A stretch of 59,685 nt of DNA from a virus: the IMG/VR virus record IMGVR_UViG_3300010334_002189, positions 1-59,685 of that record. One strand, 5' to 3'. Positions 1 to 59,685 of this stretch are shown here, one piece after another. The notes under the pieces were generated by a model, which saw nothing but the letters and a program-made list of their open reading frames with translations, did not search any database and had not been told where the DNA came from. The stretch's first letter is position 1. Each line of letters starts with the position of its first letter. A program made the position numbers and the translations under genes.

Positions 1-591
1 ATAGCATACAGTATCACAGGTGGTTATGGTTGCGGCTACCATACATGGAAAACCATATTCATTGACATGGGAACCATTAAGATTAATGTTGAAGATACTG
101 CAAGTTTGAACAATCGAGGAATTAGTCAAGGTCTAGGATTTAGCGAATTAACACCTAATGAAAAACTTCTATATACCAGCCCTGCCGGAGGTGGTGGTGG
201 AGGCTATGGTGGATACGGAGGTTATGGTGGATACGGAGGTTATGGTGGATACGGAGGTTATGGTGGAGAGGACTGTAACGGCGGCAGTGGAGGTTATGGC
301 GGATATGGCGGATATGGCGGATATGGAGGCTATGGAGGCTATGGAGGCTATGGCGGATATGGCGGTTATGGCGGCTATGCTTCGAGCCGTTTGAAACTGT
401 TTGGTACCATTAACGGACAAAAATTAGAAATTAGGTCGTTGTTAGACAATGCCGGCCTTGGTATTGAAGTGCGAGGTTCAGTTGCAATGACTGTTACTAT
501 GACACATCCAAGTACTATTAGCGAACGCTCAGTAACTTTGGAATTACCAATGCCTGTAAGTCAGTTGACTCAAGACTGGCAAGAACTTTAA
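1..591 (+). CDS. Gly-Tyr repeat protein, 5' end outside window
   Basis: The frame is open from base 1, so the gene probably begins upstream; an internal ATG lies at 67. The centre is a low-complexity run of about 64 residues built from GGY units (bases 187-378), interrupted once by a short EDCNGGSGG spacer. After the repeat comes a roughly 70-residue ordered tail rich in beta-prone residues. Gly-Tyr-rich linkers occur in phage tail and neck proteins and in adhesins, so a virion role is possible but is inference only. A perfect T4-type late promoter follows the stop codon. I do not recognise the family. Confidence 0.7.
   Translation: MAYSITGGYGCGYHTWKTIFIDMGTIKINVEDTASLNNRGISQGLGFSELTPNEKLLYTSPAGGGGGGYGGYGGYGGYGGYGGYGGYGGEDCNGGSGGYGGYGGYGGYGGYGGYGGYGGYGGYGGYASSRLKLFGTINGQKLEIRSLLDNAGLGIEVRGSVAMTVTMTHPSTISERSVTLELPMPVSQLTQDWQEL
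187..378 (+). repeat. GGY codon tandem repeat
   Basis: This is a tandem array of about 9-bp units encoding Gly-Gly-Tyr. Third-position changes (ggt/gga/ggc, tat/tac) vary between units, which shows selection on the protein rather than recent slippage alone. The array has two blocks, one before and one after an interrupting EDCNGGSGG segment. The long open frames on other frames and on the opposite strand here are shadows of this repeat. Confidence 0.85.
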
Positions 592-608
592 ACGGTTAAA
601 CGGTTGCT

Positions 609-634
609 AACGCATCTATAAATAGCATTGCGTT
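609..634 (+). other. Inverted repeat enclosing late promoter
   Basis: AACGCA (609-614) pairs with TGCGTT (629-634), with partial extension on both sides (GGTT...AACC). The late octamer lies in the loop. It may be a weak terminator for the upstream gene or a structured promoter region. There is no U-tract, so termination is uncertain. Confidence 0.4.
617..624 (+). promoter_or_regulatory. T4-type late promoter TATAAATA
   Basis: This is an exact match to the T4 late promoter octamer. It lies 45 bases before the lipoprotein ATG, which has an AAGG Shine-Dalgarno. T4 late promoters need only this -10 element and use gp55 sigma. No -35 hexamer is evident. Confidence 0.7.
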
Positions 635-668
635 TGCTAACCATTGGCAACAATTCTAAGGTTAAAAT

Positions 669-1073
669 ATGAAAAAAATAACAGTTTTGCTTTTAGCTTT
701 GAGTATGCTAAGTGGTTGCGCTCTAATTGATGCATACTTAATGACTAAGTTTGACTCAGCCGAATATGGTTTAATTACTACAATTCGATCTGAAGCACAG
801 CAATTTAAATCACAATGTGATAATGCACAGGTTAGCAAAGAGAATGCAGTTAAGTTGTCAAACAATACCAGAACTTTTGAGTTATACAGCGAGAATATTC
901 CTCATAATGAAAATGGCTACAAGGCATCAAAGTCTTTGAATGAAATTGCACAAGGATTGACATTTCGTTATGGAAATGGTCCAGTGAGTGTGGCATTTTG
1001 TAAAATCAAGTTTGAAAGTATTGAAAACAGCGCAACAGTTATTCAACATACACTAGGAAATAGACCAAGATGA
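669..1073 (+). CDS. Small phage lipoprotein
   Basis: The 134-residue product begins MKKITVLLLALSMLSGC, a clear lipoprotein signal peptide with lipobox LSGC, so Cys17 is the expected lipidated residue. The mature part is polar with two further Cys and no recognised domain. It is preceded by AAGG and a perfect late promoter, and overlaps the next gene by 4 bases (ATGA). A lysis-related outer-membrane role such as an o-spanin is possible, but the mature part is longer than usual for one and the next gene does not look like an i-spanin. Confidence 0.75.
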   Translation: MKKITVLLLALSMLSGCALIDAYLMTKFDSAEYGLITTIRSEAQQFKSQCDNAQVSKENAVKLSNNTRTFELYSENIPHNENGYKASKSLNEIAQGLTFRYGNGPVSVAFCKIKFESIENSATVIQHTLGNRPR

Positions 1074-1327
1074 ACTTAGATGAAATCAGTCAAGCATTGG
1101 CAGAACTTGCCAATTGTGGAGACCCAGTATTTGCCAACGCGGCAGAGCAAGTCAAGCAACAAACTCAGCAGGTCCTTATGGGGCAATTGAGCAAAGAAGA
1201 ATTGTGTGAAGTGCTAAGTGATATGCAAAGACAGTTAGATATTATCCAAGAGATGAATCAACTGGCTTTCAAAGAAAAGCTCAATGCTGTTATTACCGGA
1301 TTAATTGCGATTGCCAGCGTAGCCTAA
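1070..1327 (+). CDS. Hypothetical protein with C-terminal hydrophobic helix
   Basis: The 85-residue product is mostly helical and glutamine-rich (residues 20-60), ending in a hydrophobic stretch (about residues 70-85) that could be a single membrane segment. Its start overlaps the lipoprotein stop by 4 bases, implying translational coupling. I do not recognise the family. Adjacency to a lipoprotein suggests an envelope role, by inference only. Confidence 0.6.
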   Translation: MNLDEISQALAELANCGDPVFANAAEQVKQQTQQVLMGQLSKEELCEVLSDMQRQLDIIQEMNQLAFKEKLNAVITGLIAIASVA

Positions 1328-1337
1328 GAAGTGATTG

Positions 1338-1682
1338 ATGGATAAAAAATTAGAAGATGCATTGGCCTTTGCCAATTATCGATTAACTTTACAGGTACAA
1401 CGGCAAAACATCAATGCCCAAATTGAAGCGGCACTTTTAGTGTCACATCAAGGTGCGATCTTTAAATCTACGCAAGAGCTAATAGCGTTTGTTAGCGTCA
1501 AGGCAACCCGCAACGAGAAAGTTTTTGTTGAGGACCACAGTGGTAATGTTATAACAATTGATGATGCAAACGAATTTCTAAATGTTTTGATTCAAGCTTA
1601 TGATTCTGCCATGGAAACAAAACAAGTTGAACAGAAAAAGCTGAAGTCAGCAAGGTCTACCGCAAAAATTGTAGGGCTATAA
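1338..1682 (+). CDS. Hypothetical protein
   Basis: The 114-residue product is predicted helical with a lysine-rich C-terminus. I chose ATG at 1338; a TTG directly before it (1335) is also in frame. It lies between the small helical protein and the first glycosyltransferase, with only a few bases on each side, so it belongs to the same transcript. No domain recognised. Confidence 0.6.
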   Translation: MDKKLEDALAFANYRLTLQVQRQNINAQIEAALLVSHQGAIFKSTQELIAFVSVKATRNEKVFVEDHSGNVITIDDANEFLNVLIQAYDSAMETKQVEQKKLKSARSTAKIVGL

Positions 1683-1684
1683 TC

Positions 1685-2563
1685 ATGAGCACCAAGGGAT
1701 TCATGATGTTTGCTTACAACAATGAGCAGTTGGATTATACGCAATTGGCCATTGTTGCCGCGTATGCTGTAAAAAAATTCATGCCTGAGTATCCAGTTGT
1801 ACTGGTTACCAATCAGCAAAGCATGGAACATTGTAAACAAACGCACGGTATTGATATTATGAACGCCGCGTTTGATGACATTATATTAACCAATCCCGAA
1901 TACGAAAGAAACATGCGTTTACATCACGATGGCGCATATCACAGCTTCAACGCACAGTTTACAAACACCAACAAACACGACATTTATAATCTAAGTCCAT
2001 TTGATGAAACAATTTTAATTGACACAGATTACCTATGTGGCAATGCCAATTTGGCCAAGCTGTTTGGCGGTCAGAATGATGTGGCCATGTACAGAGATGC
2101 TAGAAATTTAAGAATGGAAGAACCATACACCACAGAACGCTGGCTACATTATGCTGGCATTCGCATGTGGTGGTCAACTGTGGTGTACTGGCGTAAGAGT
2201 GAAGAAGCAGAACATTTTTTCAGTATTTGGTCAGCAGTAAAACAAAATTGGGAATACTATCGCTTCCTATACAAATTCCCAGGCACATTGTATCGCACAG
2301 ACTATTCAGCCAGCATTGCGGCTCACATGTGTGATGGTTGGTCAGATGGTGGCTTCATTGGACAAATTCCATATTATCTTAGATACCAAGACCAGCGAGA
2401 TGATATTGTTGAAGTGGTTGATTCAAACCGTTGGATCATGTTAAGCAATCTGCCAGAAGAGTGGAAAAATATGGTAGTTGAAGTAACGGGTGAGGACTTG
2501 CATTTAATGAACAAGAAAAGCATCATCCGCAACTACGATAGAATCATGGAAGTGTTGGCATGA
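1685..2563 (+). CDS. Glycosyltransferase, GT-A type (GT8-like)
   Basis: The 292-residue product opens with a Rossmann-like beta strand and PVVLVTN segment. It carries LIDTDYL near residue 115, which fits the DXD motif that binds the metal and nucleotide-sugar in GT-A enzymes. Length and the C-terminal Trp/Tyr-rich part fit family 8-like transferases. Donor and acceptor cannot be read from sequence. It overlaps the next gene by 4 bases and opens a run of several glycosyltransferases. Confidence 0.6.
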   Translation: MSTKGFMMFAYNNEQLDYTQLAIVAAYAVKKFMPEYPVVLVTNQQSMEHCKQTHGIDIMNAAFDDIILTNPEYERNMRLHHDGAYHSFNAQFTNTNKHDIYNLSPFDETILIDTDYLCGNANLAKLFGGQNDVAMYRDARNLRMEEPYTTERWLHYAGIRMWWSTVVYWRKSEEAEHFFSIWSAVKQNWEYYRFLYKFPGTLYRTDYSASIAAHMCDGWSDGGFIGQIPYYLRYQDQRDDIVEVVDSNRWIMLSNLPEEWKNMVVEVTGEDLHLMNKKSIIRNYDRIMEVLA

Positions 2564-3261
2564 CCGTACATATACTTACACTTCCAGGACGAACAAACCA
2601 TGCAGATATCACCAAGATGGACACAAAGTTTGTTGATGCAATGATGCCAATTAACATTGTAGACTTGCCAGATGATGCTTGGGAACAATTAAAAATATTA
2701 TCAACTTTAAAATTAGAGTCAGGTGATATTATTTGCAGGGCTGGATTGTGTCCACGTCAAACTACTTTTGAAATTGCTAAAGTTGCCGTATCTAAGAAGC
2801 TGAATTTTATGCCGGGCACAGGTGTAGACCATCGCGGACAGCCAATACCTCCTGGTAAGATACTGGAAAGATTACCCTTAGAAAAAAATGGTAATAACAT
2901 TTGGACCTATCTATTGATAGTGGGAGATCCAGAATCTGCCCAATTGAGTTTCGAACTGGCATTGCATCTTGACAAAGCTGTGTATTGGCAAAATTACGAG
3001 CCAGAAGTTCCAACACTCGAACATGTACTGGGTGTGGTGTTTTCAACAGGCCATTGGCATGCACCAGACTGGTTTAAAATAGTTGACATGAGTGTGAGAA
3101 ATTTAGAGCTTGCACCAATCATGTATGCACATCATATGTGGCATGATTGGATTGCATTTTACCCTGCCAATGGAAATTTTAAACTGGAAAATCACAGTCA
3201 AATTTATCCAGTGTGGCTAGCAGAAAGTGAAAAGCCATTGGAGTATTGGCGCCGTGGATGA
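2560..3261 (+). CDS. Hypothetical protein in glycosyltransferase operon
   Basis: The 233-residue product is rich in Trp, His and Pro with no domain I recognise. A stretch with several histidines (HWHAPDWF, then YAHHMWHDW) could bind metal, but no known motif fits. It is ATGA-coupled to the upstream glycosyltransferase and overlaps the following gene, so it probably works with them. Confidence 0.55.
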   Translation: MTVHILTLPGRTNHADITKMDTKFVDAMMPINIVDLPDDAWEQLKILSTLKLESGDIICRAGLCPRQTTFEIAKVAVSKKLNFMPGTGVDHRGQPIPPGKILERLPLEKNGNNIWTYLLIVGDPESAQLSFELALHLDKAVYWQNYEPEVPTLEHVLGVVFSTGHWHAPDWFKIVDMSVRNLELAPIMYAHHMWHDWIAFYPANGNFKLENHSQIYPVWLAESEKPLEYWRRG

Positions 3262-4228
3262 AATTCAATTTGAACTTCGTCCTAGAAAACGAAAAAGAGA
3301 AGAGTTTTGGTCTGTGGAATATGATTCCAGCTCTGGGCTTATCAATTCTATTAGACCAGGACAGTCAGCAGATCCTTCACATATTGTCTTGTCGTATGCA
3401 AGAGTAAAAGATCTATTGTCTGGTTCTGCAAATCAAAACGATTATAAAATTGCATTCAATGAAACGCTGGGAGCATTGGATCTAGTAGACATCAAAAAAC
3501 CCAGCAAGTTTAAAAAGAAGCAAATTCAACTTGGGTGGCTCAGTGCCGGTGAAAATCTATACAATCCGCTGACTCCTTTGCGTGTATTATTATTCAATGA
3601 AAATGGAATGATCAGGGTAGAAGCCAGTCGTAGATGGTCAACTGAAATCAAAGAACGCCTTGACAAGGACACTGTAGCTGAACATATACCTATGTTTCTA
3701 ACTGACGAAGAAGACCCGCATCAACTATTTGGAAAAACTGATGTACCTGTTGCAGACATTGTGGAACGCGGATATTGGGAACAGCGTCTTTGGAGTTTTA
3801 TGAGTCATGACACCGTGATCAAGATACTGTATCAAGGTCAGCGTGTTAGAATTAATATTCCACCAGTTGCAGAAGAGCTGTCGTTTAATAGAGTACAGAA
3901 TTATCATTTATTTTCTGGTGTCAGCGACGAACAAACAGTTATCAGTCATATGGGCCGCGGAAAACACATTTCTCTCTTTAAGAAGGGCAATGGCATATGG
4001 GCACAAAGTCATTATGAAAAAGGATCCAGCATAGATTCTCATTTTGGAAATTTAAAAGTGGCAATATTAAATGGTGATGATCCAGAAGCATTTCATTCTT
4101 GGTCAGAACTTCCAGCACTGATGATGAGACAGCATCATCCCTTTGAAATTGTTGCAGATTGGCCTTACCAGACCGTACCGCAAGTGTTATATAAAGCAAG
4201 CAATATAGATATCGGAGTACTAAATTGA
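3254..4228 (+). CDS. Hypothetical protein in glycosyltransferase operon
   Basis: About 324 residues from a GTG at 3254, with GGAG roughly 11 bases upstream. An earlier GTG at 3227 would give 333 residues with a longer overlap. The N-terminus is basic (RPRKRKREE). No known domain is seen. Its stop codon overlaps the TTG start of the next glycosyltransferase, so translation is probably coupled. Confidence 0.55.
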   Translation: MDEIQFELRPRKRKREEFWSVEYDSSSGLINSIRPGQSADPSHIVLSYARVKDLLSGSANQNDYKIAFNETLGALDLVDIKKPSKFKKKQIQLGWLSAGENLYNPLTPLRVLLFNENGMIRVEASRRWSTEIKERLDKDTVAEHIPMFLTDEEDPHQLFGKTDVPVADIVERGYWEQRLWSFMSHDTVIKILYQGQRVRINIPPVAEELSFNRVQNYHLFSGVSDEQTVISHMGRGKHISLFKKGNGIWAQSHYEKGSSIDSHFGNLKVAILNGDDPEAFHSWSELPALMMRQHHPFEIVADWPYQTVPQVLYKASNIDIGVLN

Positions 4229-5196
4229 AAACCCCTATTAGCGAATTTGATGTAGTGTTCATCAGCTACGATGAACCAAATGCAGATGCAAACTATGCAG
4301 ATTTATTGGAAAAATGCCCGTGGGCCAAACGCAGTCACGGAGTATATGGAAGCGATGCTTGTCACAAGGCCGCGGCCAAACTAGCCGAAACTGAACGCTT
4401 TATCACAATTGATGCAGACAACAAAGTGCGACCAGACTTTTTTGAACTTGAACTAGATTTAGGAAAATTTGATCGCAGTGATGTGTTATCATGGTCCGGC
4501 AAGAATATAGTCAATGGACTGGTATACGGCAACGGTGGCGTCAAATTGTGGCCGGTTAAGGTTGTTGAGCAGATGCGTACTCATGAGGCAGTTGATTCGG
4601 GTGCTGGCGCTGTGGACTTTTGCTGGGACATTCACTATCATCAATTGAACAACATCTACAGCGATGTGTTTAACAATGCAACTCCATATCAGGCATATCG
4701 TGCAGGATTTAGAGAAGGTGTCAAATTGGCCTTGCATGATGGAAAGCCGATGGACTGGCGCCAAATTGCAGATAAGAACCATTTTAAAAATCATCGTAGA
4801 CTACTGGTTTGGATGAGTGTTGGTATGGATGTGCAGAATGGGCTATGGGCCATGTACGGTGCTCGTTTAGGTTGCTACTTAACCAACTTGCGTCGAGATT
4901 GGGACTACAAATTGGTTGCTGACTTCGAATGGCACAATCAATACTGGGCAGAAACAGTAATGCCACAATTTGTTGGTGACGAAGAAACTTGTCCCAACAG
5001 CAAGTACTCTTGGAGCCGAACAAAGCTGTTGGCCGAGACTCGTAAAATTGGTCGCATACTACAACAAGATTTAAGACTTGAAATTGCAGACTTGGATGAA
5101 GCAGGCAGTCGCTTCTTTAAGGCCAGTTATTTCAATCCGCATCGACTTGGCCCAACTGTCAAGGAAAGCGATGTTGAACAGTTTATTGCGGAGTAA
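4225..5196 (+). CDS. Phage glycosyltransferase-like protein (copy 1 of 3)
   Basis: The 323-residue product carries ITIDADNKVRPDFF near residue 62, a DXD-like motif in a GT-A fold context. Diagnostic segments shared with the gene at 6059 are SYDEPNAD near the N-terminus, HKAAA, VDFCWD, and AGFREGVKL. It starts with TTG overlapping the previous stop. It is probably a nucleotide-sugar-dependent transferase of a phage family; substrate unknown. Confidence 0.6.
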   Translation: MKTPISEFDVVFISYDEPNADANYADLLEKCPWAKRSHGVYGSDACHKAAAKLAETERFITIDADNKVRPDFFELELDLGKFDRSDVLSWSGKNIVNGLVYGNGGVKLWPVKVVEQMRTHEAVDSGAGAVDFCWDIHYHQLNNIYSDVFNNATPYQAYRAGFREGVKLALHDGKPMDWRQIADKNHFKNHRRLLVWMSVGMDVQNGLWAMYGARLGCYLTNLRRDWDYKLVADFEWHNQYWAETVMPQFVGDEETCPNSKYSWSRTKLLAETRKIGRILQQDLRLEIADLDEAGSRFFKASYFNPHRLGPTVKESDVEQFIAE

Positions 5197-5199
5197 ACA

Positions 5200-6072
5200 T
5201 TGTTAGATGTTTTCTTTATCTCAATGGGCGAACAAGGTAGCGAAGCCAACTGGACACGCCTTTTAGAATTTGCGCCCACAGCAAAGCATATCAGCAATGT
5301 CAAGGGCATCTATCAGGTACACGAAACATGTGCAAAACAAAGTACCACAGAAAACTTCTGGGTAGTTGATGCAGATGCATGGATCGTAGATGGATTTGAT
5401 TTTAATTTTATTCCCAGCGCAGAAACAGGACATTGGGATATTCCAGAAAACGAATGTGTATTGGTATGGAATTCAAAAAATGTAGCAAATGAACTGGAGT
5501 ATGGTTACGGTGGTGTAAAGCTATTTCCACGCCAGCCATTCCTAGAAAGCCGCCCTTGGGAGCTGGACCTATCAACCACAATTGGTCGCGCAAGTGTCAA
5601 CATGTCCAGCATCAGTTGCGAAACTAGATTTAATGTAACGCCAGAATCTGCTTGGATAGGCGCCTTTCGCGAATGTGCAAAGCTGTCATCCTTGTCAATG
5701 ATAAAGAGCAGGGTCAACTCTGCAAAAAGAAAAGAGCGCAACGAGCTGGAAGATCTATCCATTTACATTGCAACTCAAGACTGGACCGATGAGAAAAAAG
5801 CAAACTATCGAAAAGCCCAGGGTATGCTGATCAAAGAAAAATATCTTAAAGAAACAGATATTTTTACATACTGGGAAGCAATTGAAAAGTGCAGTGAACG
5901 AAGATTCATATGGTGTACGCATGGTTGGTTCTCAAACAACGGAAAGTACACAATTGATGGTGCAAGAAGTGGATCCAAGTACGGCATGCGTAACAGTGAT
6001 GACATTGAAAAGCTAAATTTAATCAATGATTGGTCGTGGCTAAAAAAGGAATTTAAAAATGTCAATGTTTAA
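5200..6072 (+). CDS. Phage glycosyltransferase-like protein (divergent copy 2 of 3)
   Basis: The 290-residue product shares the layout of its neighbours: an N-terminal FFIS strand, VVDADAWIVDGF near residue 50 as DXD-like motif, and a YGYGGVKL segment matching YGNGGVKL in copy 1. The C-terminal half has diverged and carries a basic insertion (SRVNSAKRKERNE). Start is TTG. It overlaps copy 3 by 14 bases. The three adjacent genes look like an ancient tandem duplication. Confidence 0.55.
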   Translation: MLDVFFISMGEQGSEANWTRLLEFAPTAKHISNVKGIYQVHETCAKQSTTENFWVVDADAWIVDGFDFNFIPSAETGHWDIPENECVLVWNSKNVANELEYGYGGVKLFPRQPFLESRPWELDLSTTIGRASVNMSSISCETRFNVTPESAWIGAFRECAKLSSLSMIKSRVNSAKRKERNELEDLSIYIATQDWTDEKKANYRKAQGMLIKEKYLKETDIFTYWEAIEKCSERRFIWCTHGWFSNNGKYTIDGARSGSKYGMRNSDDIEKLNLINDWSWLKKEFKNVNV

Positions 6073-7027
6073 AGCAGTCAAGAATCCAATCATCTATAAA
6101 AAGATGTCAGATGTTCCAGTAGTATTTTTAAGCTTTGATGAACCCAATGCAGATAAAAATTGGGAACTGCTAAAGTCAATTACTCCACATAAACGAATTG
6201 CCAGAGTACATGGTGTGGTCGGATTTGATGCGGCACACAAGGCCGCTGCCACTGAATTTGCCAGCAGTGAATATATCATCACAGTAGATGCAGACAACGA
6301 AGTTGATCCAGCTTTCTTCAATAAACAATTGCCCGAAGGCATGGATGGAAAAGTCAGCTTTACCTGGGGCGGCAGACAATACACAAACGGACTCATGTAC
6401 GGCAATGGCGGCCTAAAAATGTGGAGTACTGAACATCTTGCTAACATGAAAAGTCATGAACTGGCCACTGAAGATCGAGATGCAATAGATTTTTGTTGGG
6501 ACTTCAATAGATACAAAGAGCTACCAGGTTGTTATTCTAATGTATACACAAACGCCAGTGCTTACCAAGCATTTCGAGTGGGATTTAGAGAAGGCGTCAA
6601 GCTTAGTATGGAACAAGGACAAGTGCTTGCATTTGAATCTTGGCCAGAAATGATGCATGCCGCAAACTATCAAAGGCTATTGACATGGATGACATTGGGT
6701 GCTGATGTAGAGAATGGCATGTGGAGTGTATACGGTGCAAGACTCGCTGTAAAAATGTTACAATACGACAACTTTGACTGTGTCAATATCAGAGACTATG
6801 CCTGGTTCAAAGACTTTTTTGCATTGCATGCAAATGCTGACCCAATCAAGGCAAGCAAAAGTTTAGGCAAGCACATAAGTGAAGGATTAGGCTTCATACT
6901 ACCAGATTTTACCGATGAACAAAGCTACTTCTTAAAGATGTTGCAATTGCATCCGGCCAAATCGTTAACATATGATGATGTTAAATGGAGAACCAACTTG
7001 AATTTATATGGATGGTTCAATGGATAA
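6059..7027 (+). CDS. Phage glycosyltransferase-like protein (copy 3 of 3)
   Basis: The 322-residue product closely resembles copy 1 along its length: SFDEPNAD, VVGFDAAHKAAA, ITVDADNEVDPAFF (DXD-like), NGLMYGNGGLKMW, AIDFCWD, VGFREGVKLS and YGARLAVKM. ATG start. As for copy 1, the donor sugar and acceptor cannot be inferred. Confidence 0.6.
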   Translation: MSMFKAVKNPIIYKKMSDVPVVFLSFDEPNADKNWELLKSITPHKRIARVHGVVGFDAAHKAAATEFASSEYIITVDADNEVDPAFFNKQLPEGMDGKVSFTWGGRQYTNGLMYGNGGLKMWSTEHLANMKSHELATEDRDAIDFCWDFNRYKELPGCYSNVYTNASAYQAFRVGFREGVKLSMEQGQVLAFESWPEMMHAANYQRLLTWMTLGADVENGMWSVYGARLAVKMLQYDNFDCVNIRDYAWFKDFFALHANADPIKASKSLGKHISEGLGFILPDFTDEQSYFLKMLQLHPAKSLTYDDVKWRTNLNLYGWFNG

Positions 7028-8198
7028 GAATACAGAACTAAGATCTGCATTGCTTTATTTTGTTGATGAAGCAATTGGATTTCGCAAAAGTGTACACCAT
7101 TTTCATCGTTGGCTTGAAACTGAAGACGAATACGAGCTTACACAGTTGATTGTTGAAGTTGGAAGAGAGTACGCATTTGATTTATGGCCTTTGTTGAATG
7201 CAGTAAGAGAAGGCGATGACCAGCAAGGATTAATTGCACTACAAGTGGCAATAGAAACCGGACTGTATGTTCCAACAGACTGGACTGATGGCAAAACAAT
7301 TAAGTTAACGCCCCTAAAGGTCAATCTAATAGAAACAGACTTGACGGGCATGGCCAATAAATTATGGACACTCAATGAGTGGAATAACTTAAACATTGAA
7401 GCATTTGAAACACCTGCCTTGCCTGTGTTGGCCCTGGCACATCAATTGATAATTGATGCAAGAGAAGACTTTGACAAATTCTTTCAATTGGTTGAGATGA
7501 TAATTGGCAAAGAGTCATTGCTTTCCTGTGTAGTAGATACAGATATAAAAAAATTAGGCGTTTGCATTGGAAACGAATACTATTACAATCAACGAGATCA
7601 TATCAAAAGATTGGCTGTTGCAATTAATAATGATAGGGAATTAAACTGGAAAGATGCACTGAGCCGAAATCAAGTCAAAAGTAAAATTTGGCTGGTTGAA
7701 AAACTAATAGAAAGAAATCTAATTCCAAAGAAACGCAAGATGGGCGATGTTGAAACTTCAACATTGGTTGTTGGCGGTTGGGTTGGATTGTTACCATTCT
7801 TATCTAACATGCTGGGACAAAATTTAGATTCAGTTATCAACATTGACATTGACACATCTGTACATTCTGCCGCAATAGAGTTAAATTCTGGATTCCACAA
7901 CAATTTTAAAAATTCAGGAACAGATGTAAGAGAACTACAACTATCCAAATATAAAAAGCTGTTGCTAATTGACACCATTGTAGAGCATTTTAAAGATCAC
8001 GGCGATTGGATAAAGTCCTTGCCGGCTGGAACTACAGTAGTGCTACAAGGCAATGACATGTTTGACGTACCTGACCATGTCAACTGCCATAATAACCTAG
8101 AAGAATTTGTTGCATCCTCTGGCTTAAATACTATTCTATGGGCAGGAGAGTTAAACCTGTACATGTGCAATAGATATATGGCCATTGGAAAACTATAA
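7020..8198 (+). CDS. Class I SAM-dependent methyltransferase-like protein
   Basis: About 392 residues. The C-terminal third has a Rossmann methyltransferase pattern: LVVGGWVGLLPF as motif I, INIDIDTS as the acidic strand after it, and KKLLLIDTIVEHF as the strand-4 region. The N-terminal 240 residues are helical and not recognised. Start is ATG 7020 with an 8-base overlap; ATG 7008 is an in-frame alternative. The acceptor may be a sugar, peptide or nucleotide made by neighbours. Confidence 0.5.
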   Translation: MDKNTELRSALLYFVDEAIGFRKSVHHFHRWLETEDEYELTQLIVEVGREYAFDLWPLLNAVREGDDQQGLIALQVAIETGLYVPTDWTDGKTIKLTPLKVNLIETDLTGMANKLWTLNEWNNLNIEAFETPALPVLALAHQLIIDAREDFDKFFQLVEMIIGKESLLSCVVDTDIKKLGVCIGNEYYYNQRDHIKRLAVAINNDRELNWKDALSRNQVKSKIWLVEKLIERNLIPKKRKMGDVETSTLVVGGWVGLLPFLSNMLGQNLDSVINIDIDTSVHSAAIELNSGFHNNFKNSGTDVRELQLSKYKKLLLIDTIVEHFKDHGDWIKSLPAGTTVVLQGNDMFDVPDHVNCHNNLEEFVASSGLNTILWAGELNLYMCNRYMAIGKL

Positions 8199-8698
8199 TG
8201 CAACGGATCAGCAAAATACCCGGCGTAATTGACTTTGAAAGACTAAAAGCAGAAACACAACTGCTGATGTCGGCACATCCAGATCAAAGACAATTGTCTT
8301 TACAAACAAATGGATCCGCTGATTGGAATGCCAGTACAGGTTCAAGGCCCGGTGAAGGCGAAGGCCAATGGAATATGATACATCCAGATCTTGCAGGCAC
8401 CTGGTGGCAGGACTTTTTTAGTTCACTTCCAATTCCTGTATTCAGATCCAGAATTATGATTATGCCTGCCAGGGTGTGTTATAGTATACACACAGACGAT
8501 AATCCCAGACTGCACATTGCTGTCAAAACACACAATCAAGCCAAATTTATTTTTACTCGGCCCCCTGAAATTTTACATATTCCAGCAGATGGCCGCATAT
8601 ATTGGGTCAACACAAAAGAAGAACATACTGCAATAAACGGAAGCTTGGAAGATAGAGTACATATTGTCATGTGCTTGGTAAACAACGACATAGATTGA
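8198..8698 (+). CDS. Aspartyl/asparaginyl beta-hydroxylase-like 2OG-Fe(II) oxygenase
   Basis: The 166-residue product shows the compact cupin of this family. After RSRIMIMPARVCYSIHTDDN (HxD iron ligands) come RLHIAV and WVNTKEEHTAINGS, with the distal His and an Arg (EDRVHIV) suited to 2-oxoglutarate binding. The family hydroxylates Asp/Asn side chains or small molecules. Its position between a methyltransferase and GNAT/PP-loop genes suggests it decorates the same product. Confidence 0.65.
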   Translation: MQRISKIPGVIDFERLKAETQLLMSAHPDQRQLSLQTNGSADWNASTGSRPGEGEGQWNMIHPDLAGTWWQDFFSSLPIPVFRSRIMIMPARVCYSIHTDDNPRLHIAVKTHNQAKFIFTRPPEILHIPADGRIYWVNTKEEHTAINGSLEDRVHIVMCLVNNDID

Positions 8699-8713
8699 CA
8701 GCTACATATAGAT

Positions 8714-9352
8714 ATGAATCTATCTATATTCCATACTAACGCAACTGAGTTTGAACAATACGAATCCTTGTACAACGGGTTCCTTTCAACTATTGCAGAA
8801 ACTGAATCACCTGCCCTGGAAAATATGGGAGATCGTACATCAAGCGGATTTTTATTCTTGGTTAAAAACAAGAAAAGATGGACCAAAGATAATGGACAGA
8901 TTACTTTCTTATACGACAAAGATGTAGAAAGTGTCGTTGGTGTAAGCGCAGTTGAAGACTGCCCATTGCATGATCAATTGGGATCCGGTGGCAACCGCTG
9001 TTGGGTACTACCACCATATAGGAGCGACAATTCTGTTTCCAAATACTTGTTGTCTAGTAATTTAGAATGGTGTGAGTCCAGAGGTAAACTTGGAATGTTA
9101 CTAACATTCAATGATTACAACAAATCAATCTATGATATTATTGTACGATTTTCCAAAGGGCAAGGCCGCGCCCTTGGTACTATCTGGAGCGATTGGTGGA
9201 ATGATTGTATTCCACTGGATAATAAAATTAGATTACATAACACACCGCAATGGGCTGTAATAAAACCATTGGTTGCTTACGACCAACTTGAGCCAATAGT
9301 CAATGACTTGATAGACAAGTTTGGCGTGAGAACTGAGCCATTTAATGCATAA
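8714..9352 (+). CDS. GNAT-like N-acyltransferase, remote
   Basis: The 212-residue product has a strand-rich centre (ITFLYDKDVESVVGVSAVED, then RCWVLPPYRSD) that resembles GNAT strands 2-4 followed by the acyl-CoA-binding region, but the classic R/QxxGxG/A motif is weak. It is in the same operon as the similar-sized gene at 10290. No Shine-Dalgarno is visible. The ATG sits in the loop of a 6-bp hairpin (ATAGAT/ATCTAT, 8708-8723). Confidence 0.4.
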   Translation: MNLSIFHTNATEFEQYESLYNGFLSTIAETESPALENMGDRTSSGFLFLVKNKKRWTKDNGQITFLYDKDVESVVGVSAVEDCPLHDQLGSGGNRCWVLPPYRSDNSVSKYLLSSNLEWCESRGKLGMLLTFNDYNKSIYDIIVRFSKGQGRALGTIWSDWWNDCIPLDNKIRLHNTPQWAVIKPLVAYDQLEPIVNDLIDKFGVRTEPFNA

Positions 9353-10305
9353 TGAATTCTATTAGAAACACTGAAAATTACCATTTAAAGTATTGGTATG
9401 ACAATGACCAATCAAGTGTTTGGCGTACATCTGATCTAGAGTCGACCTCAATGAGTGTAGGCGGATGTACTCGTACTCCTATGGCATTACGAGCCGAACT
9501 AATCAGAAACGCTCGGTGCTTGTATAGAGATTTTCCAGACTTGACAATTTTTATGAGTGGTGGGTTAGATAGTGAGATTGCCCTCCGCAGTTTTTTAGCC
9601 GCTGGAATACAACCAAAATTGGCAACAGTTAAATTTGCAAACAATAACAACAACTACGACATTGGCCCTATGCTGGGAATGGTTGAGAGAATGGGGTTGA
9701 AATGCGACATAATTGATTTTGATCCGCAAGCATTTTTTGACAGTGGCGAATGTTATGACATTGCCAATCGTTATCAAAGTTACAGTTTCTATCAACAAAT
9801 TTTATTAAAAGTAGCTGAACAATTTGCCGCACCAATGATAACTGTTGACGAAGTAGAATTGGAAAAGGTGCCGCAGATTAACTGGGAAACGGGCGCCTAT
9901 AAATTTGAATGGTGCTTTTTAAAGAAAGAAGATCAAGATGGTGTATGGCGCAGGTTTGTTGACAAAACTGGAATACCAGCCTTGAATAATTTTTATACTT
10001 ATAGCCCAGAATCTATGTTGGCATTTTTACAAGAAGAAACAGTTGCAAAATTAATTAGAGACCAAATTCCAGGCAAGCTTGGCTGGACATCTAGCAAGAT
10101 GAAAATTTACTCAAGCTTGGGCTATCAATTTAGACCAAGACCAAAATGGCACGGTATGGAAAACTATTATCATTTATGGGATGCAGTACTTTATAACATA
10201 TCGTCCAATGGATTAACATTTGAGTCTAGGTTTTATAAAGTACCTGCACTCACATTAGAGAAAAATTTAATAAACGGAATACAAACAATATGTCAAGTCG
10301 CTTAG
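9352..10305 (+). CDS. PP-loop ATPase (asparagine-synthase-like), copy 1
   Basis: The 317-residue product contains LTIFMSGGLDSEIALRSF near residue 65, a textbook SGGxDS PP-loop that binds ATP and adenylates a substrate. The following strand ATVKF and the helix-strand rhythm fit the asparagine synthase/NAD synthase class. There is no N-terminal glutaminase domain, so ammonia or another nucleophile must come from elsewhere. Two other PP-loop genes occur at 12482 and 46746. Start codon overlaps the previous stop by 1 base. Confidence 0.65.
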   Translation: MNSIRNTENYHLKYWYDNDQSSVWRTSDLESTSMSVGGCTRTPMALRAELIRNARCLYRDFPDLTIFMSGGLDSEIALRSFLAAGIQPKLATVKFANNNNNYDIGPMLGMVERMGLKCDIIDFDPQAFFDSGECYDIANRYQSYSFYQQILLKVAEQFAAPMITVDEVELEKVPQINWETGAYKFEWCFLKKEDQDGVWRRFVDKTGIPALNNFYTYSPESMLAFLQEETVAKLIRDQIPGKLGWTSSKMKIYSSLGYQFRPRPKWHGMENYYHLWDAVLYNISSNGLTFESRFYKVPALTLEKNLINGIQTICQVA

Positions 10306-10928
10306 TACCATTAACCTTAGATCACCTGGAGCAATTGGTAACATTTGCTTTAGACATCTACGAAAATACAGATCCAGACAAATATCCAGACTTTAAAATT
10401 TCAAACGATATAGATGACGACATAAAGTTTCGTAAATTTTTTATGACATTTTTACGGCCCAGTAGCTTTATAAATTTCAACATACGACAAGTGTATGCAT
10501 TAGAAGATGAAAATGGTCAATGGATTGCCGCAGTAGGAGTACGTCGATACAATGTAATGCCAAGTTGGTCTGTCAGTTGGTTATTAAGTCCTAGGGTAGG
10601 AGTGAGATTTATTCCAACATTTAGAGAAATCATGGAACAGCTTTGTGTTATACATGAAAATGCTGGACTAAATGAATTTTTTGTTACATATCCAGCAAGT
10701 CGTTGCGAGGCTTACAGTAAGATCATGCTTCCTTTTAGAGAACGGTACTATACATTTGTAGAATGTATGGTTCCTGCAAAATCAAGAAGTCCATACGCAT
10801 TGATACATGATTTAATGGGCAGTACAATACATCCGCATGATATGGACCTGAGAAGATATATACTTCGACGACCAAATACTGAAGCACCGAGCGAAGGTGG
10901 TAAAGCAATTAGAAGAGAAAAAGAATAA
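10290..10928 (+). CDS. GNAT-like protein, remote
   Basis: The 212-residue product has strands (QVYALEDENGQWIAAVGVRR) followed by SWSVSWLLSPRVGVRF and a long helix. This is suggestive of a GNAT acyltransferase but without a clean acyl-CoA motif. It overlaps the PP-loop gene by 16 bases. Its C-terminus is basic and probably flexible. Treat as a tentative relative of the protein at 8714. Confidence 0.35.
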   Translation: MSSRLVPLTLDHLEQLVTFALDIYENTDPDKYPDFKISNDIDDDIKFRKFFMTFLRPSSFINFNIRQVYALEDENGQWIAAVGVRRYNVMPSWSVSWLLSPRVGVRFIPTFREIMEQLCVIHENAGLNEFFVTYPASRCEAYSKIMLPFRERYYTFVECMVPAKSRSPYALIHDLMGSTIHPHDMDLRRYILRRPNTEAPSEGGKAIRREKE

Positions 10929-11831
10929 ATGAGAAGAGTATTAGATTGGTTTGATAACCAGGCCTCCCTGTATAGTAAAACTGGCCAAATTCCTTATATC
11001 ATAGCAATATGGTTTCCTTACCACCTTGCGGCAATAATTGCAATTGTGTATGCTGTAACAACAGCATGGTCATGGTGGTTGCCGGTCACAGCCATTTGCG
11101 GCTGGATACTACTGGATGGTGTTGGCAACAATCTAACACTACATCGATTTTTAAGTCATAAAAGTTGGACACCATACAAGTGGGCAGAGCCGTTGTTATT
11201 GTGGGCCGCAACCATGGTTGGCGAAGGCAGTCCGCTATGGTGGGTTGCACTACATCGTGGTCATCATCATCGCGTAAGTGATCAGCCTGGTAAAGATATT
11301 CATACCCCGGTCGACAACGGCAAATGGTGGAGTTACATGGGCTGGCAATTTGCCATCACACAAAATAGTGTGAGCTTTAGACATGCAGTTGATTTGCTTA
11401 GAGATAAACGAATTACATTCATCCATGAAAATTACAACAAGATTATCTATGCTACACTATTATTAAGCTGGCTACTGTTTGGCCTTACTTTTACCGTTTG
11501 GTTTTTTGTAATAGGTAGCTTAATGAGCTTACATGCAGATGGACTGGTCAACACATTTGGACATGTTCCAGCCGCAGGCTATCGAAACTTTGATAATAAA
11601 GATGCCAGTACCAATGTATGGTGGATTGGATACTTCCACTGGGGAAGTGGTTGGCACAACAACCATCACAAAAAGGCAAGTAGTTTTGATTTTGGTTCCA
11701 GTGTCAGCGGAAGAGCTGTTGAATTTGATCCTTGCATGTTATTAGTATTGCCGTTTGCTCCGCCAAGTGAGATAAAAAGATTGTGGTCTATTAGAAAAGA
11801 TGCTATAATTGATAAAAAGGAACTTACATGA
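10929..11831 (+). CDS. Membrane fatty-acid desaturase (delta-9 type)
   Basis: The 300-residue product carries all three histidine boxes of acyl-lipid/acyl-CoA desaturases: HRFLSH (72-77), HRGHHH (109-114) and HNNHH (243-247). Hydrophobic segments near residues 25-65 and 172-200 fit the membrane fold. The enzyme inserts a cis double bond using a di-iron centre and needs electrons from a ferredoxin or similar donor. Expression in infection could alter host membrane fluidity. It overlaps thyX by 4 bases. Confidence 0.85.
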   Translation: MRRVLDWFDNQASLYSKTGQIPYIIAIWFPYHLAAIIAIVYAVTTAWSWWLPVTAICGWILLDGVGNNLTLHRFLSHKSWTPYKWAEPLLLWAATMVGEGSPLWWVALHRGHHHRVSDQPGKDIHTPVDNGKWWSYMGWQFAITQNSVSFRHAVDLLRDKRITFIHENYNKIIYATLLLSWLLFGLTFTVWFFVIGSLMSLHADGLVNTFGHVPAAGYRNFDNKDASTNVWWIGYFHWGSGWHNNHHKKASSFDFGSSVSGRAVEFDPCMLLVLPFAPPSEIKRLWSIRKDAIIDKKELT

Positions 11832-12493
11832 ATGTACGACTACTCAGCTACTCAAATCCAACTAAAGAATTTGCAGATCTTGGCATCACGGATGCACAGG
11901 AACTCATTGCGTATTGCGCCCGTGTGTCCAATCCTGCCAATCAGCTTAACACTGACACATCAGAAAAGCTTATTAGATACCTTATCAAACACGCACACTG
12001 GAGTCCACTTGAAATGGTCAGTGCCTGTATTGAAATCACAACCACTAGAGACATTGCCCGTCAAATCTTGCGACACAGAAGTTTTAGTTTCCAAGAGTTC
12101 AGCCAACGATATGCTGATCCTACTAAAGACTTGTCATTCGTACTTAGAGAAGCACGGTTACAAGATCCCAAAAATAGACAAAACAGTATCGACTCAGTAG
12201 AGCACGAAACACAAATGGTTTGGCTTGATAAACAACAGGCAGTCATTGACGCGGCCACCAATGCATATGATTGGGCCATTGCCAATGGCATTGCCAAAGA
12301 ACAAGCCCGAGCAGTTTTACCTGAGGGCTTGACTGTTAGTCGTTTGTATATGAATGGAACATTGCGTAGCTGGATTCACTTTATTGAACTACGCAGTGCA
12401 AATGGCACACAAAAGGAACATCAGGAAGTGGCACGAGCATGTGCCGAAGTAATTGCTAAAATCTTCCCAATGGCCACTGACTTAGTCGTCTAA
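11828..12493 (+). CDS. thyX: Flavin-dependent thymidylate synthase
   Basis: The 221-residue product has the ThyX signature RHRSFSFQEFSQRY (residues 82-95), matching RHRxxSxxxxSxRY, and typical length. It makes dTMP from dUMP using methylene-tetrahydrofolate and FAD/NADPH, supplying thymidine for phage replication. It is the last gene of the plus-strand run and its end overlaps the converging minus-strand gene by 12 bases, with no terminator between. Confidence 0.92.
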   Translation: MNVRLLSYSNPTKEFADLGITDAQELIAYCARVSNPANQLNTDTSEKLIRYLIKHAHWSPLEMVSACIEITTTRDIARQILRHRSFSFQEFSQRYADPTKDLSFVLREARLQDPKNRQNSIDSVEHETQMVWLDKQQAVIDAATNAYDWAIANGIAKEQARAVLPEGLTVSRLYMNGTLRSWIHFIELRSANGTQKEHQEVARACAEVIAKIFPMATDLVV

Positions 12494-13558
12494 TTCCTTT
12501 GTGGCAGTGAACGAACCATCTTCATTCTGCCACAAAAATCCCCAAGCATTATTATAACGAGTGATACTTGGCAAGCTTGGCCACTTGGTTTTGTATGTTT
12601 GATATTCAGCATTGGCCCAGATATCATTGATCAAAGCCTTGGCCGGAAGCTTATAAGAATTCCATGTAGTACCAACCTTCTGTTCAGTGGTGTATAATGC
12701 CCATTCCTGATAAGATTGACTATCAAAGAAGTTGATAATATTACCAGCAATGTATTCTGCATCAGTTGCTGTCGGAGCATGCATTGCCATGCGGTACTTG
12801 ACAGCTTGCCACTTCATTGTATAGTTTAACCACCACAGAAAATCATGGTTACTACGAATATCAACAGGCGCCGCATTGACCAAGTCATACAGCATTTGCT
12901 CTCGTTGATCCCTGTATAAATTAACTTTATCCAGCAACCAATTTAAACTGCCCGTTTCTCCATCCCAGGGTTCGTGTATTGCATTGTAGTTTAATGTGTT
13001 ATCCATGTAACTTTTTAGCGTCAGACTACCAAACAAGTTATCTGCACATTCGCCAGTAATGCAAACATTCTTTGAATCAGTGATAATTCCATAGTAATTG
13101 TTACTGGGCAGTAACTTTGTACCAAAGTTTGGTAGTACAATCTCATCAAAGAATTTTGGATTTTCAAGTTGACTGTCTTCATTGATTGCCAACCAAATTT
13201 TCTCTTTGAGAGAACTCCAATCTGGATGACTGATTAACAAAGATACAATTAGTGTAGAATCGATACCACCTGAGTAAAAAACAACAATCTTCTCTGCTCC
13301 ACGACTATTTGCAATTGCAATACATTCGTCAATTCTACTGTAGCTGGCAGATGAGAATGAAGGAACTACCGCAGGTAGAACTGGAATAGGACTGTTATTA
13401 AAAATTTCTACACCGGGTATTGTAATAGTATTTGTTCTATCGCTTAGACTAATCCAAGGATTGAACATTTTAATAAATTCTTTTGTAACTGGGTTTACAT
13501 CGTGCATTGAATTGGCACGATAAATTCTGTGTGGAATATAGTATAGTAATTTTTTCAT
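12482..13558 (-). CDS. PP-loop ATPase (asparagine-synthase-like), copy 2
   Basis: The 358-residue product has VVFYSGGIDSTLIVSLL near residue 93 (SGGxDS PP-loop) and CITGECADNLFGS near residue 170, which matches the second asparagine synthase motif (GxGADE-like). No glutaminase domain is present. It probably adenylates a carboxylate for amide formation. It lies 1 base downstream of the gene at 13560 and converges on thyX. Confidence 0.65.
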   Translation of the reverse strand: MKKLLYYIPHRIYRANSMHDVNPVTKEFIKMFNPWISLSDRTNTITIPGVEIFNNSPIPVLPAVVPSFSSASYSRIDECIAIANSRGAEKIVVFYSGGIDSTLIVSLLISHPDWSSLKEKIWLAINEDSQLENPKFFDEIVLPNFGTKLLPSNNYYGIITDSKNVCITGECADNLFGSLTLKSYMDNTLNYNAIHEPWDGETGSLNWLLDKVNLYRDQREQMLYDLVNAAPVDIRSNHDFLWWLNYTMKWQAVKYRMAMHAPTATDAEYIAGNIINFFDSQSYQEWALYTTEQKVGTTWNSYKLPAKALINDIWANAEYQTYKTKWPSLPSITRYNNAWGFLWQNEDGSFTATKELDD

Positions 13559-13559
13559 G

Positions 13560-14180
13560 TCACATCATCATTGATAAAAAGGAATCTTCTTCCATATTGG
13601 CTCTAACTTGTGCTAGATCAAATTTACTTGAGGCTTGGCGGATTGCAATTTGGTGACGCATGCGTAGCCGCTCGAGTTTTCGTATTAGAAATTTTCTATT
13701 CTGATACTTGTTTACAATTAGGCCAGCGGCAATATTGATAGCAAGTCCAGATTCTTCAGCATAGTCATTGACCATGCCAATATTTTCAGTTTTACCATTG
13801 ACAACTTCTACAGCTTGACGATACTTTTCTTCGTATGCATCTTGTTGCCATTCAACCACTGGACTAAATCTTTTAAACCCATGTGCCAGTCTTTGATAAA
13901 GTTCAGCTGTTAGCCCCACCCTGGCTTGCAGTACAGCACTCAACATTATCACTTCATTGTTTCTTTCAAATGGTTCGCAGGTGGTGTTTCTAGGGCCATC
14001 AAACTTTAATCTAAAATTTAAATTTCCCTTGGCAAACTGATTAACAAACTGATCATCAACTCCGTAGATTCTGCAAATTGCTCGGAATTCTCCCGAGCAT
14101 CCACTTTCTAAAATTGATAAATCATTGGACCAAGCGAGTATTTCATTCTCGGCGGTACATGCAAGTGCAACCCAACGCAT
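13560..14180 (-). CDS. Hypothetical protein
   Basis: The 206-residue product is unrecognised; the C-terminal 60 residues are basic and helical (KYQNRKFLIRKLERLRMRH). It has a strong AGGAGA Shine-Dalgarno. The sequence upstream contains CATAAATT, a loose late-octamer match. It is transcribed with the PP-loop gene. Confidence 0.6.
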   Translation of the reverse strand: MRWVALACTAENEILAWSNDLSILESGCSGEFRAICRIYGVDDQFVNQFAKGNLNFRLKFDGPRNTTCEPFERNNEVIMLSAVLQARVGLTAELYQRLAHGFKRFSPVVEWQQDAYEEKYRQAVEVVNGKTENIGMVNDYAEESGLAINIAAGLIVNKYQNRKFLIRKLERLRMRHQIAIRQASSKFDLAQVRANMEEDSFLSMMM

Positions 14181-14226
14181 AGCTATCTCCTAATATAATT
14201 TATGTATGCCAATAATCCGCTGAGGA

Positions 14227-14757
14227 TTAGCCAATGAGGATGTCTTCAGTGAAGCGAACACTCAACATCAATCTTGGCAGGTCACATTGATTTTCAATGT
14301 GGTGTGGAATGTTTATTTTAACAATGGTTGGCCGATTGATAATTTTTTCAACAGCGACCTTTGACTCAGTGGTCCAGTTAATTTTCAGATATTTGATAGA
14401 TTTATGCGGGCTTTCAGTAAGATAAAACTCTCCACTGTACCATTTCATTAGTCCAGTGTCACAATTTAGTATTGGCAAGTTAAGTGCAGTATTACTGGCA
14501 TTTGCACGATCAATTTGAAATCCGTCGATATGCATATCTTGTACAAATCTAGGCTCATTTATAAACATGATTGCTGTTTTAACTTTGACATCAATGCCCA
14601 GTACTTCTTTGATGTCTTTTTTCAACAGCATTCCAATGTAGCGCAATTGTTCGCCTTGAAAAGTTTGACTAAGCGTAAATTTACCTGTCCACTTTTCCAG
14701 GCAAAATTTTTGAATTTTCTCCCAATTTGGAAGATTGATCTCTTTGTAGTATTCCAT
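14227..14757 (-). CDS. 2OG-Fe(II) oxygenase-like protein
   Basis: The 176-residue product has MHIDGF (HxD, near residue 77), LNLPILNC and MKWYSG strands, then IPHHIENQ and LPRLMLSVRF, which supply a distal His and an Arg. This order fits a double-stranded beta-helix 2OG oxygenase, though no single family is certain. No Shine-Dalgarno precedes the ATG; instead AATAAATA lies 5 bases upstream. It diverges from the hydroxylase at 14808. Confidence 0.45.
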   Translation of the reverse strand: MEYYKEINLPNWEKIQKFCLEKWTGKFTLSQTFQGEQLRYIGMLLKKDIKEVLGIDVKVKTAIMFINEPRFVQDMHIDGFQIDRANASNTALNLPILNCDTGLMKWYSGEFYLTESPHKSIKYLKINWTTESKVAVEKIINRPTIVKINIPHHIENQCDLPRLMLSVRFTEDILIG

Positions 14758-14762
14758 CCGAA

Positions 14763-14770
14763 TATTTATT
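14763..14770 (-). promoter_or_regulatory. Late-type octamer AATAAATA, 5 bases before ATG
   Basis: The octamer matches TATAAATA at 7 of 8 positions and ends exactly 5 bases before the ATG at 14757. T4 late transcripts start about 6 bases after the octamer, so the predicted first base is the A of ATG, giving a leaderless mRNA. No -35 or Shine-Dalgarno is seen. Confidence 0.5.
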
Positions 14771-14795
14771 GGAGTATACCCTTATCAGTTTTTCT

Positions 14796-14803
14796 AATAA
14801 GTA
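14796..14803 (+). promoter_or_regulatory. Late-type octamer AATAAGTA, 4 bases before ATG
   Basis: The octamer resembles TATAAGTA and ends 4 bases before the ATG at 14808. With the minus-strand octamer 25 bases away it forms a divergent late promoter pair in a 50-base gap. No Shine-Dalgarno. Confidence 0.45.
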
Positions 14804-14807
14804 AAGC

Positions 14808-15260
14808 ATGGAATACATTTTTTCTTTCTTGACTTGGACCTTATATCTGTATGTAATACATCGGACTATACATTCAATTGGGTTGAAATTTGCACCACTT
14901 GCATTTACAGCACATGCAGATCACCATCGTTATATTAATATAAACAAACAAACAACATGGCATTGGAACAATTTGTTCTTATTCAATGATACATGGATGA
15001 GCACATTAGATTTGTGGATAACTGAGGTGATACCAACTCTAATCTTTTCTTGGATAACTGGCTATTGGTGGCTAAGTGTATTTTATTATCTCTGGGCCGC
15101 ATTGTTACAAGAGGTAATTGAACACAATAAACAGTTTGATTGGTCTCCATTTTTAACCAGTGGAAAATGGCATCTAATTCACCATCATGACACTAATTCA
15201 AACTTTGGATTGTTTTTGCCAATTTGGGACTTATTATTCAAGTCCCATAAACCAACTTAA
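14808..15260 (+). CDS. Fatty-acid hydroxylase/sterol desaturase superfamily protein
   Basis: The 150-residue membrane protein has the histidine clusters of this di-iron superfamily: HRTIH (18-22), HADHH (36-40), His105 in EVIEH, and HLIHHH (122-127) followed by NFG and the DLLFKS C-terminal block. Hydrophobic helices lie at about 2-16 and 75-103. It is shorter than typical cellular members but retains the metal ligands. It stands alone on the plus strand and its stop overlaps the stop of the converging gene by 4 bases (TTAA). Confidence 0.7.
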   Translation: MEYIFSFLTWTLYLYVIHRTIHSIGLKFAPLAFTAHADHHRYININKQTTWHWNNLFLFNDTWMSTLDLWITEVIPTLIFSWITGYWWLSVFYYLWAALLQEVIEHNKQFDWSPFLTSGKWHLIHHHDTNSNFGLFLPIWDLLFKSHKPT

Positions 15261-15961
15261 CCAGTAAGATTTAAACTATATCGTTTTGCATTACCGTACT
15301 TTTCTACCCAATCATAAAATGTAAGATGTGCTTTCTTTGGGTTGTCTTTTTCAAATTTTATAACATTTGGCCACACATCAAGAAATCGCTTGGCAACTTT
15401 TCTTTCTAAAAATGCACGATCCGGCAATGATGGTTTTAATGCAACCAAGTCGCCTGTTATAAACACTCTACTTGGCCCGTTGATAATACCAGCGTCATCT
15501 ACTGTTTGAAAAGCCGTTTCTACATTATTTTTAAACTCTGCCGAATCTTGATCTTCTTGGAATCTGAATATTTCTTCTTGTCGAATCATAACACTACAAA
15601 GTACATGCCGACCTTTGTACGACAATAGATCAAGCATATATGTACCAACCTGAATTTTTGGATCTATTTGTAGCCGCTGTCGTTCTTGCAGTAATCCCTT
15701 TGAATTGGACAATGCAATTTGTCCAGCAATTGAATCTAAAAAATCCTGCCCGGGTCGATTCCAAGAAATAGCAGATGTAATCTCTTCTGTGCTATCCCAT
15801 ATAGATGTTTCTAGATCAATTACTTTAATCAAACTCCGATCCAGCATTTCGGCATTGAAACGGTTGTGCGTTACTACAACTGTTAAATCAATTTCTTTCT
15901 CTAAGAGAGCAAAAATATAATTCATTGCAGTATCAGGCGGGTTTACTAATAATAGGTCCAT
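15257..15961 (-). CDS. ATP-grasp-like protein, tentative
   Basis: The 234-residue product begins MDLLLVNPPDTAMNYIFALL, a Rossmann-like start. The middle reads QVGTYMLDLLSYKGRHVLCSVM, which resembles the strand pair of ATP-grasp ligases (cf. EYIVGTEYVVDTVS). The expected metal-binding Glu/Asn pair is not obvious and the protein is short, so it may be a degenerate or minimal ligase. It is 2 bases from the upstream gene at 15964. Confidence 0.35.
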   Translation of the reverse strand: MDLLLVNPPDTAMNYIFALLEKEIDLTVVVTHNRFNAEMLDRSLIKVIDLETSIWDSTEEITSAISWNRPGQDFLDSIAGQIALSNSKGLLQERQRLQIDPKIQVGTYMLDLLSYKGRHVLCSVMIRQEEIFRFQEDQDSAEFKNNVETAFQTVDDAGIINGPSRVFITGDLVALKPSLPDRAFLERKVAKRFLDVWPNVIKFEKDNPKKAHLTFYDWVEKYGNAKRYSLNLTG

Positions 15962-15963
15962 GT

Positions 15964-16263
15964 TTATCTCTCAAAATGTGTTGCCAGTAATGCACCAACA
16001 AATCGAGTTACTCTAGATTTAATCAACTCGCTATTCATCATTACTTCAAAATCAACAATACGATCTAGGTATTGTTCAAGTTGTTTTATTGCTAAAACTT
16101 CTTTGCTAGTTTTAATATCGGTCAAATCTTCTTTCTTAAAAATAATTTCTGTGCCATCATTAAGATAAACTTTAATCCAATCTATGTATTCAACAGGAAC
16201 TTCTTCAACACGAATATCTTTAAGCATGTTCTCAAAACTTCTGTCCTTCTTTCGAATACTCAT
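15964..16263 (-). CDS. Hypothetical protein
   Basis: The 99-residue charged protein shows a strand-rich centre (WIKVYLNDGTEIIFKKEDL) and a C-terminal helix. It has GGAG 6 bases before its ATG. Probably co-transcribed with 16307 and 15257. No domain recognised. Confidence 0.6.
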   Translation of the reverse strand: MSIRKKDRSFENMLKDIRVEEVPVEYIDWIKVYLNDGTEIIFKKEDLTDIKTSKEVLAIKQLEQYLDRIVDFEVMMNSELIKSRVTRFVGALLATHFER

Positions 16264-16306
16264 TATCTACTCCAAAAAGATTTAATACGATCAAGTATGC
16301 GTGTAT

Positions 16307-16900
16307 TTAAACCACTTGTACTTTTGCTGGCCGCCCTCGGCCTCGCTTTACCTCTTCTACTGCTACCTGTCCTTTTGGGTCAAGTTTCTCTGCCTCCTCT
16401 AAAAGCTTGCGAGCTTCGGCTTGAAATGTCATAGCTTGCGAACGAAACTTTGATGCAAGTGCCGCATCATCTAGTACACCAGGTGCCGACGGCGATGATG
16501 TATTTGCAATATCTGCTGATCTAGTACCACTTGCGGCGCTGGTATTTGCAATGCCCTTTAGTTGTTTGTTTAACTCAACCAAGTTAATTTCAACGCCAGG
16601 CGAAGGAACCATTAAAATACTTTTTGTAGGAACTTTAACCATCCATCCTTTTTGATGTACGGTGTTTAACATATTGGTACCGTCATGAAATGATTGTCGA
16701 AACAGAAACTCACTTGGATCCATCGAACTCTGACAAGGATTACTTTCGATTGCTTTTATTAAATCATCATGATGATTTGTTGGCAATGATTCAGTTAGGA
16801 TTACCAATGCCGATTCAGGCTCGCCTGGTACCTCTCTAAAAACAACAACTACTTTTTTGCCGTTAATATTAACACCGACGTGTTTGATAAATTGTGCCAT
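16307..16900 (-). CDS. Hypothetical protein with AT-hook-like tail
   Basis: The 197-residue product has three parts: an ordered N-terminal 110 residues, a Ser/Ala-rich linker (about 115-140), then a helical segment and the basic tail KRGRGRPAK. The GRP core with flanking Arg/Lys matches the AT-hook, which binds the minor groove of AT-rich DNA. Shine-Dalgarno AGGAGG is strong. It may bind phage DNA; that is inference from the tail only. Confidence 0.6.
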   Translation of the reverse strand: MAQFIKHVGVNINGKKVVVVFREVPGEPESALVILTESLPTNHHDDLIKAIESNPCQSSMDPSEFLFRQSFHDGTNMLNTVHQKGWMVKVPTKSILMVPSPGVEINLVELNKQLKGIANTSAASGTRSADIANTSSPSAPGVLDDAALASKFRSQAMTFQAEARKLLEEAEKLDPKGQVAVEEVKRGRGRPAKVQVV

Positions 16901-16915
16901 TGGTAACCTCCTTAA

Positions 16916-17197
16916 TTATTCAGCTGAAGTAGCAGTTTCGGTAACTTCTACGCCAGTGGGTGCGCCTTCGGTTGAAGCTGGTGCCTCTTCTTCTTTTGGT
17001 GCATTGGCTTCTAGAAACTTGGCCAATTTGTTATAGGTTGAACCAATGACTTCCATCTCTTGTGCGCGATATGCACCACGCTGTGCGCCAAGTTCAATTG
17101 AACCAGCAAGCACTCTTAAATCTTGTAATGTTAACCCTACCACTGCGGCTGGCGCTTCAGTTGCCGGTGCTTCATTTACTACTGTATCTTGTTCCAT
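16916..17197 (-). CDS. Small acidic hypothetical protein
   Basis: The 93-residue product has Ala/Glu/Pro/Thr-rich disordered ends flanking a helical core (about residues 22-65). It is preceded by AGGAG and, 39 bases upstream of the ATG, a TATAAGTA octamer, so it probably leads the late-type transcript that continues into 16307 and 15964. Confidence 0.6.
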   Translation of the reverse strand: MEQDTVVNEAPATEAPAAVVGLTLQDLRVLAGSIELGAQRGAYRAQEMEVIGSTYNKLAKFLEANAPKEEEAPASTEGAPTGVEVTETATSAE

Positions 17198-17235
17198 TTA
17201 AAATCTCCTAGGTTAGAACGGAATTTGTCCTTAGA

Positions 17236-17243
17236 TACTTATA
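17236..17243 (-). promoter_or_regulatory. Late-type promoter TATAAGTA
   Basis: TATAAGTA lies 38 bases upstream of the gene at 16916-17197, which has a normal Shine-Dalgarno leader. It lies just downstream of the terminator of the early VWA gene, a logical place for a new late transcript. Confidence 0.55.
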
Positions 17244-17268
17244 GCATTGGAGAACCGGATGTTAGACC

Positions 17269-17296
17269 AAAAAAAAAACGCACCGTAGTGCGTTTT
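17269..17296 (-). terminator. Rho-independent terminator of the VWA gene
   Basis: On the minus strand a 9-bp stem AAAACGCAC/GTGCGTTTT with a 4-base loop (17275-17296) runs into a T-run ending at 17269. It begins 17 bases after the stop of the gene at 17313. This is the clearest terminator in the window and ends the early minus-strand transcript. Confidence 0.88.
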
Positions 17297-17312
17297 AACA
17301 AGTGTAGTAAAA

Positions 17313-18521
17313 TTAATTCCGTTTTCTTCCTGGTGGAACATAATTGGCAGTGATACCAAACGGTGCTGTAATTTCGTTGCTTCCGTGTACAACAAACAGC
17401 GTGTCGCAGTAGTCTGGGTCGCCCCAAGTGCCAAACGGGTAGCCGTCTGTGAACATTACAAGTTGATGCGGGTTAACATCGTTATCTTTCATCCATTGCC
17501 ATACACAAGCAAAGTCTGTTCCGCCGCCACCGGTAACTTGATATTCACCCATGCTACGACCGTCATCACCGGTAAATGTATCTTCGTGGTATACATCTGT
17601 ATCAAATGTAACTATCCGTACCTTGTAAGAAGTAAACTGATCCAAGCTACCTTGCACCATGCCCAGGAAGTCCATCAACATGCCTTCATCAATGGAACCA
17701 GATGCATCTAATGCCACTACAATGTCAAGCTCTTCACCAGGTAATTGTCCAGGCAATACTGCACCGGTGTGCCAGCCCTTGCGGTTTGGACGCATCCATG
17801 TGTAGTCGCTTTTAACAGAGCCACTAAATTGAATACGCAACAAGTCCTTCAAATCCATTACAGGAGCAGTAACATCTTTAACCAGACGCTGGATAGCGGC
17901 AGGAGTATTGCCTGCGCCTGCTTGCTTGGCGGCCTGTATCACAGCTTCACGCCATTCATCGCGCAGGGCTTTCTTTTCTTCTTCTGACAGTTTCTTAAAC
18001 TTGGGCCTGCCTTTGCCGTCTTTGCCAGGCCCGTTACCTTCGCCTTCGCCATCGCCATCACCTTCCATGTCCAAGTGGTCGTCTAAGGTAACTTGAATTT
18101 TTACAGCATTGTCAAACAAGTCGTCATAGACTTCGTCGGCAGTTTTGCCTTCGTACTTGCGATCTGCCAAGATGGAAACGGCTGTAATTGGAGTGCCAAC
18201 GCTTTCACGGATCAGCATGTTGTTGATAACATAGTCACCTGCCATGTTCCAAATTTGTGGCACACGGTCGCCACGGCGTGTCATGTGCTCAAAGATGATA
18301 TGTCCAAGTTCGTGGCCAAAGCCAAAAATCATTTCACCATCGCTGAGCTTGTCAACGAATGCCTTGTTGTAGTAAAATTTACGACCGTCTGTTGCAATAG
18401 TATTGCACCATTCAACTTCTTCTAGAATAAGACGTGCCGCAAGAGGACCCCAGAACGGATACTTTAACAGCATAGCAACACGGCTCTTAATTAGTTTGTC
18501 TCTAGCAATCATCTTTGACAT
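17313..18521 (-). CDS. VWA-domain metallopeptidase-like partner of MoxR ATPase
   Basis: The 402-residue product has a zinc-peptidase-like HELGH (70-74), then an acidic Gly/Asp-rich linker (about 150-172), then a von Willebrand A domain starting LDIVVALDASGSID with the MIDAS DxSxS at 272-276. This order is that of the DUF2201-type VWA proteins that pair with MoxR AAA+ ATPases, and a MoxR gene lies at 18886. Such pairs act as metal-insertion or remodelling chaperones. Transcription is from a strong sigma-70 promoter (18555-18583), with GGAG 11 bases before ATG. Confidence 0.75.
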   Translation of the reverse strand: MSKMIARDKLIKSRVAMLLKYPFWGPLAARLILEEVEWCNTIATDGRKFYYNKAFVDKLSDGEMIFGFGHELGHIIFEHMTRRGDRVPQIWNMAGDYVINNMLIRESVGTPITAVSILADRKYEGKTADEVYDDLFDNAVKIQVTLDDHLDMEGDGDGEGEGNGPGKDGKGRPKFKKLSEEEKKALRDEWREAVIQAAKQAGAGNTPAAIQRLVKDVTAPVMDLKDLLRIQFSGSVKSDYTWMRPNRKGWHTGAVLPGQLPGEELDIVVALDASGSIDEGMLMDFLGMVQGSLDQFTSYKVRIVTFDTDVYHEDTFTGDDGRSMGEYQVTGGGGTDFACVWQWMKDNDVNPHQLVMFTDGYPFGTWGDPDYCDTLFVVHGSNEITAPFGITANYVPPGRKRN

Positions 18522-18554
18522 TTTGGTGGCTCCAACTTGTTTGTATATGTATGT

Positions 18555-18583
18555 ATTATACTATGTATCCTGATTCAGGTCAA
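18555..18583 (-). promoter_or_regulatory. Sigma-70 promoter TTGACC-N17-TATAAT
   Basis: The -35 TTGACC is at 18583-18578 and the -10 TATAAT at 18560-18555, with a 17-bp spacer. The -35 and spacer lie inside the last codons of the upstream gene, whose TAG stop directly abuts the -10. It drives the VWA gene. Confidence 0.85.
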
Positions 18584-18911
18584 CCGTTTTTTCTACTTTA
18601 TTTTGTGGTCCTGAAATATCCCAAATCATTGCTACTTGTGGTTCTCTAAACCAGACGTATTGCTTTGGTACAAAGTCCCAATCTAATCGCTTTAATCCCT
18701 GTTCCCTGGCCCATCTGGTAACTTCATTAATTGTGGCTCCTTTGGGGTAAGGTCGGACGGACCAACTCTTCCTTTGTTCGCGGAGCCACTCGCTAACATC
18801 AGATGGGGTAGGGGGCTGATCCGTCCAAACTTGGCGGGCTTCTGAGCCGTACATTATTTCAAGTACGGCCCAGTTCCTTTGTCGTTTACTCGTCTGTGAG
18901 TAAGTTGGCAT
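18561..18911 (-). CDS. Hypothetical protein between MoxR and VWA genes
   Basis: The 116-residue product is basic and Trp-rich in its first two thirds (SEWLREQRKSW, NEVTRWAREQGLKRLDWDF); no domain recognised. It overlaps the MoxR gene by 26 bases and precedes the VWA gene, so it may serve the same complex. Its final codons double as the VWA promoter. Confidence 0.6.
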   Translation of the reverse strand: MPTYSQTSKRQRNWAVLEIMYGSEARQVWTDQPPTPSDVSEWLREQRKSWSVRPYPKGATINEVTRWAREQGLKRLDWDFVPKQYVWFREPQVAMIWDISGPQNKVEKTVDLNQDT

Positions 18912-19983
18912 AGCGTTTGAAGAACTCGGGGAAGTTGGTCATCTTCTTACGATCAAACACTACCTTGTAGGACTTCAATACAGTATGAGCTCCCATGATA
19001 ACCATCTCTGGTTCAAAGTTACTCATCATAAAACCTAGCCAGTTATCTGCACTCTTGTTGAACTCGTCCAACTTGCCGCTCCGCTTGCCGGATTCGTATC
19101 GTGTACGAAGTTCGTAGCTCAAGCTGGTAACCATTGCATAAGCGGCACTTACCTCTTTGCTCTTGAAAGTGGTAACTTTGCCTGACAGCACATCTTCTGG
19201 CGCTGGCAAGTCTGCGGCATGTTTACGATGGCTCATAAACTTAATTGCCATACCTTCACCTACTAGGCCAGATACCATGTCTGTGTTGGCGCTGTCTGGC
19301 ATGTCGTCATCAATCATGTCGCTTACAAAACTCCATGTACGAGGAGTAGCAAAGGCACGGTCGTGTTGCGTAGGATCAAAGTTGTATAAGTCGCCTTTGA
19401 ACTGCTTCAAGAAGCCAACCACATGCGGATGGACTTCATGCATGATGGCCCATTGTTCCCAGTCTTCAAAGTCCACACGGATTTCCAAGTGCATGAAGCG
19501 GTTGGCCAGTGGGCTAGGCATACGATAGGTGACACCTTTATCACCCATTCGGTTGCCTGCGGCAATTAGTACAACATTGTCTGGCAGTTTATACTGTCCA
19601 ACTTTGCGGTTAAGGATAAGCTGATAGGCCGCGGCCTGTACAGCAGGAGGAGCAGAGTTAAGCTCGTCCAAGAACAAGAATACAATGTCGTATTCTTTTG
19701 CAAATTCCTCGGTAGGCAATTCTGAAGGGGTAGCCCACTTCATAGTATTGTCACCTGCACTATAATAAGGGACACCCTTAATATCTGTAGGATCCATTAG
19801 GGCCATACGCAAGTCCACGACTGCGGAATTGGGCCATTCTGCGGCAACCTGGTTTACCATGTCACTTTTGCCTACGCCCGGAGGGCCCCAGACAAAGACT
19901 GGTCGACGCTTTTGTACTGCTCGGCGCAGGATAGGTTTGCACTCGCTAATTTTAACGGTGCGGGTTTCTACTTGATTTCCCAT
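18886..19983 (-). CDS. MoxR-like AAA+ ATPase
   Basis: The 365-residue product shows Walker A GPPGVGKS (33-40), Walker B LFLDEL (103-108), and the MPSPLANRFMHLEI region with the arginine expected for sensor/finger function. MoxR ATPases work with VWA proteins, and one is encoded just downstream. Transcription is from a perfect consensus sigma-70 promoter (20022-20050). The Shine-Dalgarno region GGAGCCACCAAA is identical to that of the VWA gene, suggesting matched expression. Confidence 0.82.
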   Translation of the reverse strand: MGNQVETRTVKISECKPILRRAVQKRRPVFVWGPPGVGKSDMVNQVAAEWPNSAVVDLRMALMDPTDIKGVPYYSAGDNTMKWATPSELPTEEFAKEYDIVFLFLDELNSAPPAVQAAAYQLILNRKVGQYKLPDNVVLIAAGNRMGDKGVTYRMPSPLANRFMHLEIRVDFEDWEQWAIMHEVHPHVVGFLKQFKGDLYNFDPTQHDRAFATPRTWSFVSDMIDDDMPDSANTDMVSGLVGEGMAIKFMSHRKHAADLPAPEDVLSGKVTTFKSKEVSAAYAMVTSLSYELRTRYESGKRSGKLDEFNKSADNWLGFMMSNFEPEMVIMGAHTVLKSYKVVFDRKKMTNFPEFFKRYANLLTDE

Positions 19984-20021
19984 TTGGTGGCTCCTACTAG
20001 GGGTTGTTAATTAATAAAATA

Positions 20022-20050
20022 ATTATAGCAAACACAGGGGTTGTTGTCAA
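20022..20050 (-). promoter_or_regulatory. Perfect sigma-70 promoter TTGACA-N17-TATAAT
   Basis: -35 TTGACA (20050-20045) and -10 TATAAT (20027-20022) match the E. coli consensus at all 12 positions with 17-bp spacing, and TG stands just before the -10. It drives the MoxR gene. The -35 overlaps the loop and one arm of a 10-bp inverted repeat. Confidence 0.9.
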
Positions 20051-20057
20051 CCCCTGT
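20034..20057 (-). terminator. 10-bp inverted repeat overlapping the MoxR promoter
   Basis: ACAGGGGTTG and CAACCCCTGT form a perfect 10-bp stem with a 4-base loop, 6 bases after the stop of the upstream gene, followed by GTTTG. It may be a terminator of the upstream gene, although the U-tract is poor, or an operator covering the -35. The sequence cannot decide between these. Confidence 0.5.
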
Positions 20058-20062
20058 TGTTA

Positions 20063-20419
20063 TCACGCAACTGCTTCTGCAGAAACTGCAGGGCTAACTT
20101 GAGCAACAAACTCAGAAGCATCAATGGCTTCTTTTGTCATTGCAAAAGGCAACTCGACAAACTTGACATCTGTGCAACCTGCACGGACTAGAGTACGAGT
20201 ACGGCGCTTGTCGTTTGTGTAACGAACTGCACCTTTGCCGTTTTTGCTAACAGCATATCCAACATGGGTAAAAGTCTCACCGTTGGTAACTGCTTCAATT
20301 GCGGCAGTGACAACAGCAGGCGCAATTGGAGCAGTAGCAACAGATGCCATGGACTTGGCCCGGGCACGAGCTTCACGCTTACGGATTGCGGTAGGTGTTT
20401 GCGAAAGAACTTTAGACAT
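20063..20419 (-). CDS. Small basic hypothetical protein
   Basis: 118 residues from ATG 20419, which has CAGGAG at a good distance. The N-terminus is basic (RKREARARAK), then Ala-rich, then a segment NGKGAVRYTNDKRRTRTLV that could contact nucleic acid. It is transcribed from its own promoter (20475-20503) whose mRNA would begin with a hairpin. Family not recognised. Confidence 0.65.
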   Translation of the reverse strand: MSKVLSQTPTAIRKREARARAKSMASVATAPIAPAVVTAAIEAVTNGETFTHVGYAVSKNGKGAVRYTNDKRRTRTLVRAGCTDVKFVELPFAMTKEAIDASEFVAQVSPAVSAEAVA

Positions 20420-20447
20420 AAAAATACTCCTGTGTGTGTTTAAAAAC

Positions 20448-20468
20448 ATTGCGGAACTGTTCCGCAAT
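20448..20468 (-). terminator. 9-bp hairpin with T-run; terminator and/or 5' mRNA hairpin
   Basis: ATTGCGGAA/TTCCGCAAT with a 3-base loop is followed by GTTTTTA. It comes 12 bases after the stop of the gene at 20481, so it can terminate that transcript. It also begins about 7 bases after the -10 of the next promoter, so mRNA from that promoter would start with this stem-loop. Confidence 0.65.
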
Positions 20469-20474
20469 ATGTAT

Positions 20475-20503
20475 ACTATACTACAGACCCAGATCCTTGT
20501 CAA
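20475..20503 (-). promoter_or_regulatory. Sigma-70 promoter TTGACA-N17-TATAGT
   Basis: -35 TTGACA (20503-20498) and -10 TATAGT (20480-20475) have 17-bp spacing. The -35 and spacer are the last codons of the upstream gene and its TAG stop abuts the -10, exactly as at 18555. It drives the gene at 20063. Confidence 0.82.
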
Positions 20504-20645
20504 CCTCTTTTTGGTTCTTAGCACCTCTTTTGTAGACTTTTTTGCTTTCCACAACTTTGGCCCTAAAAGGACTGTCAGCATGGTACAGCTCAATAGCTCT
20601 ACGCTTTGGCGCTTTAAACTTTAAAGTAAGGATTGTCCGTTTCAT
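20481..20645 (-). CDS. Small basic hypothetical protein
   Basis: 54 residues from ATG 20645, highly basic (KRTILTLKFKAPKRRA, KKVYKRGAKNQK). An early strong promoter 9 bases before the ATG leaves almost no leader and no Shine-Dalgarno. Small basic early proteins of this kind are often host-takeover or nucleic-acid-binding factors; here that is only inference. Confidence 0.6.
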   Translation of the reverse strand: MKRTILTLKFKAPKRRAIELYHADSPFRAKVVESKKVYKRGAKNQKEVDKDLGL

Positions 20646-20654
20646 AGTGTTACT

Positions 20655-20683
20655 ATTATATGGCAACTAGAGCCAAGAGTCAA
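20655..20683 (-). promoter_or_regulatory. Sigma-70 promoter TTGACT-N17-TATAAT
   Basis: -35 TTGACT (20683-20678) and -10 TATAAT (20660-20655), spacer 17. The ATG at 20645 follows the -10 by 9 bases, so the transcript would have a leader of about 0-3 bases. Confidence 0.83.
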
Positions 20684-20729
20684 CCTGTTTTTTGACTATT
20701 TTTGTTGTATTTTTACAACAACTTATTGC

Positions 20730-21164
20730 TTAATTTTTAAGCAGAAACAGCGTTTTTGCCTGCTTTAATATGGAACTCATACGCACAAAGTTAGTACTCA
20801 CTAACTCTAACAGCTCATCTGCAGGATTGGATGAGGTACTGGCCATGCCAAATGCAATTTCTCCCATGTCAGCAAAGTATTTAGGATTAGGCCATCTTGG
20901 TTGCTTGATACCCCACCCATCAATGAACAAGCATTCTTCTCCAATCTCTCGCATGATTGGTTTTCGCTTGATACCTGGCAGGGACTGTGCGCTTAGAATT
21001 TTAATGGCAATTGGTTCGTTCCAAATATCAGTGCGTTCCATTGTGCGGGCAATGGTGTGAACTAAAAATGCCTCTACATCAGGCTCTAAAAAAGTCTGAC
21101 TAGCACCCTGGGCTTCTACAACAATTTCCCACCCGGCTCTAACATATGGTTGCCAATTTTGCAT
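20730..21164 (-). CDS. Hypothetical protein
   Basis: 144 residues from ATG 21164. This start avoids a long overlap with the upstream gene and lies 5 bases after a perfect TATAAATA. No Shine-Dalgarno. The product is a mixed alpha/beta protein (WQPYVRAGWEIVVEAQG; DGWGIKQPRWPNPKYF) with no recognised domain. Confidence 0.6.
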   Translation of the reverse strand: MQNWQPYVRAGWEIVVEAQGASQTFLEPDVEAFLVHTIARTMERTDIWNEPIAIKILSAQSLPGIKRKPIMREIGEECLFIDGWGIKQPRWPNPKYFADMGEIAFGMASTSSNPADELLELVSTNFVRMSSILKQAKTLFLLKN

Positions 21165-21169
21165 GTTGA

Positions 21170-21177
21170 TATTTATA
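21170..21177 (-). promoter_or_regulatory. T4-type late octamer TATAAATA, 5 bases before ATG
   Basis: An exact late-promoter match in the 35-base gap between two minus-strand genes. The distance to the ATG at 21164 puts the expected transcription start on the A of ATG, so the mRNA would be leaderless. Confidence 0.6.
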
Positions 21178-21199
21178 GGATGCAGAGAAGTTACCGACG

Positions 21200-21583
21200 C
21201 TAACCTTTGCCTTGTGCTTTTCGACTCAGCCCATCTAACCATAATATGATATCTTCATTGACCAATCGAATTTCCATTGCATCCTGTTCGCCGAATATAC
21301 GAAAGTAACCGGCTCCGTGATAGTATGGCCAATCCAGATGTCGCTCTAGGCCTATTAGGTGACCAGGCTTGGGACTCCAACCAACAGGACATTGATAAGA
21401 CCAATACCTAAAATGAGGTCGCATCAGTTCCCAACCAAAGCTGGTTAAACGAAGACCTTTTTGACGGCCTGGTTGATAATTTTTAAACACCGTGTAAGGC
21501 GTTATCTTAGTGCTTGCCCAAATGTGCGGAACAGGGTACTGAGCCAGATACTCAGTGATCTTTAAAGGAATTTCCTTGCTCAT
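21200..21583 (-). CDS. Hypothetical protein
   Basis: The 127-residue product is aromatic-rich with many Trp, Tyr and Pro (RPHFRYWSYQCPVGWSP, DWPYYHGAGYFRIFG). It overlaps the upstream gene by 32 bases. No domain recognised. Confidence 0.6.
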   Translation of the reverse strand: MSKEIPLKITEYLAQYPVPHIWASTKITPYTVFKNYQPGRQKGLRLTSFGWELMRPHFRYWSYQCPVGWSPKPGHLIGLERHLDWPYYHGAGYFRIFGEQDAMEIRLVNEDIILWLDGLSRKAQGKG

Positions 21584-21863
21584 TGATACGGCGTCCTTGT
21601 TTTAATTCAACGACTGAAAAATCTTCAACTTTGAACATTTTATTTAAACGATCAGCAAGGTTAAAAGCATGTCCTGGATTAGAGAAACTGACTTTTTTGT
21701 ATTTAGGGCCTGGATAACTTACTAGGCTGTTTAGTGTACGAAGATTGATGGGTTTATCTTTGTAGAATACAGCATAGATGGCGTCAGCCGCGAGCACTTC
21801 TTCGCTTTTGTATGTGCGAGGGTTAGTATTGGTAAGGAGAATGGTTGGCTTGGGTCTGGACAT
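21552..21863 (-). CDS. Hypothetical protein
   Basis: 103 residues from ATG 21863; a TTG 15 bases earlier is in frame but overlaps the promoter-like octamer. Basic C-terminal half (KYKKVSF, LKQGRRINEQ). No domain recognised. No Shine-Dalgarno; GATAAATA ends 5 bases before ATG. Confidence 0.6.
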   Translation of the reverse strand: MSRPKPTILLTNTNPRTYKSEEVLAADAIYAVFYKDKPINLRTLNSLVSYPGPKYKKVSFSNPGHAFNLADRLNKMFKVEDFSVVELKQGRRINEQGNSFKDH

Positions 21864-21868
21864 GCAGT

Positions 21869-21876
21869 TATTTATC
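21869..21876 (-). promoter_or_regulatory. Late-type octamer GATAAATA, 5 bases before ATG
   Basis: Seven of eight bases match TATAAATA. It ends exactly 5 bases before the ATG at 21863, the same geometry as at 21170 and 14763. Confidence 0.45.
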
Positions 21877-21911
21877 AAAACAGCATATTTAATGACTGGA
21901 TAAACTACTAC

Positions 21912-22277
21912 TTAAATGAATGTTTTGGCTTTAAACGATTTTAGATTTTTACCAGTTAGTACCACACAACTCAAGCTGGTTTTGCTTTCGTCTGCTGTCA
22001 TTCCTGATGCTACTATGGTCCAATTTCCGGTAGTTCTGCTGGCCCATATAGTCATCAACAACTCTATCGAGTCAACTTCACCGGTAATGACCAATTCTTC
22101 GCCTACGCTGGCCAAACTGCCTATTACTTCTTCACTGGTGGCACAAGTCCATGGAACATTGGTTTGAAATACCGCGGCCAACACTGGCAAGCACTTTAAT
22201 ACTAGATATAGTACCAGTGCAATTACGGCAAATTTAGTTATAACCGGCCGCCAGCCAGTCAGTGTGTTGTTGAGCAT
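21912..22277 (-). CDS. Single-pass membrane protein
   Basis: 121 residues from ATG 22277 (an in-frame start at 22310 also exists). A hydrophobic segment at about residues 14-34 (FAVIALVLYLVLKCLPVLAAV) is followed by a roughly 85-residue soluble domain with three Cys. It overlaps the exonuclease gene by 44 bases. Function unknown; envelope location likely. Confidence 0.6.
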   Translation of the reverse strand: MLNNTLTGWRPVITKFAVIALVLYLVLKCLPVLAAVFQTNVPWTCATSEEVIGSLASVGEELVITGEVDSIELLMTIWASRTTGNWTIVASGMTADESKTSLSCVVLTGKNLKSFKAKTFI

Positions 22278-23217
22278 TATCCGAAGCCTTCTGTAAACCA
22301 TACTTACCACAGAACTTCATAAAATGCGGCCCCACGCTAGGATATTTTTCTCGTTGCACAGCTTCGGCAATGCCTTGATCCAATATTGCCTTGATGTTGT
22401 CGGGTTGTGCTGTTAGGTCAATAATGGCTCGGTTGCGTTCGTAATCATCTCTAACCACATGTTCGATTTCTTCATGGTCGGTCCAACGCTGAAGCATGAG
22501 ATTGTTCCACATGAAGCCTTTGTTATGACGATCAGCAAAGGCTTCCAGTAGGCCCACTTTGTTTTTACTACCTTTGGTACGCACTCCAGGAAACGCACTG
22601 AAGATGTTGTCGCTGGTATCGCCACGCATACATTTCTCAAACAGCAACCATTCTGGATCAGGAGCAGGCTTTACTTCCTTTGTCTTTTTATCAACAATGG
22701 TTTTACCCTTGTCATCAAAGTAACCTTCGTGCGTGGTCAGCACTCCAGCAATGCCATTGTATAACTGAACATTGGGAGCTACCAATTGTTCAAAGTCGCC
22801 ATCGCTTGAAACAATAGTATGGTTGTCACTGGGATGCAGTTGTATCCAGCGAGCAATAAAATCATCAGCTTCGCATACAGGATTACGCAATACTGTTACA
22901 TTGGTACGAGTGCTAATGTATTCATAAAACTTATCAAAGCTTTCCCAGAACAGCTTTTCTTCCTCAGCTTCTTTGACTGTGTGTTTAGCACGGGCATCTG
23001 AACGCTGAGCCTTATAAGGTTTATAAACATCCTTGCGCCAGCTTCGACCTTCAAAGCAGAACACCACATGCCGACCCTTGCGCTCTTTCCATTGTTTAAG
23101 AACAGCAGAAAGAATAATATGATAACTCATAGCAACCCGTTCCTCAGGATCACCAGTACGGATCACATGACGGGCACGGAAGAAAAGATTAGCGGCATCA
23201 ACAATTAAATAGCTCAT
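22234..23217 (-). CDS. 5'-3' exonuclease / RNase H (FEN family)
   Basis: 327 residues from ATG 23217. Active-site acids of the PIN/FEN fold are visible: YLIVDAAN (Asp7), CEADDF (Glu116, Asp118, Asp119), SSDGD (Asp139, Asp141) and MRGDTSDN (Asp200, Asp203). By analogy with T4 RNase H it removes RNA primers and flaps during lagging-strand synthesis. A sigma-70 promoter ends 6 bases before the ATG, so the mRNA is probably leaderless. Confidence 0.85.
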   Translation of the reverse strand: MSYLIVDAANLFFRARHVIRTGDPEERVAMSYHIILSAVLKQWKERKGRHVVFCFEGRSWRKDVYKPYKAQRSDARAKHTVKEAEEEKLFWESFDKFYEYISTRTNVTVLRNPVCEADDFIARWIQLHPSDNHTIVSSDGDFEQLVAPNVQLYNGIAGVLTTHEGYFDDKGKTIVDKKTKEVKPAPDPEWLLFEKCMRGDTSDNIFSAFPGVRTKGSKNKVGLLEAFADRHNKGFMWNNLMLQRWTDHEEIEHVVRDDYERNRAIIDLTAQPDNIKAILDQGIAEAVQREKYPSVGPHFMKFCGKYGLQKASDNAQQHTDWLAAGYN

Positions 23218-23223
23218 GTAGTT

Positions 23224-23252
23224 ATTGTAGCAGATGCTACCCTCAAAGTCAA
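23224..23252 (-). promoter_or_regulatory. Sigma-70 promoter TTGACT-N17-TACAAT
   Basis: -35 TTGACT (23252-23247), -10 TACAAT (23229-23224), spacer 17. The next 6 bases are AACTAC and then ATG, so the usual +1 position falls on the start codon. Confidence 0.82.
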
Positions 23253-23572
23253 GATTGATTTTTTGTTTTTTCGTTTGTAGCAACACGGCCGCTATCTGCT
23301 ATAAAATCAGTAGTGGCTTGTCCATCTTGGCCCACATTACGACATAGGTCCGTGAACCAAGCATCTACGATTTCTTCGGGCGCCATACCAGTATACCCAT
23401 TCTTTCTAAGGAATATAACAAAGGCAGGATTCCATTCCAATTCAAAGTAACCTGACTTTGGATTATTTGGATCTACATGTGCTTTGATAACATTAACCCA
23501 TGGCTCAGCACTGTCACGCATTGACTTTGCTGTTTCTTTGCTTTTAAATTTGTTTTTTAACCAGTTAAACAT
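23249..23572 (-). CDS. Hypothetical protein
   Basis: The 107-residue product has a basic N-terminus (MFNWLKNKFKSKETAK), then a compact central domain (ELEWNPAFVIFLRKNGY, PEEIVDAWFTDLC). It overlaps the DUF1289 gene by 8 bases. Not recognised. Confidence 0.6.
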   Translation of the reverse strand: MFNWLKNKFKSKETAKSMRDSAEPWVNVIKAHVDPNNPKSGYFELEWNPAFVIFLRKNGYTGMAPEEIVDAWFTDLCRNVGQDGQATTDFIADSGRVATNEKTKNQS

Positions 23573-23774
23573 ATTTTTCTTCTCGCTCTTTTAATTTAAT
23601 CAAAACTTGTTCTCTCCATTCAACTGTTTCGCTGTACCAGCCAAGTCGTTCTTCGTCGGTTCTGAAACAACCAATACACATGCCATCACCATCTGTTGCA
23701 CAAATACCTACGCATGGGTTTGTGTTGTTTGCATGCTCATCCGGCCCTGTCGAGGTAGTCATGTTGGTGCTCAT
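23565..23774 (-). CDS. DUF1289-family small Cys protein
   Basis: 69 residues from ATG 23774 (TTG 23777 and ATG 23762 are alternatives). The core NPCVGICATDGDGMCIGCFR followed by TDEERLGW matches the DUF1289 pattern PCxxICxxD...CxGCxRTxxEIxxW. The family is a common proteobacterial Cys-rich protein, probably metal-binding, of unknown role. Its presence fits a proteobacterial host. Confidence 0.72.
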   Translation of the reverse strand: MSTNMTTSTGPDEHANNTNPCVGICATDGDGMCIGCFRTDEERLGWYSETVEWREQVLIKLKEREEKYV

Positions 23775-24024
23775 CAATTGAAATCTTCTTCTTTGGTTTA
23801 AATAATGCGGCTAACTGGCCTAACTTAGAATCAACATTCTTAGGCTGAATCAAGGACCTTGGATCATAACCGGCGTATCTAACACTTTGTAAAGCATTAG
23901 ATACACCACAGAGTTTACAAGCATCAGCCAATGGGAGGATACTGATAACATTGTTAGAAAAACAAAGATGTTTCCAAGTTGCCATAGTGTTATATATCCT
24001 TAAAATGTCAATCAAATTACTCAT
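23737..24024 (-). CDS. Hypothetical protein
   Basis: 95 residues from ATG 24024, coupled to the upstream stop (ATGA); ATG 23985 with AAGGA upstream is an alternative. Contains ADACKLCG, a possible half metal site, and a basic segment LFKPKKKIS. Not recognised. Confidence 0.5.
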   Translation of the reverse strand: MSNLIDILRIYNTMATWKHLCFSNNVISILPLADACKLCGVSNALQSVRYAGYDPRSLIQPKNVDSKLGQLAALFKPKKKISIDEHQHDYLDRAG

Positions 24025-24368
24025 TTACTATTCTTAAAATTCTTTACATCTTTGATTGCAGTCTTCAAAGTTTCTGCATAATTAAGAGCCTGTTGTTCTC
24101 GCATGATAATACTGGCCTCATATTCAATGTATCCTCGAGTCAGTAAAGTCCATATCTTTTGCCAACGATTCAATGCCCACCACTTGCTTTTTTGTTGTGT
24201 GTATGTTGTTACAGTAACGCCGGTATCATCAGCTTCGATCCACACATTATGATCGTGATTATCATCACCACATTCGCATACCACTTGATAGGTCATGGCA
24301 TCGCCCCAATCGTTTTTCTTCAATATACCTTCTGCTGGTACTTGCGCTTTCAATGTGTTAGTAGCCAT
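24021..24368 (-). CDS. Hypothetical protein
   Basis: The 115-residue product has an N-terminal strand-rich domain with acidic HDHNVW and a C-terminal helical, Trp-rich part (SKWWALNRWQKIW). Overlaps both neighbours by a few bases. Not recognised. Confidence 0.58.
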   Translation of the reverse strand: MATNTLKAQVPAEGILKKNDWGDAMTYQVVCECGDDNHDHNVWIEADDTGVTVTTYTQQKSKWWALNRWQKIWTLLTRGYIEYEASIIMREQQALNYAETLKTAIKDVKNFKNSK

Positions 24369-24559
24369 ATCAAGTGTTCCTTTTTGTCATGATAACGAAA
24401 TTCAACAACTGCTTCATTTGTGCCTGCCCATGTGCCTGCCCATATAACTACACCTTCTACTGCATATCTTAACCACAGTAACTTTCCTGTTAGTTCACAT
24501 CTGCGTGGCTTCCAAAGAAATCTTGATTTCCAAAATGCTTTATCGTGAAACGAAGACAT
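24350..24559 (-). CDS. Hypothetical protein
   Basis: About 69 residues from ATG 24559; a TTG at 24586, directly after the queE stop, would add 9 residues. Trp-rich (LLWLRYAVEGVVIWAGTWAG) with CELTGK near the start. Not recognised. Confidence 0.5.
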   Translation of the reverse strand: MSSFHDKAFWKSRFLWKPRRCELTGKLLWLRYAVEGVVIWAGTWAGTNEAVVEFRYHDKKEHLIWLLTH

Positions 24560-24586
24560 CTGTGTACGACTGTAATAAAACGGCAA

Positions 24587-25456
24587 TCACTTGCCCCAAC
24601 CATTGGACCAAATGTCAACATGCAACCTGGGACTATAACGATAGCCTCTGGCCAGTGCTTCATCAGCAATGTGTCTTGTGTTAGAAAAGTATGCTTTGTC
24701 TGTGCCGCCCACCGGCATCACATAAACTTGTCCACCAAAGCCTGCCGCACGGTATTCACCGACTGCTTGGTCTACTTCTTTAAAGTCCATGATGTTGTCA
24801 ATTACAAATTTTAAATAGGTGTAACCAAGTGTTTGATATTCAACAACTACATCAGGTTTAATAGCATCTGACCATTTCTCACCACTGGAAGTCAGCTTGG
24901 GGCTAACACTGAATGTAAGATAGTCGCGGTCTCGGCCAAACCTAGTCCATTCTTCAAACAGATAGGTATGAAAGTCATCATGCAATTTCTGAGTACCATT
25001 TGTTTCAAATGTCAAATTGGCCAAGTCACTCATACGGCTATTGCTTAACAATGCAGGATACAATTGTTGCCAACCCAACAACGGCTCACCACCTGTGATG
25101 ACCAAATGTACATCATTACCATTGTTCTGTTCCCAGTGATTGTTGGGTGTCAAGTCTAACATAGCATCAACTGCCTGCTCAACACTATAGTTAGGACTTA
25201 GATGTTTGAATGCAGGATGCCAGCTTGCGTAACTGTCACAACCGGTATTGGCCAGTGGTAAGTCATTGAAGGTTGGGTACAGGTGTACCACTTTACCAAT
25301 GTCATCTGGCTCAGTGGTCTTTTCACCTGTGGGCAAGCCAAAGCCCGCACACTTAAAGTTACAACCAAATGTTCTAAAGAACACACTAGGTACGCCAACA
25401 AAGCGACCTTCGCCTTGTGCGCTGTAAAATATTTCGCTTACTTTAAATTCATTCAT
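24587..25456 (-). CDS. queE: 7-carboxy-7-deazaguanine synthase-like radical SAM enzyme
   Basis: The 289-residue product begins FKVSEIFYSAQGEG, the QueE/NrdG-type start, and has FGCNFKC (Cys32, Cys36), then after an insertion TGCDSYASW (Cys73). The cluster motif is therefore CX3CX36C instead of CX3CX2C, with the QueE-like CDSxxSW kept. ITGGEPLL and FETNGT are the usual SAM-binding motifs. QueE converts 6-carboxytetrahydropterin to 7-carboxy-7-deazaguanine, a precursor of preQ0. FolE, a QueD-like protein and a DpdA-like protein lie in the same region. Confidence 0.75.
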   Translation of the reverse strand: MNEFKVSEIFYSAQGEGRFVGVPSVFFRTFGCNFKCAGFGLPTGEKTTEPDDIGKVVHLYPTFNDLPLANTGCDSYASWHPAFKHLSPNYSVEQAVDAMLDLTPNNHWEQNNGNDVHLVITGGEPLLGWQQLYPALLSNSRMSDLANLTFETNGTQKLHDDFHTYLFEEWTRFGRDRDYLTFSVSPKLTSSGEKWSDAIKPDVVVEYQTLGYTYLKFVIDNIMDFKEVDQAVGEYRAAGFGGQVYVMPVGGTDKAYFSNTRHIADEALARGYRYSPRLHVDIWSNGWGK

Positions 25457-25721
25457 ATATGCTGGACCATTTCTTTAGTTTCTCAAACTTGGCTTGCTTC
25501 GCGGCTTCCATGCCTTCGACTGTTACTACACCCAACGATTGTAACAGGTCTACCATGGCAAGTAAATCACCAATTTCACCTTCTAAGTGCTGTGCATTAG
25601 TTAGCGGCTTGCCTGGCTTCATATTGTCCAATCCAAAACGATTGCATTTGCTAACAGCCTGAATCACTTCGGCACATTCCTCCGAGAGAATGTTCATAAT
25701 TTCGTAAAGTTTACTGTCCAT
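25449..25721 (-). CDS. MazG-like NTP pyrophosphohydrolase
   Basis: 90 residues from ATG 25721. EECAEVIQAVSK and EIGDLLAMVDLL give the ExxE...ExxD metal-binding acids of all-alpha NTP pyrophosphatases, with CNRFG between. Phage members clean up nucleotide pools or alter host ppGpp responses. Its start overlaps the upstream gene by 11 bases. Confidence 0.7.
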   Translation of the reverse strand: MDSKLYEIMNILSEECAEVIQAVSKCNRFGLDNMKPGKPLTNAQHLEGEIGDLLAMVDLLQSLGVVTVEGMEAAKQAKFEKLKKWSSIYE

Positions 25722-25914
25722 TTTTAATTTCCATGTAGGGTGCAATATCGTTATCAAAGATCTGAGCCATTTGATTCCATAATGACCTTGCTTCTTCATC
25801 TGTCATACCAGCACTGAATTTAGTGCCGTAGTCCTCGGCGCCACCTTTACGGAGTCCATAGTCATGTCGCCATGTGTAGCACATTCTAGTAATAATTTGT
25901 TCTCTTGTTTTCAT
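25711..25914 (-). CDS. Hypothetical protein
   Basis: The 67-residue charged, helical product (TREQIITRMCYTWRHDYG; TDEEARSLWNQMAQIFDND) is overlapped with both neighbours. It resembles small conserved phage early proteins in composition only; no family recognised. Confidence 0.58.
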   Translation of the reverse strand: MKTREQIITRMCYTWRHDYGLRKGGAEDYGTKFSAGMTDEEARSLWNQMAQIFDNDIAPYMEIKNGQ

Positions 25915-26126
25915 GGTCTTGGAAAGTCTAGTTGGAACACATGAGCCTTAGTGCCCTTTAATGCTAATAACATCTGTTCTTGCTGTGCATCTTCAAGTTT
26001 AACATAATAGCCCGGGAAGATAGCCGCCCCAGGTGCAGAAGGAATATGTCCTGTCATCATGCCAGTTGAACTGAGGCTGGCTATAATCCAAACACACAGG
26101 GCTTCTGGTGGGTCAACTGGCTTCAT
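25911..26126 (-). CDS. Hypothetical protein
   Basis: 71 residues, Pro/Ala-rich, no domain recognised. ATGA-type overlap with the downstream gene at 25914; its first base coincides with the last base of the metallophosphoesterase gene. Confidence 0.55.
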   Translation of the reverse strand: MKPVDPPEALCVWIIASLSSTGMMTGHIPSAPGAAIFPGYYVKLEDAQQEQMLLALKGTKAHVFQLDFPRP

Positions 26127-27016
26127 TATACCTCCAATACCAAATTAGGATTCCAGCCTGTATCTTCGCTGTAACCATTGTGATGATAGCCTCGTGGGTT
26201 ACATACCACTCGGGTCTCTCCAATTGTATAATCAAAAGGATGATGAGTATGTCCATGTGTCCACAGTTTGATCTGTGGATGATCCAATATAAACTCACTC
26301 AACTCACTATGGTAGCCACCGTTCATCAATGTGTCACGGCTGTACATTGGGTGACAACTTTGAAAGCTTGGAGTGTGATGTCCAACTACTACAACCTTTT
26401 TGTCATTGTGTTCTTTTACAATATGCTTGATATAGCCCAGTGTCTTGTCGTGCCGTACTGCAACATCCAACGCACTCATAGTAGCATAGTTTCGTTGATC
26501 ATTACGAATGATACGAAAGTCGTTCATCATACCTTCAATGGCATGCATAGTAAGAGGGTCACGCCGGTTCATATCAGTCCACAAGGTACCACCAACAAAT
26601 ACAACATCAGTGACTTCACCTGTGTCTCTGTTACGGTCTTGAATAATTTTAGTGTCATTTTCTAACATATAGATGTTAGGATACCGGGCCAGTTCTTCAC
26701 GCATGTAATCAATACCTGCATAGAACTTGCCATTGTAAAATTCATGATTGCCCATAATGTAAATCACATGTGGGAACTGAAAACTACAACGCTTGAAGAA
26801 ATCTCTAAAACGCTGTGCGGCCTGCTGTCTGCGACCTAGCCCGGTGCCATTGGCAATAGCCGCCTGTTCGCTAGTATTGTTAGGTTCGGGATGGTCGTGC
26901 AGATCCTGGGCGATACAGATATCGCCACCTAAGATTAGAACATCACAGTTGTCATTGTTAACAATGTTAACATCTGAAAATTCCAAATGTAAATCACTAA
27001 CCAGCTTTATCTTCAT
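26126..27016 (-). CDS. Calcineurin-like metallophosphoesterase
   Basis: About 296 residues. The five metal-site motifs are visible in order: SDLHLEF (DxH), LGGDI (GD), MGNHEF (GNHE), VVGHHTP and THGHTHHPF (GHxH). The family hydrolyses phosphomono- or diesters using two metals; substrate unknown. An intragenic sigma-70-like promoter at 27192-27220, inside the upstream gene, could drive it. Confidence 0.8.
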   Translation of the reverse strand: MKIKLVSDLHLEFSDVNIVNNDNCDVLILGGDICIAQDLHDHPEPNNTSEQAAIANGTGLGRRQQAAQRFRDFFKRCSFQFPHVIYIMGNHEFYNGKFYAGIDYMREELARYPNIYMLENDTKIIQDRNRDTGEVTDVVFVGGTLWTDMNRRDPLTMHAIEGMMNDFRIIRNDQRNYATMSALDVAVRHDKTLGYIKHIVKEHNDKKVVVVGHHTPSFQSCHPMYSRDTLMNGGYHSELSEFILDHPQIKLWTHGHTHHPFDYTIGETRVVCNPRGYHHNGYSEDTGWNPNLVLEV

Positions 27017-27290
27017 CATCGTCCTCGAGCTTTGCTATAGAGTTTAATCCGTTAACTGGAATACCATCTTCGTCCACAATAGCGAAACCATCAAAGATAA
27101 ATCCAGCACCTTTGCAGAAATCTGAAAATGCTTGTAAAATCTCTTCTAAGTTGTCGTGATTGTGATCTAATACAAGTTTCCTAGTACCATCATTGTAGCA
27201 TATTAACCACTGTGTGTCAAGCGAATGTTTTTCAATATCGCCCATGGACCGCAATGCTTTTTTAATTGAGTCCCAATCGTTAGTTGCCAT
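26997..27290 (-). CDS. Hypothetical acidic protein
   Basis: 97 residues from ATG 27290. The tail is acidic (LEDDDEDKAG). It overlaps the dehydrogenase upstream by 11 bases and the phosphoesterase by 20. The codons for HSLDTQWLICYND contain a full TTGACA-N17-TACAAT promoter match. Not recognised. Confidence 0.58.
   Translation of the reverse strand: MATNDWDSIKKALRSMGDIEKHSLDTQWLICYNDGTRKLVLDHNHDNLEEILQAFSDFCKGAGFIFDGFAIVDEDGIPVNGLNSIAKLEDDDEDKAG
27192..27220 (-). promoter_or_regulatory. Intragenic sigma-70-like promoter TTGACA-N17-TACAAT
   Basis: -35 TTGACA (27220-27215) and -10 TACAAT (27197-27192) with 17-bp spacing, inside a coding sequence. Same form as the intergenic early promoters. 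It would start transcripts about 170 bases before the metallophosphoesterase ATG. Confidence 0.5.
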
Positions 27291-28074
27291 TAGGTCGCAT
27301 TTCTCTATTGAGGTCACTGATAGCACGGATCAAGTCAACATGTATTCCAGACTTGACCAGGGCCGCTTCAAAAGTCCTGACATCTTTAGGAAAGCATTTG
27401 CCGCCATATCCGGCTTGCCCATCTGGACCAGGACTTTGCCAATGACTTGATCCAAGTCGACCCTCTGATTGTAGTAGCTGTTGTACTATCTCATATGAAG
27501 CCGCATTTTTCTCGCACAGTTGTCTTACTTGATTGGCAAAGATAACTTTCATTGCCAAGAATGTGTTTGTGCTTAACTTGGCAATCATTGCTTCAACCGC
27601 ATCAGTTATTAATAGTGTTCCCTTATACAGGCTGATCACATTTGCAAATTCTTCTGTGGCCTCACCACCAATGACAACCATTGTTGGATTAACACTATCT
27701 TCTTTCCAAGTGGCTTCACGAATGTATTCTGGCCAAATAATTAAATTTTGCCCTAACTGTTTTTCTAATTTTACAGCAGACTCTACACCAATGGTACTTC
27801 TTACAATGATTTTCCCTCTGAATTCATTTTGTAATGCTTCGTTGATTGCCGCATCAACGCATGATGTATCATTCTCGGGCAATATTTCCGAATCATTCAA
27901 ATCTGTATTGACACAAACAATGACATAGTCGGCCACTGCCCAACTACTCGGGTCAGCAACAACATCCTTGCCTGGATCATTGAATTCAATCTCAATCTCA
28001 GGAACAAATGTTCTCAAAAACATTTCAGTTGATTGGCCAACTGTACCTTGGCCCTGTATGATAACTTTAGTCAT
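27280..28074 (-). CDS. UDP-sugar dehydrogenase, lacking the C-terminal domain
   Basis: The 264-residue product has GQGTVGQ (NAD-binding loop) at the N-terminus, a central helical domain, and GYGGKCFPKD with catalytic Cys227. The UDP-binding C-terminal domain of full-length UDP-glucose/GDP-mannose dehydrogenases is missing, since members usually exceed 400 residues. It could pair with another subunit or work differently. A full-length relative is at 48823. Confidence 0.72.
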   Translation of the reverse strand: MTKVIIQGQGTVGQSTEMFLRTFVPEIEIEFNDPGKDVVADPSSWAVADYVIVCVNTDLNDSEILPENDTSCVDAAINEALQNEFRGKIIVRSTIGVESAVKLEKQLGQNLIIWPEYIREATWKEDSVNPTMVVIGGEATEEFANVISLYKGTLLITDAVEAMIAKLSTNTFLAMKVIFANQVRQLCEKNAASYEIVQQLLQSEGRLGSSHWQSPGPDGQAGYGGKCFPKDVRTFEAALVKSGIHVDLIRAISDLNREMRPNGN

Positions 28075-28834
28075 TTTTCTCTCTTAATATAAAATCTGGA
28101 TATTTTTCTATGCTTGCATCTAGCAACTTTTCTAATCGTCCCAAGTGAACCCATCCTTTGATCACAACAAGTATTTTTTTATACTTTGGATTAAAGTCTG
28201 CTCCATGTAAGTAGTCTTCATTGTTCCATGCAAATGTATTAGTATCATTTGGTAATTTTACATAGTATCGATCATGCAGTGGAATGTCTGTGTGCGGAGG
28301 ATATTTATTTGCTAGTGTCAAGTAGAATGTTTCAATTGGATTTTCATCATGCAACATCAAACGGATCTCAGTTGGAAATCGCATTTTACCATCTATACTT
28401 GATGGGAGATTGCCATCATAGTGTGCTGGAATAACTTTATGGTTGCTCCATAATCGGATGGATCTAACTTTTGTAAACGGTAATATTCCTAAAATTGATT
28501 TAAGATAAGTTGGTTGAGAATCTGCTAATTCTTTAGATACTGTTGTCCGCCATGCCGCTTGATCAAGCAATGACTTGTCTTCGTATAGTGCCAACCCATC
28601 CCATTGAGTATATAACTTTGATACTTTAGCAGGATCTTTTCCAACCGCGCCACGGTCAATATGTTGTCGATGTACTGTTTCGTTCTGCGAATCCCAAATC
28701 TTCCAAAATTCATCAGCATTGTCTAATTCAAATTTTGGCAATGCCAACGGCAATGAAATAATACCTTTGTATTTTTCATTGAGTCGCGGACAATCATACA
28801 GTCTGATCAGAGAAGCAAATGTTTCTAAATTCAT
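28067..28834 (-). CDS. Aspartyl beta-hydroxylase-like 2OG oxygenase
   Basis: The 255-residue product has [10 protein letters not shown] (HxD), TEIRLML, then [12 protein letters not shown] with the distal His and KKILVVIKG downstream, the order of the Asp/Asn beta-hydroxylase cupin. The roughly 120-residue N-terminal part is not recognised. It overlaps both neighbours. Substrate unknown. Confidence 0.6.
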
Positions 28835-29154
28835 CTCTCTAACAAATCCTTTTTATCCTTGACATCTTTAAATTCTTCAGCAGTATCAAGTGGGGCCTTG
28901 CTTTTATTAATCACTGGCCAAATTTTGCTAAGTTCAATGTTGATTGGTAGCCAAGGTTTTTGTTCTTCTGTCATATCTCGATCTGCAACGATAGCATCTA
29001 CTGGACATTCAGGAATACAAACACCACAGTCAATACATTCGTCAGGATCAATGACAAGAAAGTTTGGTCCTTCTTTAAAACAATCAACAGGGCATACATC
29101 GACACAATCAGTATACTTGCATTTGACGCAACTTTCAGTTACTACATAAGTCAT
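28831..29154 (-). CDS. fdxA: 7Fe ferredoxin, Azotobacter FdI type
   Basis: The 107-residue product reads like bacterial ferredoxin I. Cys9, Cys17 and Cys50 match the [3Fe-4S] ligands; Cys21, Cys40, Cys43 and Cys46 match the [4Fe-4S] ligands; Cys12 and Cys25 match the two extra Cys of FdI. The C-terminal extension typical of FdI ([13 protein letters not shown]) is kept. It is a low-potential electron carrier. Candidate phage partners are the radical SAM enzymes (24587, 52604) and the desaturase. This looks like a gene taken from a proteobacterium. Confidence 0.9.
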
Positions 29155-29155
29155 T

Positions 29156-29569
29156 TTATATCTTCCAATTAGATTCGATGCGTTCTTTGTTGTTGGGCCG
29201 GTTACCAGTTAACCCCAACATACCTCTATATGTCTGCCAAGCTTCTTGCACCATTGGATCTTCATGTCCACCGGTAGGAAACAAGTCTGCCCATACAGCA
29301 TTTTCTGGCATCATACTTCTATATGTACCAAAGTTACGAGGTTGATGTATCTTTCCTTCTCGGAACAGCACACTGGCCACACCTTGGCAGGCTGTTTCGT
29401 CTAATCCTTCTAAATATCCAGAGCGATACATGTATTCATTGATGATAGGAACCAGTTGTTCCTGTGTTTCAAATCGTGTACCAGACACAATAACCACAAC
29501 ATCGTTGATATCAACAACATCTGTAACAATGTCACGGATACAACGGCCTAGACTAAATCCCACTTTCAT
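29156..29569 (-). CDS. Hypothetical protein
   Basis: 137 residues from ATG 29569, overlapping the phosphoribosyltransferase by 17 bases. Starts [15 protein letters not shown] with strand VVVIVSGT, then helical. Not recognised; conserved look and position suggest a nucleotide-linked function but this is weak. Confidence 0.55.
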
Positions 29570-30071
29570 ATGTGCTCCTTGTCCACCAAGACTCCCACGG
29601 GAAGTCGATCCATACATCTTTTTCAACTTTGTTAACAATCATACCACAATAGTCAGTATACTGGTCGCTAGCCTCATTGTCAACCAAAACGGCCAAACGA
29701 ACTGATTTATGCCAATGCTTGTCGACGAAATCTGGCTCTACACCGGCCACAGAACTGGCCCAATCTTCTTTAAGCCATGCTTGAGTTGCACCCGAATCAT
29801 TTATGTCATCTACCAGTAATATTTTCTTGCCAGCCAACACTTCTTCTGGTGCCCATAACAACGATTCGGTGTCTTCAAAATCTCTCAACGACACTTTGAC
29901 ACTGGTATGTGGAATCTCTAAGTAATGACTGAGCATGTTACTGAGAATTAATCCGCCACGATCAATGCCAATGATAATATCAGGCCGCCAACCACTCACA
30001 TTGATATCACGGACAATGGTATGGGCCAGATACTCTATGTCGCCCCAGGACAATGAACATTTTTTTAACAT
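29553..30071 (-). CDS. Purine-type phosphoribosyltransferase
   Basis: The 172-residue product has IIIGIDRGGLILSNML and ILLVDDINDSGAT, the PRPP-binding motif of type I phosphoribosyltransferases (DDxxDTG-like), most like hypoxanthine/xanthine PRTases. It could salvage purine bases, or act on a deazaguanine base given its neighbours; the latter is speculation. An internal promoter match lies at 29655-29683. Confidence 0.72.
   Translation of the reverse strand: MLKKCSLSWGDIEYLAHTIVRDINVSGWRPDIIIGIDRGGLILSNMLSHYLEIPHTSVKVSLRDFEDTESLLWAPEEVLAGKKILLVDDINDSGATQAWLKEDWASSVAGVEPDFVDKHWHKSVRLAVLVDNEASDQYTDYCGMIVNKVEKDVWIDFPWESWWTRSTYESGI
29655..29683 (-). promoter_or_regulatory. Intragenic sigma-70-like promoter TTGACA-N17-TATACT
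   Basis: -35 TTGACA (29683-29678) and -10 TATACT (29660-29655), spacer 17, inside the phosphoribosyltransferase gene. It would supply the gene at 29156 and the ferredoxin gene after it. Confidence 0.5.
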
Positions 30072-30592
30072 TATTTTTCTTCCGACGATTCTGGGCCGCC
30101 TAATAGTTTTTCCATTGCTTTGTACTCGTTGTACATTTCCTTGAGCATGGGATATTTTTCATGCATTTCAAAGTTAGGTGCTATGATCAGCAACCGCTTC
30201 TTCAATGTTTCCATCATATCAGCCAGCTCATCTAAGTCAATTGTGTTCTTGGCAGTTTTGATTGTAGTCTTACCATACTCAGTGGTGTCTGCAGAAAGAA
30301 TTGAAGCACTGGTATTGTAACTGATATTTCCTGCTGACAAGTTTCCTGCTATAGTAAAGCCTGCTCCTGATCCACCAATTGTTGTAATGCCGTTACTGAG
30401 TCCAATGTTGGTTAGGTCGATACTGCCCATGGTATTCATACCAATATCATACAGGTCTCCGGAAAGAGTGATGGTAGAAACATCCTGTGCATTTTTGCCG
30501 CCAACAGTTGTATTGGTCTCGTCCCATTTGAACTCAACAGGATCTATAGTAGACAGTACGTCTTTCAATTTGTTTTTTGAGTCATTGTCCAT
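30071..30592 (-). CDS. Hypothetical protein with Gly/Thr/Ser-rich beta region
   Basis: 173 residues: a repetitive strand-rich middle (STITLSGDLYDIGM..., GSIDLTNIGLSNGITTIGG) as in phage fibre-like proteins, then a helical charged tail (DELADMMETLKKRLLIIAP). Its position among early metabolic genes argues against a simple tail-fibre role. Not recognised. Confidence 0.58.
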   Translation of the reverse strand: MDNDSKNKLKDVLSTIDPVEFKWDETNTTVGGKNAQDVSTITLSGDLYDIGMNTMGSIDLTNIGLSNGITTIGGSGAGFTIAGNLSAGNISYNTSASILSADTTEYGKTTIKTAKNTIDLDELADMMETLKKRLLIIAPNFEMHEKYPMLKEMYNEYKAMEKLLGGPESSEEK

Positions 30593-30595
30593 AGT

Positions 30596-31333
30596 TCACC
30601 GTGGAGCAAATTCTTGTTGCATTTTAATGTTATCAAAGAATTCTTTCTTTGTACTTTGGTCGTCCTTAAAGGCACCTTTGAGCACAGTAGTCTGTGTAAG
30701 ACTGGAGTGTGCCATGATGCCGCGATTTTCACAGCATCCGTGAGTGGCTTGAATGTATACGCCTAAGTCTGTTGCGCCTGTTGCTTTGCTAATTTCCCGA
30801 GCAATATCATTACAAAGTTCCTCCTGGAGAGTACCACGTCGGGCACACCACTGGGCGATCCGTGTATACTTTGATAGGCCAATAAGTTTATTAGCGGCAA
30901 TAATGCCAATATAGGCAACACCAGAAACGGGTTGGTGATGATGACTACACATACTACGAAGTTCGCTACGCACGACCAACATACCTTCGTAGCGGTCGTC
31001 ACTATCATTTGGAAAAGCTGTTGCATCTGGGGATGGTTCATATCTACCTGCCATTACTTCATTAAAATACATTTTAGCTAATCGTTTAGCAGTACCTTTG
31101 CTGTTGGGATCTGTTTCTCTGTCAATTAACAAACTGTCTAGCACTGTTTCAAATGCTTCTGCGGCCTCTTTGATTAAGATTTCTTTATGTTCGTCAGTTA
31201 CATATTCGCTAATGTTATCGCCTGCCCAGAAGCGTTTGTTATCTCGCTTCATCTTGAATCGAATCACATCTGCTAGATTGGCTTCTTCATAGCCCTTGTC
31301 GTCTATGTTATTAAATGTTACAGGTTCGTTCAT
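30596..31333 (-). CDS. folE: GTP cyclohydrolase I
   Basis: The 245-residue product carries the FolE zinc and active-site motifs: SMCSHHHQPVSG (Cys129, His132), IGLSKYTRIAQW, LQEELCNDIA, and ATHGCCENRG (His198, Cys200). It converts GTP to dihydroneopterin triphosphate, the first step of both folate and 7-deazaguanine synthesis. In this phage the second is likely given queE, a queD-like gene and a dpdA-like gene; folate supply for ThyX is an alternative. Confidence 0.9.
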   Translation of the reverse strand: MNEPVTFNNIDDKGYEEANLADVIRFKMKRDNKRFWAGDNISEYVTDEHKEILIKEAAEAFETVLDSLLIDRETDPNSKGTAKRLAKMYFNEVMAGRYEPSPDATAFPNDSDDRYEGMLVVRSELRSMCSHHHQPVSGVAYIGIIAANKLIGLSKYTRIAQWCARRGTLQEELCNDIAREISKATGATDLGVYIQATHGCCENRGIMAHSSLTQTTVLKGAFKDDQSTKKEFFDNIKMQQEFAPR

Positions 31334-31359
31334 GTTTAATTTTCTTTAGGTTGTGTTGT

Positions 31360-31388
31360 ATTATAACAGATAGTTAGTCAATGAGCAA
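31360..31388 (-). promoter_or_regulatory. Possible sigma-70 promoter TTGCTC-N17-TATAAT
   Basis: -10 TATAAT (31365-31360) is perfect; the -35 TTGCTC (31388-31383) is weak, and lies in the end of the upstream gene. It would drive folE with a leader of about 20 bases. Confidence 0.45.
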
Positions 31389-31655
31389 GACCTCGCTTGG
31401 CCAAGTTAAAAGATAAAGCATTAGATCTTCGGGCTTCTTAAAATGTACCATGATTGTAATGTCAAACATTTCATTTGAATACTTGGCTGACTCAATCTTT
31501 GCCAACTTGCGCCAATTAAATGGATCACCTTTGTAATCTGTAGCAGACCATCTGTTCTTGCAATTAGCAATTAACCACCGCCTAATGTTTTTTAGTATAA
31601 ACACATGGCTGGCAGTCTTGGCCGAATAAACTTTATCCTTGGTTTGCGTTGGCAT
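31374..31655 (-). CDS. Small protein with C-terminal LxLLTW motif
   Basis: 93 residues from ATG 31655, overlapping the glutaredoxin gene by 23 bases. The C-terminus MVHFKKPEDLMLYLLTWP matches the end motif (F-x-x-x-D-x-x-x-F-x-L-T-W) shared by a cluster of small proteins at 42.3-44.8 kb. A basic helical centre (NIRRWLIANCKNRW) precedes it. Function unknown. Confidence 0.55.
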   Translation of the reverse strand: MPTQTKDKVYSAKTASHVFILKNIRRWLIANCKNRWSATDYKGDPFNWRKLAKIESAKYSNEMFDITIMVHFKKPEDLMLYLLTWPSEVLLID

Positions 31656-31878
31656 AGAACTCACTGTTACGCAAGTCATCCCAGCCACCGATTAACTTAC
31701 CATCAATGATAATCTGAGGAACAGTTCTAGCGGTAGGTACTGCTTCCATTAGCATTTCGCGAGTGAATCCATTGGTACCAACCTTGTGTTCAGTGTATGT
31801 AAGATTTTTACTCTTAAACCAATTCTTTGCCATGTCGCAGTAGGGACAAGGTTGTTTGCTGTAAATTGTAATTTCCAT
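31633..31878 (-). CDS. Glutaredoxin
   Basis: The 81-residue product has CPYC (11-14), the glutathione-binding TVPQI with cis-Pro, and GGWDDL near the end: a complete class I glutaredoxin as in T4. It reduces ribonucleotide reductase or other disulphides. Starts at the last base of the gene upstream. Confidence 0.9.
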   Translation of the reverse strand: MEITIYSKQPCPYCDMAKNWFKSKNLTYTEHKVGTNGFTREMLMEAVPTARTVPQIIIDGKLIGGWDDLRNSEFYANANQG

Positions 31879-32315
31879 TATTTTTCCTGTGATGTATCGT
31901 AAGTTTGAGCAAAGATATCTTTCTTTACCACACCGTAGTCGTTTGGACCATGCCGTACAATATAGTCATTGCCTGTGGTATAGTTCAAGTCACCCCATGT
32001 GGCTTTGATGACACCATTGTGATCTGCTAACTTGGCCAATTTAGTTACACCGCCCTTGGGAGTTCCTGTACCGTCACCATTGTCATCGTACTTATCATGA
32101 AAATTTTCAGGTTCCAACGGCCAAAATTCTTTCTTAGGACCCGGACCCATGATGTAATGTCCTGCCTTGTGCTCTACTGGACCTTCCAATGTTTGTGTGA
32201 CTCCGTCACTATTGGCAATGGTATACGGCACCGGAATTGGTTTTTTGAATGTTTCAAAGCCACCTTGTTTAAACCAAGCATCTGTGATGCCATTCTCTAA
32301 TTCATTGATTTTCAT
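31878..32315 (-). CDS. Hypothetical protein
   Basis: The 145-residue product is acidic, Gly/Pro-rich, with NDYIVRHGPNDYGVVKKDIF near the end, a pattern I associate with uncharacterised bacterial/phage 'PGDY-type' proteins but cannot name. Includes a DDNGDGTG loop that could bind Ca. Between glutaredoxin and cytidylyltransferase. Confidence 0.58.
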   Translation of the reverse strand: MKINELENGITDAWFKQGGFETFKKPIPVPYTIANSDGVTQTLEGPVEHKAGHYIMGPGPKKEFWPLEPENFHDKYDDNGDGTGTPKGGVTKLAKLADHNGVIKATWGDLNYTTGNDYIVRHGPNDYGVVKKDIFAQTYDTSQEK

Positions 32316-32740
32316 TGTTGTTCCTTTTGTATCTGTGCCTCGTACACTCGTTTTCTTAAACTGCTTGAACTAAAACTGTGATCACGACCATTAAAATATA
32401 GATCAATATTACGCTTGTGACAAATTTCTCTACCAGTGAATTCTTTGTTTTCATATTCAACTCCTAGTATACGCACATTAATAGGTAATGTTAATAGTAG
32501 ATCTTCTAGATCTTTTTCTGTGTTGTAGACCCACACTTCGTCAACATAACGACTGCCTTTGAGTTGCATCTGTCGTTCTACAATGGTCTGTACAGGTTTA
32601 TTCTTTGTGACACGATCCAGCGTTGGATCATTTTGCAATCCACAAATTAAGTAGTCGCATTTGGTCTTTGCTTCTTGTAACATGGAAACATGGCCAGCAT
32701 GTAGCAAATCAAAGGTTGAACAAGTGAAACCTACTTTCAT
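32312..32740 (-). CDS. Cytidylyltransferase-like nucleotidyltransferase
   Basis: The 142-residue product has FTCSTFDLLHAGHVSML (HxGH at about residues 16-19) and SSSSLRKRV near the end (the ISSSxxRxxI-type motif), the two signatures of the TagD/glycerol-3-phosphate cytidylyltransferase family. It makes a CDP-activated precursor. Overlaps the galE-like gene by 4 bases; part of a sugar-nucleotide block. Confidence 0.78.
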   Translation of the reverse strand: MKVGFTCSTFDLLHAGHVSMLQEAKTKCDYLICGLQNDPTLDRVTKNKPVQTIVERQMQLKGSRYVDEVWVYNTEKDLEDLLLTLPINVRILGVEYENKEFTGREICHKRNIDLYFNGRDHSFSSSSLRKRVYEAQIQKEQQ

Positions 32741-33726
32741 GCTCGACTCTTAAATTCTACTGAGTTGTACCAATCCCATGCACTACGCACAATATTATCA
32801 ATCTTGCTGTTCTCTGGTACCCATCCCATTTGCATTTTAATTTTGTTAGAACTTGCAACCAGTACTTCAGGATCGCCGGCTCTTGCACCGCCAGTATGTA
32901 CCAAAACAGTTTTTCCAGTAATGCGTTCAACACTGGAAATAATTTCTCTAATGCTAACACCTTTACCAGTTCCTAGATTAAACTCAACACTGGGTACTTC
33001 CATGGTTTCTGCATACATGGTTGACAGGTAATGAGCATTGGCAATATCTTCAACATGCAAATAGTCTCTAATGCAAGTACCGTCGGGAGTAGAATAGTTT
33101 GTGCCGTTTAAAGTAAACACATCTTGGTTGACAATACTTTCCATAATTTTAGCAATTAGGTGCGTTGCCTTTTTCAATTGACCATGCCTGACCATGTTGT
33201 CTGCACCACAAGCATTGAAGTATCGCAACGATATAGTTTTGAATCCATATCCAAATGCACAATCTCTTAATACCTGCTCTGCCATAAGTTTACTGTGTCC
33301 ATATGGACTGATTGGAAGTCGAGGAGTTTCTTCTGTGATAGAATGGGCTCCGGGGTTTCCATAGATGGCGGCACTACCTGAGAAGACCACAGTCTTGTTC
33401 CAGCCATTGCGAGCCAACATTCCCAACATGTTGGCAGTATTACCAACATTATTTAAATAATAGGGTGCTGGATCTTGTATGCTTGGTCCCACTAGACTGG
33501 TTCCGGCAATGTGTATCAATGCAACAGGATTGTTTTGTATAATCAAACTGGTAAACATTGGATTGTTAAAGTCACCGTTGATATAACGATCGACTCTTTC
33601 TGTAATCCAAGGAGCAGTATTGTTGCGGTCTACACCAATGACATTGTAACCAGCATCTTTGAATTTTAAAACAGTCTGCCCACCAATGTAACCATTACAC
33701 CCTGTTATAGCTACCCATTTTTCCAT
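32737..33726 (-). CDS. galE: UDP-glucose 4-epimerase-like SDR enzyme
   Basis: The 329-residue product has GCNGYIGG (9-16, NAD-binding), SGSAAIYG and catalytic YGHSK (142-146), and ALRYFNACGAD-like SLRYFNACGAD, as in GalE. It interconverts UDP-glucose and UDP-galactose or related sugars, giving donors for the phage glycosyltransferases. Head-to-tail overlaps on both sides. Confidence 0.85.
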   Translation of the reverse strand: MEKWVAITGCNGYIGGQTVLKFKDAGYNVIGVDRNNTAPWITERVDRYINGDFNNPMFTSLIIQNNPVALIHIAGTSLVGPSIQDPAPYYLNNVGNTANMLGMLARNGWNKTVVFSGSAAIYGNPGAHSITEETPRLPISPYGHSKLMAEQVLRDCAFGYGFKTISLRYFNACGADNMVRHGQLKKATHLIAKIMESIVNQDVFTLNGTNYSTPDGTCIRDYLHVEDIANAHYLSTMYAETMEVPSVEFNLGTGKGVSIREIISSVERITGKTVLVHTGGARAGDPEVLVASSNKIKMQMGWVPENSKIDNIVRSAWDWYNSVEFKSRA

Positions 33727-34904
33727 TAGTACTTTGCCTCTGCAATATGGTCACGATATCTGTTACCGGCCCGATTCCATTGTTCACCTGTGCCTTGCAT
33801 GATATCTAGCACACGGTCGATAGTGCCATTGTTCCAATCACTAATCTTGCCTTGATTGACATGAACACCAGATAACTGAACTCGAAGTTTTTGTATGGCA
33901 TCATCTAACGACCAAGGAACATATAGTCTGGTATGATCATTGGCGAATGTTTCTGGAAAACTACGATAAGCAGGATACAAAACATTACAGCCAAGAGTGT
34001 CGGCCTCGCTGACGGTGTTTGAAACCCAGTCTTGTAAAGCACAATTAAACAGCACACGACTATCGTTGACAATATTATAGTACTCATTTTTATTAAGGTC
34101 CTCATAAATCTTGAGTTTTCCCTGTGCCGCCATTTTATAGGCACGCTCTAAGTATTTGGGATTGTTACTACGCAATGGTCCACCACTTAATACAGCAAAC
34201 TCAACTGGATTGTCAGGTTGTTCGGCATGCCACTTCTCAATGAGATCCATAAAGAAGTCTGGTTGCTTCTCTTGGTCAAACCTTGCGGCAAATACAACAC
34301 GATGAGCTCTTTCAGACCAGGACTTAACTTTATTATTAACTCGGCCAAGAACTTCTTCTTTGCCATATGCTAGACCGCTAATGTTATAGATAGGAGCAGT
34401 CCAATTAGCAATACGCATATGGGCAACCATCTCTTCATTTGTAGCAAGTACACCTGTGACAAAACAATTGACCATTTGTTCATATGTACTCATCCATTTG
34501 CTCATACCCCATACATGCACAAAGTCATCTGGGTCAATGGCCTGGGCCAGACAACGAACATATATGCGTGGTCGCAAGTTGGCAGGCACTTGATCTAGAA
34601 TGTAAGGCAAGCTTTCAATGCCGGGTTGAAACATGTCTTCAAAGTAGATGACATCTTCACTGGTGACATCACCACGGCGCATCATCTGCACCAGATTCAT
34701 CATCTGGCTCATACCAAAGTAACTGCGACCATGTGCGTCTAACACTTGACCAACACTGATTGCTTTGGTATTGTCAATGGTACTGCCGGGTACTAACACA
34801 TAGTCAATGCCCCGGCGTTTGAACACCGCTTCATTCCATTGCTGGAGTTGAAGGGTGTATCTTCCTTCATAGGGCTCCAAGCCCATATAAAAGAGCTTAC
34901 GCAT
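33726..34904 (-). CDS. GT-B glycosyltransferase (GT4-like)
   Basis: The 392-residue product has the two-Rossmann-domain rhythm of GT-B enzymes: VFAARFDQEKQPDFFMDLIEKW (start of the donor domain), KLKIYEDLNKNEYYNIVNDSRVLFNCALQDWVSNTVSEADTLG condensed around the EADTLG donor site, and a C-terminal helix. Shares 1 base with galE downstream. Acceptor unknown. Confidence 0.65.
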   Translation of the reverse strand: MRKLFYMGLEPYEGRYTLQLQQWNEAVFKRRGIDYVLVPGSTIDNTKAISVGQVLDAHGRSYFGMSQMMNLVQMMRRGDVTSEDVIYFEDMFQPGIESLPYILDQVPANLRPRIYVRCLAQAIDPDDFVHVWGMSKWMSTYEQMVNCFVTGVLATNEEMVAHMRIANWTAPIYNISGLAYGKEEVLGRVNNKVKSWSERAHRVVFAARFDQEKQPDFFMDLIEKWHAEQPDNPVEFAVLSGGPLRSNNPKYLERAYKMAAQGKLKIYEDLNKNEYYNIVNDSRVLFNCALQDWVSNTVSEADTLGCNVLYPAYRSFPETFANDHTRLYVPWSLDDAIQKLRVQLSGVHVNQGKISDWNNGTIDRVLDIMQGTGEQWNRAGNRYRDHIAEAKY

Positions 34905-35358
34905 TTACTACCTCATCGCGATCCAAGCGATTAGGCATACAGCACATACCATCTTCGGTATGCACAGTTTCACCTGCCCATGCACTCTTATAAAATCCCA
35001 CATGGATTTTAAGTGCCTTGTTTGCACGATCAACTGCACTTTGCACATTGATAGTGTAGGTGAAACTGCGATCACCTGTTGGCTCATGCCTACGCATTTC
35101 TGGCAAGTCAATGGCATAACCATAGATCATACCAGCATGGCACAGATCAGTAAGATACTGATTGTAGAACGCTAGTGGCAAGTGCCCTAGCTCTGCTGTC
35201 AACACACCGTCATATAACTCGCTAATTTTTAGCAAGTCAAACTTGATGTGGTTGATGTTAAGTCCAGCTCGGCGAGCCTGGTACTGCGGATTATAGTTTC
35301 CGCGATCTTTGCGTTCAAAACGAACGCGATTGTCAAGAGTATTGTTTGAGGCATCCAT
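34897..35358 (-). CDS. Hypothetical protein
   Basis: 153 residues from ATG 35358 (ATG 35367 also in frame); overlaps the QueD-like gene by 26 bases and the glycosyltransferase by 8. N-terminus basic (RVRFERKDRGNYNPQYQARR), then a domain with LDLPEMRRHE-like segment and DGMCCMPN. Not recognised. Confidence 0.58.
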   Translation of the reverse strand: MDASNNTLDNRVRFERKDRGNYNPQYQARRAGLNINHIKFDLLKISELYDGVLTAELGHLPLAFYNQYLTDLCHAGMIYGYAIDLPEMRRHEPTGDRSFTYTINVQSAVDRANKALKIHVGFYKSAWAGETVHTEDGMCCMPNRLDRDEVVNA

Positions 35359-35704
35359 TTTCGCCATCCTCCGAAATTTCAATCCAAATTTTACGATCTG
35401 TGTACTTTGATGAGATTTGACCATGTAGGTCATCTGCCATCATTTCGCAGGACTTGTGATTCAACTCAAGTGTTCCTTGGTTATATAAATTCTCCAACCA
35501 ACGCTTGAACTGAATAAACTCCACATCTCTATCGTCATGGAAGACTTCGAGATACACTTTAAAGTGGAACATGTGTCGATGAGGATGTCCTAAAAAAGAA
35601 ACATCATACTCGTCACCTGTTGCCAATTTAGCATCCGTAAGTGCAGCCGGATACCTATGAATGCCTTCCTTACGAAAGGTAACCCAAATCATGTCTTGTG
35701 ACAT
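35333..35704 (-). CDS. QueD/6-pyruvoyl-tetrahydropterin-synthase-like protein
   Basis: The 123-residue product has the size and motif order of the PTPS/QueD fold: His16 in IHRYPAA, GHPHRHMFHFKVYLEV (His40/42/44, cf. HGHxYxVxV), VEFIQFKRWLE (cf. DFxxLK), LNHKSCEMMADDL, and IEISEDGENGCLKQY (cf. ETxxxxxxY). A zinc-binding pterin enzyme is the best reading. QueD makes 6-carboxytetrahydropterin from the FolE product. It is divergent, so activity is not certain. Confidence 0.55.
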   Translation of the reverse strand: MSQDMIWVTFRKEGIHRYPAALTDAKLATGDEYDVSFLGHPHRHMFHFKVYLEVFHDDRDVEFIQFKRWLENLYNQGTLELNHKSCEMMADDLHGQISSKYTDRKIWIEISEDGENGCLKQYS

Positions 35705-35713
35705 GTTATTCCT

Positions 35714-35935
35714 TTACTCGATGTAATTATTTGCTTTTAAGTAGACCCACAACTTCCAGTCAATTGCCTGAGCAAATTCTAAAAGCTTGTCCATTTTTTT
35801 GTTAAGATCAGCAATCCCAGCATCTCCACCTACAGCTGTCTCAGGTGCTTCTTCTCTAACAGGTGCGCCAGCAGTTTTTGGAACTGGTCGCTTAATTGGT
35901 TTAGTAAAATTACCAACCTTGACTTCGTCGTTCAT
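35714..35935 (-). CDS. Hypothetical coiled-coil protein
   Basis: 73 residues: a Pro/Ala/Glu-rich first half and a helical second half (IADLNKKMDKLLEFAQAIDWKLWVYLKAN). Between the QueD-like gene and the gene next to dpdA. Not recognised. Confidence 0.55.
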   Translation of the reverse strand: MNDEVKVGNFTKPIKRPVPKTAGAPVREEAPETAVGGDAGIADLNKKMDKLLEFAQAIDWKLWVYLKANNYIE

Positions 35936-35951
35936 TTCATTTTCCTTAAAT

Positions 35952-36473
35952 TTAATTAACAGGGCTATCGCCTTGGTAGGCTATCCACGGAGTAAAATAC
36001 TTCCTATCAGTTAAGTCACTTAAAGGAACGCACCACACCCCAGGATTCGTTTTGTTAAAACCTTTATCGTCGATTTTAACGGTTGTATTGTAGTTAAGCA
36101 ATCTAGTGTATGGTAGTTTGGCCGAAATCATTGGAATGACGCGATGTTCGTCACTGGCCATACTTTCTAAAAATCCCTCAACTTGACTTAGCTGTATATC
36201 AACTGTGACATAGTGAATACTCTGATCTTCAAGCACCTTATTGATCATGTCGTCAATTGATCGCCAAACATCGTGATTGTCATTTTCCACATGGTGCAGA
36301 CTCATATTAGCACCAATGTAAATGTGACCAATCTTTTTCTCTTTGGCAAGTTTTACAATTTCCTCACCAGGATGGATACCAACTACAAATAGTGTATTCA
36401 TTCCAAGTGCAGGGCTGTGTTCAACTTCAATGCCAGTAAAGAAGTCCGGTGCAACGCGATCAATAGACATCAT
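35952..36473 (-). CDS. Hypothetical protein next to DpdA
   Basis: The 173-residue alpha/beta product contains FFTGIEVEHSPALGMNTLFVVG and IGHIYIGANMSLHH, suggesting a TIM- or Rossmann-like core. Its ATG overlaps the dpdA-like stop (ATGA), so the two are probably made together; it is the best candidate here for an unnamed partner of DpdA. Family not recognised. Confidence 0.6.
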   Translation of the reverse strand: MMSIDRVAPDFFTGIEVEHSPALGMNTLFVVGIHPGEEIVKLAKEKKIGHIYIGANMSLHHVENDNHDVWRSIDDMINKVLEDQSIHYVTVDIQLSQVEGFLESMASDEHRVIPMISAKLPYTRLLNYNTTVKIDDKGFNKTNPGVWCVPLSDLTDRKYFTPWIAYQGDSPVN

Positions 36474-38029
36474 TCATCCTTAAGCGATTGTTCAAGTTCA
36501 GTTAGTTTAGGATCGTTCATATCATCAAACTCTCCACCTTCTGCCATTTCATTTGCACTGGTACCATCACCAGTGGTAAAAATATCATGCACAGCTTCTG
36601 CACCACTCTTACGAGTCTTGCGTCCAGAGAACTCACTTAGCAATGCAGAACTTTGTTCTAACAATTCATATGGGTTCTCAACTCTAAACACTTGATCTAC
36701 TAGTTCCATTATGTATAATACATTACGAGGTACCCATAAGTCAACCTGTCCTTCCTGACTTCTTTGCCGACCTTTGCGCCATTCGGCTGGGTCTGGACGA
36801 TTCAACTTGTGTGCAATGTCAGCAAGTGTGTTGGCTCGCTGTACACTTTCAATGTGTTGGTAAACATTATGGCCCATAATAAGACTATAACTGAATGTGT
36901 CCCAACTTGTTCTTGAAACCTTACCATTTTTATTTTCTTGACCTGGTTTGTAATAGCACACATCGCCCATGGTCAAGCGTTCACCGATTGGACTGTTCCA
37001 AGGCCATGGAATTTTAGATCCACTTAGGTCTCGGTTATCCACAGCCTTTTCCATCACATAGGTAAAGCGATCATTGCTATGCACATGTTGTGTATAGCTT
37101 AGTCCGTATGCCACAGAAACAAATGGACTTGCACAATCATATGTTACTAGCATGTTTGGATTGACATGTTCTCGCAATGCTCGCTGAATTGCAGTTAAGA
37201 AAATTGTCCATTCTAAACGACTTGTGCCCAAGAAGTGAATGACATCCTTACCTGGCGCCAACATACCTTCGTCACGCATTTGAATTAGTCTACGGAGAAC
37301 CAAGTGTGCGTCTTGCATGTTGTTACCACCCATTGCCCAACCTTCAAATGGGAAGTGTTTAACATTGTCGTACCAAATGTCTGCTTCTTCATTGTTACTA
37401 CCCTGTAACACATTTAGAAACTTTGTTTTGTTTTGTCGATTGGCCAAGAACCATGCATTGTTGTAAAGTGTGCCATCCAAACATTGTTGGAATGACTTTA
37501 GACCAGTGCGTTCGTTCAGTGGTGGTCGTGCCGCCCAGGTTGGAATATCCAATACCATCGAATAGTCAGCAGTATGCTCTAACCAATTTAAAATTGCGCC
37601 GCGAGTCTTGTCTGCAGAACCTTTGTAGCCAGCATCACCTGGCTTCTCCATAAAGTTTTCCCAGTCAAACTTGATGACACCTTTTGCAATTTGGAATCCA
37701 CCAGAGTCGCCTAGAATAAAAGTATTCTTGCGATCTCGTTGTTGAACCATTGCTTCTTCTTTGTCAGTCTTCTTGAGATCCAGCTGTGCATGGCCCGCAG
37801 AATATAGTGCATAAGGATAGTAAAAGTATGCTTGTTCCTTGTTAAGGAAGTTCATACCCTCAATACCATTTTCAAATTCTTTTGGAACACGGTCAGCTTT
37901 TACACTAACGCCGGGCTCGTTTCGTTCTTTACTAATAATGGTATTGTAAAAAGATGAGATACTAGGCAAGAAAACTGCATAGTCTTCATTCTTAGCCCAC
38001 AAGTCAACTTTACTTTTTTTACTTGGCAT
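36470..38029 (-). CDS. dpdA: TGT-like DNA transglycosylase (DpdA-like)
   Basis: 519 residues from ATG 38029, 4 bases after the clamp stop. TGT-family motifs occur in order: GDSGGFQ (Asp108), MVLDIP (Asp161), FLNVLQGSN (cf. IVQGG), GWAMGGN (cf. AIGGL), VIHFLG (cf. YLMGVG), and TYDCASPF (Asp298, cf. FDCVxPTR, nucleophile). There is no C-terminal zinc Cys cluster of tRNA enzymes. Phage DpdA proteins swap guanine in DNA for a 7-deazaguanine. Location beside clamp and polymerase, with folE, queE and a queD-like gene nearby, supports a DNA rather than tRNA role. Confidence 0.8.
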   Translation of the reverse strand: MPSKKSKVDLWAKNEDYAVFLPSISSFYNTIISKERNEPGVSVKADRVPKEFENGIEGMNFLNKEQAYFYYPYALYSAGHAQLDLKKTDKEEAMVQQRDRKNTFILGDSGGFQIAKGVIKFDWENFMEKPGDAGYKGSADKTRGAILNWLEHTADYSMVLDIPTWAARPPLNERTGLKSFQQCLDGTLYNNAWFLANRQNKTKFLNVLQGSNNEEADIWYDNVKHFPFEGWAMGGNNMQDAHLVLRRLIQMRDEGMLAPGKDVIHFLGTSRLEWTIFLTAIQRALREHVNPNMLVTYDCASPFVSVAYGLSYTQHVHSNDRFTYVMEKAVDNRDLSGSKIPWPWNSPIGERLTMGDVCYYKPGQENKNGKVSRTSWDTFSYSLIMGHNVYQHIESVQRANTLADIAHKLNRPDPAEWRKGRQRSQEGQVDLWVPRNVLYIMELVDQVFRVENPYELLEQSSALLSEFSGRKTRKSGAEAVHDIFTTGDGTSANEMAEGGEFDDMNDPKLTELEQSLKDE

Positions 38030-38033
38030 ATTC

Positions 38034-38771
38034 TTACTTCTGTGTTGGAGTAATGTATTCGTAAGCAATTAAGCCACTGTTAAATTCAACCTTGGTAGCT
38101 CGCTCACTGATGCTCAACACCGGTGTGCCTTGGCTACACATTTTAAATGCAGTTAACAAAGCCTGAATTGACAAGGATACTGGACGCTTCAAGGTTTGTG
38201 TAGTGTCAGCAAATACAAACTTACCTGCATGACCACCACCAGCACTTCCACCAAAGCTAAAAACCAACTTGCCATTCTCTGTGCTTGCAGTTAAATTTGG
38301 GTCAATGGTGGCATACAATGTACCGCGCTGGCTCAGCTCACTGATTTTATTTGCTTGTGGACTAACAACTACTTCCCAAGTTGTGCCGTTAAAACTACGA
38401 CTCTTGGTCTTCATCAGGTTAGTTGGCGTCAAACGATATTCGTCATTGTTGCCGTCTGCATTGTTGAATGCCAAACGATCAACATCACCTTTGTTGTTTG
38501 ATCCAACTGTGACATTACACTTTTTTGTAACATCTGGATCTTTGTATAAGTTTGTCAAGCCAACAAAGAAGCCCAAGTTAAGCATGCCGCATGCCTCAGG
38601 AAACTCTGTGACCTTGTCCTTGCTGTTGGCAAGTACAGTCAGCAATGAATCTTCCGGATACGCAGTAAATTTTGTACTGTTTGGTTCTTGTTCAACCAGG
38701 ATCTCTTCAAAGATTCCTAGTCCTGCGATGTTTTTTGCTACATCAAGCGTAATGTCTTTTAGCATTGTCAT
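38034..38771 (-). CDS. 45: Sliding clamp, T4 gp45-like
   Basis: About 245 residues, close to T4 gp45 (228). Lies directly downstream of DNA polymerase on the same strand, with its own strong promoter and GGAG Shine-Dalgarno. The alternating strand pattern (VVVSPQANKISELSQRG..., ISERATKVEFNSGLIAYEYI) fits the clamp fold. In T4 the clamp tethers polymerase and also activates late transcription. ATG 38765 is a possible start 2 codons in. Assignment rests on size, context and weak motif resemblance. Confidence 0.65.
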   Translation of the reverse strand: MTMLKDITLDVAKNIAGLGIFEEILVEQEPNSTKFTAYPEDSLLTVLANSKDKVTEFPEACGMLNLGFFVGLTNLYKDPDVTKKCNVTVGSNNKGDVDRLAFNNADGNNDEYRLTPTNLMKTKSRSFNGTTWEVVVSPQANKISELSQRGTLYATIDPNLTASTENGKLVFSFGGSAGGGHAGKFVFADTTQTLKRPVSLSIQALLTAFKMCSQGTPVLSISERATKVEFNSGLIAYEYITPTQK

Positions 38772-38791
38772 GTTTCTCCGTTAATGTTACT

Positions 38792-38820
38792 ATTGTAGTT
38801 AGATTTAGATCTAAAGTCAA
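38792..38820 (-). promoter_or_regulatory. Sigma-70 promoter TTGACT-N17-TACAAT
   Basis: -35 TTGACT (38820-38815), -10 TACAAT (38797-38792), spacer 17. It gives a leader of about 14 bases with GGAG before the clamp ATG, and could feed dpdA and genes after it. Confidence 0.83.
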
Positions 38821-38836
38821 CTGCTTGTTCTCCGTT

Positions 38837-41485
38837 TTAAGAAAACAAGTCATCGATAAAGCCTCGGTCCTTACTTTGGTTCAAGTCCCAATGTAATACA
38901 CCTAGCAAGTTTTCAATCTTACTGTCAATGATGGTTTCTTCCATTGCAGTATGATCAAATGGTAATAGCTTAAACCAATCTGGAAGATTCAATTCGTCAA
39001 TTGGATAAGCAATAGATGTTATGTTGTAGTTGTTGGATCTCAGTTTACAAACAATGGCTTTTTGACCATCCGTTATTTCCATACTTCGGTTGTCACTGTG
39101 CGCCTGCTTGAATCGATTCCAGTTGATGGCCGCCATGGCATGACCAACTCCGCACTTGCCAGTCTTTTCGTAAACAGCAGTATGTTTAGTTAGATTGTTC
39201 ACACGCTTGGGGGTGCCCTTTTCCCAACCAGGTCTGCTCTTGAACTCCTCACGGAACTGTTTGACACGGGCCATGACCTCATATTCAGTTTTACCTTCCA
39301 GGGTCATAGTCAATGCTTCTTCCAAGAACCGTTGCATGAACTCTGGAGTGTCTGCTCGCTTCATGTCCAGACCCATGGCTTTCAGTTCGCCCAGTGATCC
39401 ATTTGTATCTTTGCGCTTGCCTTCCTTGTCAAAGATAAGAACAGCATAACGCTTCTTGGTCATGTAGATGCCTTTGCTGGCAACCAGTTCTCGACCTGCT
39501 TTGATAATCTCACCCTGGGCTTGTGGACAATTAAATGCGGTATTCATAAATGCCGGAAAGGTATCATTTACCTGTTCGCTTATTGCATCATACAGTTCAA
39601 TGATCTTTTCTTTGGTCCATTCAAATTGACCATTCTCAATTTGTTCTTTGAAGATGGGATATGCACTGAAGTAAACAGAGTCAGTGTCACCATAGATAAT
39701 TGCTTTACCTGTGTGATCATGCTCTCCAGTTAGGCTGTCGTTGACACTTCCTGCCATGTGTCTGGCAACAAGCCGACCGCATAAGGTAGTACTTTGTCCT
39801 AGTCGTTGATCAAAGAACCTCGAACCTGCATTCAACAACGCACCATACGCAGAGTTCAAGTTAATTTTCTTAACCAACTGCCGTTTGTCCCAAAACTCAA
39901 CCTCTTCAGGAGTCGTTGCTTCTTTGAGTTTCTTTTGTAATTCTTTACGCTCGGCGTACCAACGCTCTAGCAGTCCAGGTATGATACCTTTGTTGGTATA
40001 GTTAAAGATTGTACCGTTGCCACTGATAATCAAAGGTTGTCCACTAAGGAATACATAATCGTACACTTGTGCAGAACTCATTTGTGTACTGGTTCCATCA
40101 GCCCAATCAACTGTTTCAGTTTGTCCAATGTCCCTGGCCATTACACTTTCATACTCGTAGCAAGCAAACTTGCCATCCCAAAAGTCTGCAATACCCCGAC
40201 CAGAAGCAATGCTGTCATCAATACCGGCCAGTGTGCGTGTCTGTCTAACTTGACCAACAATGGTTTCTGGGCTCATGTTCAGCGCACGAATTAGAGATGG
40301 ATACAGACTGTTAATGTCCATACTTCCGATCCACTCATGCATGCCTGCTTTGGGCACAGCAACATACGCACCTGCCGCGGCATTGTCCTTGGCATCTTCA
40401 CTGCGCCGTGGACGATCTGGAACCACCATACCTAGACCATGTGCCTCATTGATGACTGCTTGGTCTGTAACTGCCACCGCACCCAATGTTGCACGAAGTC
40501 CAACGGTATTGGCATGACTAATAAGATTAGTAAGTTCAATAAATTGCAACTTGGCATCTAATTTTTTAAGCAAGATGACGTCTTGTCTGTTGTAGGCAAT
40601 AAACTTTTCAAAATCATTATTGTACAACTGATCCAATGAGCCTTCATATGGTATTTTCTTTTCACCAATCTCGTACTCACCAATGGCATCCAAGCGATAG
40701 GTATGCATCTCGTGATAGTTGTACTTGCGATACAGTTCAAGATAGTCCAGGTGAACTCGACCAATTGGATCGTAAGTTTCCAATGTTCTGCCATACTTTT
40801 CAAACTCTCGCTTTTTAGGAAACTGATCCCACAAGCAAAACTTGCGTGTTTGTTCTTTGCTCAGTACACGGCTGATACGATTTGTAGTGTATGGGATATC
40901 AAATCCTTCACTGTTCCAGCCACTCATTACATCTGCATCATCAATCAAGTCAAGAAACATTTCCAACATTTCTTTTTCATTGGAACACAAGATTGTATCA
41001 TCAAATCGTTTAACAATGTCCTCAGCCTGTGGCTGTGGCATTGCATCTGGCTTGAGAACCAGTGTAACAGTCCTGTCTAGCCACCCCAGGTGTACTGTGA
41101 TTGCTGTAATGGTATTAAAAGGATCACTGGGATCAGCAAAGCCCTTGACCTTATCGTATGCAACCTCAATGTCAAAAAATGCAACATGAAGTTTAGGTGC
41201 TTCTTGACCGCCATAGATTTCTTCTAGACATCGATTCAACGGTCTATAGTCGCTTTCACATAACTTTTTGTTGCTGTGAATACGCCGTTCTTTGTCAAAT
41301 GCTGTGGCATTGCTCAAAAGCACTCGGCTGACTCTGTTGCCAGCAATGTCAGTGAACTTGCCTTTGTTGTCAGGATAGTACAAGACATACTTTGCTGGAT
41401 ACTCTTTGAGCACCCTCTTGCCATCCACTCGTTCTACAACATGGATGATTTCTTTTTTCTTATCGTGATATGCGTCAATGAACAT
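38837..41485 (-). CDS. 43: Family B DNA polymerase, T4 gp43-like
   Basis: 882 residues. The 3'-5' exonuclease motifs are FFDIE (Asp105, Glu107), NSEGFD (191-196) and YNRQD (298-302). Polymerase motif A is DINSLYPS from Asp390, motif B is KKINLNSAYG (539-548), and motif C is YGDTDSVY (598-605). Length matches T4-type replicative polymerases, and the gene seems intact. It replicates the phage genome together with the clamp encoded next to it. No promoter is seen directly upstream, so it probably relies on the transcript from 45348-45376. Confidence 0.97.
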   Translation of the reverse strand: MFIDAYHDKKKEIIHVVERVDGKRVLKEYPAKYVLYYPDNKGKFTDIAGNRVSRVLLSNATAFDKERRIHSNKKLCESDYRPLNRCLEEIYGGQEAPKLHVAFFDIEVAYDKVKGFADPSDPFNTITAITVHLGWLDRTVTLVLKPDAMPQPQAEDIVKRFDDTILCSNEKEMLEMFLDLIDDADVMSGWNSEGFDIPYTTNRISRVLSKEQTRKFCLWDQFPKKREFEKYGRTLETYDPIGRVHLDYLELYRKYNYHEMHTYRLDAIGEYEIGEKKIPYEGSLDQLYNNDFEKFIAYNRQDVILLKKLDAKLQFIELTNLISHANTVGLRATLGAVAVTDQAVINEAHGLGMVVPDRPRRSEDAKDNAAAGAYVAVPKAGMHEWIGSMDINSLYPSLIRALNMSPETIVGQVRQTRTLAGIDDSIASGRGIADFWDGKFACYEYESVMARDIGQTETVDWADGTSTQMSSAQVYDYVFLSGQPLIISGNGTIFNYTNKGIIPGLLERWYAERKELQKKLKEATTPEEVEFWDKRQLVKKINLNSAYGALLNAGSRFFDQRLGQSTTLCGRLVARHMAGSVNDSLTGEHDHTGKAIIYGDTDSVYFSAYPIFKEQIENGQFEWTKEKIIELYDAISEQVNDTFPAFMNTAFNCPQAQGEIIKAGRELVASKGIYMTKKRYAVLIFDKEGKRKDTNGSLGELKAMGLDMKRADTPEFMQRFLEEALTMTLEGKTEYEVMARVKQFREEFKSRPGWEKGTPKRVNNLTKHTAVYEKTGKCGVGHAMAAINWNRFKQAHSDNRSMEITDGQKAIVCKLRSNNYNITSIAYPIDELNLPDWFKLLPFDHTAMEETIIDSKIENLLGVLHWDLNQSKDRGFIDDLFS

Positions 41486-41502
41486 GTAGTATGTATTTTA
41501 CT

Positions 41503-41898
41503 TTAATAGAAGTGTTTGGCCAGTGCATCGCGCAACTTTTCTGAATCAACTTCAATTTCAAGTTCTTTGAGAGTGTTGGTCATCACATGCTCTAGGTCTT
41601 CAAATCGATAGATAGCATTATGCAATCCCAAGTAGCCAGCACCTTGTGCGGCGGCATAGGCTTCTGGTCCCCAACCAAAGGTGCCATACAAGACACCTCG
41701 GTAACTACGCCGTTCATCTAATTCACCTTGACATAACTTTTCAACAATGGCACAAAATGCCATCAACTGTTCCTCAGGTTCTAGACCTGAATAGTAAGTT
41801 TGGCACATGTCTTGATATTCTTTGGCCGCCTTGGCAAAACTTTTACCAGATTCATGTAGTGCATCCATTACTTCTTGTTTTTTAACGTCATCGGTCAT
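41503..41898 (-). CDS. Hypothetical protein
   Basis: The 131-residue acidic, largely helical product (EEQLMAFCAIVEKLCQGEL; a GYLGLHNAIYRFEDLEHVM segment) lies directly before DNA polymerase, with a 17-base gap. Not recognised. Confidence 0.6.
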   Translation of the reverse strand: MTDDVKKQEVMDALHESGKSFAKAAKEYQDMCQTYYSGLEPEEQLMAFCAIVEKLCQGELDERRSYRGVLYGTFGWGPEAYAAAQGAGYLGLHNAIYRFEDLEHVMTNTLKELEIEVDSEKLRDALAKHFY

Positions 41899-42092
41899 TT
41901 TTTAAACCTCGGCATGACTTCATTGCCTGCATATTCAAAACTTGATAGCATAGGTAACAATCCCTTCAAATCATCGGCAGGATGCCGCTCAATCATAGGC
42001 AAGCGATCACCGTCTATCAGCATAAAGTACAACTTTTCTGTACCGTCTACTATCTGATATTCAAAAATATATTCTAAATCTTCTACTGTCAT
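41895..42092 (-). CDS. Hypothetical protein
   Basis: The 65-residue product reads strand-rich and acidic (FEYQIVDGTEKLYFMLIDGDRLPMIE condensed); Shine-Dalgarno AGGAG. Overlaps the next gene by 4 bases. Not recognised. Confidence 0.58.
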   Translation of the reverse strand: MTVEDLEYIFEYQIVDGTEKLYFMLIDGDRLPMIERHPADDLKGLLPMLSSFEYAGNEVMPRFKK

Positions 42093-42121
42093 TCTTCAAC
42101 TCCTAAATCCAAGTCTGTCAT

Positions 42122-42358
42122 TTATAGGCTATGATCATCTTTCAACTTTTGTAACATTTCTTCTTCGGCATGTTCACGCCACTCAGTGAGCCATGTACTG
42201 CTGTCGCATTCTCTTACATGCGCCATTACTCGCTTACGCCCTGCACCTTCCATTCCTTCTCCCAAGAAGAAATGCATTACTACATGTCCGTGGTGCATGA
42301 TTTCAATTATCATTGAATCATGTTTGGCATTGCGCCAGCTAAATTCTTGGTACATCAT
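42122..42358 (-). CDS. Hypothetical protein
   Basis: 78 residues with several Met and His (MIIEIMHHGHVVMHFFLGEG) and an acidic helical tail. ATGA overlap with the gene upstream. Not recognised. Confidence 0.55.
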   Translation of the reverse strand: MMYQEFSWRNAKHDSMIIEIMHHGHVVMHFFLGEGMEGAGRKRVMAHVRECDSSTWLTEWREHAEEEMLQKLKDDHSL

Positions 42359-42579
42359 TTACCCCATGTCAGCGTAAACAGCAGGTAGTCTGCTTGTTCT
42401 CTAAATTCAAAGATGCCGTCACCTTTAAAATTCCAGCCATCAGTGACCTTGTCACCAAACTGTTTGTTGCACCATTCAATACAAGGTGTCCATCCTTGGT
42501 ACCGGTATTTGCCATTGACTGTTTCGTCAACCGGCGCCATAATACTGGCCACATACCAACCACTCAACGCACTTCTCAT
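42355..42579 (-). CDS. Small protein with C-terminal FxLTWG motif (cluster member)
   Basis: 74 residues. Ends FEFREQADYLLFTLTWGK, the end motif seen in neighbouring genes at 42997, 43272, 43925, 44193 and 44486. The N-terminal part contains WYVASIMAPVDE and a Trp-rich centre. Overlaps both neighbours by 4 bases. Function unknown. Confidence 0.58.
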   Translation of the reverse strand: MRSALSGWYVASIMAPVDETVNGKYRYQGWTPCIEWCNKQFGDKVTDGWNFKGDGIFEFREQADYLLFTLTWGK

Positions 42580-42995
42580 GCTTTAGCAAGTATAGCATAA
42601 ACTTTACCAGCCAGCAACTTTTCTTTACTCATTGCCTCTCGTTCCCAAGGTTGGTCAAAGTAGTCGGCCTTAACATGACTACCCATCCAAAATCTTTTTG
42701 TACGGATGGTCTTGTACTGCCCTTTGGCATATTGTTTTACATGAACCATTTCATGCGCCAGAGTCTCAAACAGTCGTTCTTGTTTTAAATCCGCATCCAG
42801 TAGCATTAGAATATGCTTGGGGGCAATCTCACATACGCTACCTTTCATACCGTCAACATTTGCTAGACCTTTCTTAAACTGAATCTCTACAGTATAAGTG
42901 CTGTTGGAAATTTTAAGTTCTTGTTTATAAAGATGTGCTGTTGCGTTAACCAAGGCCTGTTTGCCTGCACTTTTTGAATGTACAACAATGTTCAT
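42576..42995 (-). CDS. HExxH zinc-metallopeptidase-like protein
   Basis: The 139-residue product has TLAHEMVHVKQYAKG near residue 80 (HEMVH, the HExxH zinc motif) and a downstream PWEREAMSKE that could supply the third ligand, an arrangement like SprT-type or other small metallopeptidases. The N-terminal part has a beta hairpin. No signal peptide, so it is probably cytoplasmic. Target unknown. Confidence 0.6.
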   Translation of the reverse strand: MNIVVHSKSAGKQALVNATAHLYKQELKISNSTYTVEIQFKKGLANVDGMKGSVCEIAPKHILMLLDADLKQERLFETLAHEMVHVKQYAKGQYKTIRTKRFWMGSHVKADYFDQPWEREAMSKEKLLAGKVYAILAKA

Positions 42996-42996
42996 A

Positions 42997-43275
42997 TTAG
43001 CCCCATGTCAGTTTTAAAATTGCTAACAATTCACAATGTACATCAAATTTTGCAGATGATGGCTCATGAAAATTGTAGCGAGTAGGTTGTTCATAAGGAT
43101 GTTCATACCATTGGTCCTGAGATTGTGTTCTGGTCCAAGTAGCAATATCCTTGCTCACATGTATAGTATACCACTTTTTGTTGTCTATGTCAACCATTGC
43201 CAAAACAGTATAACCTGGACCAGAATTAGGAAACACAATATTCCATTGTTGTTGGATTGCTGTTTTAACTATCAC
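42997..43275 (-). CDS. Small protein with C-terminal LTWG motif (cluster member)
   Basis: 92 residues. Ends AKFDVHCELLAILKLTWG, a weaker version of the shared end motif. Centre is aromatic (WYTIHVSKDIATWTRTQ). Overlaps the upstream gene by 4 bases. Function unknown. Confidence 0.55.
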   Translation of the reverse strand: MIVKTAIQQQWNIVFPNSGPGYTVLAMVDIDNKKWYTIHVSKDIATWTRTQSQDQWYEHPYEQPTRYNFHEPSSAKFDVHCELLAILKLTWG

Positions 43276-43526
43276 GAGTATGTCATCCTAAATAGCAATG
43301 CTTCTTCTTCATCGTTAAAAGTAACTTCCAACTTTGGAGAACCATTATTGTATCTTACTTCGTACACCGCACTTGGACAATTCATATTCAACCATATTTT
43401 AAGATATTCAAATCCTGGATATGGAACTGGAGCAGGATCAATAAAATAAGGAAAGCACCAGAAACACCAAAGAGAACCATGCCGCCAACTCTTAGTAATT
43501 TGTACTCCCCAATTTTCGTCGTCCAT
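43272..43526 (-). CDS. Small protein with C-terminal motif (cluster member)
   Basis: 84 residues. Ends LEVTFNDEEEALLFRMTYS, matching the shared motif; the first half is Trp/Phe-rich (SLWCFWCFPYFIDPAPVPYP). Start coupled to the SpeD-like stop (TAATG). Function unknown. Confidence 0.55.
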   Translation of the reverse strand: MDDENWGVQITKSWRHGSLWCFWCFPYFIDPAPVPYPGFEYLKIWLNMNCPSAVYEVRYNNGSPKLEVTFNDEEEALLFRMTYS

Positions 43527-43888
43527 TAATCTGCTTGTCTTGTTAAAAAGTATTTTCTAATTGAACCAACACCAAAGTGTTTCTTTATGCTGGCTTCAAC
43601 AATGGCTGTATCAAATTCTTTACAACTAAAAACATCAAGATAGATCTGTTGTAGATTATCTACAAAGTGAGCAACAATACTACTGGTAACAATTACTTGA
43701 ACCACTGTAAAGCCAGCCTTATCAGGAAATTCTCCTGCGGTGTATTCAATCCTGGGCTCACCAATTGGCTCCATGTTGATGTCCTTGACTAACTGGCGGA
43801 TCCAGGTATCAACATTGTCAAAGTCTTTCATTTGATCCGGATTGCACCGCCCGCAATCTAAAATTAAGTGGTAACCCCAATAGTTCAT
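43526..43888 (-). CDS. S-adenosylmethionine decarboxylase-like protein (SpeD)
   Basis: 120 residues from ATG 43888 with AGGAG. It begins MNYWGYHLILDCGRC, like bacterial SpeD (GxHxxxDxxxC), and has VTSSIVAHFVDNLQQIYLDVFSCKEFD, aligning with ESHxSIHTWPE...AxVDVFTC. The Ser that becomes the pyruvoyl group is kept but the preceding Glu and following His are not, so self-processing is uncertain. C-terminus FLTRQ fits the family. SpeD makes decarboxylated SAM for spermidine; T4-like cyanophages are known to carry such genes. Confidence 0.55.
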   Translation of the reverse strand: MNYWGYHLILDCGRCNPDQMKDFDNVDTWIRQLVKDINMEPIGEPRIEYTAGEFPDKAGFTVVQVIVTSSIVAHFVDNLQQIYLDVFSCKEFDTAIVEASIKKHFGVGSIRKYFLTRQAD

Positions 43889-43912
43889 TTTTCTCCTTTG
43901 AACAATCAAAAT

Positions 43913-43941
43913 ATTATAACAGATTTATATCTGTTCAGCAA
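43913..43941 (-). promoter_or_regulatory. Possible sigma-70 promoter TTGCTG-N17-TATAAT
   Basis: -10 TATAAT (43918-43913) is perfect; -35 TTGCTG (43941-43936) is weak, as at folE. The spacer contains TATAAATC, a near late octamer. It precedes the SpeD-like gene by about 25 bases. Confidence 0.45.
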
Positions 43942-44203
43942 CCGCACCGCCCCAAGTTAACTTACACAAAAATAAATCTTCTTTGTTTTTAAATTGTAAT
44001 TGTGTCATTTCGTCCCAGTGACTACCTCTTACATCACTAACATCACTGGTCGACATAATCCATAAATCATTGTCACCATGATACATGTTGTGATACGAAT
44101 ACTCGTTGCGAGTGGTCATTACTAATCCGCTAATGTTTTCGCACAACCAATTTAACAATGCATCGAGGTCAACATCGCCAATGTACAGACTGTTAAAATA
44201 CAT
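43925..44203 (-). CDS. Small protein with C-terminal LTWGG motif (cluster member)
   Basis: 92 residues. TQLQFKNKEDLFLCKLTWGG near the end carries the shared motif. N-terminal half is acidic (DVDLDALLNWLCENISGLV). Overlaps the upstream gene by 11 bases. Function unknown. Confidence 0.57.
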   Translation of the reverse strand: MYFNSLYIGDVDLDALLNWLCENISGLVMTTRNEYSYHNMYHGDNDLWIMSTSDVSDVRGSHWDEMTQLQFKNKEDLFLCKLTWGGAVAEQI

Positions 44204-44486
44204 TGAAGTTTAGCATAAAGTATGCCGCCTCATCCTTGCTGGTAATGTTAACAGTGATCATTGGATCACCTGAATTAAATCTGGGAGTACAGTCTGCGGT
44301 AGGGCAATGTGCTTCCATCCAATTTGTGAACTCTCGATGATCATTGCAATAGACCCAGCAATGCCAGCCCACAATTTCTTCACGGAACTCTTTCTGAGGT
44401 TGCTTCTTATCCTTTAGTAGTACATAAGGAATGTCATGCCATCCATCTTCATACCGCCAGTGATGAACTGATATTTGTTGTTTCAT
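44193..44486 (-). CDS. Small protein with C-terminal motif (cluster member)
   Basis: 97 residues. Ends ITVNITSKDEAAYFMLNFNVF, a variant of the shared end motif. The middle WHCWVYCNDHREFTNWMEAHCP is Trp/Cys-rich and resembles the centre of the protein at 44486. TAATG coupling with that gene. Function unknown. Confidence 0.57.
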   Translation of the reverse strand: MKQQISVHHWRYEDGWHDIPYVLLKDKKQPQKEFREEIVGWHCWVYCNDHREFTNWMEAHCPTADCTPRFNSGDPMITVNITSKDEAAYFMLNFNVF

Positions 44487-44776
44487 TACGCACCGTGATA
44501 CAATTTAAAAAGTGCCGCATCTTCTTTTCCTTTGAACAAGATACGATTTCGGTATTGATCGTCAACCCAACACCAGTTGGAATTTTGACAAACATCATGT
44601 GGGGTGGGAGTTCTTTCATGCCATTCCCAATCTTTAAAGCCCTTACTAGCACCCCATGTGTTCCAGCACCAGGCTCTCACATTATGAAAGTTAACTTCAT
44701 TGCTTTGGCTCAACTCGACAAAATACTTGAAATACGGATAGCCCGAGTATCGCTTGTCAAGTTTTCGAACCTGCAT
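44486..44776 (-). CDS. Small protein with C-terminal motif (cluster member)
   Basis: 96 residues from ATG 44776, which shares a base with the upstream stop (TGATG); GTG 44785 is an alternative. Ends NRILFKGKEDAALFKLYHGA. The middle VRAWCWNTWGASKGFKDWEW parallels the Trp-rich middle of its neighbour. Function unknown. Confidence 0.57.
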   Translation of the reverse strand: MQVRKLDKRYSGYPYFKYFVELSQSNEVNFHNVRAWCWNTWGASKGFKDWEWHERTPTPHDVCQNSNWCWVDDQYRNRILFKGKEDAALFKLYHGA

Positions 44777-45063
44777 CACATCCACATTCTAATTAGTGCT
44801 ATGGTATCAATAGTGACCAGCAAAGTATAGTTGGCCAACATGCCGGTGCTTCCTCTAGTTTTACTGGCCCATGCAAAAATAGCACACTGGGTTATGAACA
44901 GGGGATACAGAATTAAAAACGGAGGATTAGGAACTGTAAGCATCATTGTAAAAGCACAACCAATGCTTAGGAACCAAGCGAGAATTTCCAGCACACATCT
45001 TACTGGATTTTCTTGCCAATCCTCGCGAATGTAATCTCTTACACTGGCAAGTAACTTTTTCAT
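44776..45063 (-). CDS. Small membrane protein
   Basis: The 95-residue product has three hydrophobic segments at about residues 23-42, 46-66 and 74-92. Lys/Arg-rich N-terminus suggests that end faces the cytoplasm. Its start overlaps the DsbA-like stop by 1 base. A host-membrane role such as superinfection effects is possible; not recognised. Confidence 0.62.
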   Translation of the reverse strand: MKKLLASVRDYIREDWQENPVRCVLEILAWFLSIGCAFTMMLTVPNPPFLILYPLFITQCAIFAWASKTRGSTGMLANYTLLVTIDTIALIRMWM

Positions 45064-45314
45064 TACTGTTTGTTTTTAGTTACAATTAGAATTTCTTCAA
45101 CAGCTTCCAAGTCGCTTTGGTCTTTGTCAAAGTCGCCTTTGAAGGCCTTGGTAATTGCTTTGGTAAGGACAGCTGGTTTAATTTCCATTTCTTCAGCAAT
45201 GGCGGCAACTGTTTCCTTTAGGCCCACACTAAGGTCATCAATTTCTCGTTTGACTTGGACACCTTCTTGGATCACTTTGGTAAGTTTGGCAATTTGTTCT
45301 GGGGTAAAGCTCAT
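45063..45314 (-). CDS. dsbA: DsbA-like double-stranded DNA-binding protein
   Basis: The 83-residue product matches T4 DsbA in size and helical layout: EIDDLSVGLKETVAAIAEEM, then KPAVLTKAITKAFKGDFDKDQS and an acidic helix. T4 DsbA binds DNA near late promoters and enhances late transcription. It has a strong early promoter and AGGAG, and heads the transcript that leads to DNA polymerase. Assignment by pattern and length, not by a catalytic motif. Confidence 0.6.
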   Translation of the reverse strand: MSFTPEQIAKLTKVIQEGVQVKREIDDLSVGLKETVAAIAEEMEIKPAVLTKAITKAFKGDFDKDQSDLEAVEEILIVTKNKQ

Positions 45315-45347
45315 TTATTTCTCCTGTGAGTTGTAATCTACAGTACA

Positions 45348-45376
45348 AGTATACAGCATATAAACCCACAGGTCAA
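45348..45376 (-). promoter_or_regulatory. Sigma-70 promoter TTGACC-N17-TATACT
   Basis: -35 TTGACC (45376-45371), -10 TATACT (45353-45348), spacer 17. First promoter of the early leftward block; probably drives dsbA through DNA polymerase, as no terminator is seen between. Confidence 0.82.
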
Positions 45377-45377
45377 G

Positions 45378-46145
45378 TTATTGACGTTCAATATCTTCTT
45401 CGTTGCAACTTGATCCGTACTGTATCTCTACAACCTTACATGGTCCTGAGTATGGATTGCTAAGTTGATGCCATTCATTCTCCAGTATGTCTATTCGGTC
45501 ATGCACTCTAAGAGTTCTAGGAGGCATTTGATAACCAGATGGCATGCGAGCAGTTACATCACACATGCCCTGAGCCACATGCCAAAACTCTTTTCTAAAG
45601 GCATGGCGTTGCATGCTTAGACTTTGGCCAGGCATCACAGTCAGCTCTTTGACCTTGGTATGAAACATGACATCATCTTCATATAATACACGATAGTAGC
45701 CCCAAGGCCGTTGTGTTTTTGGGCTCTTCCATTCTTCTAAGATCCAACTACTGCTGTTCTTTTTGTCTGTGCCACCAACGCCAAATACAAATGATAAATT
45801 AGAATCTACAACATCCATTTCTGGAATATTATCTTTGGTCCTATCGCCACCGTTGGCAAATATCAATTCAGCATTGGGATAATGTGCTCTTGCTTGTTGG
45901 ATAAAGTGTCTAGCTGAATCATCGGCATCGTCAAAGGTATAAACTTCATCTACCATGCTCAAATTGTTAACGATACATAATCGTTCGTTCCATGTCATGA
46001 ATGCCTGACCTTTTTTGCGTTCTAACCATTCATCACTGTTGAGACCAACAATTAACATGTCACCCAGGGTTCTTGCAGTCTTGAAGTAGGCAATATGCCC
46101 ACTGTGTACAGGATCAAATCCTCCAGTGACTAAAACTATTTTCAT
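45378..46145 (-). CDS. Fused nucleotidyltransferase and ManC-type cupin
   Basis: 255 residues in two domains. Residues 1-130 have GGFDPVHSGHIAYF (HxGH) and GLNSDEWLERKKG, as in the HldE/RfaE cytidylyl/adenylyltransferase family. Residues about 148-250 have RPWGYYRVLYED...LTVMPGQSLSMQRHAFRKEFW condensed, the type II phosphomannose isomerase cupin of ManC. I know no standard enzyme with this pair. It could activate a sugar phosphate and isomerise or epimerise it. ATGA coupling with the gene upstream. Confidence 0.72.
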   Translation of the reverse strand: MKIVLVTGGFDPVHSGHIAYFKTARTLGDMLIVGLNSDEWLERKKGQAFMTWNERLCIVNNLSMVDEVYTFDDADDSARHFIQQARAHYPNAELIFANGGDRTKDNIPEMDVVDSNLSFVFGVGGTDKKNSSSWILEEWKSPKTQRPWGYYRVLYEDDVMFHTKVKELTVMPGQSLSMQRHAFRKEFWHVAQGMCDVTARMPSGYQMPPRTLRVHDRIDILENEWHQLSNPYSGPCKVVEIQYGSSCNEEDIERQ

Positions 46146-46744
46146 AAAGAATTAAATTTTCCTTTTATTTCCTCGAAGTCTGGATTATTTTCAAACCCAA
46201 CCTCAACATAGTATATATGCTCTAAGTTTTCTGTATTGATATATCTGTACGGCCCTGGTGCAATTAGATAAGCCGAGTCGGGAACTAATTCACTACCAAC
46301 AGTTCTAAACGGTCCGTTAAAAAAATTTTCATCTGTAATATTTTCTGTTGGATCTATCCACTGTACTTGTAAATTATTATGTGCGGCTACTGGTATATGT
46401 AGCCTACATTTTCTATTAGGAACTGTGGCATCAAATTGTCGGTCTTTTGTTGGATCAAATGTATCTGTACGAGCCTTGGCAAGAATTGGTACAGTTACTA
46501 TAAATGGTTTGATACGACACAACGCAATATAGGCCGCCGACAATTCAAGTTTGTCATATATGTCATTCATAAAATCTACAGTATCAATTAATCCCGGAGT
46601 TTGCCTAATGTGTCTTAATAAAGATTCATTTCTGGCCAATCCAAGTTTTGATGATTTTAAATCATTGACAATGACTGGGAACCAATCCATAATCTGTTGT
46701 GCATCTTGTGCATAATTTTTTCTAAGTGCAAATATATTTTCCAT
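46142..46744 (-). CDS. Hypothetical protein, possibly cupin/2OG-oxygenase-like
   Basis: The 200-residue product has CRLHIPVAAHNNLQVQW and SAYLIAPGPYRYINTENLEHIYYVEVGF, the layout of the beta-hydroxylase-like proteins at 8198 and 28067 (RLHIxV..., xNTxxxH...). A clear HxD pair is missing, so it may be a degenerate member. Between the fusion enzyme and a PP-loop gene. Confidence 0.4.
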   Translation of the reverse strand: MENIFALRKNYAQDAQQIMDWFPVIVNDLKSSKLGLARNESLLRHIRQTPGLIDTVDFMNDIYDKLELSAAYIALCRIKPFIVTVPILAKARTDTFDPTKDRQFDATVPNRKCRLHIPVAAHNNLQVQWIDPTENITDENFFNGPFRTVGSELVPDSAYLIAPGPYRYINTENLEHIYYVEVGFENNPDFEEIKGKFNSL

Positions 46745-46745
46745 G

Positions 46746-47918
46746 TTATTCCAAAAATAAGGGTAAGCTTTGACAATTGGTTAGTCCCCTAGTGATACCA
46801 CCAATCTTGATCCAGTTAGAACCAACTACTTCTGCAAGCTTTTCCAAGCCAGCTCGGTATACTTGTGTATGTACTGCATTGGTGTCTTTAAGGAACCACT
46901 CGTCTCTAGGACTCCACATTAATAAAAAATCATGCTTGCCACTGGTATATGTGTCCGGGCTCCAATCTGGATAAACTAATCGATGTAATCCATCATTGGT
47001 AAGAAACCAGGTAATTCCATTTTTTTTAACATGTCCTAGCGCATTGCTTTTTCTGCTGACCCATCTACTGTTTAAATCAACATCTGGTATGTTGTTCAAG
47101 TAACGCTTGACAATGTGTCCTTGCTTGCTTAGTAATTCTCTAGCGTCTGGACTCCAGAAAAAGAACTCATCGTTCTCCCAAGGTCGGTCTAGCGTTTGCG
47201 TCAACGGATTAACCGAATTGTCAACAATGTCAACAAATTGAATGGCAAATTTTCCATTGATATTGGTTACCCTTGGCTTGTCCATACCCCATACAAAGCA
47301 TACTCGTTTTCCCTGAGCAAACAGGTCTAAGTAGTCTTTTTCTTTTTCTCTAATATATCTGCGAGACTGTTGGTTTGGACTAAACACAGCATTTGCTTTA
47401 TAGATAAAATCAAATTTGTTATCGTCTTTGTCAAACAGGTCTGCTTGATAATCCAAATGGTCCACCAAGCGGAACTTTGTATTTGGACTAGACTCTAGTA
47501 TCTTTTCTGCCACGGGAATGGCCACTTGTTTTACTTCACTGTTGAGATATGTGTCCCATGAACCATCTCCGCCCATATTATGGAATGTAGCAAGTTCATC
47601 TACAAATAATCCTTCATCAACAAATGCACGAAGCATGGTGTAACTATCTGCGCCACCTGACCACCAAAGCACAATGTAGTCGTAGCGTTCTCTGATTTGC
47701 CTAGCACGGGCTTGATACAATTGTTTTAAAGAAACAGGTGGCTCAATGGTCCAATCAAAATTTGTAAATTCGGCATCATTAAAATTCCAATGTACTTTGT
47801 TACCGGTCTTATTGGCCAGCTCAATTGCTTCTACCTTACTGTAGGTTTTGAAGTCGCCTACCTGATAGAATCCAAATTTATCTTTGCTCTGATGCGGTAA
47901 AATTAAGTTAGGGGTCAT
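46746..47918 (-). CDS. PP-loop ATPase, copy 3
   Basis: The 390-residue product has YIVLWWSGGADSYTMLRAF near residue 85 (SGGxDS PP-loop) and a long C-terminal region rich in Trp. It fits the asparagine synthase/QueC-like ATP pyrophosphatase superfamily; lack of the QueC zinc Cys cluster argues against QueC. No Shine-Dalgarno; the octamer ATTAAATA ends 7 bases before the ATG. Diverges from the flavin enzyme at 47948. Confidence 0.62.
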   Translation of the reverse strand: MTPNLILPHQSKDKFGFYQVGDFKTYSKVEAIELANKTGNKVHWNFNDAEFTNFDWTIEPPVSLKQLYQARARQIRERYDYIVLWWSGGADSYTMLRAFVDEGLFVDELATFHNMGGDGSWDTYLNSEVKQVAIPVAEKILESSPNTKFRLVDHLDYQADLFDKDDNKFDFIYKANAVFSPNQQSRRYIREKEKDYLDLFAQGKRVCFVWGMDKPRVTNINGKFAIQFVDIVDNSVNPLTQTLDRPWENDEFFFWSPDARELLSKQGHIVKRYLNNIPDVDLNSRWVSRKSNALGHVKKNGITWFLTNDGLHRLVYPDWSPDTYTSGKHDFLLMWSPRDEWFLKDTNAVHTQVYRAGLEKLAEVVGSNWIKIGGITRGLTNCQSLPLFLE

Positions 47919-47925
47919 CTACGGA

Positions 47926-47933
47926 TATTTAAT
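47926..47933 (-). promoter_or_regulatory. Late-like octamer ATTAAATA, 7 bases before ATG
   Basis: Six of eight bases match TATAAATA. It lies in a 29-base divergent gap, one base from a plus-strand late-like octamer. A second ATTAAATA precedes the gene at 52604 in the same way. Confidence 0.35.
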
Positions 47934-47934
47934 G

Positions 47935-47942
47935 GTTAAGTA
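47935..47942 (+). promoter_or_regulatory. Late-like octamer GTTAAGTA, 5 bases before ATG
   Basis: The last six bases (TAAGTA) match TATAAGTA. The 5-base gap to the ATG at 47948 repeats the geometry of the stronger sites, and no Shine-Dalgarno is present. Confidence 0.35.
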
Positions 47943-47947
47943 ATTGC

Positions 47948-48856
47948 ATGACAAGCCAAAACCTATTAGGGTCAAAGTACCCAATAATTGCAATGGCAAT
48001 GAACAAAGTTAGCGATGTTAATCTTGCCATTGCTGTTAGTAAAGCTGGTGCAATTCCAAGTCTCTCTATTTTTAACTATTTTACAGGACCTGATTACATT
48101 GATGATAATCTATTAAGGTCTGCGTTAGTTAGATACAAATTAGCAACCGGAGACTGCAATATTCTTCTAAGTGTTAGTGTATCTGAGTTAATAGATAAAC
48201 GATTTCAAAAAGTAATTGTAGAAGAACAAGTCGGACTGATTGAACTAATACCAGACTCATACGGTGAAACACCACTATCTCAATTTCGCAACGATCAGCT
48301 TGCGCTGGCAATTGATGAGGTTCGTAGTAATGGGGCATTGGTATTTGTTAAGGTGCTATCAGTGGAACATGTAATAGATGATATCGACGGAGTTATACTA
48401 AAGGGCAATGACGGCGCTGGCCGAGGTACTAATAATTTAGAAATACTATTTGAAAAAGTTCGCAATAAGTTTCCCAACCTGCCAATTATTGTTTCTGGTG
48501 GCATTGGCACAAGCGCACAAGTCAAATCATTTTTAGATAAAGGCGCCGTGGCCGTTGGTATTGGCACACTATTTGCCGCATCCGTTGAAAGTTCAGTATC
48601 TTACGAAACTAAGTTAAAGATGGTAGAAGCCTCATCTGAAAACATTACACAGTTGAGCACAGGTGCAACACAAAATGCGTTGGTATTTTCCTCAACATTG
48701 AATGACAACTATAACAACACCAAGGGTTTACTTGCTGGTATAAAAAATCCTGAATCAGGTCACATATTTGCCGGTAAGGGCATCAATGATATAACTGAGA
48801 TTTTACCAGTTGACAGTATTGTTCAACGACTTGTTGATTTTCTAGGGTTGCCGTAA
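47948..48856 (+). CDS. Nitronate-monooxygenase-like FMN TIM-barrel enzyme
   Basis: The 302-residue product has the NMO/IMPDH-like FMN-binding pattern: PIIAMAMNKVSD at the N-terminus, VILKGNDGAGRGT (cf. GxEAGGHxG), PIIVSGGIGTSAQVKSFLDKGA condensed, and VGIGTLFAASVES. Members oxidise nitronates or reduce enoyl-type substrates. It is the only plus-strand gene between 15260 and the window end, and its 3' end overlaps the converging dehydrogenase by 34 bases. Looks like an independently expressed accessory gene. Confidence 0.7.
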   Translation: MTSQNLLGSKYPIIAMAMNKVSDVNLAIAVSKAGAIPSLSIFNYFTGPDYIDDNLLRSALVRYKLATGDCNILLSVSVSELIDKRFQKVIVEEQVGLIELIPDSYGETPLSQFRNDQLALAIDEVRSNGALVFVKVLSVEHVIDDIDGVILKGNDGAGRGTNNLEILFEKVRNKFPNLPIIVSGGIGTSAQVKSFLDKGAVAVGIGTLFAASVESSVSYETKLKMVEASSENITQLSTGATQNALVFSSTLNDNYNNTKGLLAGIKNPESGHIFAGKGINDITEILPVDSIVQRLVDFLGLP

Positions 48857-50061
48857 TGTATCACAGTCATGCCCGGCATGTCTGGTAATGTGCGCCACGG
48901 ATCAACAATGACACTACCTGGTGTAATATCAAAGTAGAAACTGTCTTTTGTAATCTCTACACCAGTACCAGCATAGGTAATGCCAGCATTGTGTGCCATT
49001 AATACTACTGCTCTTGGCGACCCAAAAATAACATCTCCTGTCAATGGGTCAGCATAATACAACTGAACATTTTGTTGTTCAACATAGTAACCAACCAATT
49101 CACTATAGCTTCCAATGGTGTAAGGAACATAGGGCTTGTATGCACGACCATGAATGATCACAGGAATATCATGTTCTTCTGCCAACTTGACCAAACGCAT
49201 GGCCATCTTCTTGGCCTGCATATCTCTACTGCCCATGAACGCATGAAACAAATCATATCCAAGGTCGTATTCTTCTGCCAGCCAGCGCAGGGCAATGTTA
49301 TCTCTGGGATGGCAAGCACCTGCATCTCCCATACCAGCTGTGAGATATTTTGGACCAGTAATTCGTTGCGTTGCGGCCTTTAGTGCGTCTGTAACTACAT
49401 CCACATTGATGTTACCATTGGCTTCTGCCACATCTTGAATCATGTTGACAAGACCAATCTTGGCTGAAATAAATGTGTTATAGAAAATCTTAATGGCTTC
49501 AGCCTCGTCCCATGTACCTACATTAATCTGTGGCGTGTTTTCCATGATGGGTTTGTAGAAGTCAATTAGCAGTCCTGCATCACCTGTGCGAGTGCCATCT
49601 TCGGTGCCAATGATCAAGCACTCGGGATTGACCATGTCCCATTTTACAGAGCCCATAGCAATAAGATACGGATTGTAAATGAAACGAGCATTGGTAATCA
49701 GCGGCTGTAAATGTGCTCGGACTGTACCAGGAAGCACAGTACTGATTAGCACTACCAATTGATCTCGAGTCACATGAGGATTGATCTCTTGCAAGACATG
49801 TTGTACAATACTGTAATCAAAATTCTTTGGTGGCAAATCTGTAATTGGTGAACTGCCACCATACGCAGGATCATGTGGTGTTGGTACTGCAACAAATATT
49901 AAATCACATCCTGTTACAGCCTCGGCTATCGAACTCTTAATTGCCACGGTCTGTGTTGGGTCTACCAGATTAATATCATAACCGCACACATCATAGTGTT
50001 CTGCCATTACTTCTGCACATGGTAAACCTAGTTTACCACAGCCAATCATTGCTACTTTCAT
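48823..50061 (-). CDS. UDP-glucose/GDP-mannose dehydrogenase family enzyme
   Basis: The 412-residue product is full length. MIGCGKLGLPCAEVM binds NAD; GMGDAGACHPRDN carries catalytic Cys250; IIHGRAYKPYV begins the UDP-binding C-terminal domain. The Cys loop is GxGACHPxD rather than GxGGxCxPKD, so substrate may be unusual. It oxidises a nucleotide sugar to a uronic acid. Overlaps the methyltransferase gene by 4 bases. Confidence 0.8.
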   Translation of the reverse strand: MKVAMIGCGKLGLPCAEVMAEHYDVCGYDINLVDPTQTVAIKSSIAEAVTGCDLIFVAVPTPHDPAYGGSSPITDLPPKNFDYSIVQHVLQEINPHVTRDQLVVLISTVLPGTVRAHLQPLITNARFIYNPYLIAMGSVKWDMVNPECLIIGTEDGTRTGDAGLLIDFYKPIMENTPQINVGTWDEAEAIKIFYNTFISAKIGLVNMIQDVAEANGNINVDVVTDALKAATQRITGPKYLTAGMGDAGACHPRDNIALRWLAEEYDLGYDLFHAFMGSRDMQAKKMAMRLVKLAEEHDIPVIIHGRAYKPYVPYTIGSYSELVGYYVEQQNVQLYYADPLTGDVIFGSPRAVVLMAHNAGITYAGTGVEITKDSFYFDITPGSVIVDPWRTLPDMPGMTVIHYGNPRKSTSR

Positions 50062-50702
50062 TTCTTTCTTCTCAACAATACATTTCTTGGAGTTAAAGTT
50101 TCCATTTCTAAGTCATTTTCTGCAACAAATTGGTCAACACCTTGGACCATTCCAGCAAATGACGGATCTCTGGGTTCATAGTCGTCGATGATTAGTATAC
50201 CATCTTGCTTTACCCGGGGCCACCATCTCGATAAGTCAGTATAGATATCATTGTATTCGTGTCCAGCATCGTGAAAAATCATATCCGCATAAGGTAATGT
50301 TGTTGGGTCTATTGTGCTGGCATTACCTCGCTGTCCAAATAAATTTGGAATGTCATGGTTATAAATTTTCCACAATTTAAACAGGCTATCACCATTGATA
50401 CGCTTTGGATCTTCTAGAATTTCCGCTTCCATAATTGCTTTTTCTAATCCACTTGTCCTACCATCATGAAATCCAACTTGTTCATGATTTTTAAATAGAA
50501 TTTTAGTAAAAATGTCAATTGTAAATAATCTAACACTAGGATGTTTACTATGTCCAATGGTATATGTTGATCTTCCAAACAACGCACCCAGTTCGATTAT
50601 AACACCATTTTCTGGTACTTGTGATGCATAAGTTCCAATTTTGTAAAGAATCTCTTTGCCATTCCATCCTGGAATGTTGATGTTCATTTTAATTTCCGAC
50701 AT
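50058..50702 (-). CDS. Class I methyltransferase (Methyltransf_24-like), copy 1
   Basis: 214 residues from ATG 50702, preceded by AAGGA. GVIIELGALFGRST is motif I, FTIDIFT the second strand, MIFHDAGHEYNDIYTDLSRW the acidic metal-binding/strand-4 region, and ILIIDDYE strand 5. This is typical of sugar O-methyltransferases in glycan clusters. A relative lies at 52027. Confidence 0.68.
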   Translation of the reverse strand: MSEIKMNINIPGWNGKEILYKIGTYASQVPENGVIIELGALFGRSTYTIGHSKHPSVRLFTIDIFTKILFKNHEQVGFHDGRTSGLEKAIMEAEILEDPKRINGDSLFKLWKIYNHDIPNLFGQRGNASTIDPTTLPYADMIFHDAGHEYNDIYTDLSRWWPRVKQDGILIIDDYEPRDPSFAGMVQGVDQFVAENDLEMETLTPRNVLLRRKK

Positions 50703-50725
50703 GATTATCCTTAATATTAAGTATG

Positions 50726-50733
50726 TATTTATT
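50726..50733 (-). promoter_or_regulatory. Late-type octamer AATAAATA
   Basis: One mismatch to TATAAATA, 23 bases before the methyltransferase ATG, with an AAGGA Shine-Dalgarno between. It overlaps the 3' end of the upstream gene. This one has a normal leader, unlike the 5-base sites. Confidence 0.45.
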
Positions 50734-52030
50734 AGAACAAGTTCCAAATCTGTTCAACGAGCGTAAAGAGTCCTTGCTCAACAGATGGCAAGCACTTTTT
50801 TCTATGCCGCTCGTTGAACAATTGTTGATTATGTATTAGAATTGGTAACATTTGCTCCCGCAAGTACATTAGTTTTTCATCGGATAGAAATGACAATCGG
50901 TAACATTCGTCCATTGCCATTTGTATTCGTTTCCCCAAGTCTGGTTCGTTGTCGTAGCTTTCGTCCCAGAAAGATCCAAAAGTGTAGTAGCCTTGATTAC
51001 GCAATTCCTTCAACATTCCTGGACTACCTATCATTATAAACGGGTGCCCAGCGACAATAGTTTTCCATGTCTTTTCACTGAAGAAAATTGTACCTACGTC
51101 AAACAATGTCTCAGGTAGAACTGATAGAAATGTTTGCTGATAGTGCTCTGGGATTAAGTCCCAGGCTGGATTATGTTGACCTAAATTTTTATCAATTTCA
51201 AGTGGAATCAACTTGTCCAGATTTAGCGCCTGTGGTTCTAAATCTGGACGGCCATGTTTAATAACTCTGCTGACGCTATCTCTAATATCGTCCCCCCAGT
51301 AGCTAATTAATCCTTTGCTGACAAGATTCCTTTTAATTATTTCACACAATAATATTACTCTATGTGGTCTTGGTCTACGATTATAACTTAAAAAGAATTT
51401 GTCACTGGGCCGATATGCGATAGGCTGATCTAATAGTTGCGGAACCCAGCATATAAAACTCTCACTTACAATTGGTGTAAAATTAAAATTAACACTTGAT
51501 ATTGGTCCTTTACAATTTCCATGAATGTAATATACTTGATTTCTTTTTAATCCATGCTTGATACACCAGCCGTTTAAAATCTCATAATCATTTTCAAATG
51601 AAAGACTTCCGCTGGTTCCTTCTAGCGGAAACAATAACACAATTTTAGCACGGCCAGCTTTAACATCAGCAAAGACTTTTGGATCAATTAAATCAAATCC
51701 AATGTTTTTATAATCATTGAAATAACTGGTATTTCTGATGCAAATTGGATAAATGTATTTCTTGTCATCCAAGGTAGAAAGTAATGAGTAGCGCACATTA
51801 TCATTGCTGTACAAGAACTCATCTCGCTTTGCCGGATAATTAAAGGCTTCGAGTTCATCTCGGTGAGCGCCAAAGATTTGGTCGTGAAATACTTCAGGTA
51901 TTTCAAACCATTGGAAACTATGTGTTGGCGGCAAAGCTTTAACACCATCAACTAGCATGTCGGGTGATATAGTATTTGGAATCCACCAGTCGTGTTCTGT
52001 ACTCCAATTTTGAAAAGCAAACTGTATCAT
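50732..52030 (-). CDS. Glycosyltransferase-like protein, paralogue of 54111
   Basis: The 432-residue product has FLSYNRRPRPHRVILLCEI near the middle and FFSEKTWKTIVAGHPFIMIG then RNQGYYTFGSFWDESYD near the end. The same order (NRRPHxHRILLL; SEKVWKPMLIG; IGFQTF) occurs in the gene at 54111. SEKxxKPxxxGxPF is the donor-site motif of exostosin/fucosyltransferase-like GT-B enzymes. Acceptor unknown. Confidence 0.6.
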   Translation of the reverse strand: MIQFAFQNWSTEHDWWIPNTISPDMLVDGVKALPPTHSFQWFEIPEVFHDQIFGAHRDELEAFNYPAKRDEFLYSNDNVRYSLLSTLDDKKYIYPICIRNTSYFNDYKNIGFDLIDPKVFADVKAGRAKIVLLFPLEGTSGSLSFENDYEILNGWCIKHGLKRNQVYYIHGNCKGPISSVNFNFTPIVSESFICWVPQLLDQPIAYRPSDKFFLSYNRRPRPHRVILLCEIIKRNLVSKGLISYWGDDIRDSVSRVIKHGRPDLEPQALNLDKLIPLEIDKNLGQHNPAWDLIPEHYQQTFLSVLPETLFDVGTIFFSEKTWKTIVAGHPFIMIGSPGMLKELRNQGYYTFGSFWDESYDNEPDLGKRIQMAMDECYRLSFLSDEKLMYLREQMLPILIHNQQLFNERHRKKCLPSVEQGLFTLVEQIWNLF

Positions 52031-52614
52031 TTTTTAATTGACCAAATTAAGGTGCCCGGATATACAATTGCCTTTGTGCCAATTATACCTTCTAGTCTGA
52101 GAACATTTTCTTTGACATGCGGGCAATCGTCACTGTAATCATGCCCACAAATTATTCCGCTAGTGTTAACATGCGGCAGAAAATAAGTCAAGTTGTCCCA
52201 GTCACTGGGGTTAATATGGGCCGCGTCAAGGAAAAACAAATCAATCATCTCTGGAACATAACCACCTAGATCATGTGGACTACTTCCTTTGAATCGTTTA
52301 ATGTTTGTAAATTCCTTTGTGTTTTGTATAAATGCGTGTTCCACATCATACATTACTCCTGGCAGTGGAAATGATTGCTCTACACAAAATTCTTTGGCAA
52401 TACTATGATTTTGCACCATGTCATTTAAAAACCAATCAATGCAGGATATAGTAACACTCGGATCAGCACTCATGGCCCAACAAACTGCACTACGCCCAAA
52501 CATAGATCCAATTTCTAAAATGTTTCCGTTCACTGGAACTTGTTTTGCCAACTGCTCAAGAGTCTTGAGTTCGTGTTCTGTCATCCATCCTAATATCTCT
52601 GTTCTATAACCCAT
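52027..52614 (-). CDS. Class I methyltransferase-like protein, copy 2
   Basis: The 195-residue product has GNILEIGSMFGRSAVCWAM (motif I), ISCIDWF, LFFLDAAHINPSDWDNL and GIICGHDYSDD, matching copy 1 in order. ATGA coupling with the glycosyltransferase downstream; overlaps the radical SAM gene by 11 bases. Confidence 0.65.
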   Translation of the reverse strand: MGYRTEILGWMTEHELKTLEQLAKQVPVNGNILEIGSMFGRSAVCWAMSADPSVTISCIDWFLNDMVQNHSIAKEFCVEQSFPLPGVMYDVEHAFIQNTKEFTNIKRFKGSSPHDLGGYVPEMIDLFFLDAAHINPSDWDNLTYFLPHVNTSGIICGHDYSDDCPHVKENVLRLEGIIGTKAIVYPGTLIWSIKK

Positions 52615-54079
52615 CTTCTAATCCTTGACCAACTATTGCAAGTTCTTTGGCCGCCTTACTGGCTTCATATTCTTCTCGGCATCTTGTATAGAATGCTTCA
52701 AACTCTGGAAATGTCTTTAAGAAGTTTAAATTATTTCTAGCATCAAATTGTGTAACAAACAAATAGAAGTCATGCCTTGCTGTAATGTTTTCAGTTTGAT
52801 TGGGATTCTCTGCTTCAATGATATTGACAAGTCGTTGCAGGTTATCTATTTCATGTGGATAAAAACCATCGTGAAATTCAAACTCATCAAATTTGGCAAT
52901 ATTACTCTTGGCCCAGGCAAGTGTGTTGATCAACTGTCCAGTCATATGATCATCTGCAATCAATGCACTTAGATATCTAGGGTGCCTGAGATAAGGAAAG
53001 TCCAGATTGATTCCACGAATACCATTGGGCTTGTCAATTGTAGTTGCACTACGGCGAATACTCAATATATCATTCAAGAACAATTTAAATTTGGGTATGC
53101 TTAACAGATTAAAAGTACACATGATGGTGATGTCCAGCGTTGGATAGCGCAGTGACAGATTCCATAGGTTGTAGTACCATTTTTGATAGTCTAGCCCTTG
53201 TCGAATATACTCTGCTTGATCACCCCAGGTGTCACAGCTGGTAAAAATTTGTAGACGCTTGACCATGTTGCCATCTTTGATCAGTTTACACTTGTCAAAG
53301 AACTTGTCCAACACCTTTTGATCAGCACCCAGGTTAGTGTTGATGGCCAGATCAAGATTGGGATTGGGATTTTCAATGATCCAATCCAGTGTTCTAAATG
53401 TTTCTTTGCTCAGTAAGGGTTCACCGCCAGTGATACGAAATGTGCGTAGATTGGGATATAGTGTGGGCCACCATTTCCACCAGGCCTCCACATAGGGATT
53501 CACATCTTTATTTGGAATAGGCATACGGTTGGCATCTCGGAGCCAATTGATGTCATGATCACTTGTTTTGGTCAGCATGATTGGTCCATGCCGCTTGGCA
53601 GTTTCCATTAGGGTACTGCTGATTTCTGGACTACAGTACCCGCAACCAAAATTACAAGCATTACTGAAACTTACTTCAACATAACTTGGTTGCACATCTG
53701 CGTCCCATGGCATCTGTGCGCTGGACTCTAGATATGGAGTAGCCCAGCTATCGTCAGCTGACTTTTTAATACGATCACTGTAGTGATCTCCGGGCGCATC
53801 TTCAGCTCGCCAGCAGTAATCACATTCACCTGGGCGAATACCTTCTAGCATTTCTTTGCGTAGCGTTTTCTTATACCATGTATTGTGTAGTGCGCTTGGG
53901 TTAACAGCCACTTCAGCCAATGGAACTCGATGAGTCTGTGGATGATGACACGAATGTGTTTGTCCTGTGGCCAAGTGGATTGTAACCTGTTGCCACTTGG
54001 CCACGCAATAGGTTGGACTTACTTTGTCTAATTCACTTTTGATGTGAATCATTCGTTTGGCAAATTCGGTTTTTTTCAT
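52604..54079 (-). CDS. Radical SAM protein (twitch-type)
   Basis: The 491-residue product has SNACNFGCGYC with Cys142, Cys146 and Cys149 (CX3CX2C) and FRITGGEPLL as SAM-binding motif. Extra N-terminal Cys (Cys25, Cys44, and GECDYC at 86-89) could bind a second cluster, as in twitch/SPASM-like enzymes. It may modify a sugar, lipid or peptide made by its neighbours; the phage ferredoxin could reduce it. The octamer ATTAAATA ends 8 bases before the ATG. Confidence 0.75.
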   Translation of the reverse strand: MKKTEFAKRMIHIKSELDKVSPTYCVAKWQQVTIHLATGQTHSCHHPQTHRVPLAEVAVNPSALHNTWYKKTLRKEMLEGIRPGECDYCWRAEDAPGDHYSDRIKKSADDSWATPYLESSAQMPWDADVQPSYVEVSFSNACNFGCGYCSPEISSTLMETAKRHGPIMLTKTSDHDINWLRDANRMPIPNKDVNPYVEAWWKWWPTLYPNLRTFRITGGEPLLSKETFRTLDWIIENPNPNLDLAINTNLGADQKVLDKFFDKCKLIKDGNMVKRLQIFTSCDTWGDQAEYIRQGLDYQKWYYNLWNLSLRYPTLDITIMCTFNLLSIPKFKLFLNDILSIRRSATTIDKPNGIRGINLDFPYLRHPRYLSALIADDHMTGQLINTLAWAKSNIAKFDEFEFHDGFYPHEIDNLQRLVNIIEAENPNQTENITARHDFYLFVTQFDARNNLNFLKTFPEFEAFYTRCREEYEASKAAKELAIVGQGLEDGL

Positions 54080-54087
54080 TTAAGCAG

Positions 54088-54095
54088 TATTTAAT
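54088..54095 (-). promoter_or_regulatory. Late-like octamer ATTAAATA, 8 bases before ATG
   Basis: Same octamer as at 47926. Sits in the 31-base gap after the upstream glycosyltransferase; no Shine-Dalgarno visible. Weak match (6 of 8) to TATAAATA. Confidence 0.3.
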
Positions 54096-54110
54096 GTTTA
54101 GATATTTAGT

Positions 54111-55427
54111 TTAGGCCGTAGCCCAGTAGGATTCAATTGCAGGAATTACCTGTGACCCAATCAGTTTGTTGATTCTGTCAGTGTCCATGAGGATTTGTCT
54201 ATTGTGCTGTATAGCAGATTCACAGCAAGCCAACAGTTGTGCAAATTCAGCATCGCCAAGTTTGACCAGGCCCTTTAACACACGCATCAGTTCAATTGCC
54301 CGTTCAACATGGTCGGTAATTAGGTCGTATTCTTCATTGATCCAAGGACTAAAAGTTTGGAATCCAATTGCTCTTAGACTTTGCAGATAAAATGCAGGGG
54401 CCATTGCAAGAAATATTTGTCCAATCAGCATGGGCTTCCAAACTTTCTCACTGGCAAACACTGACTCGCTGAAGAAGAATGTCTCACTTACAATGTTGAT
54501 GGGAAACTGTGTGTAGTATTCTTCATTGATGTCCAACGCATGATTCTTTTTAAAGTTGTCAGTGTCTGCAATCAATGGCAAGCGAGCCCACATGCGATCA
54601 AAGTCAGCATCTAAGTTATCAATGCTTCCATTGAGTGCATCTTTGAGCCACTGCCATTGATATGGAATATCAAATGCATGTTTGTCAAATCCATCAATTT
54701 CATCTTCAAAGTTGCGTGGCATACTTACTCCGCCATGTTCAATTAAATCGAATCGTTCAAGCAGAGTCAGCAACAATATTCTATGCACATGCGGTCGACG
54801 ATTAAGACACATGTATCTAGCATGGCCCTGTTGCCAATGGGCTTGTTGTAGTTCTGGTTTGACTGCTGAAAACGCTCGGTCTCTGTTGATCCAGTTGATG
54901 AAAAATCCATACCAACTTGTTCGCATATTTGTACGCACTCCAGCTTTATCACACCACTGAAAATATAACTGCTCTACATTGTAGCTACTGCTGACATAGA
55001 GAATTCTATTGTGTAGGTCATTGTCTTCTATCCACTGCCATAACTCTGGAAATACTTCTTCAGTAAATCCTTCTAGGCTGTAATCAATTACAATTTGACA
55101 AGCAGGATCATTCCAGGCCGCTCGGCGTGATGGATGAGTGAGCCAATGCTTGATGTATTTTAACTTGTTGACATTCCATCCGCCCAGCAAGCCAATTGGT
55201 ATAACACCCTGACGACCCGACACAAACTGATCCAAGGGTTGAATTTCTATTGGGCAATTAAAGTATTTAAATATGCCCGCACCAATGAGTGGATGCCGAG
55301 TAAAGTGTTCTGTATCATCATCTAGATTCCAAATATCCTGCTCTAGGTAACCATGCCATTGTGCAAACAGATTGTTTCCATCTATGTTTCTTTCAATTTT
55401 ATCGCCATACAATATAATACTGTCCAT
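54111..55427 (-). CDS. Glycosyltransferase-like protein, paralogue of 50732
   Basis: 438 residues. MCLNRRPHVHRILLLTLLERF lies in the middle, with SETFFFSESVFASEKVWKPM and AIGFQTFSPWINEEYD near the end, paralleling 50732. The N-terminal 180 residues differ. It begins a transcript right after a strong terminator, from a TATAAGTA octamer 4 bases before the ATG. Confidence 0.6.
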   Translation of the reverse strand: MDSIILYGDKIERNIDGNNLFAQWHGYLEQDIWNLDDDTEHFTRHPLIGAGIFKYFNCPIEIQPLDQFVSGRQGVIPIGLLGGWNVNKLKYIKHWLTHPSRRAAWNDPACQIVIDYSLEGFTEEVFPELWQWIEDNDLHNRILYVSSSYNVEQLYFQWCDKAGVRTNMRTSWYGFFINWINRDRAFSAVKPELQQAHWQQGHARYMCLNRRPHVHRILLLTLLERFDLIEHGGVSMPRNFEDEIDGFDKHAFDIPYQWQWLKDALNGSIDNLDADFDRMWARLPLIADTDNFKKNHALDINEEYYTQFPINIVSETFFFSESVFASEKVWKPMLIGQIFLAMAPAFYLQSLRAIGFQTFSPWINEEYDLITDHVERAIELMRVLKGLVKLGDAEFAQLLACCESAIQHNRQILMDTDRINKLIGSQVIPAIESYWATA

Positions 55428-55431
55428 GCGA

Positions 55432-55439
55432 TACTTATA
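55432..55439 (-). promoter_or_regulatory. Late-type octamer TATAAGTA, 4 bases before ATG
   Basis: Same octamer as at 17236. It ends 4 bases before the ATG at 55427 and follows directly after a terminator, so transcription must restart here. No Shine-Dalgarno; a leaderless or nearly leaderless mRNA is predicted. Confidence 0.6.
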
Positions 55440-55445
55440 GCCAAA

Positions 55446-55490
55446 GAAAAACCCAAGTGTGCCAGGAGAGCTACTCCGCAGTGACTTGGG
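55446..55490 (-). terminator. Terminator after the virion-like gene
   Basis: On the minus strand CCCAAGT (55490-55484) pairs with ACTTGGG (55458-55452), with an inner GGAG/CTCC stem, then TTTTTCTTT. It lies 18 bases beyond the stop of the gene at 55509 and separates it from the glycosyltransferase transcript. Confidence 0.78.
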
Positions 55491-55508
55491 CCGTGTTAAG
55501 TTTATTTA

Positions 55509-56501
55509 TTAGATCTTAACTGATGTGTTTAGTACTGCGGCACTTTCGTTCCACTTTACTCTTGAACCAGTTGCAAATTGATGTGAGCTACCGGTCTTTT
55601 GTGTGACCACAGCCAAACATTCAAACAGTCTGGTAACATAATATGTGTTACCGGCTGAATCAGTGGCAATCATATTCATCTCACCTGCGCCTGGAGCGGC
55701 CGCAACTAATTTACATGCGCCAGTACCATCAGTATTGGTAATACGATAACTACGATCGTTCCATACTTTCATAGCCGAAACTGCCTTGGCAGTTGCGAAT
55801 CCTGTTACTCTAGCAATAATATCAGCGGTTGTTGCCGCCACTGCATCAATGGCAGAAACAGTAATAGTAGCACTTGCACCCCCACTACCAGCACCTAGCC
55901 AATCGCTATATACAAGAAATGTATCACCAACTTTGGCTTTATCATTTGTAAAACTTTGATCTGGTCCTAGTACAATTGATAAACCTGTAGCACCTGTACC
56001 GGCTTTGATAGTGCAGGAAATATTTGTGCCACCGGTACTTGCTCCAATTGCACCACCACCGCCAGACACATGAAATCTATATGCTCCGTTGCCTAAACTA
56101 TCAACAGAAGTGATAGTGTTATTGCGAGTGGTTGGGTCGGTGGTTTCTTGGTATAGAGTTTTTCCAACCAGAGTACTCAAATCAAAACCAGCAAGCAGGT
56201 CAGGTAGGCCATTTCCTTGTCCGGCATTGTTATTCCAAAGAGTCACAGTACCATCAGCAATGAGTGCATTTTTAATTTGCATTACAATATTCCTATCGCC
56301 AGTGGTAGTTGTAATTGCTACATTTATATGCGCCTCGCCGCCGCGCTGGTTACTAGTTAAATTTAAACTAGCTTCGTTTGCTCCGGACCATGCCCAATTC
56401 CAATCTGTAGTTCCGATTGCAGTTGGAGTTCCGTGGTCGCTTGGCCCATTAGACATTGTATTGTCACCAGGCACCTTACATAAATTTATAATCTTACTCA
56501 T
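55509..56501 (-). CDS. Probable virion or fibre-like protein
   Basis: The 330-residue product is low in charge, rich in Gly, Ala, Thr, Ser and Asn, and strand-prone along its length (SCTIKAGTGATGLSIVLG; ASATITVSAIDAVAATT), as in phage capsid-decoration, neck or fibre proteins. No specific domain recognised. It sits next to the endolysin in a late-type region and is followed by a strong terminator, suggesting high expression. Shine-Dalgarno AAGGAA. Confidence 0.5.
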   Translation of the reverse strand: MSKIINLCKVPGDNTMSNGPSDHGTPTAIGTTDWNWAWSGANEASLNLTSNQRGGEAHINVAITTTTGDRNIVMQIKNALIADGTVTLWNNNAGQGNGLPDLLAGFDLSTLVGKTLYQETTDPTTRNNTITSVDSLGNGAYRFHVSGGGGAIGASTGGTNISCTIKAGTGATGLSIVLGPDQSFTNDKAKVGDTFLVYSDWLGAGSGGASATITVSAIDAVAATTADIIARVTGFATAKAVSAMKVWNDRSYRITNTDGTGACKLVAAAPGAGEMNMIATDSAGNTYYVTRLFECLAVVTQKTGSSHQFATGSRVKWNESAAVLNTSVKI

Positions 56502-56511
56502 TTTTTATTCC

Positions 56512-57129
56512 TTAGATTGATTGCAATACTTGCAATATGTGATGGAAGTGTTCGCCTCGCTCTTTGAGGCCAATTGTGCCACCGTTGATCAACTTGGTTG
56601 CTCGTTCTACATCACCTGTATCGCTGACAGCATTTAGTTTTCTAGTATCCCAAAACCAACCTGCTGACAGAATAGCCACTGGATTCTGTGCCACTTGATC
56701 AGGATCGCTTACTAGATCCAAGCCCAGTGCGTCGCCGCATTTGGTATAATTTTCTTTGCCAGTCAATTGAATAATGCCACGACCGCGGTACATGTAGCCT
56801 TCGCCTGACGCTTCGTTGCCATTGCCCATACGATCACAGTAGGCACGATTGGCAATCATTTCTGGTTTACGAGCATACGCATCTGCTACACCAGCAAAAC
56901 GCTTGGGCCAAAATGCCATCAATGCTTTGGCGGCATAATTCAAGTTTTCTTCTACTGCATTAAAGTTTCCGCTTTCATGTGCAGTCTGTGCAAGAAACAT
57001 GGCCATACGAGCCGGATTGCTAATATCAAAGTGTTCAAAGGTTTCATTGAATCCTTCACAAAACATTTCTAGTCTTGCGGCCTTGGCTTGTGGTATACAA
57101 GCTTGTAAAATTTCTACTGTGATTTCCAT
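56512..57129 (-). CDS. Endolysin, GH19 chitinase/lysozyme family
   Basis: The 205-residue product has FLAQTAHESGNF (Glu52, candidate catalytic acid), VEENLNYAAK (second acid), YMYRGRGIIQLTGKENY (GH19 substrate-cleft signature) and a C-terminal NGGTIGLKERGEHF. It cleaves peptidoglycan at the end of infection. No signal peptide, so a holin is needed; none is obvious within the window. Confidence 0.9.
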   Translation of the reverse strand: MEITVEILQACIPQAKAARLEMFCEGFNETFEHFDISNPARMAMFLAQTAHESGNFNAVEENLNYAAKALMAFWPKRFAGVADAYARKPEMIANRAYCDRMGNGNEASGEGYMYRGRGIIQLTGKENYTKCGDALGLDLVSDPDQVAQNPVAILSAGWFWDTRKLNAVSDTGDVERATKLINGGTIGLKERGEHFHHILQVLQSI

Positions 57130-57130
57130 T

Positions 57131-59182
57131 TTATTTCCTTGTTAGGTATCCATTGGATAACTTCTTGTATCCTGTTGGGATTGGTTTGGCCATTCTGCCG
57201 TTGCCACACCAGTATTCGTTTTCATTTACTGCTGGCAACGCTTTTAGGCTTTCTGTCTTGGGCTTTTGTTTGTTGTGTAAAGTCCACATTGTTGCATAAG
57301 CCCGGCCTGGATCATTTTTATATTGTGCCAACAGCTTCTTTTCTAAATCCATTGGAAAGTTTGGTGGAGCACTTTCGTCCATGTCTTTGCCGCCACGACT
57401 AATCATTTTTGCCGGCCCAGTGCTTTCTACAGTCTTTCTGCTTTCGGCCACTTGTTTAATCACAGCATTGGCGGCTTTGGCTTTTTCTGGAGGCAACTTG
57501 GCAATCTGAGCTGTAGCATACTGTTCAACTTTGTCAGACCCGCCCAGTTTGTCTGTGGCCATGTCCCATAGTTTTTCAACACCTGCCATGCCCATTTTGG
57601 CCGCGCTGTAAGCACCGTAAGCGGCAAACGGAATACCCAGCAACGGGCCCAAGATGCCAACAATGGCTGGCGCACCTGCGGCCGCTACAAGGCCTAGACC
57701 AAGTCCACCTGCCATTTTGGCCAAGGCAGGAGCGTCTTCTTCTACTCCAATAAGTCCAGATGCTACTGCTTGCTTTCGCAATGCGCCAGTCCTATGCATT
57801 AATTCTTTTCTAAGTTCAGGATCGTTTGCTGTTTCCGGATCAAGTTGTATATCCTGTAGTGCCTTCTTTTGAGCCAAATATTGATCTTTACTCAATGGTG
57901 CAAAAGTTCTTGCGTCTTCCTCAACACCGCGTTCACCAGGCACACTACCTTTAAAATTCTTTTGCTTGTCGATCATATGACGCAACTGTAGCATTAGACG
58001 ATCAAATGCCACAGGACTGCTCATGTACTGCAAAAATTCTTCTTGGCGACCTGCTTTCAAGAAAGCTTTGTATTTGCCTGACAAGAAGCGAGCTTCTGGA
58101 TATTCAAGCGTGATGGGTTCGCCACCTAGATTGAAAGTGGCATCTTCACCTGCGTCAACTGCTTTCATAACAGCCAACATATTGTTGTAACCTGTGTTAC
58201 TTGATTTCATATCTGCTTCCTGTTCTTCCTTTACATCCCACAACCCTATGTATCCATTGCGCGATCCGACTTCTTTGCCCCAGTGCTTACCATGCACTGC
58301 ATTTACATGCCCTGCAGGTTTTGGAGTGGGTTTGTATGCTGTAAGGTCCCTGCTTGAATCTTGCGTCCTTCTAAATTTGGCATCAGGGTATTTCTTTAAT
58401 GCTGCCGCACGGAAATCTTTCTCTGGGCCGAATGGCGCCTCAGTAACTTTCTCCTGTTCATCATCTGGCAACTGTGCATCTTTTAAACTGTTCTCAACTT
58501 GTTTGACCCAGCCACTGACATCACTGCTACCAATTTCTTCCACATCACCAACGAAGTCTGCAACATCTTCGGCAGCGGCCATGATACGCTCGGGACCAAA
58601 CTTGCTCAACAGATCTGTACGGCCAACCATGATACGATGAATGATGGCACCCAGTACCGGATTGTCTTCTTCGCTTTCTTCCAGCGTATCTGCACTGACG
58701 CCTTCTTTTGCCGGCATATTTTTCCATGGCTTCCAAGTACCATACTTGTGATTGTCCACAATGTACAAGGTAGCAGTTACGGAACCATCTTCATTTTGTT
58801 GTTTTTTAACATCAACCACTTTCTTTGCACCCCACTCGTGCTTGTCAAACAGATATTCTTCATGGTTGGCAGTCTGCATGTCCTTGGCATTGATCACATA
58901 CAGTTTATTGTATCGTTGCCCATTGGGTGCGGCACCTTCTTGATCAACATACTCAACCTTGCGCTTTTGTGCAAATGCCTTGTGCTGTGCCTGAAGCTTT
59001 TGACTCAAAGCTTCTTCGTCGTCGGCCGCCTGTTGAGCAGGAGAGGTGCGTGGTTCATAATCTTCTGGATCACCCTGTGGTTTCTTTTTACGGGCACCAA
59101 ACATGGCATTCCATTCATCCGGATCCTCTGGATAGTGAGGTGCTTCGTTTACTCGATTTTTAATTTCACTGAAGAATTTCAT
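57131..59182 (-). CDS. Large probable virion protein
   Basis: 683 residues from ATG 59182. The N-terminus is charged (MKFFSEIKNRVNEAPHYPED), with long acidic/basic linkers. Residues about 490-545 form a Gly/Ala-rich hydrophobic region (LGLGLVAAAGAPAIVGILGPLLGIPF condensed) that could cross or insert in a membrane. The C-terminus YWCGNGRMAKPIPTGYKKL looks like a small domain. Size, modular look and position by the endolysin suggest an internal or ejected virion protein. Not recognised. Confidence 0.5.
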   Translation of the reverse strand: MKFFSEIKNRVNEAPHYPEDPDEWNAMFGARKKKPQGDPEDYEPRTSPAQQAADDEEALSQKLQAQHKAFAQKRKVEYVDQEGAAPNGQRYNKLYVINAKDMQTANHEEYLFDKHEWGAKKVVDVKKQQNEDGSVTATLYIVDNHKYGTWKPWKNMPAKEGVSADTLEESEEDNPVLGAIIHRIMVGRTDLLSKFGPERIMAAAEDVADFVGDVEEIGSSDVSGWVKQVENSLKDAQLPDDEQEKVTEAPFGPEKDFRAAALKKYPDAKFRRTQDSSRDLTAYKPTPKPAGHVNAVHGKHWGKEVGSRNGYIGLWDVKEEQEADMKSSNTGYNNMLAVMKAVDAGEDATFNLGGEPITLEYPEARFLSGKYKAFLKAGRQEEFLQYMSSPVAFDRLMLQLRHMIDKQKNFKGSVPGERGVEEDARTFAPLSKDQYLAQKKALQDIQLDPETANDPELRKELMHRTGALRKQAVASGLIGVEEDAPALAKMAGGLGLGLVAAAGAPAIVGILGPLLGIPFAAYGAYSAAKMGMAGVEKLWDMATDKLGGSDKVEQYATAQIAKLPPEKAKAANAVIKQVAESRKTVESTGPAKMISRGGKDMDESAPPNFPMDLEKKLLAQYKNDPGRAYATMWTLHNKQKPKTESLKALPAVNENEYWCGNGRMAKPIPTGYKKLSNGYLTRK

Positions 59183-59183
59183 T

Positions 59184-59685
59184 TTAAATACCAAAAACTT
59201 TTTTCATTAGTCGCTTGGCTCGTGCGTCTGCTTCCATGACTGGTTTCATTGCTGTACTTATTAGTTCTACATCTTCATGCACTTTGCGCTTGTTGAAGTA
59301 ATTTAATAATTCATGAAATCCTTCGCTGGTGTTCAATGTCTGTTGCATCAATGCCTTGCTGTCTGGCTTTAATGTGTCAAACTTGGCCAGGATTGTTCTA
59401 GCTGTATCTGCATCAATGGTGATTGATTCACCATCACCCAATGTCACTGGCGATGGTCGTTCATAATCAGCTACTTTACGAATTTGCATAATGATGTTTT
59501 TATCAGCGGCACCTTGCTCTTCTGGACTAGCTTCTTCTTCATTTTCAATCATTACAACTTTGTCACCAGGTTTACCAATTTTGTTCAGCACCTGCTGTGC
59601 CATTGACTTGTGGCGATATAACAGAGCCTTTTGTTGCTCTACTTTTTCTCGGCTGACCCAAGAGTTGCCACCTACCAAAAACTTA
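59184..59685 (-). CDS. Hypothetical protein, 5' end outside window
   Basis: The frame is open to the window edge on the minus strand (reading KFLVGGNSWVSREKVEQQ...), so at least 166 residues of the C-terminal part are present. It is acidic and helical, with EEEASPEEQGAADKN linker and ADARAKRLMKKVFGI at the end. Only 1 base separates it from the large protein downstream. Possibly a structural component; not recognised. Confidence 0.55.
   Translation of the reverse strand, partial: KFLVGGNSWVSREKVEQQKALLYRHKSMAQQVLNKIGKPGDKVVMIENEEEASPEEQGAADKNIIMQIRKVADYERPSPVTLGDGESITIDADTARTILAKFDTLKPDSKALMQQTLNTSEGFHELLNYFNKRKVHEDVELISTAMKPVMEADARAKRLMKKVFGI

Follow-up and report, generated by a model that had tools for sequence, protein, structure and literature searches.

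The 59,685-nt stretch of DNA analysed here (the window) is part of a jumbo T4-like phage genome, and raises the question of whether seven small proteins with similar C-terminal ends form a single family and, if so, what such a family does. All seven open reading frames are present where the first-pass annotation had placed them, and all are on the minus strand. They are listed here with their neighbors, together with E-values from an HMM described below.

31374..31688 (-): outlying family member, 104 aa; VHFKKPEDLMLYLLTWP followed by 7 residues; HMM E 1.4e-6
42122..42358 (-): small protein (78 aa) encoded by the following gene of the operon; family motif not seen
42355..42579 (-): family member, 74 aa; C-terminal end LFTLTWGK; HMM E 3.3e-11
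42576..42995 (-): metallopeptidase-like protein, non-member within the array; HExxH; PHROG 10499 (3.1e-20, unknown function)
42997..43275 (-): deviant family member, 92 aa; C-terminal end ILKLTWG; HMM E 0.0017
43272..43526 (-): family member, 84 aa; C-terminal end VTFNDEEEALLFRMTYS; HMM E 2.3e-5
43526..43909 (-): SpeD-like S-adenosylmethionine decarboxylase, non-member within the array; PF02675 (1.1e-15), PHROG 3125 (1.7e-23)
43925..44203 (-): family member, 92 aa; QFKNKEDLFLCKLTWG followed by 7 more residues; HMM E 1.1e-4
44193..44486 (-): family member, 97 aa; HMM E 0.34; modelled separately
44486..44785 (-): family member, 99 aa; C-terminal end ILFKGKEDAALFKLYHGA; HMM E 1.9e-6

The SpeD-like assignment is secured by its PF02675 match, and among 13 relatives tested the gene is present only in L067, L003, L050 and L002; the metallopeptidase is supported by its HExxH sequence and its PHROG match, with weak Pfam matches (DUF6782, M91 and SprT-like) that all fall under the curated cut-offs. 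Pfam and PHROG searches with the 42122..42358 protein gave no match.

Membership was examined with an independent HMM built from 88 rows of a 122-row alignment (A2, with three rows from the 561-kb phage contig G001), the window loci and the window's polymerase relatives being left out. The family is real by this measure: five of the seven proteins are found at E<1e-3, with no other match at that threshold among the 612 window ORFs of at least 30 aa, and none in 20 shuffles of all 612. The two remaining proteins are those at 42997 and 44193. The first is the most deviant member, and its tail is without the F-x-x-x-E-D part, as are those of the relatives read. The second is well conserved (48–86% to its orthologues in alignment A3) and is tied in by other means, as BLASTP clustering places it with relatives of 43272 and it has the same predicted core as 42355.

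The motif recurs, but the form in which it was first written is too strict when set against 254 non-redundant members, whose consensus is h-x-F-x-x-[EK]-[EKQ]-D-A-x-x-F-x-L-[RKT]-W-x. The positions are conserved in 245 (F), 225 (D), 175 (A), 244 (F), 243 (L) and 235 (W) of the 254, and are chiefly hydrophobic, together with an acidic position before a helix; no set of catalytic residues is conserved in the same alignment. The proteins are Trp-rich as described, with 5.2% Trp in 318 members versus 2.4% in window ORFs of at least 200 aa, and are mostly acidic (median pI 5.8–6.4, with pI above 8 in only 21–33%). None of 122 members matches PHROGs v4 at 0.01, and a Pfam-A search gave five single matches, which is chance level. 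Judged by these profile searches, the C-terminal domain matches no Pfam-A or PHROGs v4 family, and the family is unnamed; a search of titles and abstracts returned no description of it and no paper for Sinorhizobium phage Phosso, one of its carriers.

Structure prediction was applied to two divergent members with different alignments. The AF2 model of 42355 (pLDDT 79.4) has a beta-alpha-beta-beta-alpha order, and that of 44193, built solely on the 41 sequences of its own family (pLDDT 94.5), has the same core with extra N-terminal strands, so that the common fold expected of a family is predicted for both. The tail had been described as a strand, an acidic turn and a hydrophobic tail; in the models the strand is instead followed by a loop and then by a C-terminal helix, and the motif is the last strand plus helix of the predicted core. 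A short linear C-terminal tag was also considered and rejected, as the conserved part is a piece of a predicted folded domain and six of the 180 G001 members have at least 20 residues beyond the matched stretch.

The predicted strand order is reminiscent of RRM and ferredoxin-like domains, and RRM domains are among the top PDB matches of the 42355 model (2hyi_B, Z 4.3 over 58 residues at 2.5 A; 6nx5_A, Z 4.1), which raises the possibility that the family is an amplified RRM-like domain acting as RNA-binding regulators of many phage or host transcripts. We regard this as decidedly unlikely. The RRM matches all have Z below 5, the models stop after the second helix (at residue 72 of 74 in 42355 and 94 of 97 in 44193) so that the last strand of an RRM sheet, the fourth, is absent from both, and the proteins are mostly acidic. 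The PDB comparison is weak for the two proteins modelled (best Z 4.3 and 5.9, thus below 6), the 44193 model resembles a mix of unrelated folds, and a sequence-profile search gave a best E of 0.12 (UPF3X). No convincing PDB relative was found by sequence profile or by structure, and in BFVD the 44193 model gives clear matches only to its own family, and the 42355 model matches dozens of unnamed phage proteins.

A group of jumbo T4-like phages carries the family in expanded form. There are 180 members in the 561-kb contig, occupying about 10% of its bases, 40 in the isolate Phosso, eight in a 285-kb relative of the window and five in Atu_ph07, although these counts are approximate, as they depend on mechanically called ORFs and E-value cut-offs, overlapping ORFs may count twice in the 55.7 kb, and the contig list was drawn up with a tail profile that overlooked some members, L122:4944-5294 being one identified afterwards. 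The Phosso members include arrays at 2.9–14 kb and 95–99 kb, and the five of Atu_ph07 lie at 182838-183185, 198223-198555, 199522-199830, 239836-240018 and 347322-347651. Reversed controls yielded no members in the three genomes where they were run, including the 561-kb contig, and seven other isolates, T4 and phage G among them, have none. The survey comprised 30 records, of which 21 were picked for the motif or a related polymerase, and therefore only nine isolates inform on distribution. TBLASTN searches of the isolates with 44486 gave no match, two other queries gave weak Phosso matches, and a Phosso query found, beyond chance, only Phosso itself. A close known parallel is the zinc-ribbon expansion of Bacillus phage G, with about 35 copies as described by Iyer et al. 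2021 (PMC7824862), where a small domain is also multiplied inside one jumbo phage genome; the present family is not a zinc ribbon, however, reaches up to 180 copies in one contig, and no relation is seen, phage G having no match to it.

The family genes form tandem arrays in which stops overlap starts; in the window, the 42355 stop overlaps the start of 42122..42358 as ATGA, and 44486 and 44193 overlap as TAATG. In arrays with an L-R-W tail the tail codons also act as ribosome-binding site for the gene that follows, and AGG makes up 71–80% of the Arg codons where the next start overlaps versus 0–40% otherwise. For the L-R-W codons we accept ribosome binding as an additional role. A nucleotide signal alone does not account for F, D, A, F and W: W is retained at 0.74–0.89 irrespective of the position of the next start, and synonymous codon choice at the conserved residues E, D, A and F is at background level, which indicates selection on the protein. 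The dual-coding tail suggests how arrays remain translatable while genes come and go. No T4-type late promoter word lies near the array, and the two TATAAATA late promoter words in the window are no commoner than chance and uninformative on the early-region placement that was first proposed.

The description of these genes as fast-diverging requires qualification: differences are large and genes are gained and lost, but the genes are under purifying selection, with dN/dS of 0.06–0.29 in 12 of the 13 family comparisons that could be computed (15 were tried; for example 0.07–0.08 in 44193 and 0.09–0.18 in 31374), the remaining one being 42997 at 0.56. The 44193 dS is 1.30 in a genome pair whose polymerase gives 0.32, the 43272 dS is saturated between near-identical genomes, and 42355 has an orthologue in L029 (71%) and none in the near-identical genome L067. 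Large differences between near-identical genomes at high dS point to allele exchange together with gene gain and loss, and a paralogous family, as first proposed, is supported, together with turnover, with the modelled divergent members sharing a predicted core. The arrays, their gene gain and loss, the allele exchange and the uniform junctions are also what would be expected of gene cassettes that spread mainly by recombination through similar ends and overlapping junctions with little benefit to the phage; this is very unlikely given the purifying selection and the E, D, A and F codons, which are not conserved at the DNA level.

Among 150 long members, matches to capsid, DUF7448/PHROG 2650 and P-loop proteins fall in the variable N-terminal bodies where the position was read. 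Twelve of the 150 have a 25–60 residue segment matching the T4-type major capsid protein (PF07068, best 2.4e-10, or PHROG 138, best 7.9e-11), and such a segment is present in 12 of 710 members versus five of the 16,019 small ORFs outside the family (Fisher p 1.6e-13). These putative capsid-segment chimeras are a new finding for the family. They differ from Gp23 itself in having short segments and a dissimilar C-terminal domain, with no full-length HK97-type capsid protein; the 14 whole capsid proteins examined are 384–521 aa. The capsid profile was compared with 120 of 399 clusters, and when 295 bodies were compared with the long proteins of four genomes, the only non-family matches were the capsid protein and one Phosso ORF, which carries a capsid segment itself. 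A further candidate, a terminase-fragment chimera (L141:3828-4232), was rejected: its PHROG terminase match (E 0.0056) is accompanied by one to a DnaB-like helicase (0.045), it has no good match in the four genomes, and it is a generic P-loop-like segment.

A segment is recognisable in only about 2% of members and in none of the window's seven. Fourteen of the 17 capsid-bearing small ORFs adjoin a family gene, and the same segment also occurs in two small ORFs that are not members; capsid capture is therefore not strictly tied to the domain. The segments map to three capsid stretches with recurrent boundaries, with seven of the 13 capsid-bearing members at about T4 gp23 residues 84–138, five at 250–310 and one at 437–463, and in two of the 13 (L083 and L097) the segment is 98% identical. 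Phosso 113923-114303 is one of the capsid-bearing members.

The origin of the segments bears on a reading in which they disrupt capsid assembly by a superinfecting phage, with other members binding other competitor proteins. The carrier's own capsid protein is not the closest to the segment in G002 (own 0.56, best 0.58) or in L021 (0.29 to the capsid proteins of its own lineage versus 0.46 to P-SSM2), and T4-type phages share waters as competitors. The comparisons are short (25–60 columns), however, the segments are 40–70% different from every capsid protein examined, and members with no capsid segment, roughly 98% of the total, are left unexplained, such that we consider these anti-competitor weapons unlikely. 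It is distinctly unlikely that the proteins bind the capsid lattice as components of the virion or of capsid assembly, with the capsid segments as docking parts: segments are present in some members, and PMC6102473 gives 131 virion proteins for the relative Atu_ph07, about 78% without assigned function, but with tens to 180 different small proteins per phage they would be unusual as capsid parts, and T4 and six further isolates manage without the family.

Only the seven members at the first stretch align over the Gol region (columns corresponding to T4 residues 84–138), with Gol itself presumably at 93–121 in gp23. They thus resemble the Gol peptide that triggers Lit, although in T4 it is part of the capsid protein and here it would form the N-terminal body in a small chimera. 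That Gol-bearing members take over translation by binding EF-Tu and diverting it to the phage's use is highly improbable, since five members carry 250–310 instead and one 437–463, and we know of no EF-Tu binding by either stretch. The alignment of seven members to the first stretch is nonetheless consistent with it, and PMC3014915 describes Gol as 29 residues in the first quarter of gp23 that bind EF-Tu domains II and III.

A host-interaction or anti-defence role, as proposed in the first-pass annotation, is unproven, but the putative chimeras make a defence-related role more concrete. PMC10286901 and PMC3014915 describe the capsid gene as triggering, or as the site of escape from, Lit, CapRel, T7 exclusion, CBASS, Pycsar and AbiT. 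We tentatively favor, at somewhat below even chance, variable host-directed binders on a common scaffold, of which some are capsid decoys. The C-terminal domain would serve all members as a scaffold or docking module, and the N-terminal body would give each protein its own partner, so that a phage would hold a repertoire of small binders against host proteins. The capsid-bearing members would then occupy capsid-recognising host sensors, candidates being Lit/EF-Tu, via the Gol region, and CapRel-like and similar systems. A broader and rather unlikely generalization is that jumbo T4-like phages maintain large, exchangeable libraries of small scaffold proteins, some displaying capsid pieces, above all Gol, as decoys; if true, this would be counter-defence by flooding a sensor with fragments of the phage's own, or its rivals', alarm signal on a common carrier.

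A single unnamed family thus accounts for about a tenth of a 561-kb phage contig and is also present in a cultured isolate, and a sizeable part of jumbo-phage 'dark matter' therefore becomes one testable question. The attached piece of shell protein may help some members to mislead host defences, and the chimeras link the family to the classical Lit/Gol/EF-Tu system and suggest a way in which capsid-sensing immunity may be blunted by phages.

The first-pass annotation had described seven window genes as encoding small proteins with a common C-terminal motif, listed below with their strand and place:

31374, minus strand, small protein with the motif
42355, minus strand, small protein with the motif, array gene
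42997, minus strand, small protein with the motif, array gene
43272, minus strand, small protein with the motif, array gene
43925, minus strand, small protein with the motif, array gene
44193, minus strand, small protein with the motif, array gene
44486, minus strand, small protein with the motif, array gene

Each of the seven is a genuine ORF at the position given, and none has a credible match in Pfam or PHROG. The shared motif is borne out by a profile of 88 sequences, all from lineages other than the window's, which recovers five of the seven at E<1e-3 (42997 and 44193 score E 0.0017 and 0.34), with no further passes among 612 window ORFs and none in 20 shuffles. The proteins belong to a family without described relatives in the libraries searched, in which a variable N-terminal part, the body, precedes a predicted beta-alpha-beta-beta-alpha domain. 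Across 254 non-redundant members the motif reads F-x-x-x-[EKQ]-D-A-x-x-F-x-L-[RKT]-W-x, with exactly one residue beyond the Trp in 205; the window members carry an LTWG tail or a variant, and of the six array genes five overlap the following gene or lie a single base away. The annotation was right about a real feature but under-rated its extent.

A common fold is supported by AlphaFold2 models of two members built from different alignments, which have the same predicted core. The first (42355 with 122 diverse members; pLDDT 79) is ordered strand, helix, strand, strand, helix; the second (44193, modelled from the 41 sequences of its own family alone; pLDDT 94.5) adds N-terminal strands, and in both the motif is predicted to form the last strand and C-terminal helix. 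The first 50 fold-search matches to the first model are nearly all small, unnamed proteins from uncultured tailed phages, with one from Agrobacterium phage Atu_ph07. Solved structures match weakly, the best being RRM domains for the first model (Z 4.3 and 4.1) and mixed folds for the second (Z ≤5.9).

Among isolates, Sinorhizobium phage Phosso has the DNA polymerase nearest to that of the window (38837-41485; 48%), followed by Atu_ph07 (46%). Each is a jumbo phage whose capsid genes are of the T4 type, and this kinship makes the window a piece of a jumbo T4-like phage. Among 76 viral contig loci fetched for related polymerases, four encode one 99–100% identical to the window's at the protein level. 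The back-translated motif pattern occurs in at least 120 stretches of the viral collection, many on contigs of 240–560 kb, and, across bacterial and archaeal genomes totalling 257 billion bases, in a single stretch. That stretch lies on a contig of 6.4 kb (DLXM01000070.1), which holds an array of five genes and is filed under a Bacteroidetes metagenome-assembled genome; it is probably phage DNA that ended up in a bacterial bin. With a 122-row profile, nine isolates gave 50 matches in Phosso, seven in Atu_ph07 and none in T4, P-SSM2, phiKZ, CBB, HTVC008M, phage G and XbC2. At a stricter cut-off, ORF-level counts are 40 for Phosso, five for Atu_ph07, eight for the window's 285-kb relative G013 and 180, over 55.7 kb, for the 561-kb contig G001; reversed-sequence controls of G001, Atu_ph07 and G013 gave none. 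A recognisable paralogue exists for 158 of the 180 G001 members (median identity 38%), and to our knowledge the family is among the larger phage expansions known. In phage G, a zinc-ribbon expansion to about 35 copies has been described as unprecedented (PMC7824862), versus 180 members in G001. In the densest Phosso region (1-8183), tRNA genes and an annotated histidyl-tRNA synthetase gene are interleaved with family genes.

The motif's E, D, A and F codons follow background usage, so selection there acts on the protein. The Leu and Arg codons of the L-R-W tail depart from it, Arg being AGG in 106 of 158 cases against a 9% background. When the 428 of 538 members fitting the pattern are split by the position of the next start, AGG makes up 71% of Arg codons at ATGA overlaps (n=253), 80% at TAATG overlaps (n=47), 40% where the next start is 0–12 nt on (n=61), 0% where the first ATG is 13–30 nt on (n=24) and 27% with no start within 30 nt (n=43); the Trp is kept at 0.89, 0.89, 0.89, 0.88 and 0.74, respectively. 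The Trp is thus a protein feature, and this codon usage indicates that AGG-TGG doubles as the ribosome-binding site of the following gene. Tails in G001, the largest contig, use Lys instead (39 AAA and 21 AAG among 64 overlaps), so this role is not uniform.

The genes had also been called fast-diverging paralogues. The close relative L067 has a polymerase 99% identical to the window's, yet lacks 42355, and identities of the other products are 57% (43272), 85% (44486), 87% (44193), 90% (42997), 91% (43925) and 98% (31374). The label holds only in part: dN/dS is 0.06–0.29 in 12 of the 13 computable family comparisons (15 tried; 42997 gives 0.56), indicative of purifying selection, and in a genome pair whose polymerase has a dS of 0.32, 44193 gives 1.30. 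These comparisons are better explained by allele exchange combined with turnover of genes under purifying selection than by rapid adaptive protein change. Of 13 relatives tested, just four, the closest genomes L067, L003, L050 and L002, have the SpeD-like gene inside the array (43526-43909). The 83-aa ORF adjoining the array (45063-45314) has about 100% protein identity in L067 and L029 despite dS of 0.4–0.8 and is thus, unlike the array, very strongly constrained.

Some bodies contain capsid protein segments. The capsid family PF07068, used as a query on these records, matched small ORFs within arrays, and among 150 long members 12 match the PHROGs major head protein (best 7.9e-11) and 12 its Pfam counterpart (best 2.4e-10), with no other recurrent Pfam or PHROGs family; the remaining matches occur once each, DUF7448 at 1.9e-23 and a few that are weaker. 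Thirteen of 715 members match a profile built from the capsid proteins of 14 phages (E<0.01): seven at columns 60–114 (T4 gp23 residues 84–138), five at columns 158–218 (250–310) and one at columns 330–357 (437–463). In profile comparisons, four of 120 clusters exceed 90% probability and five exceed 50%, whereas the reversed capsid profile takes no cluster past 50%. At E<1e-3, among 32,509 distinct ORF products, 12 of 710 members carry a segment versus five of 16,019 other small ORFs (Fisher p 1.6e-13). These five comprise one clear missed member, two possible members and two non-members; the latter (L306:2704-3030 on contig G003, and Phosso 182175-182855) have the segment from the N-terminal part of the capsid protein without the family domain, so capsid-fragment genes also occur outside the family. 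A family gene adjoins 14 of the 17 capsid-bearing small ORFs. The Phosso capsid-bearing example matches annotated isolate capsid proteins at 8e-4, and 248 records, Phosso itself among them, at E ≤0.1. The segments resemble the carrier's own capsid protein no more than they resemble others, indicating that they were captured long ago or came from other phages.

A second known body type is fused ahead of the family domain in G001 (285619-286242); it matches PHROG 2650 (3.3e-37, residues 13–151) and is by our reading the DUF7448 match. The P-loop-like stretch in another member (L141:3828-4232) was left unnamed, its matches being too weak (terminase PHROG, E 0.0056; DnaB-like, 0.045).

The first capsid stretch (T4 gp23 84–138) overlaps the Gol region, which triggers Lit and which we take to be gp23 residues 93–121. 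The Gol region is a stretch of 29 residues in the first quarter of gp23 and its most conserved part, and it binds EF-Tu, enabling cleavage of EF-Tu by the Lit protease (PMC3014915). For Lit, CapRel, exclusion of T7, CBASS, Pycsar and AbiT, capsid genes are where escape or triggering occurs (PMC10286901). By analogy, a chimera of a capsid segment and a stable small domain could occupy host sensors that read the capsid. The window's own members have no recognisable capsid segment, and the remaining family members may serve different roles on the same scaffold. The family contains a specific, testable chimeric subclass.
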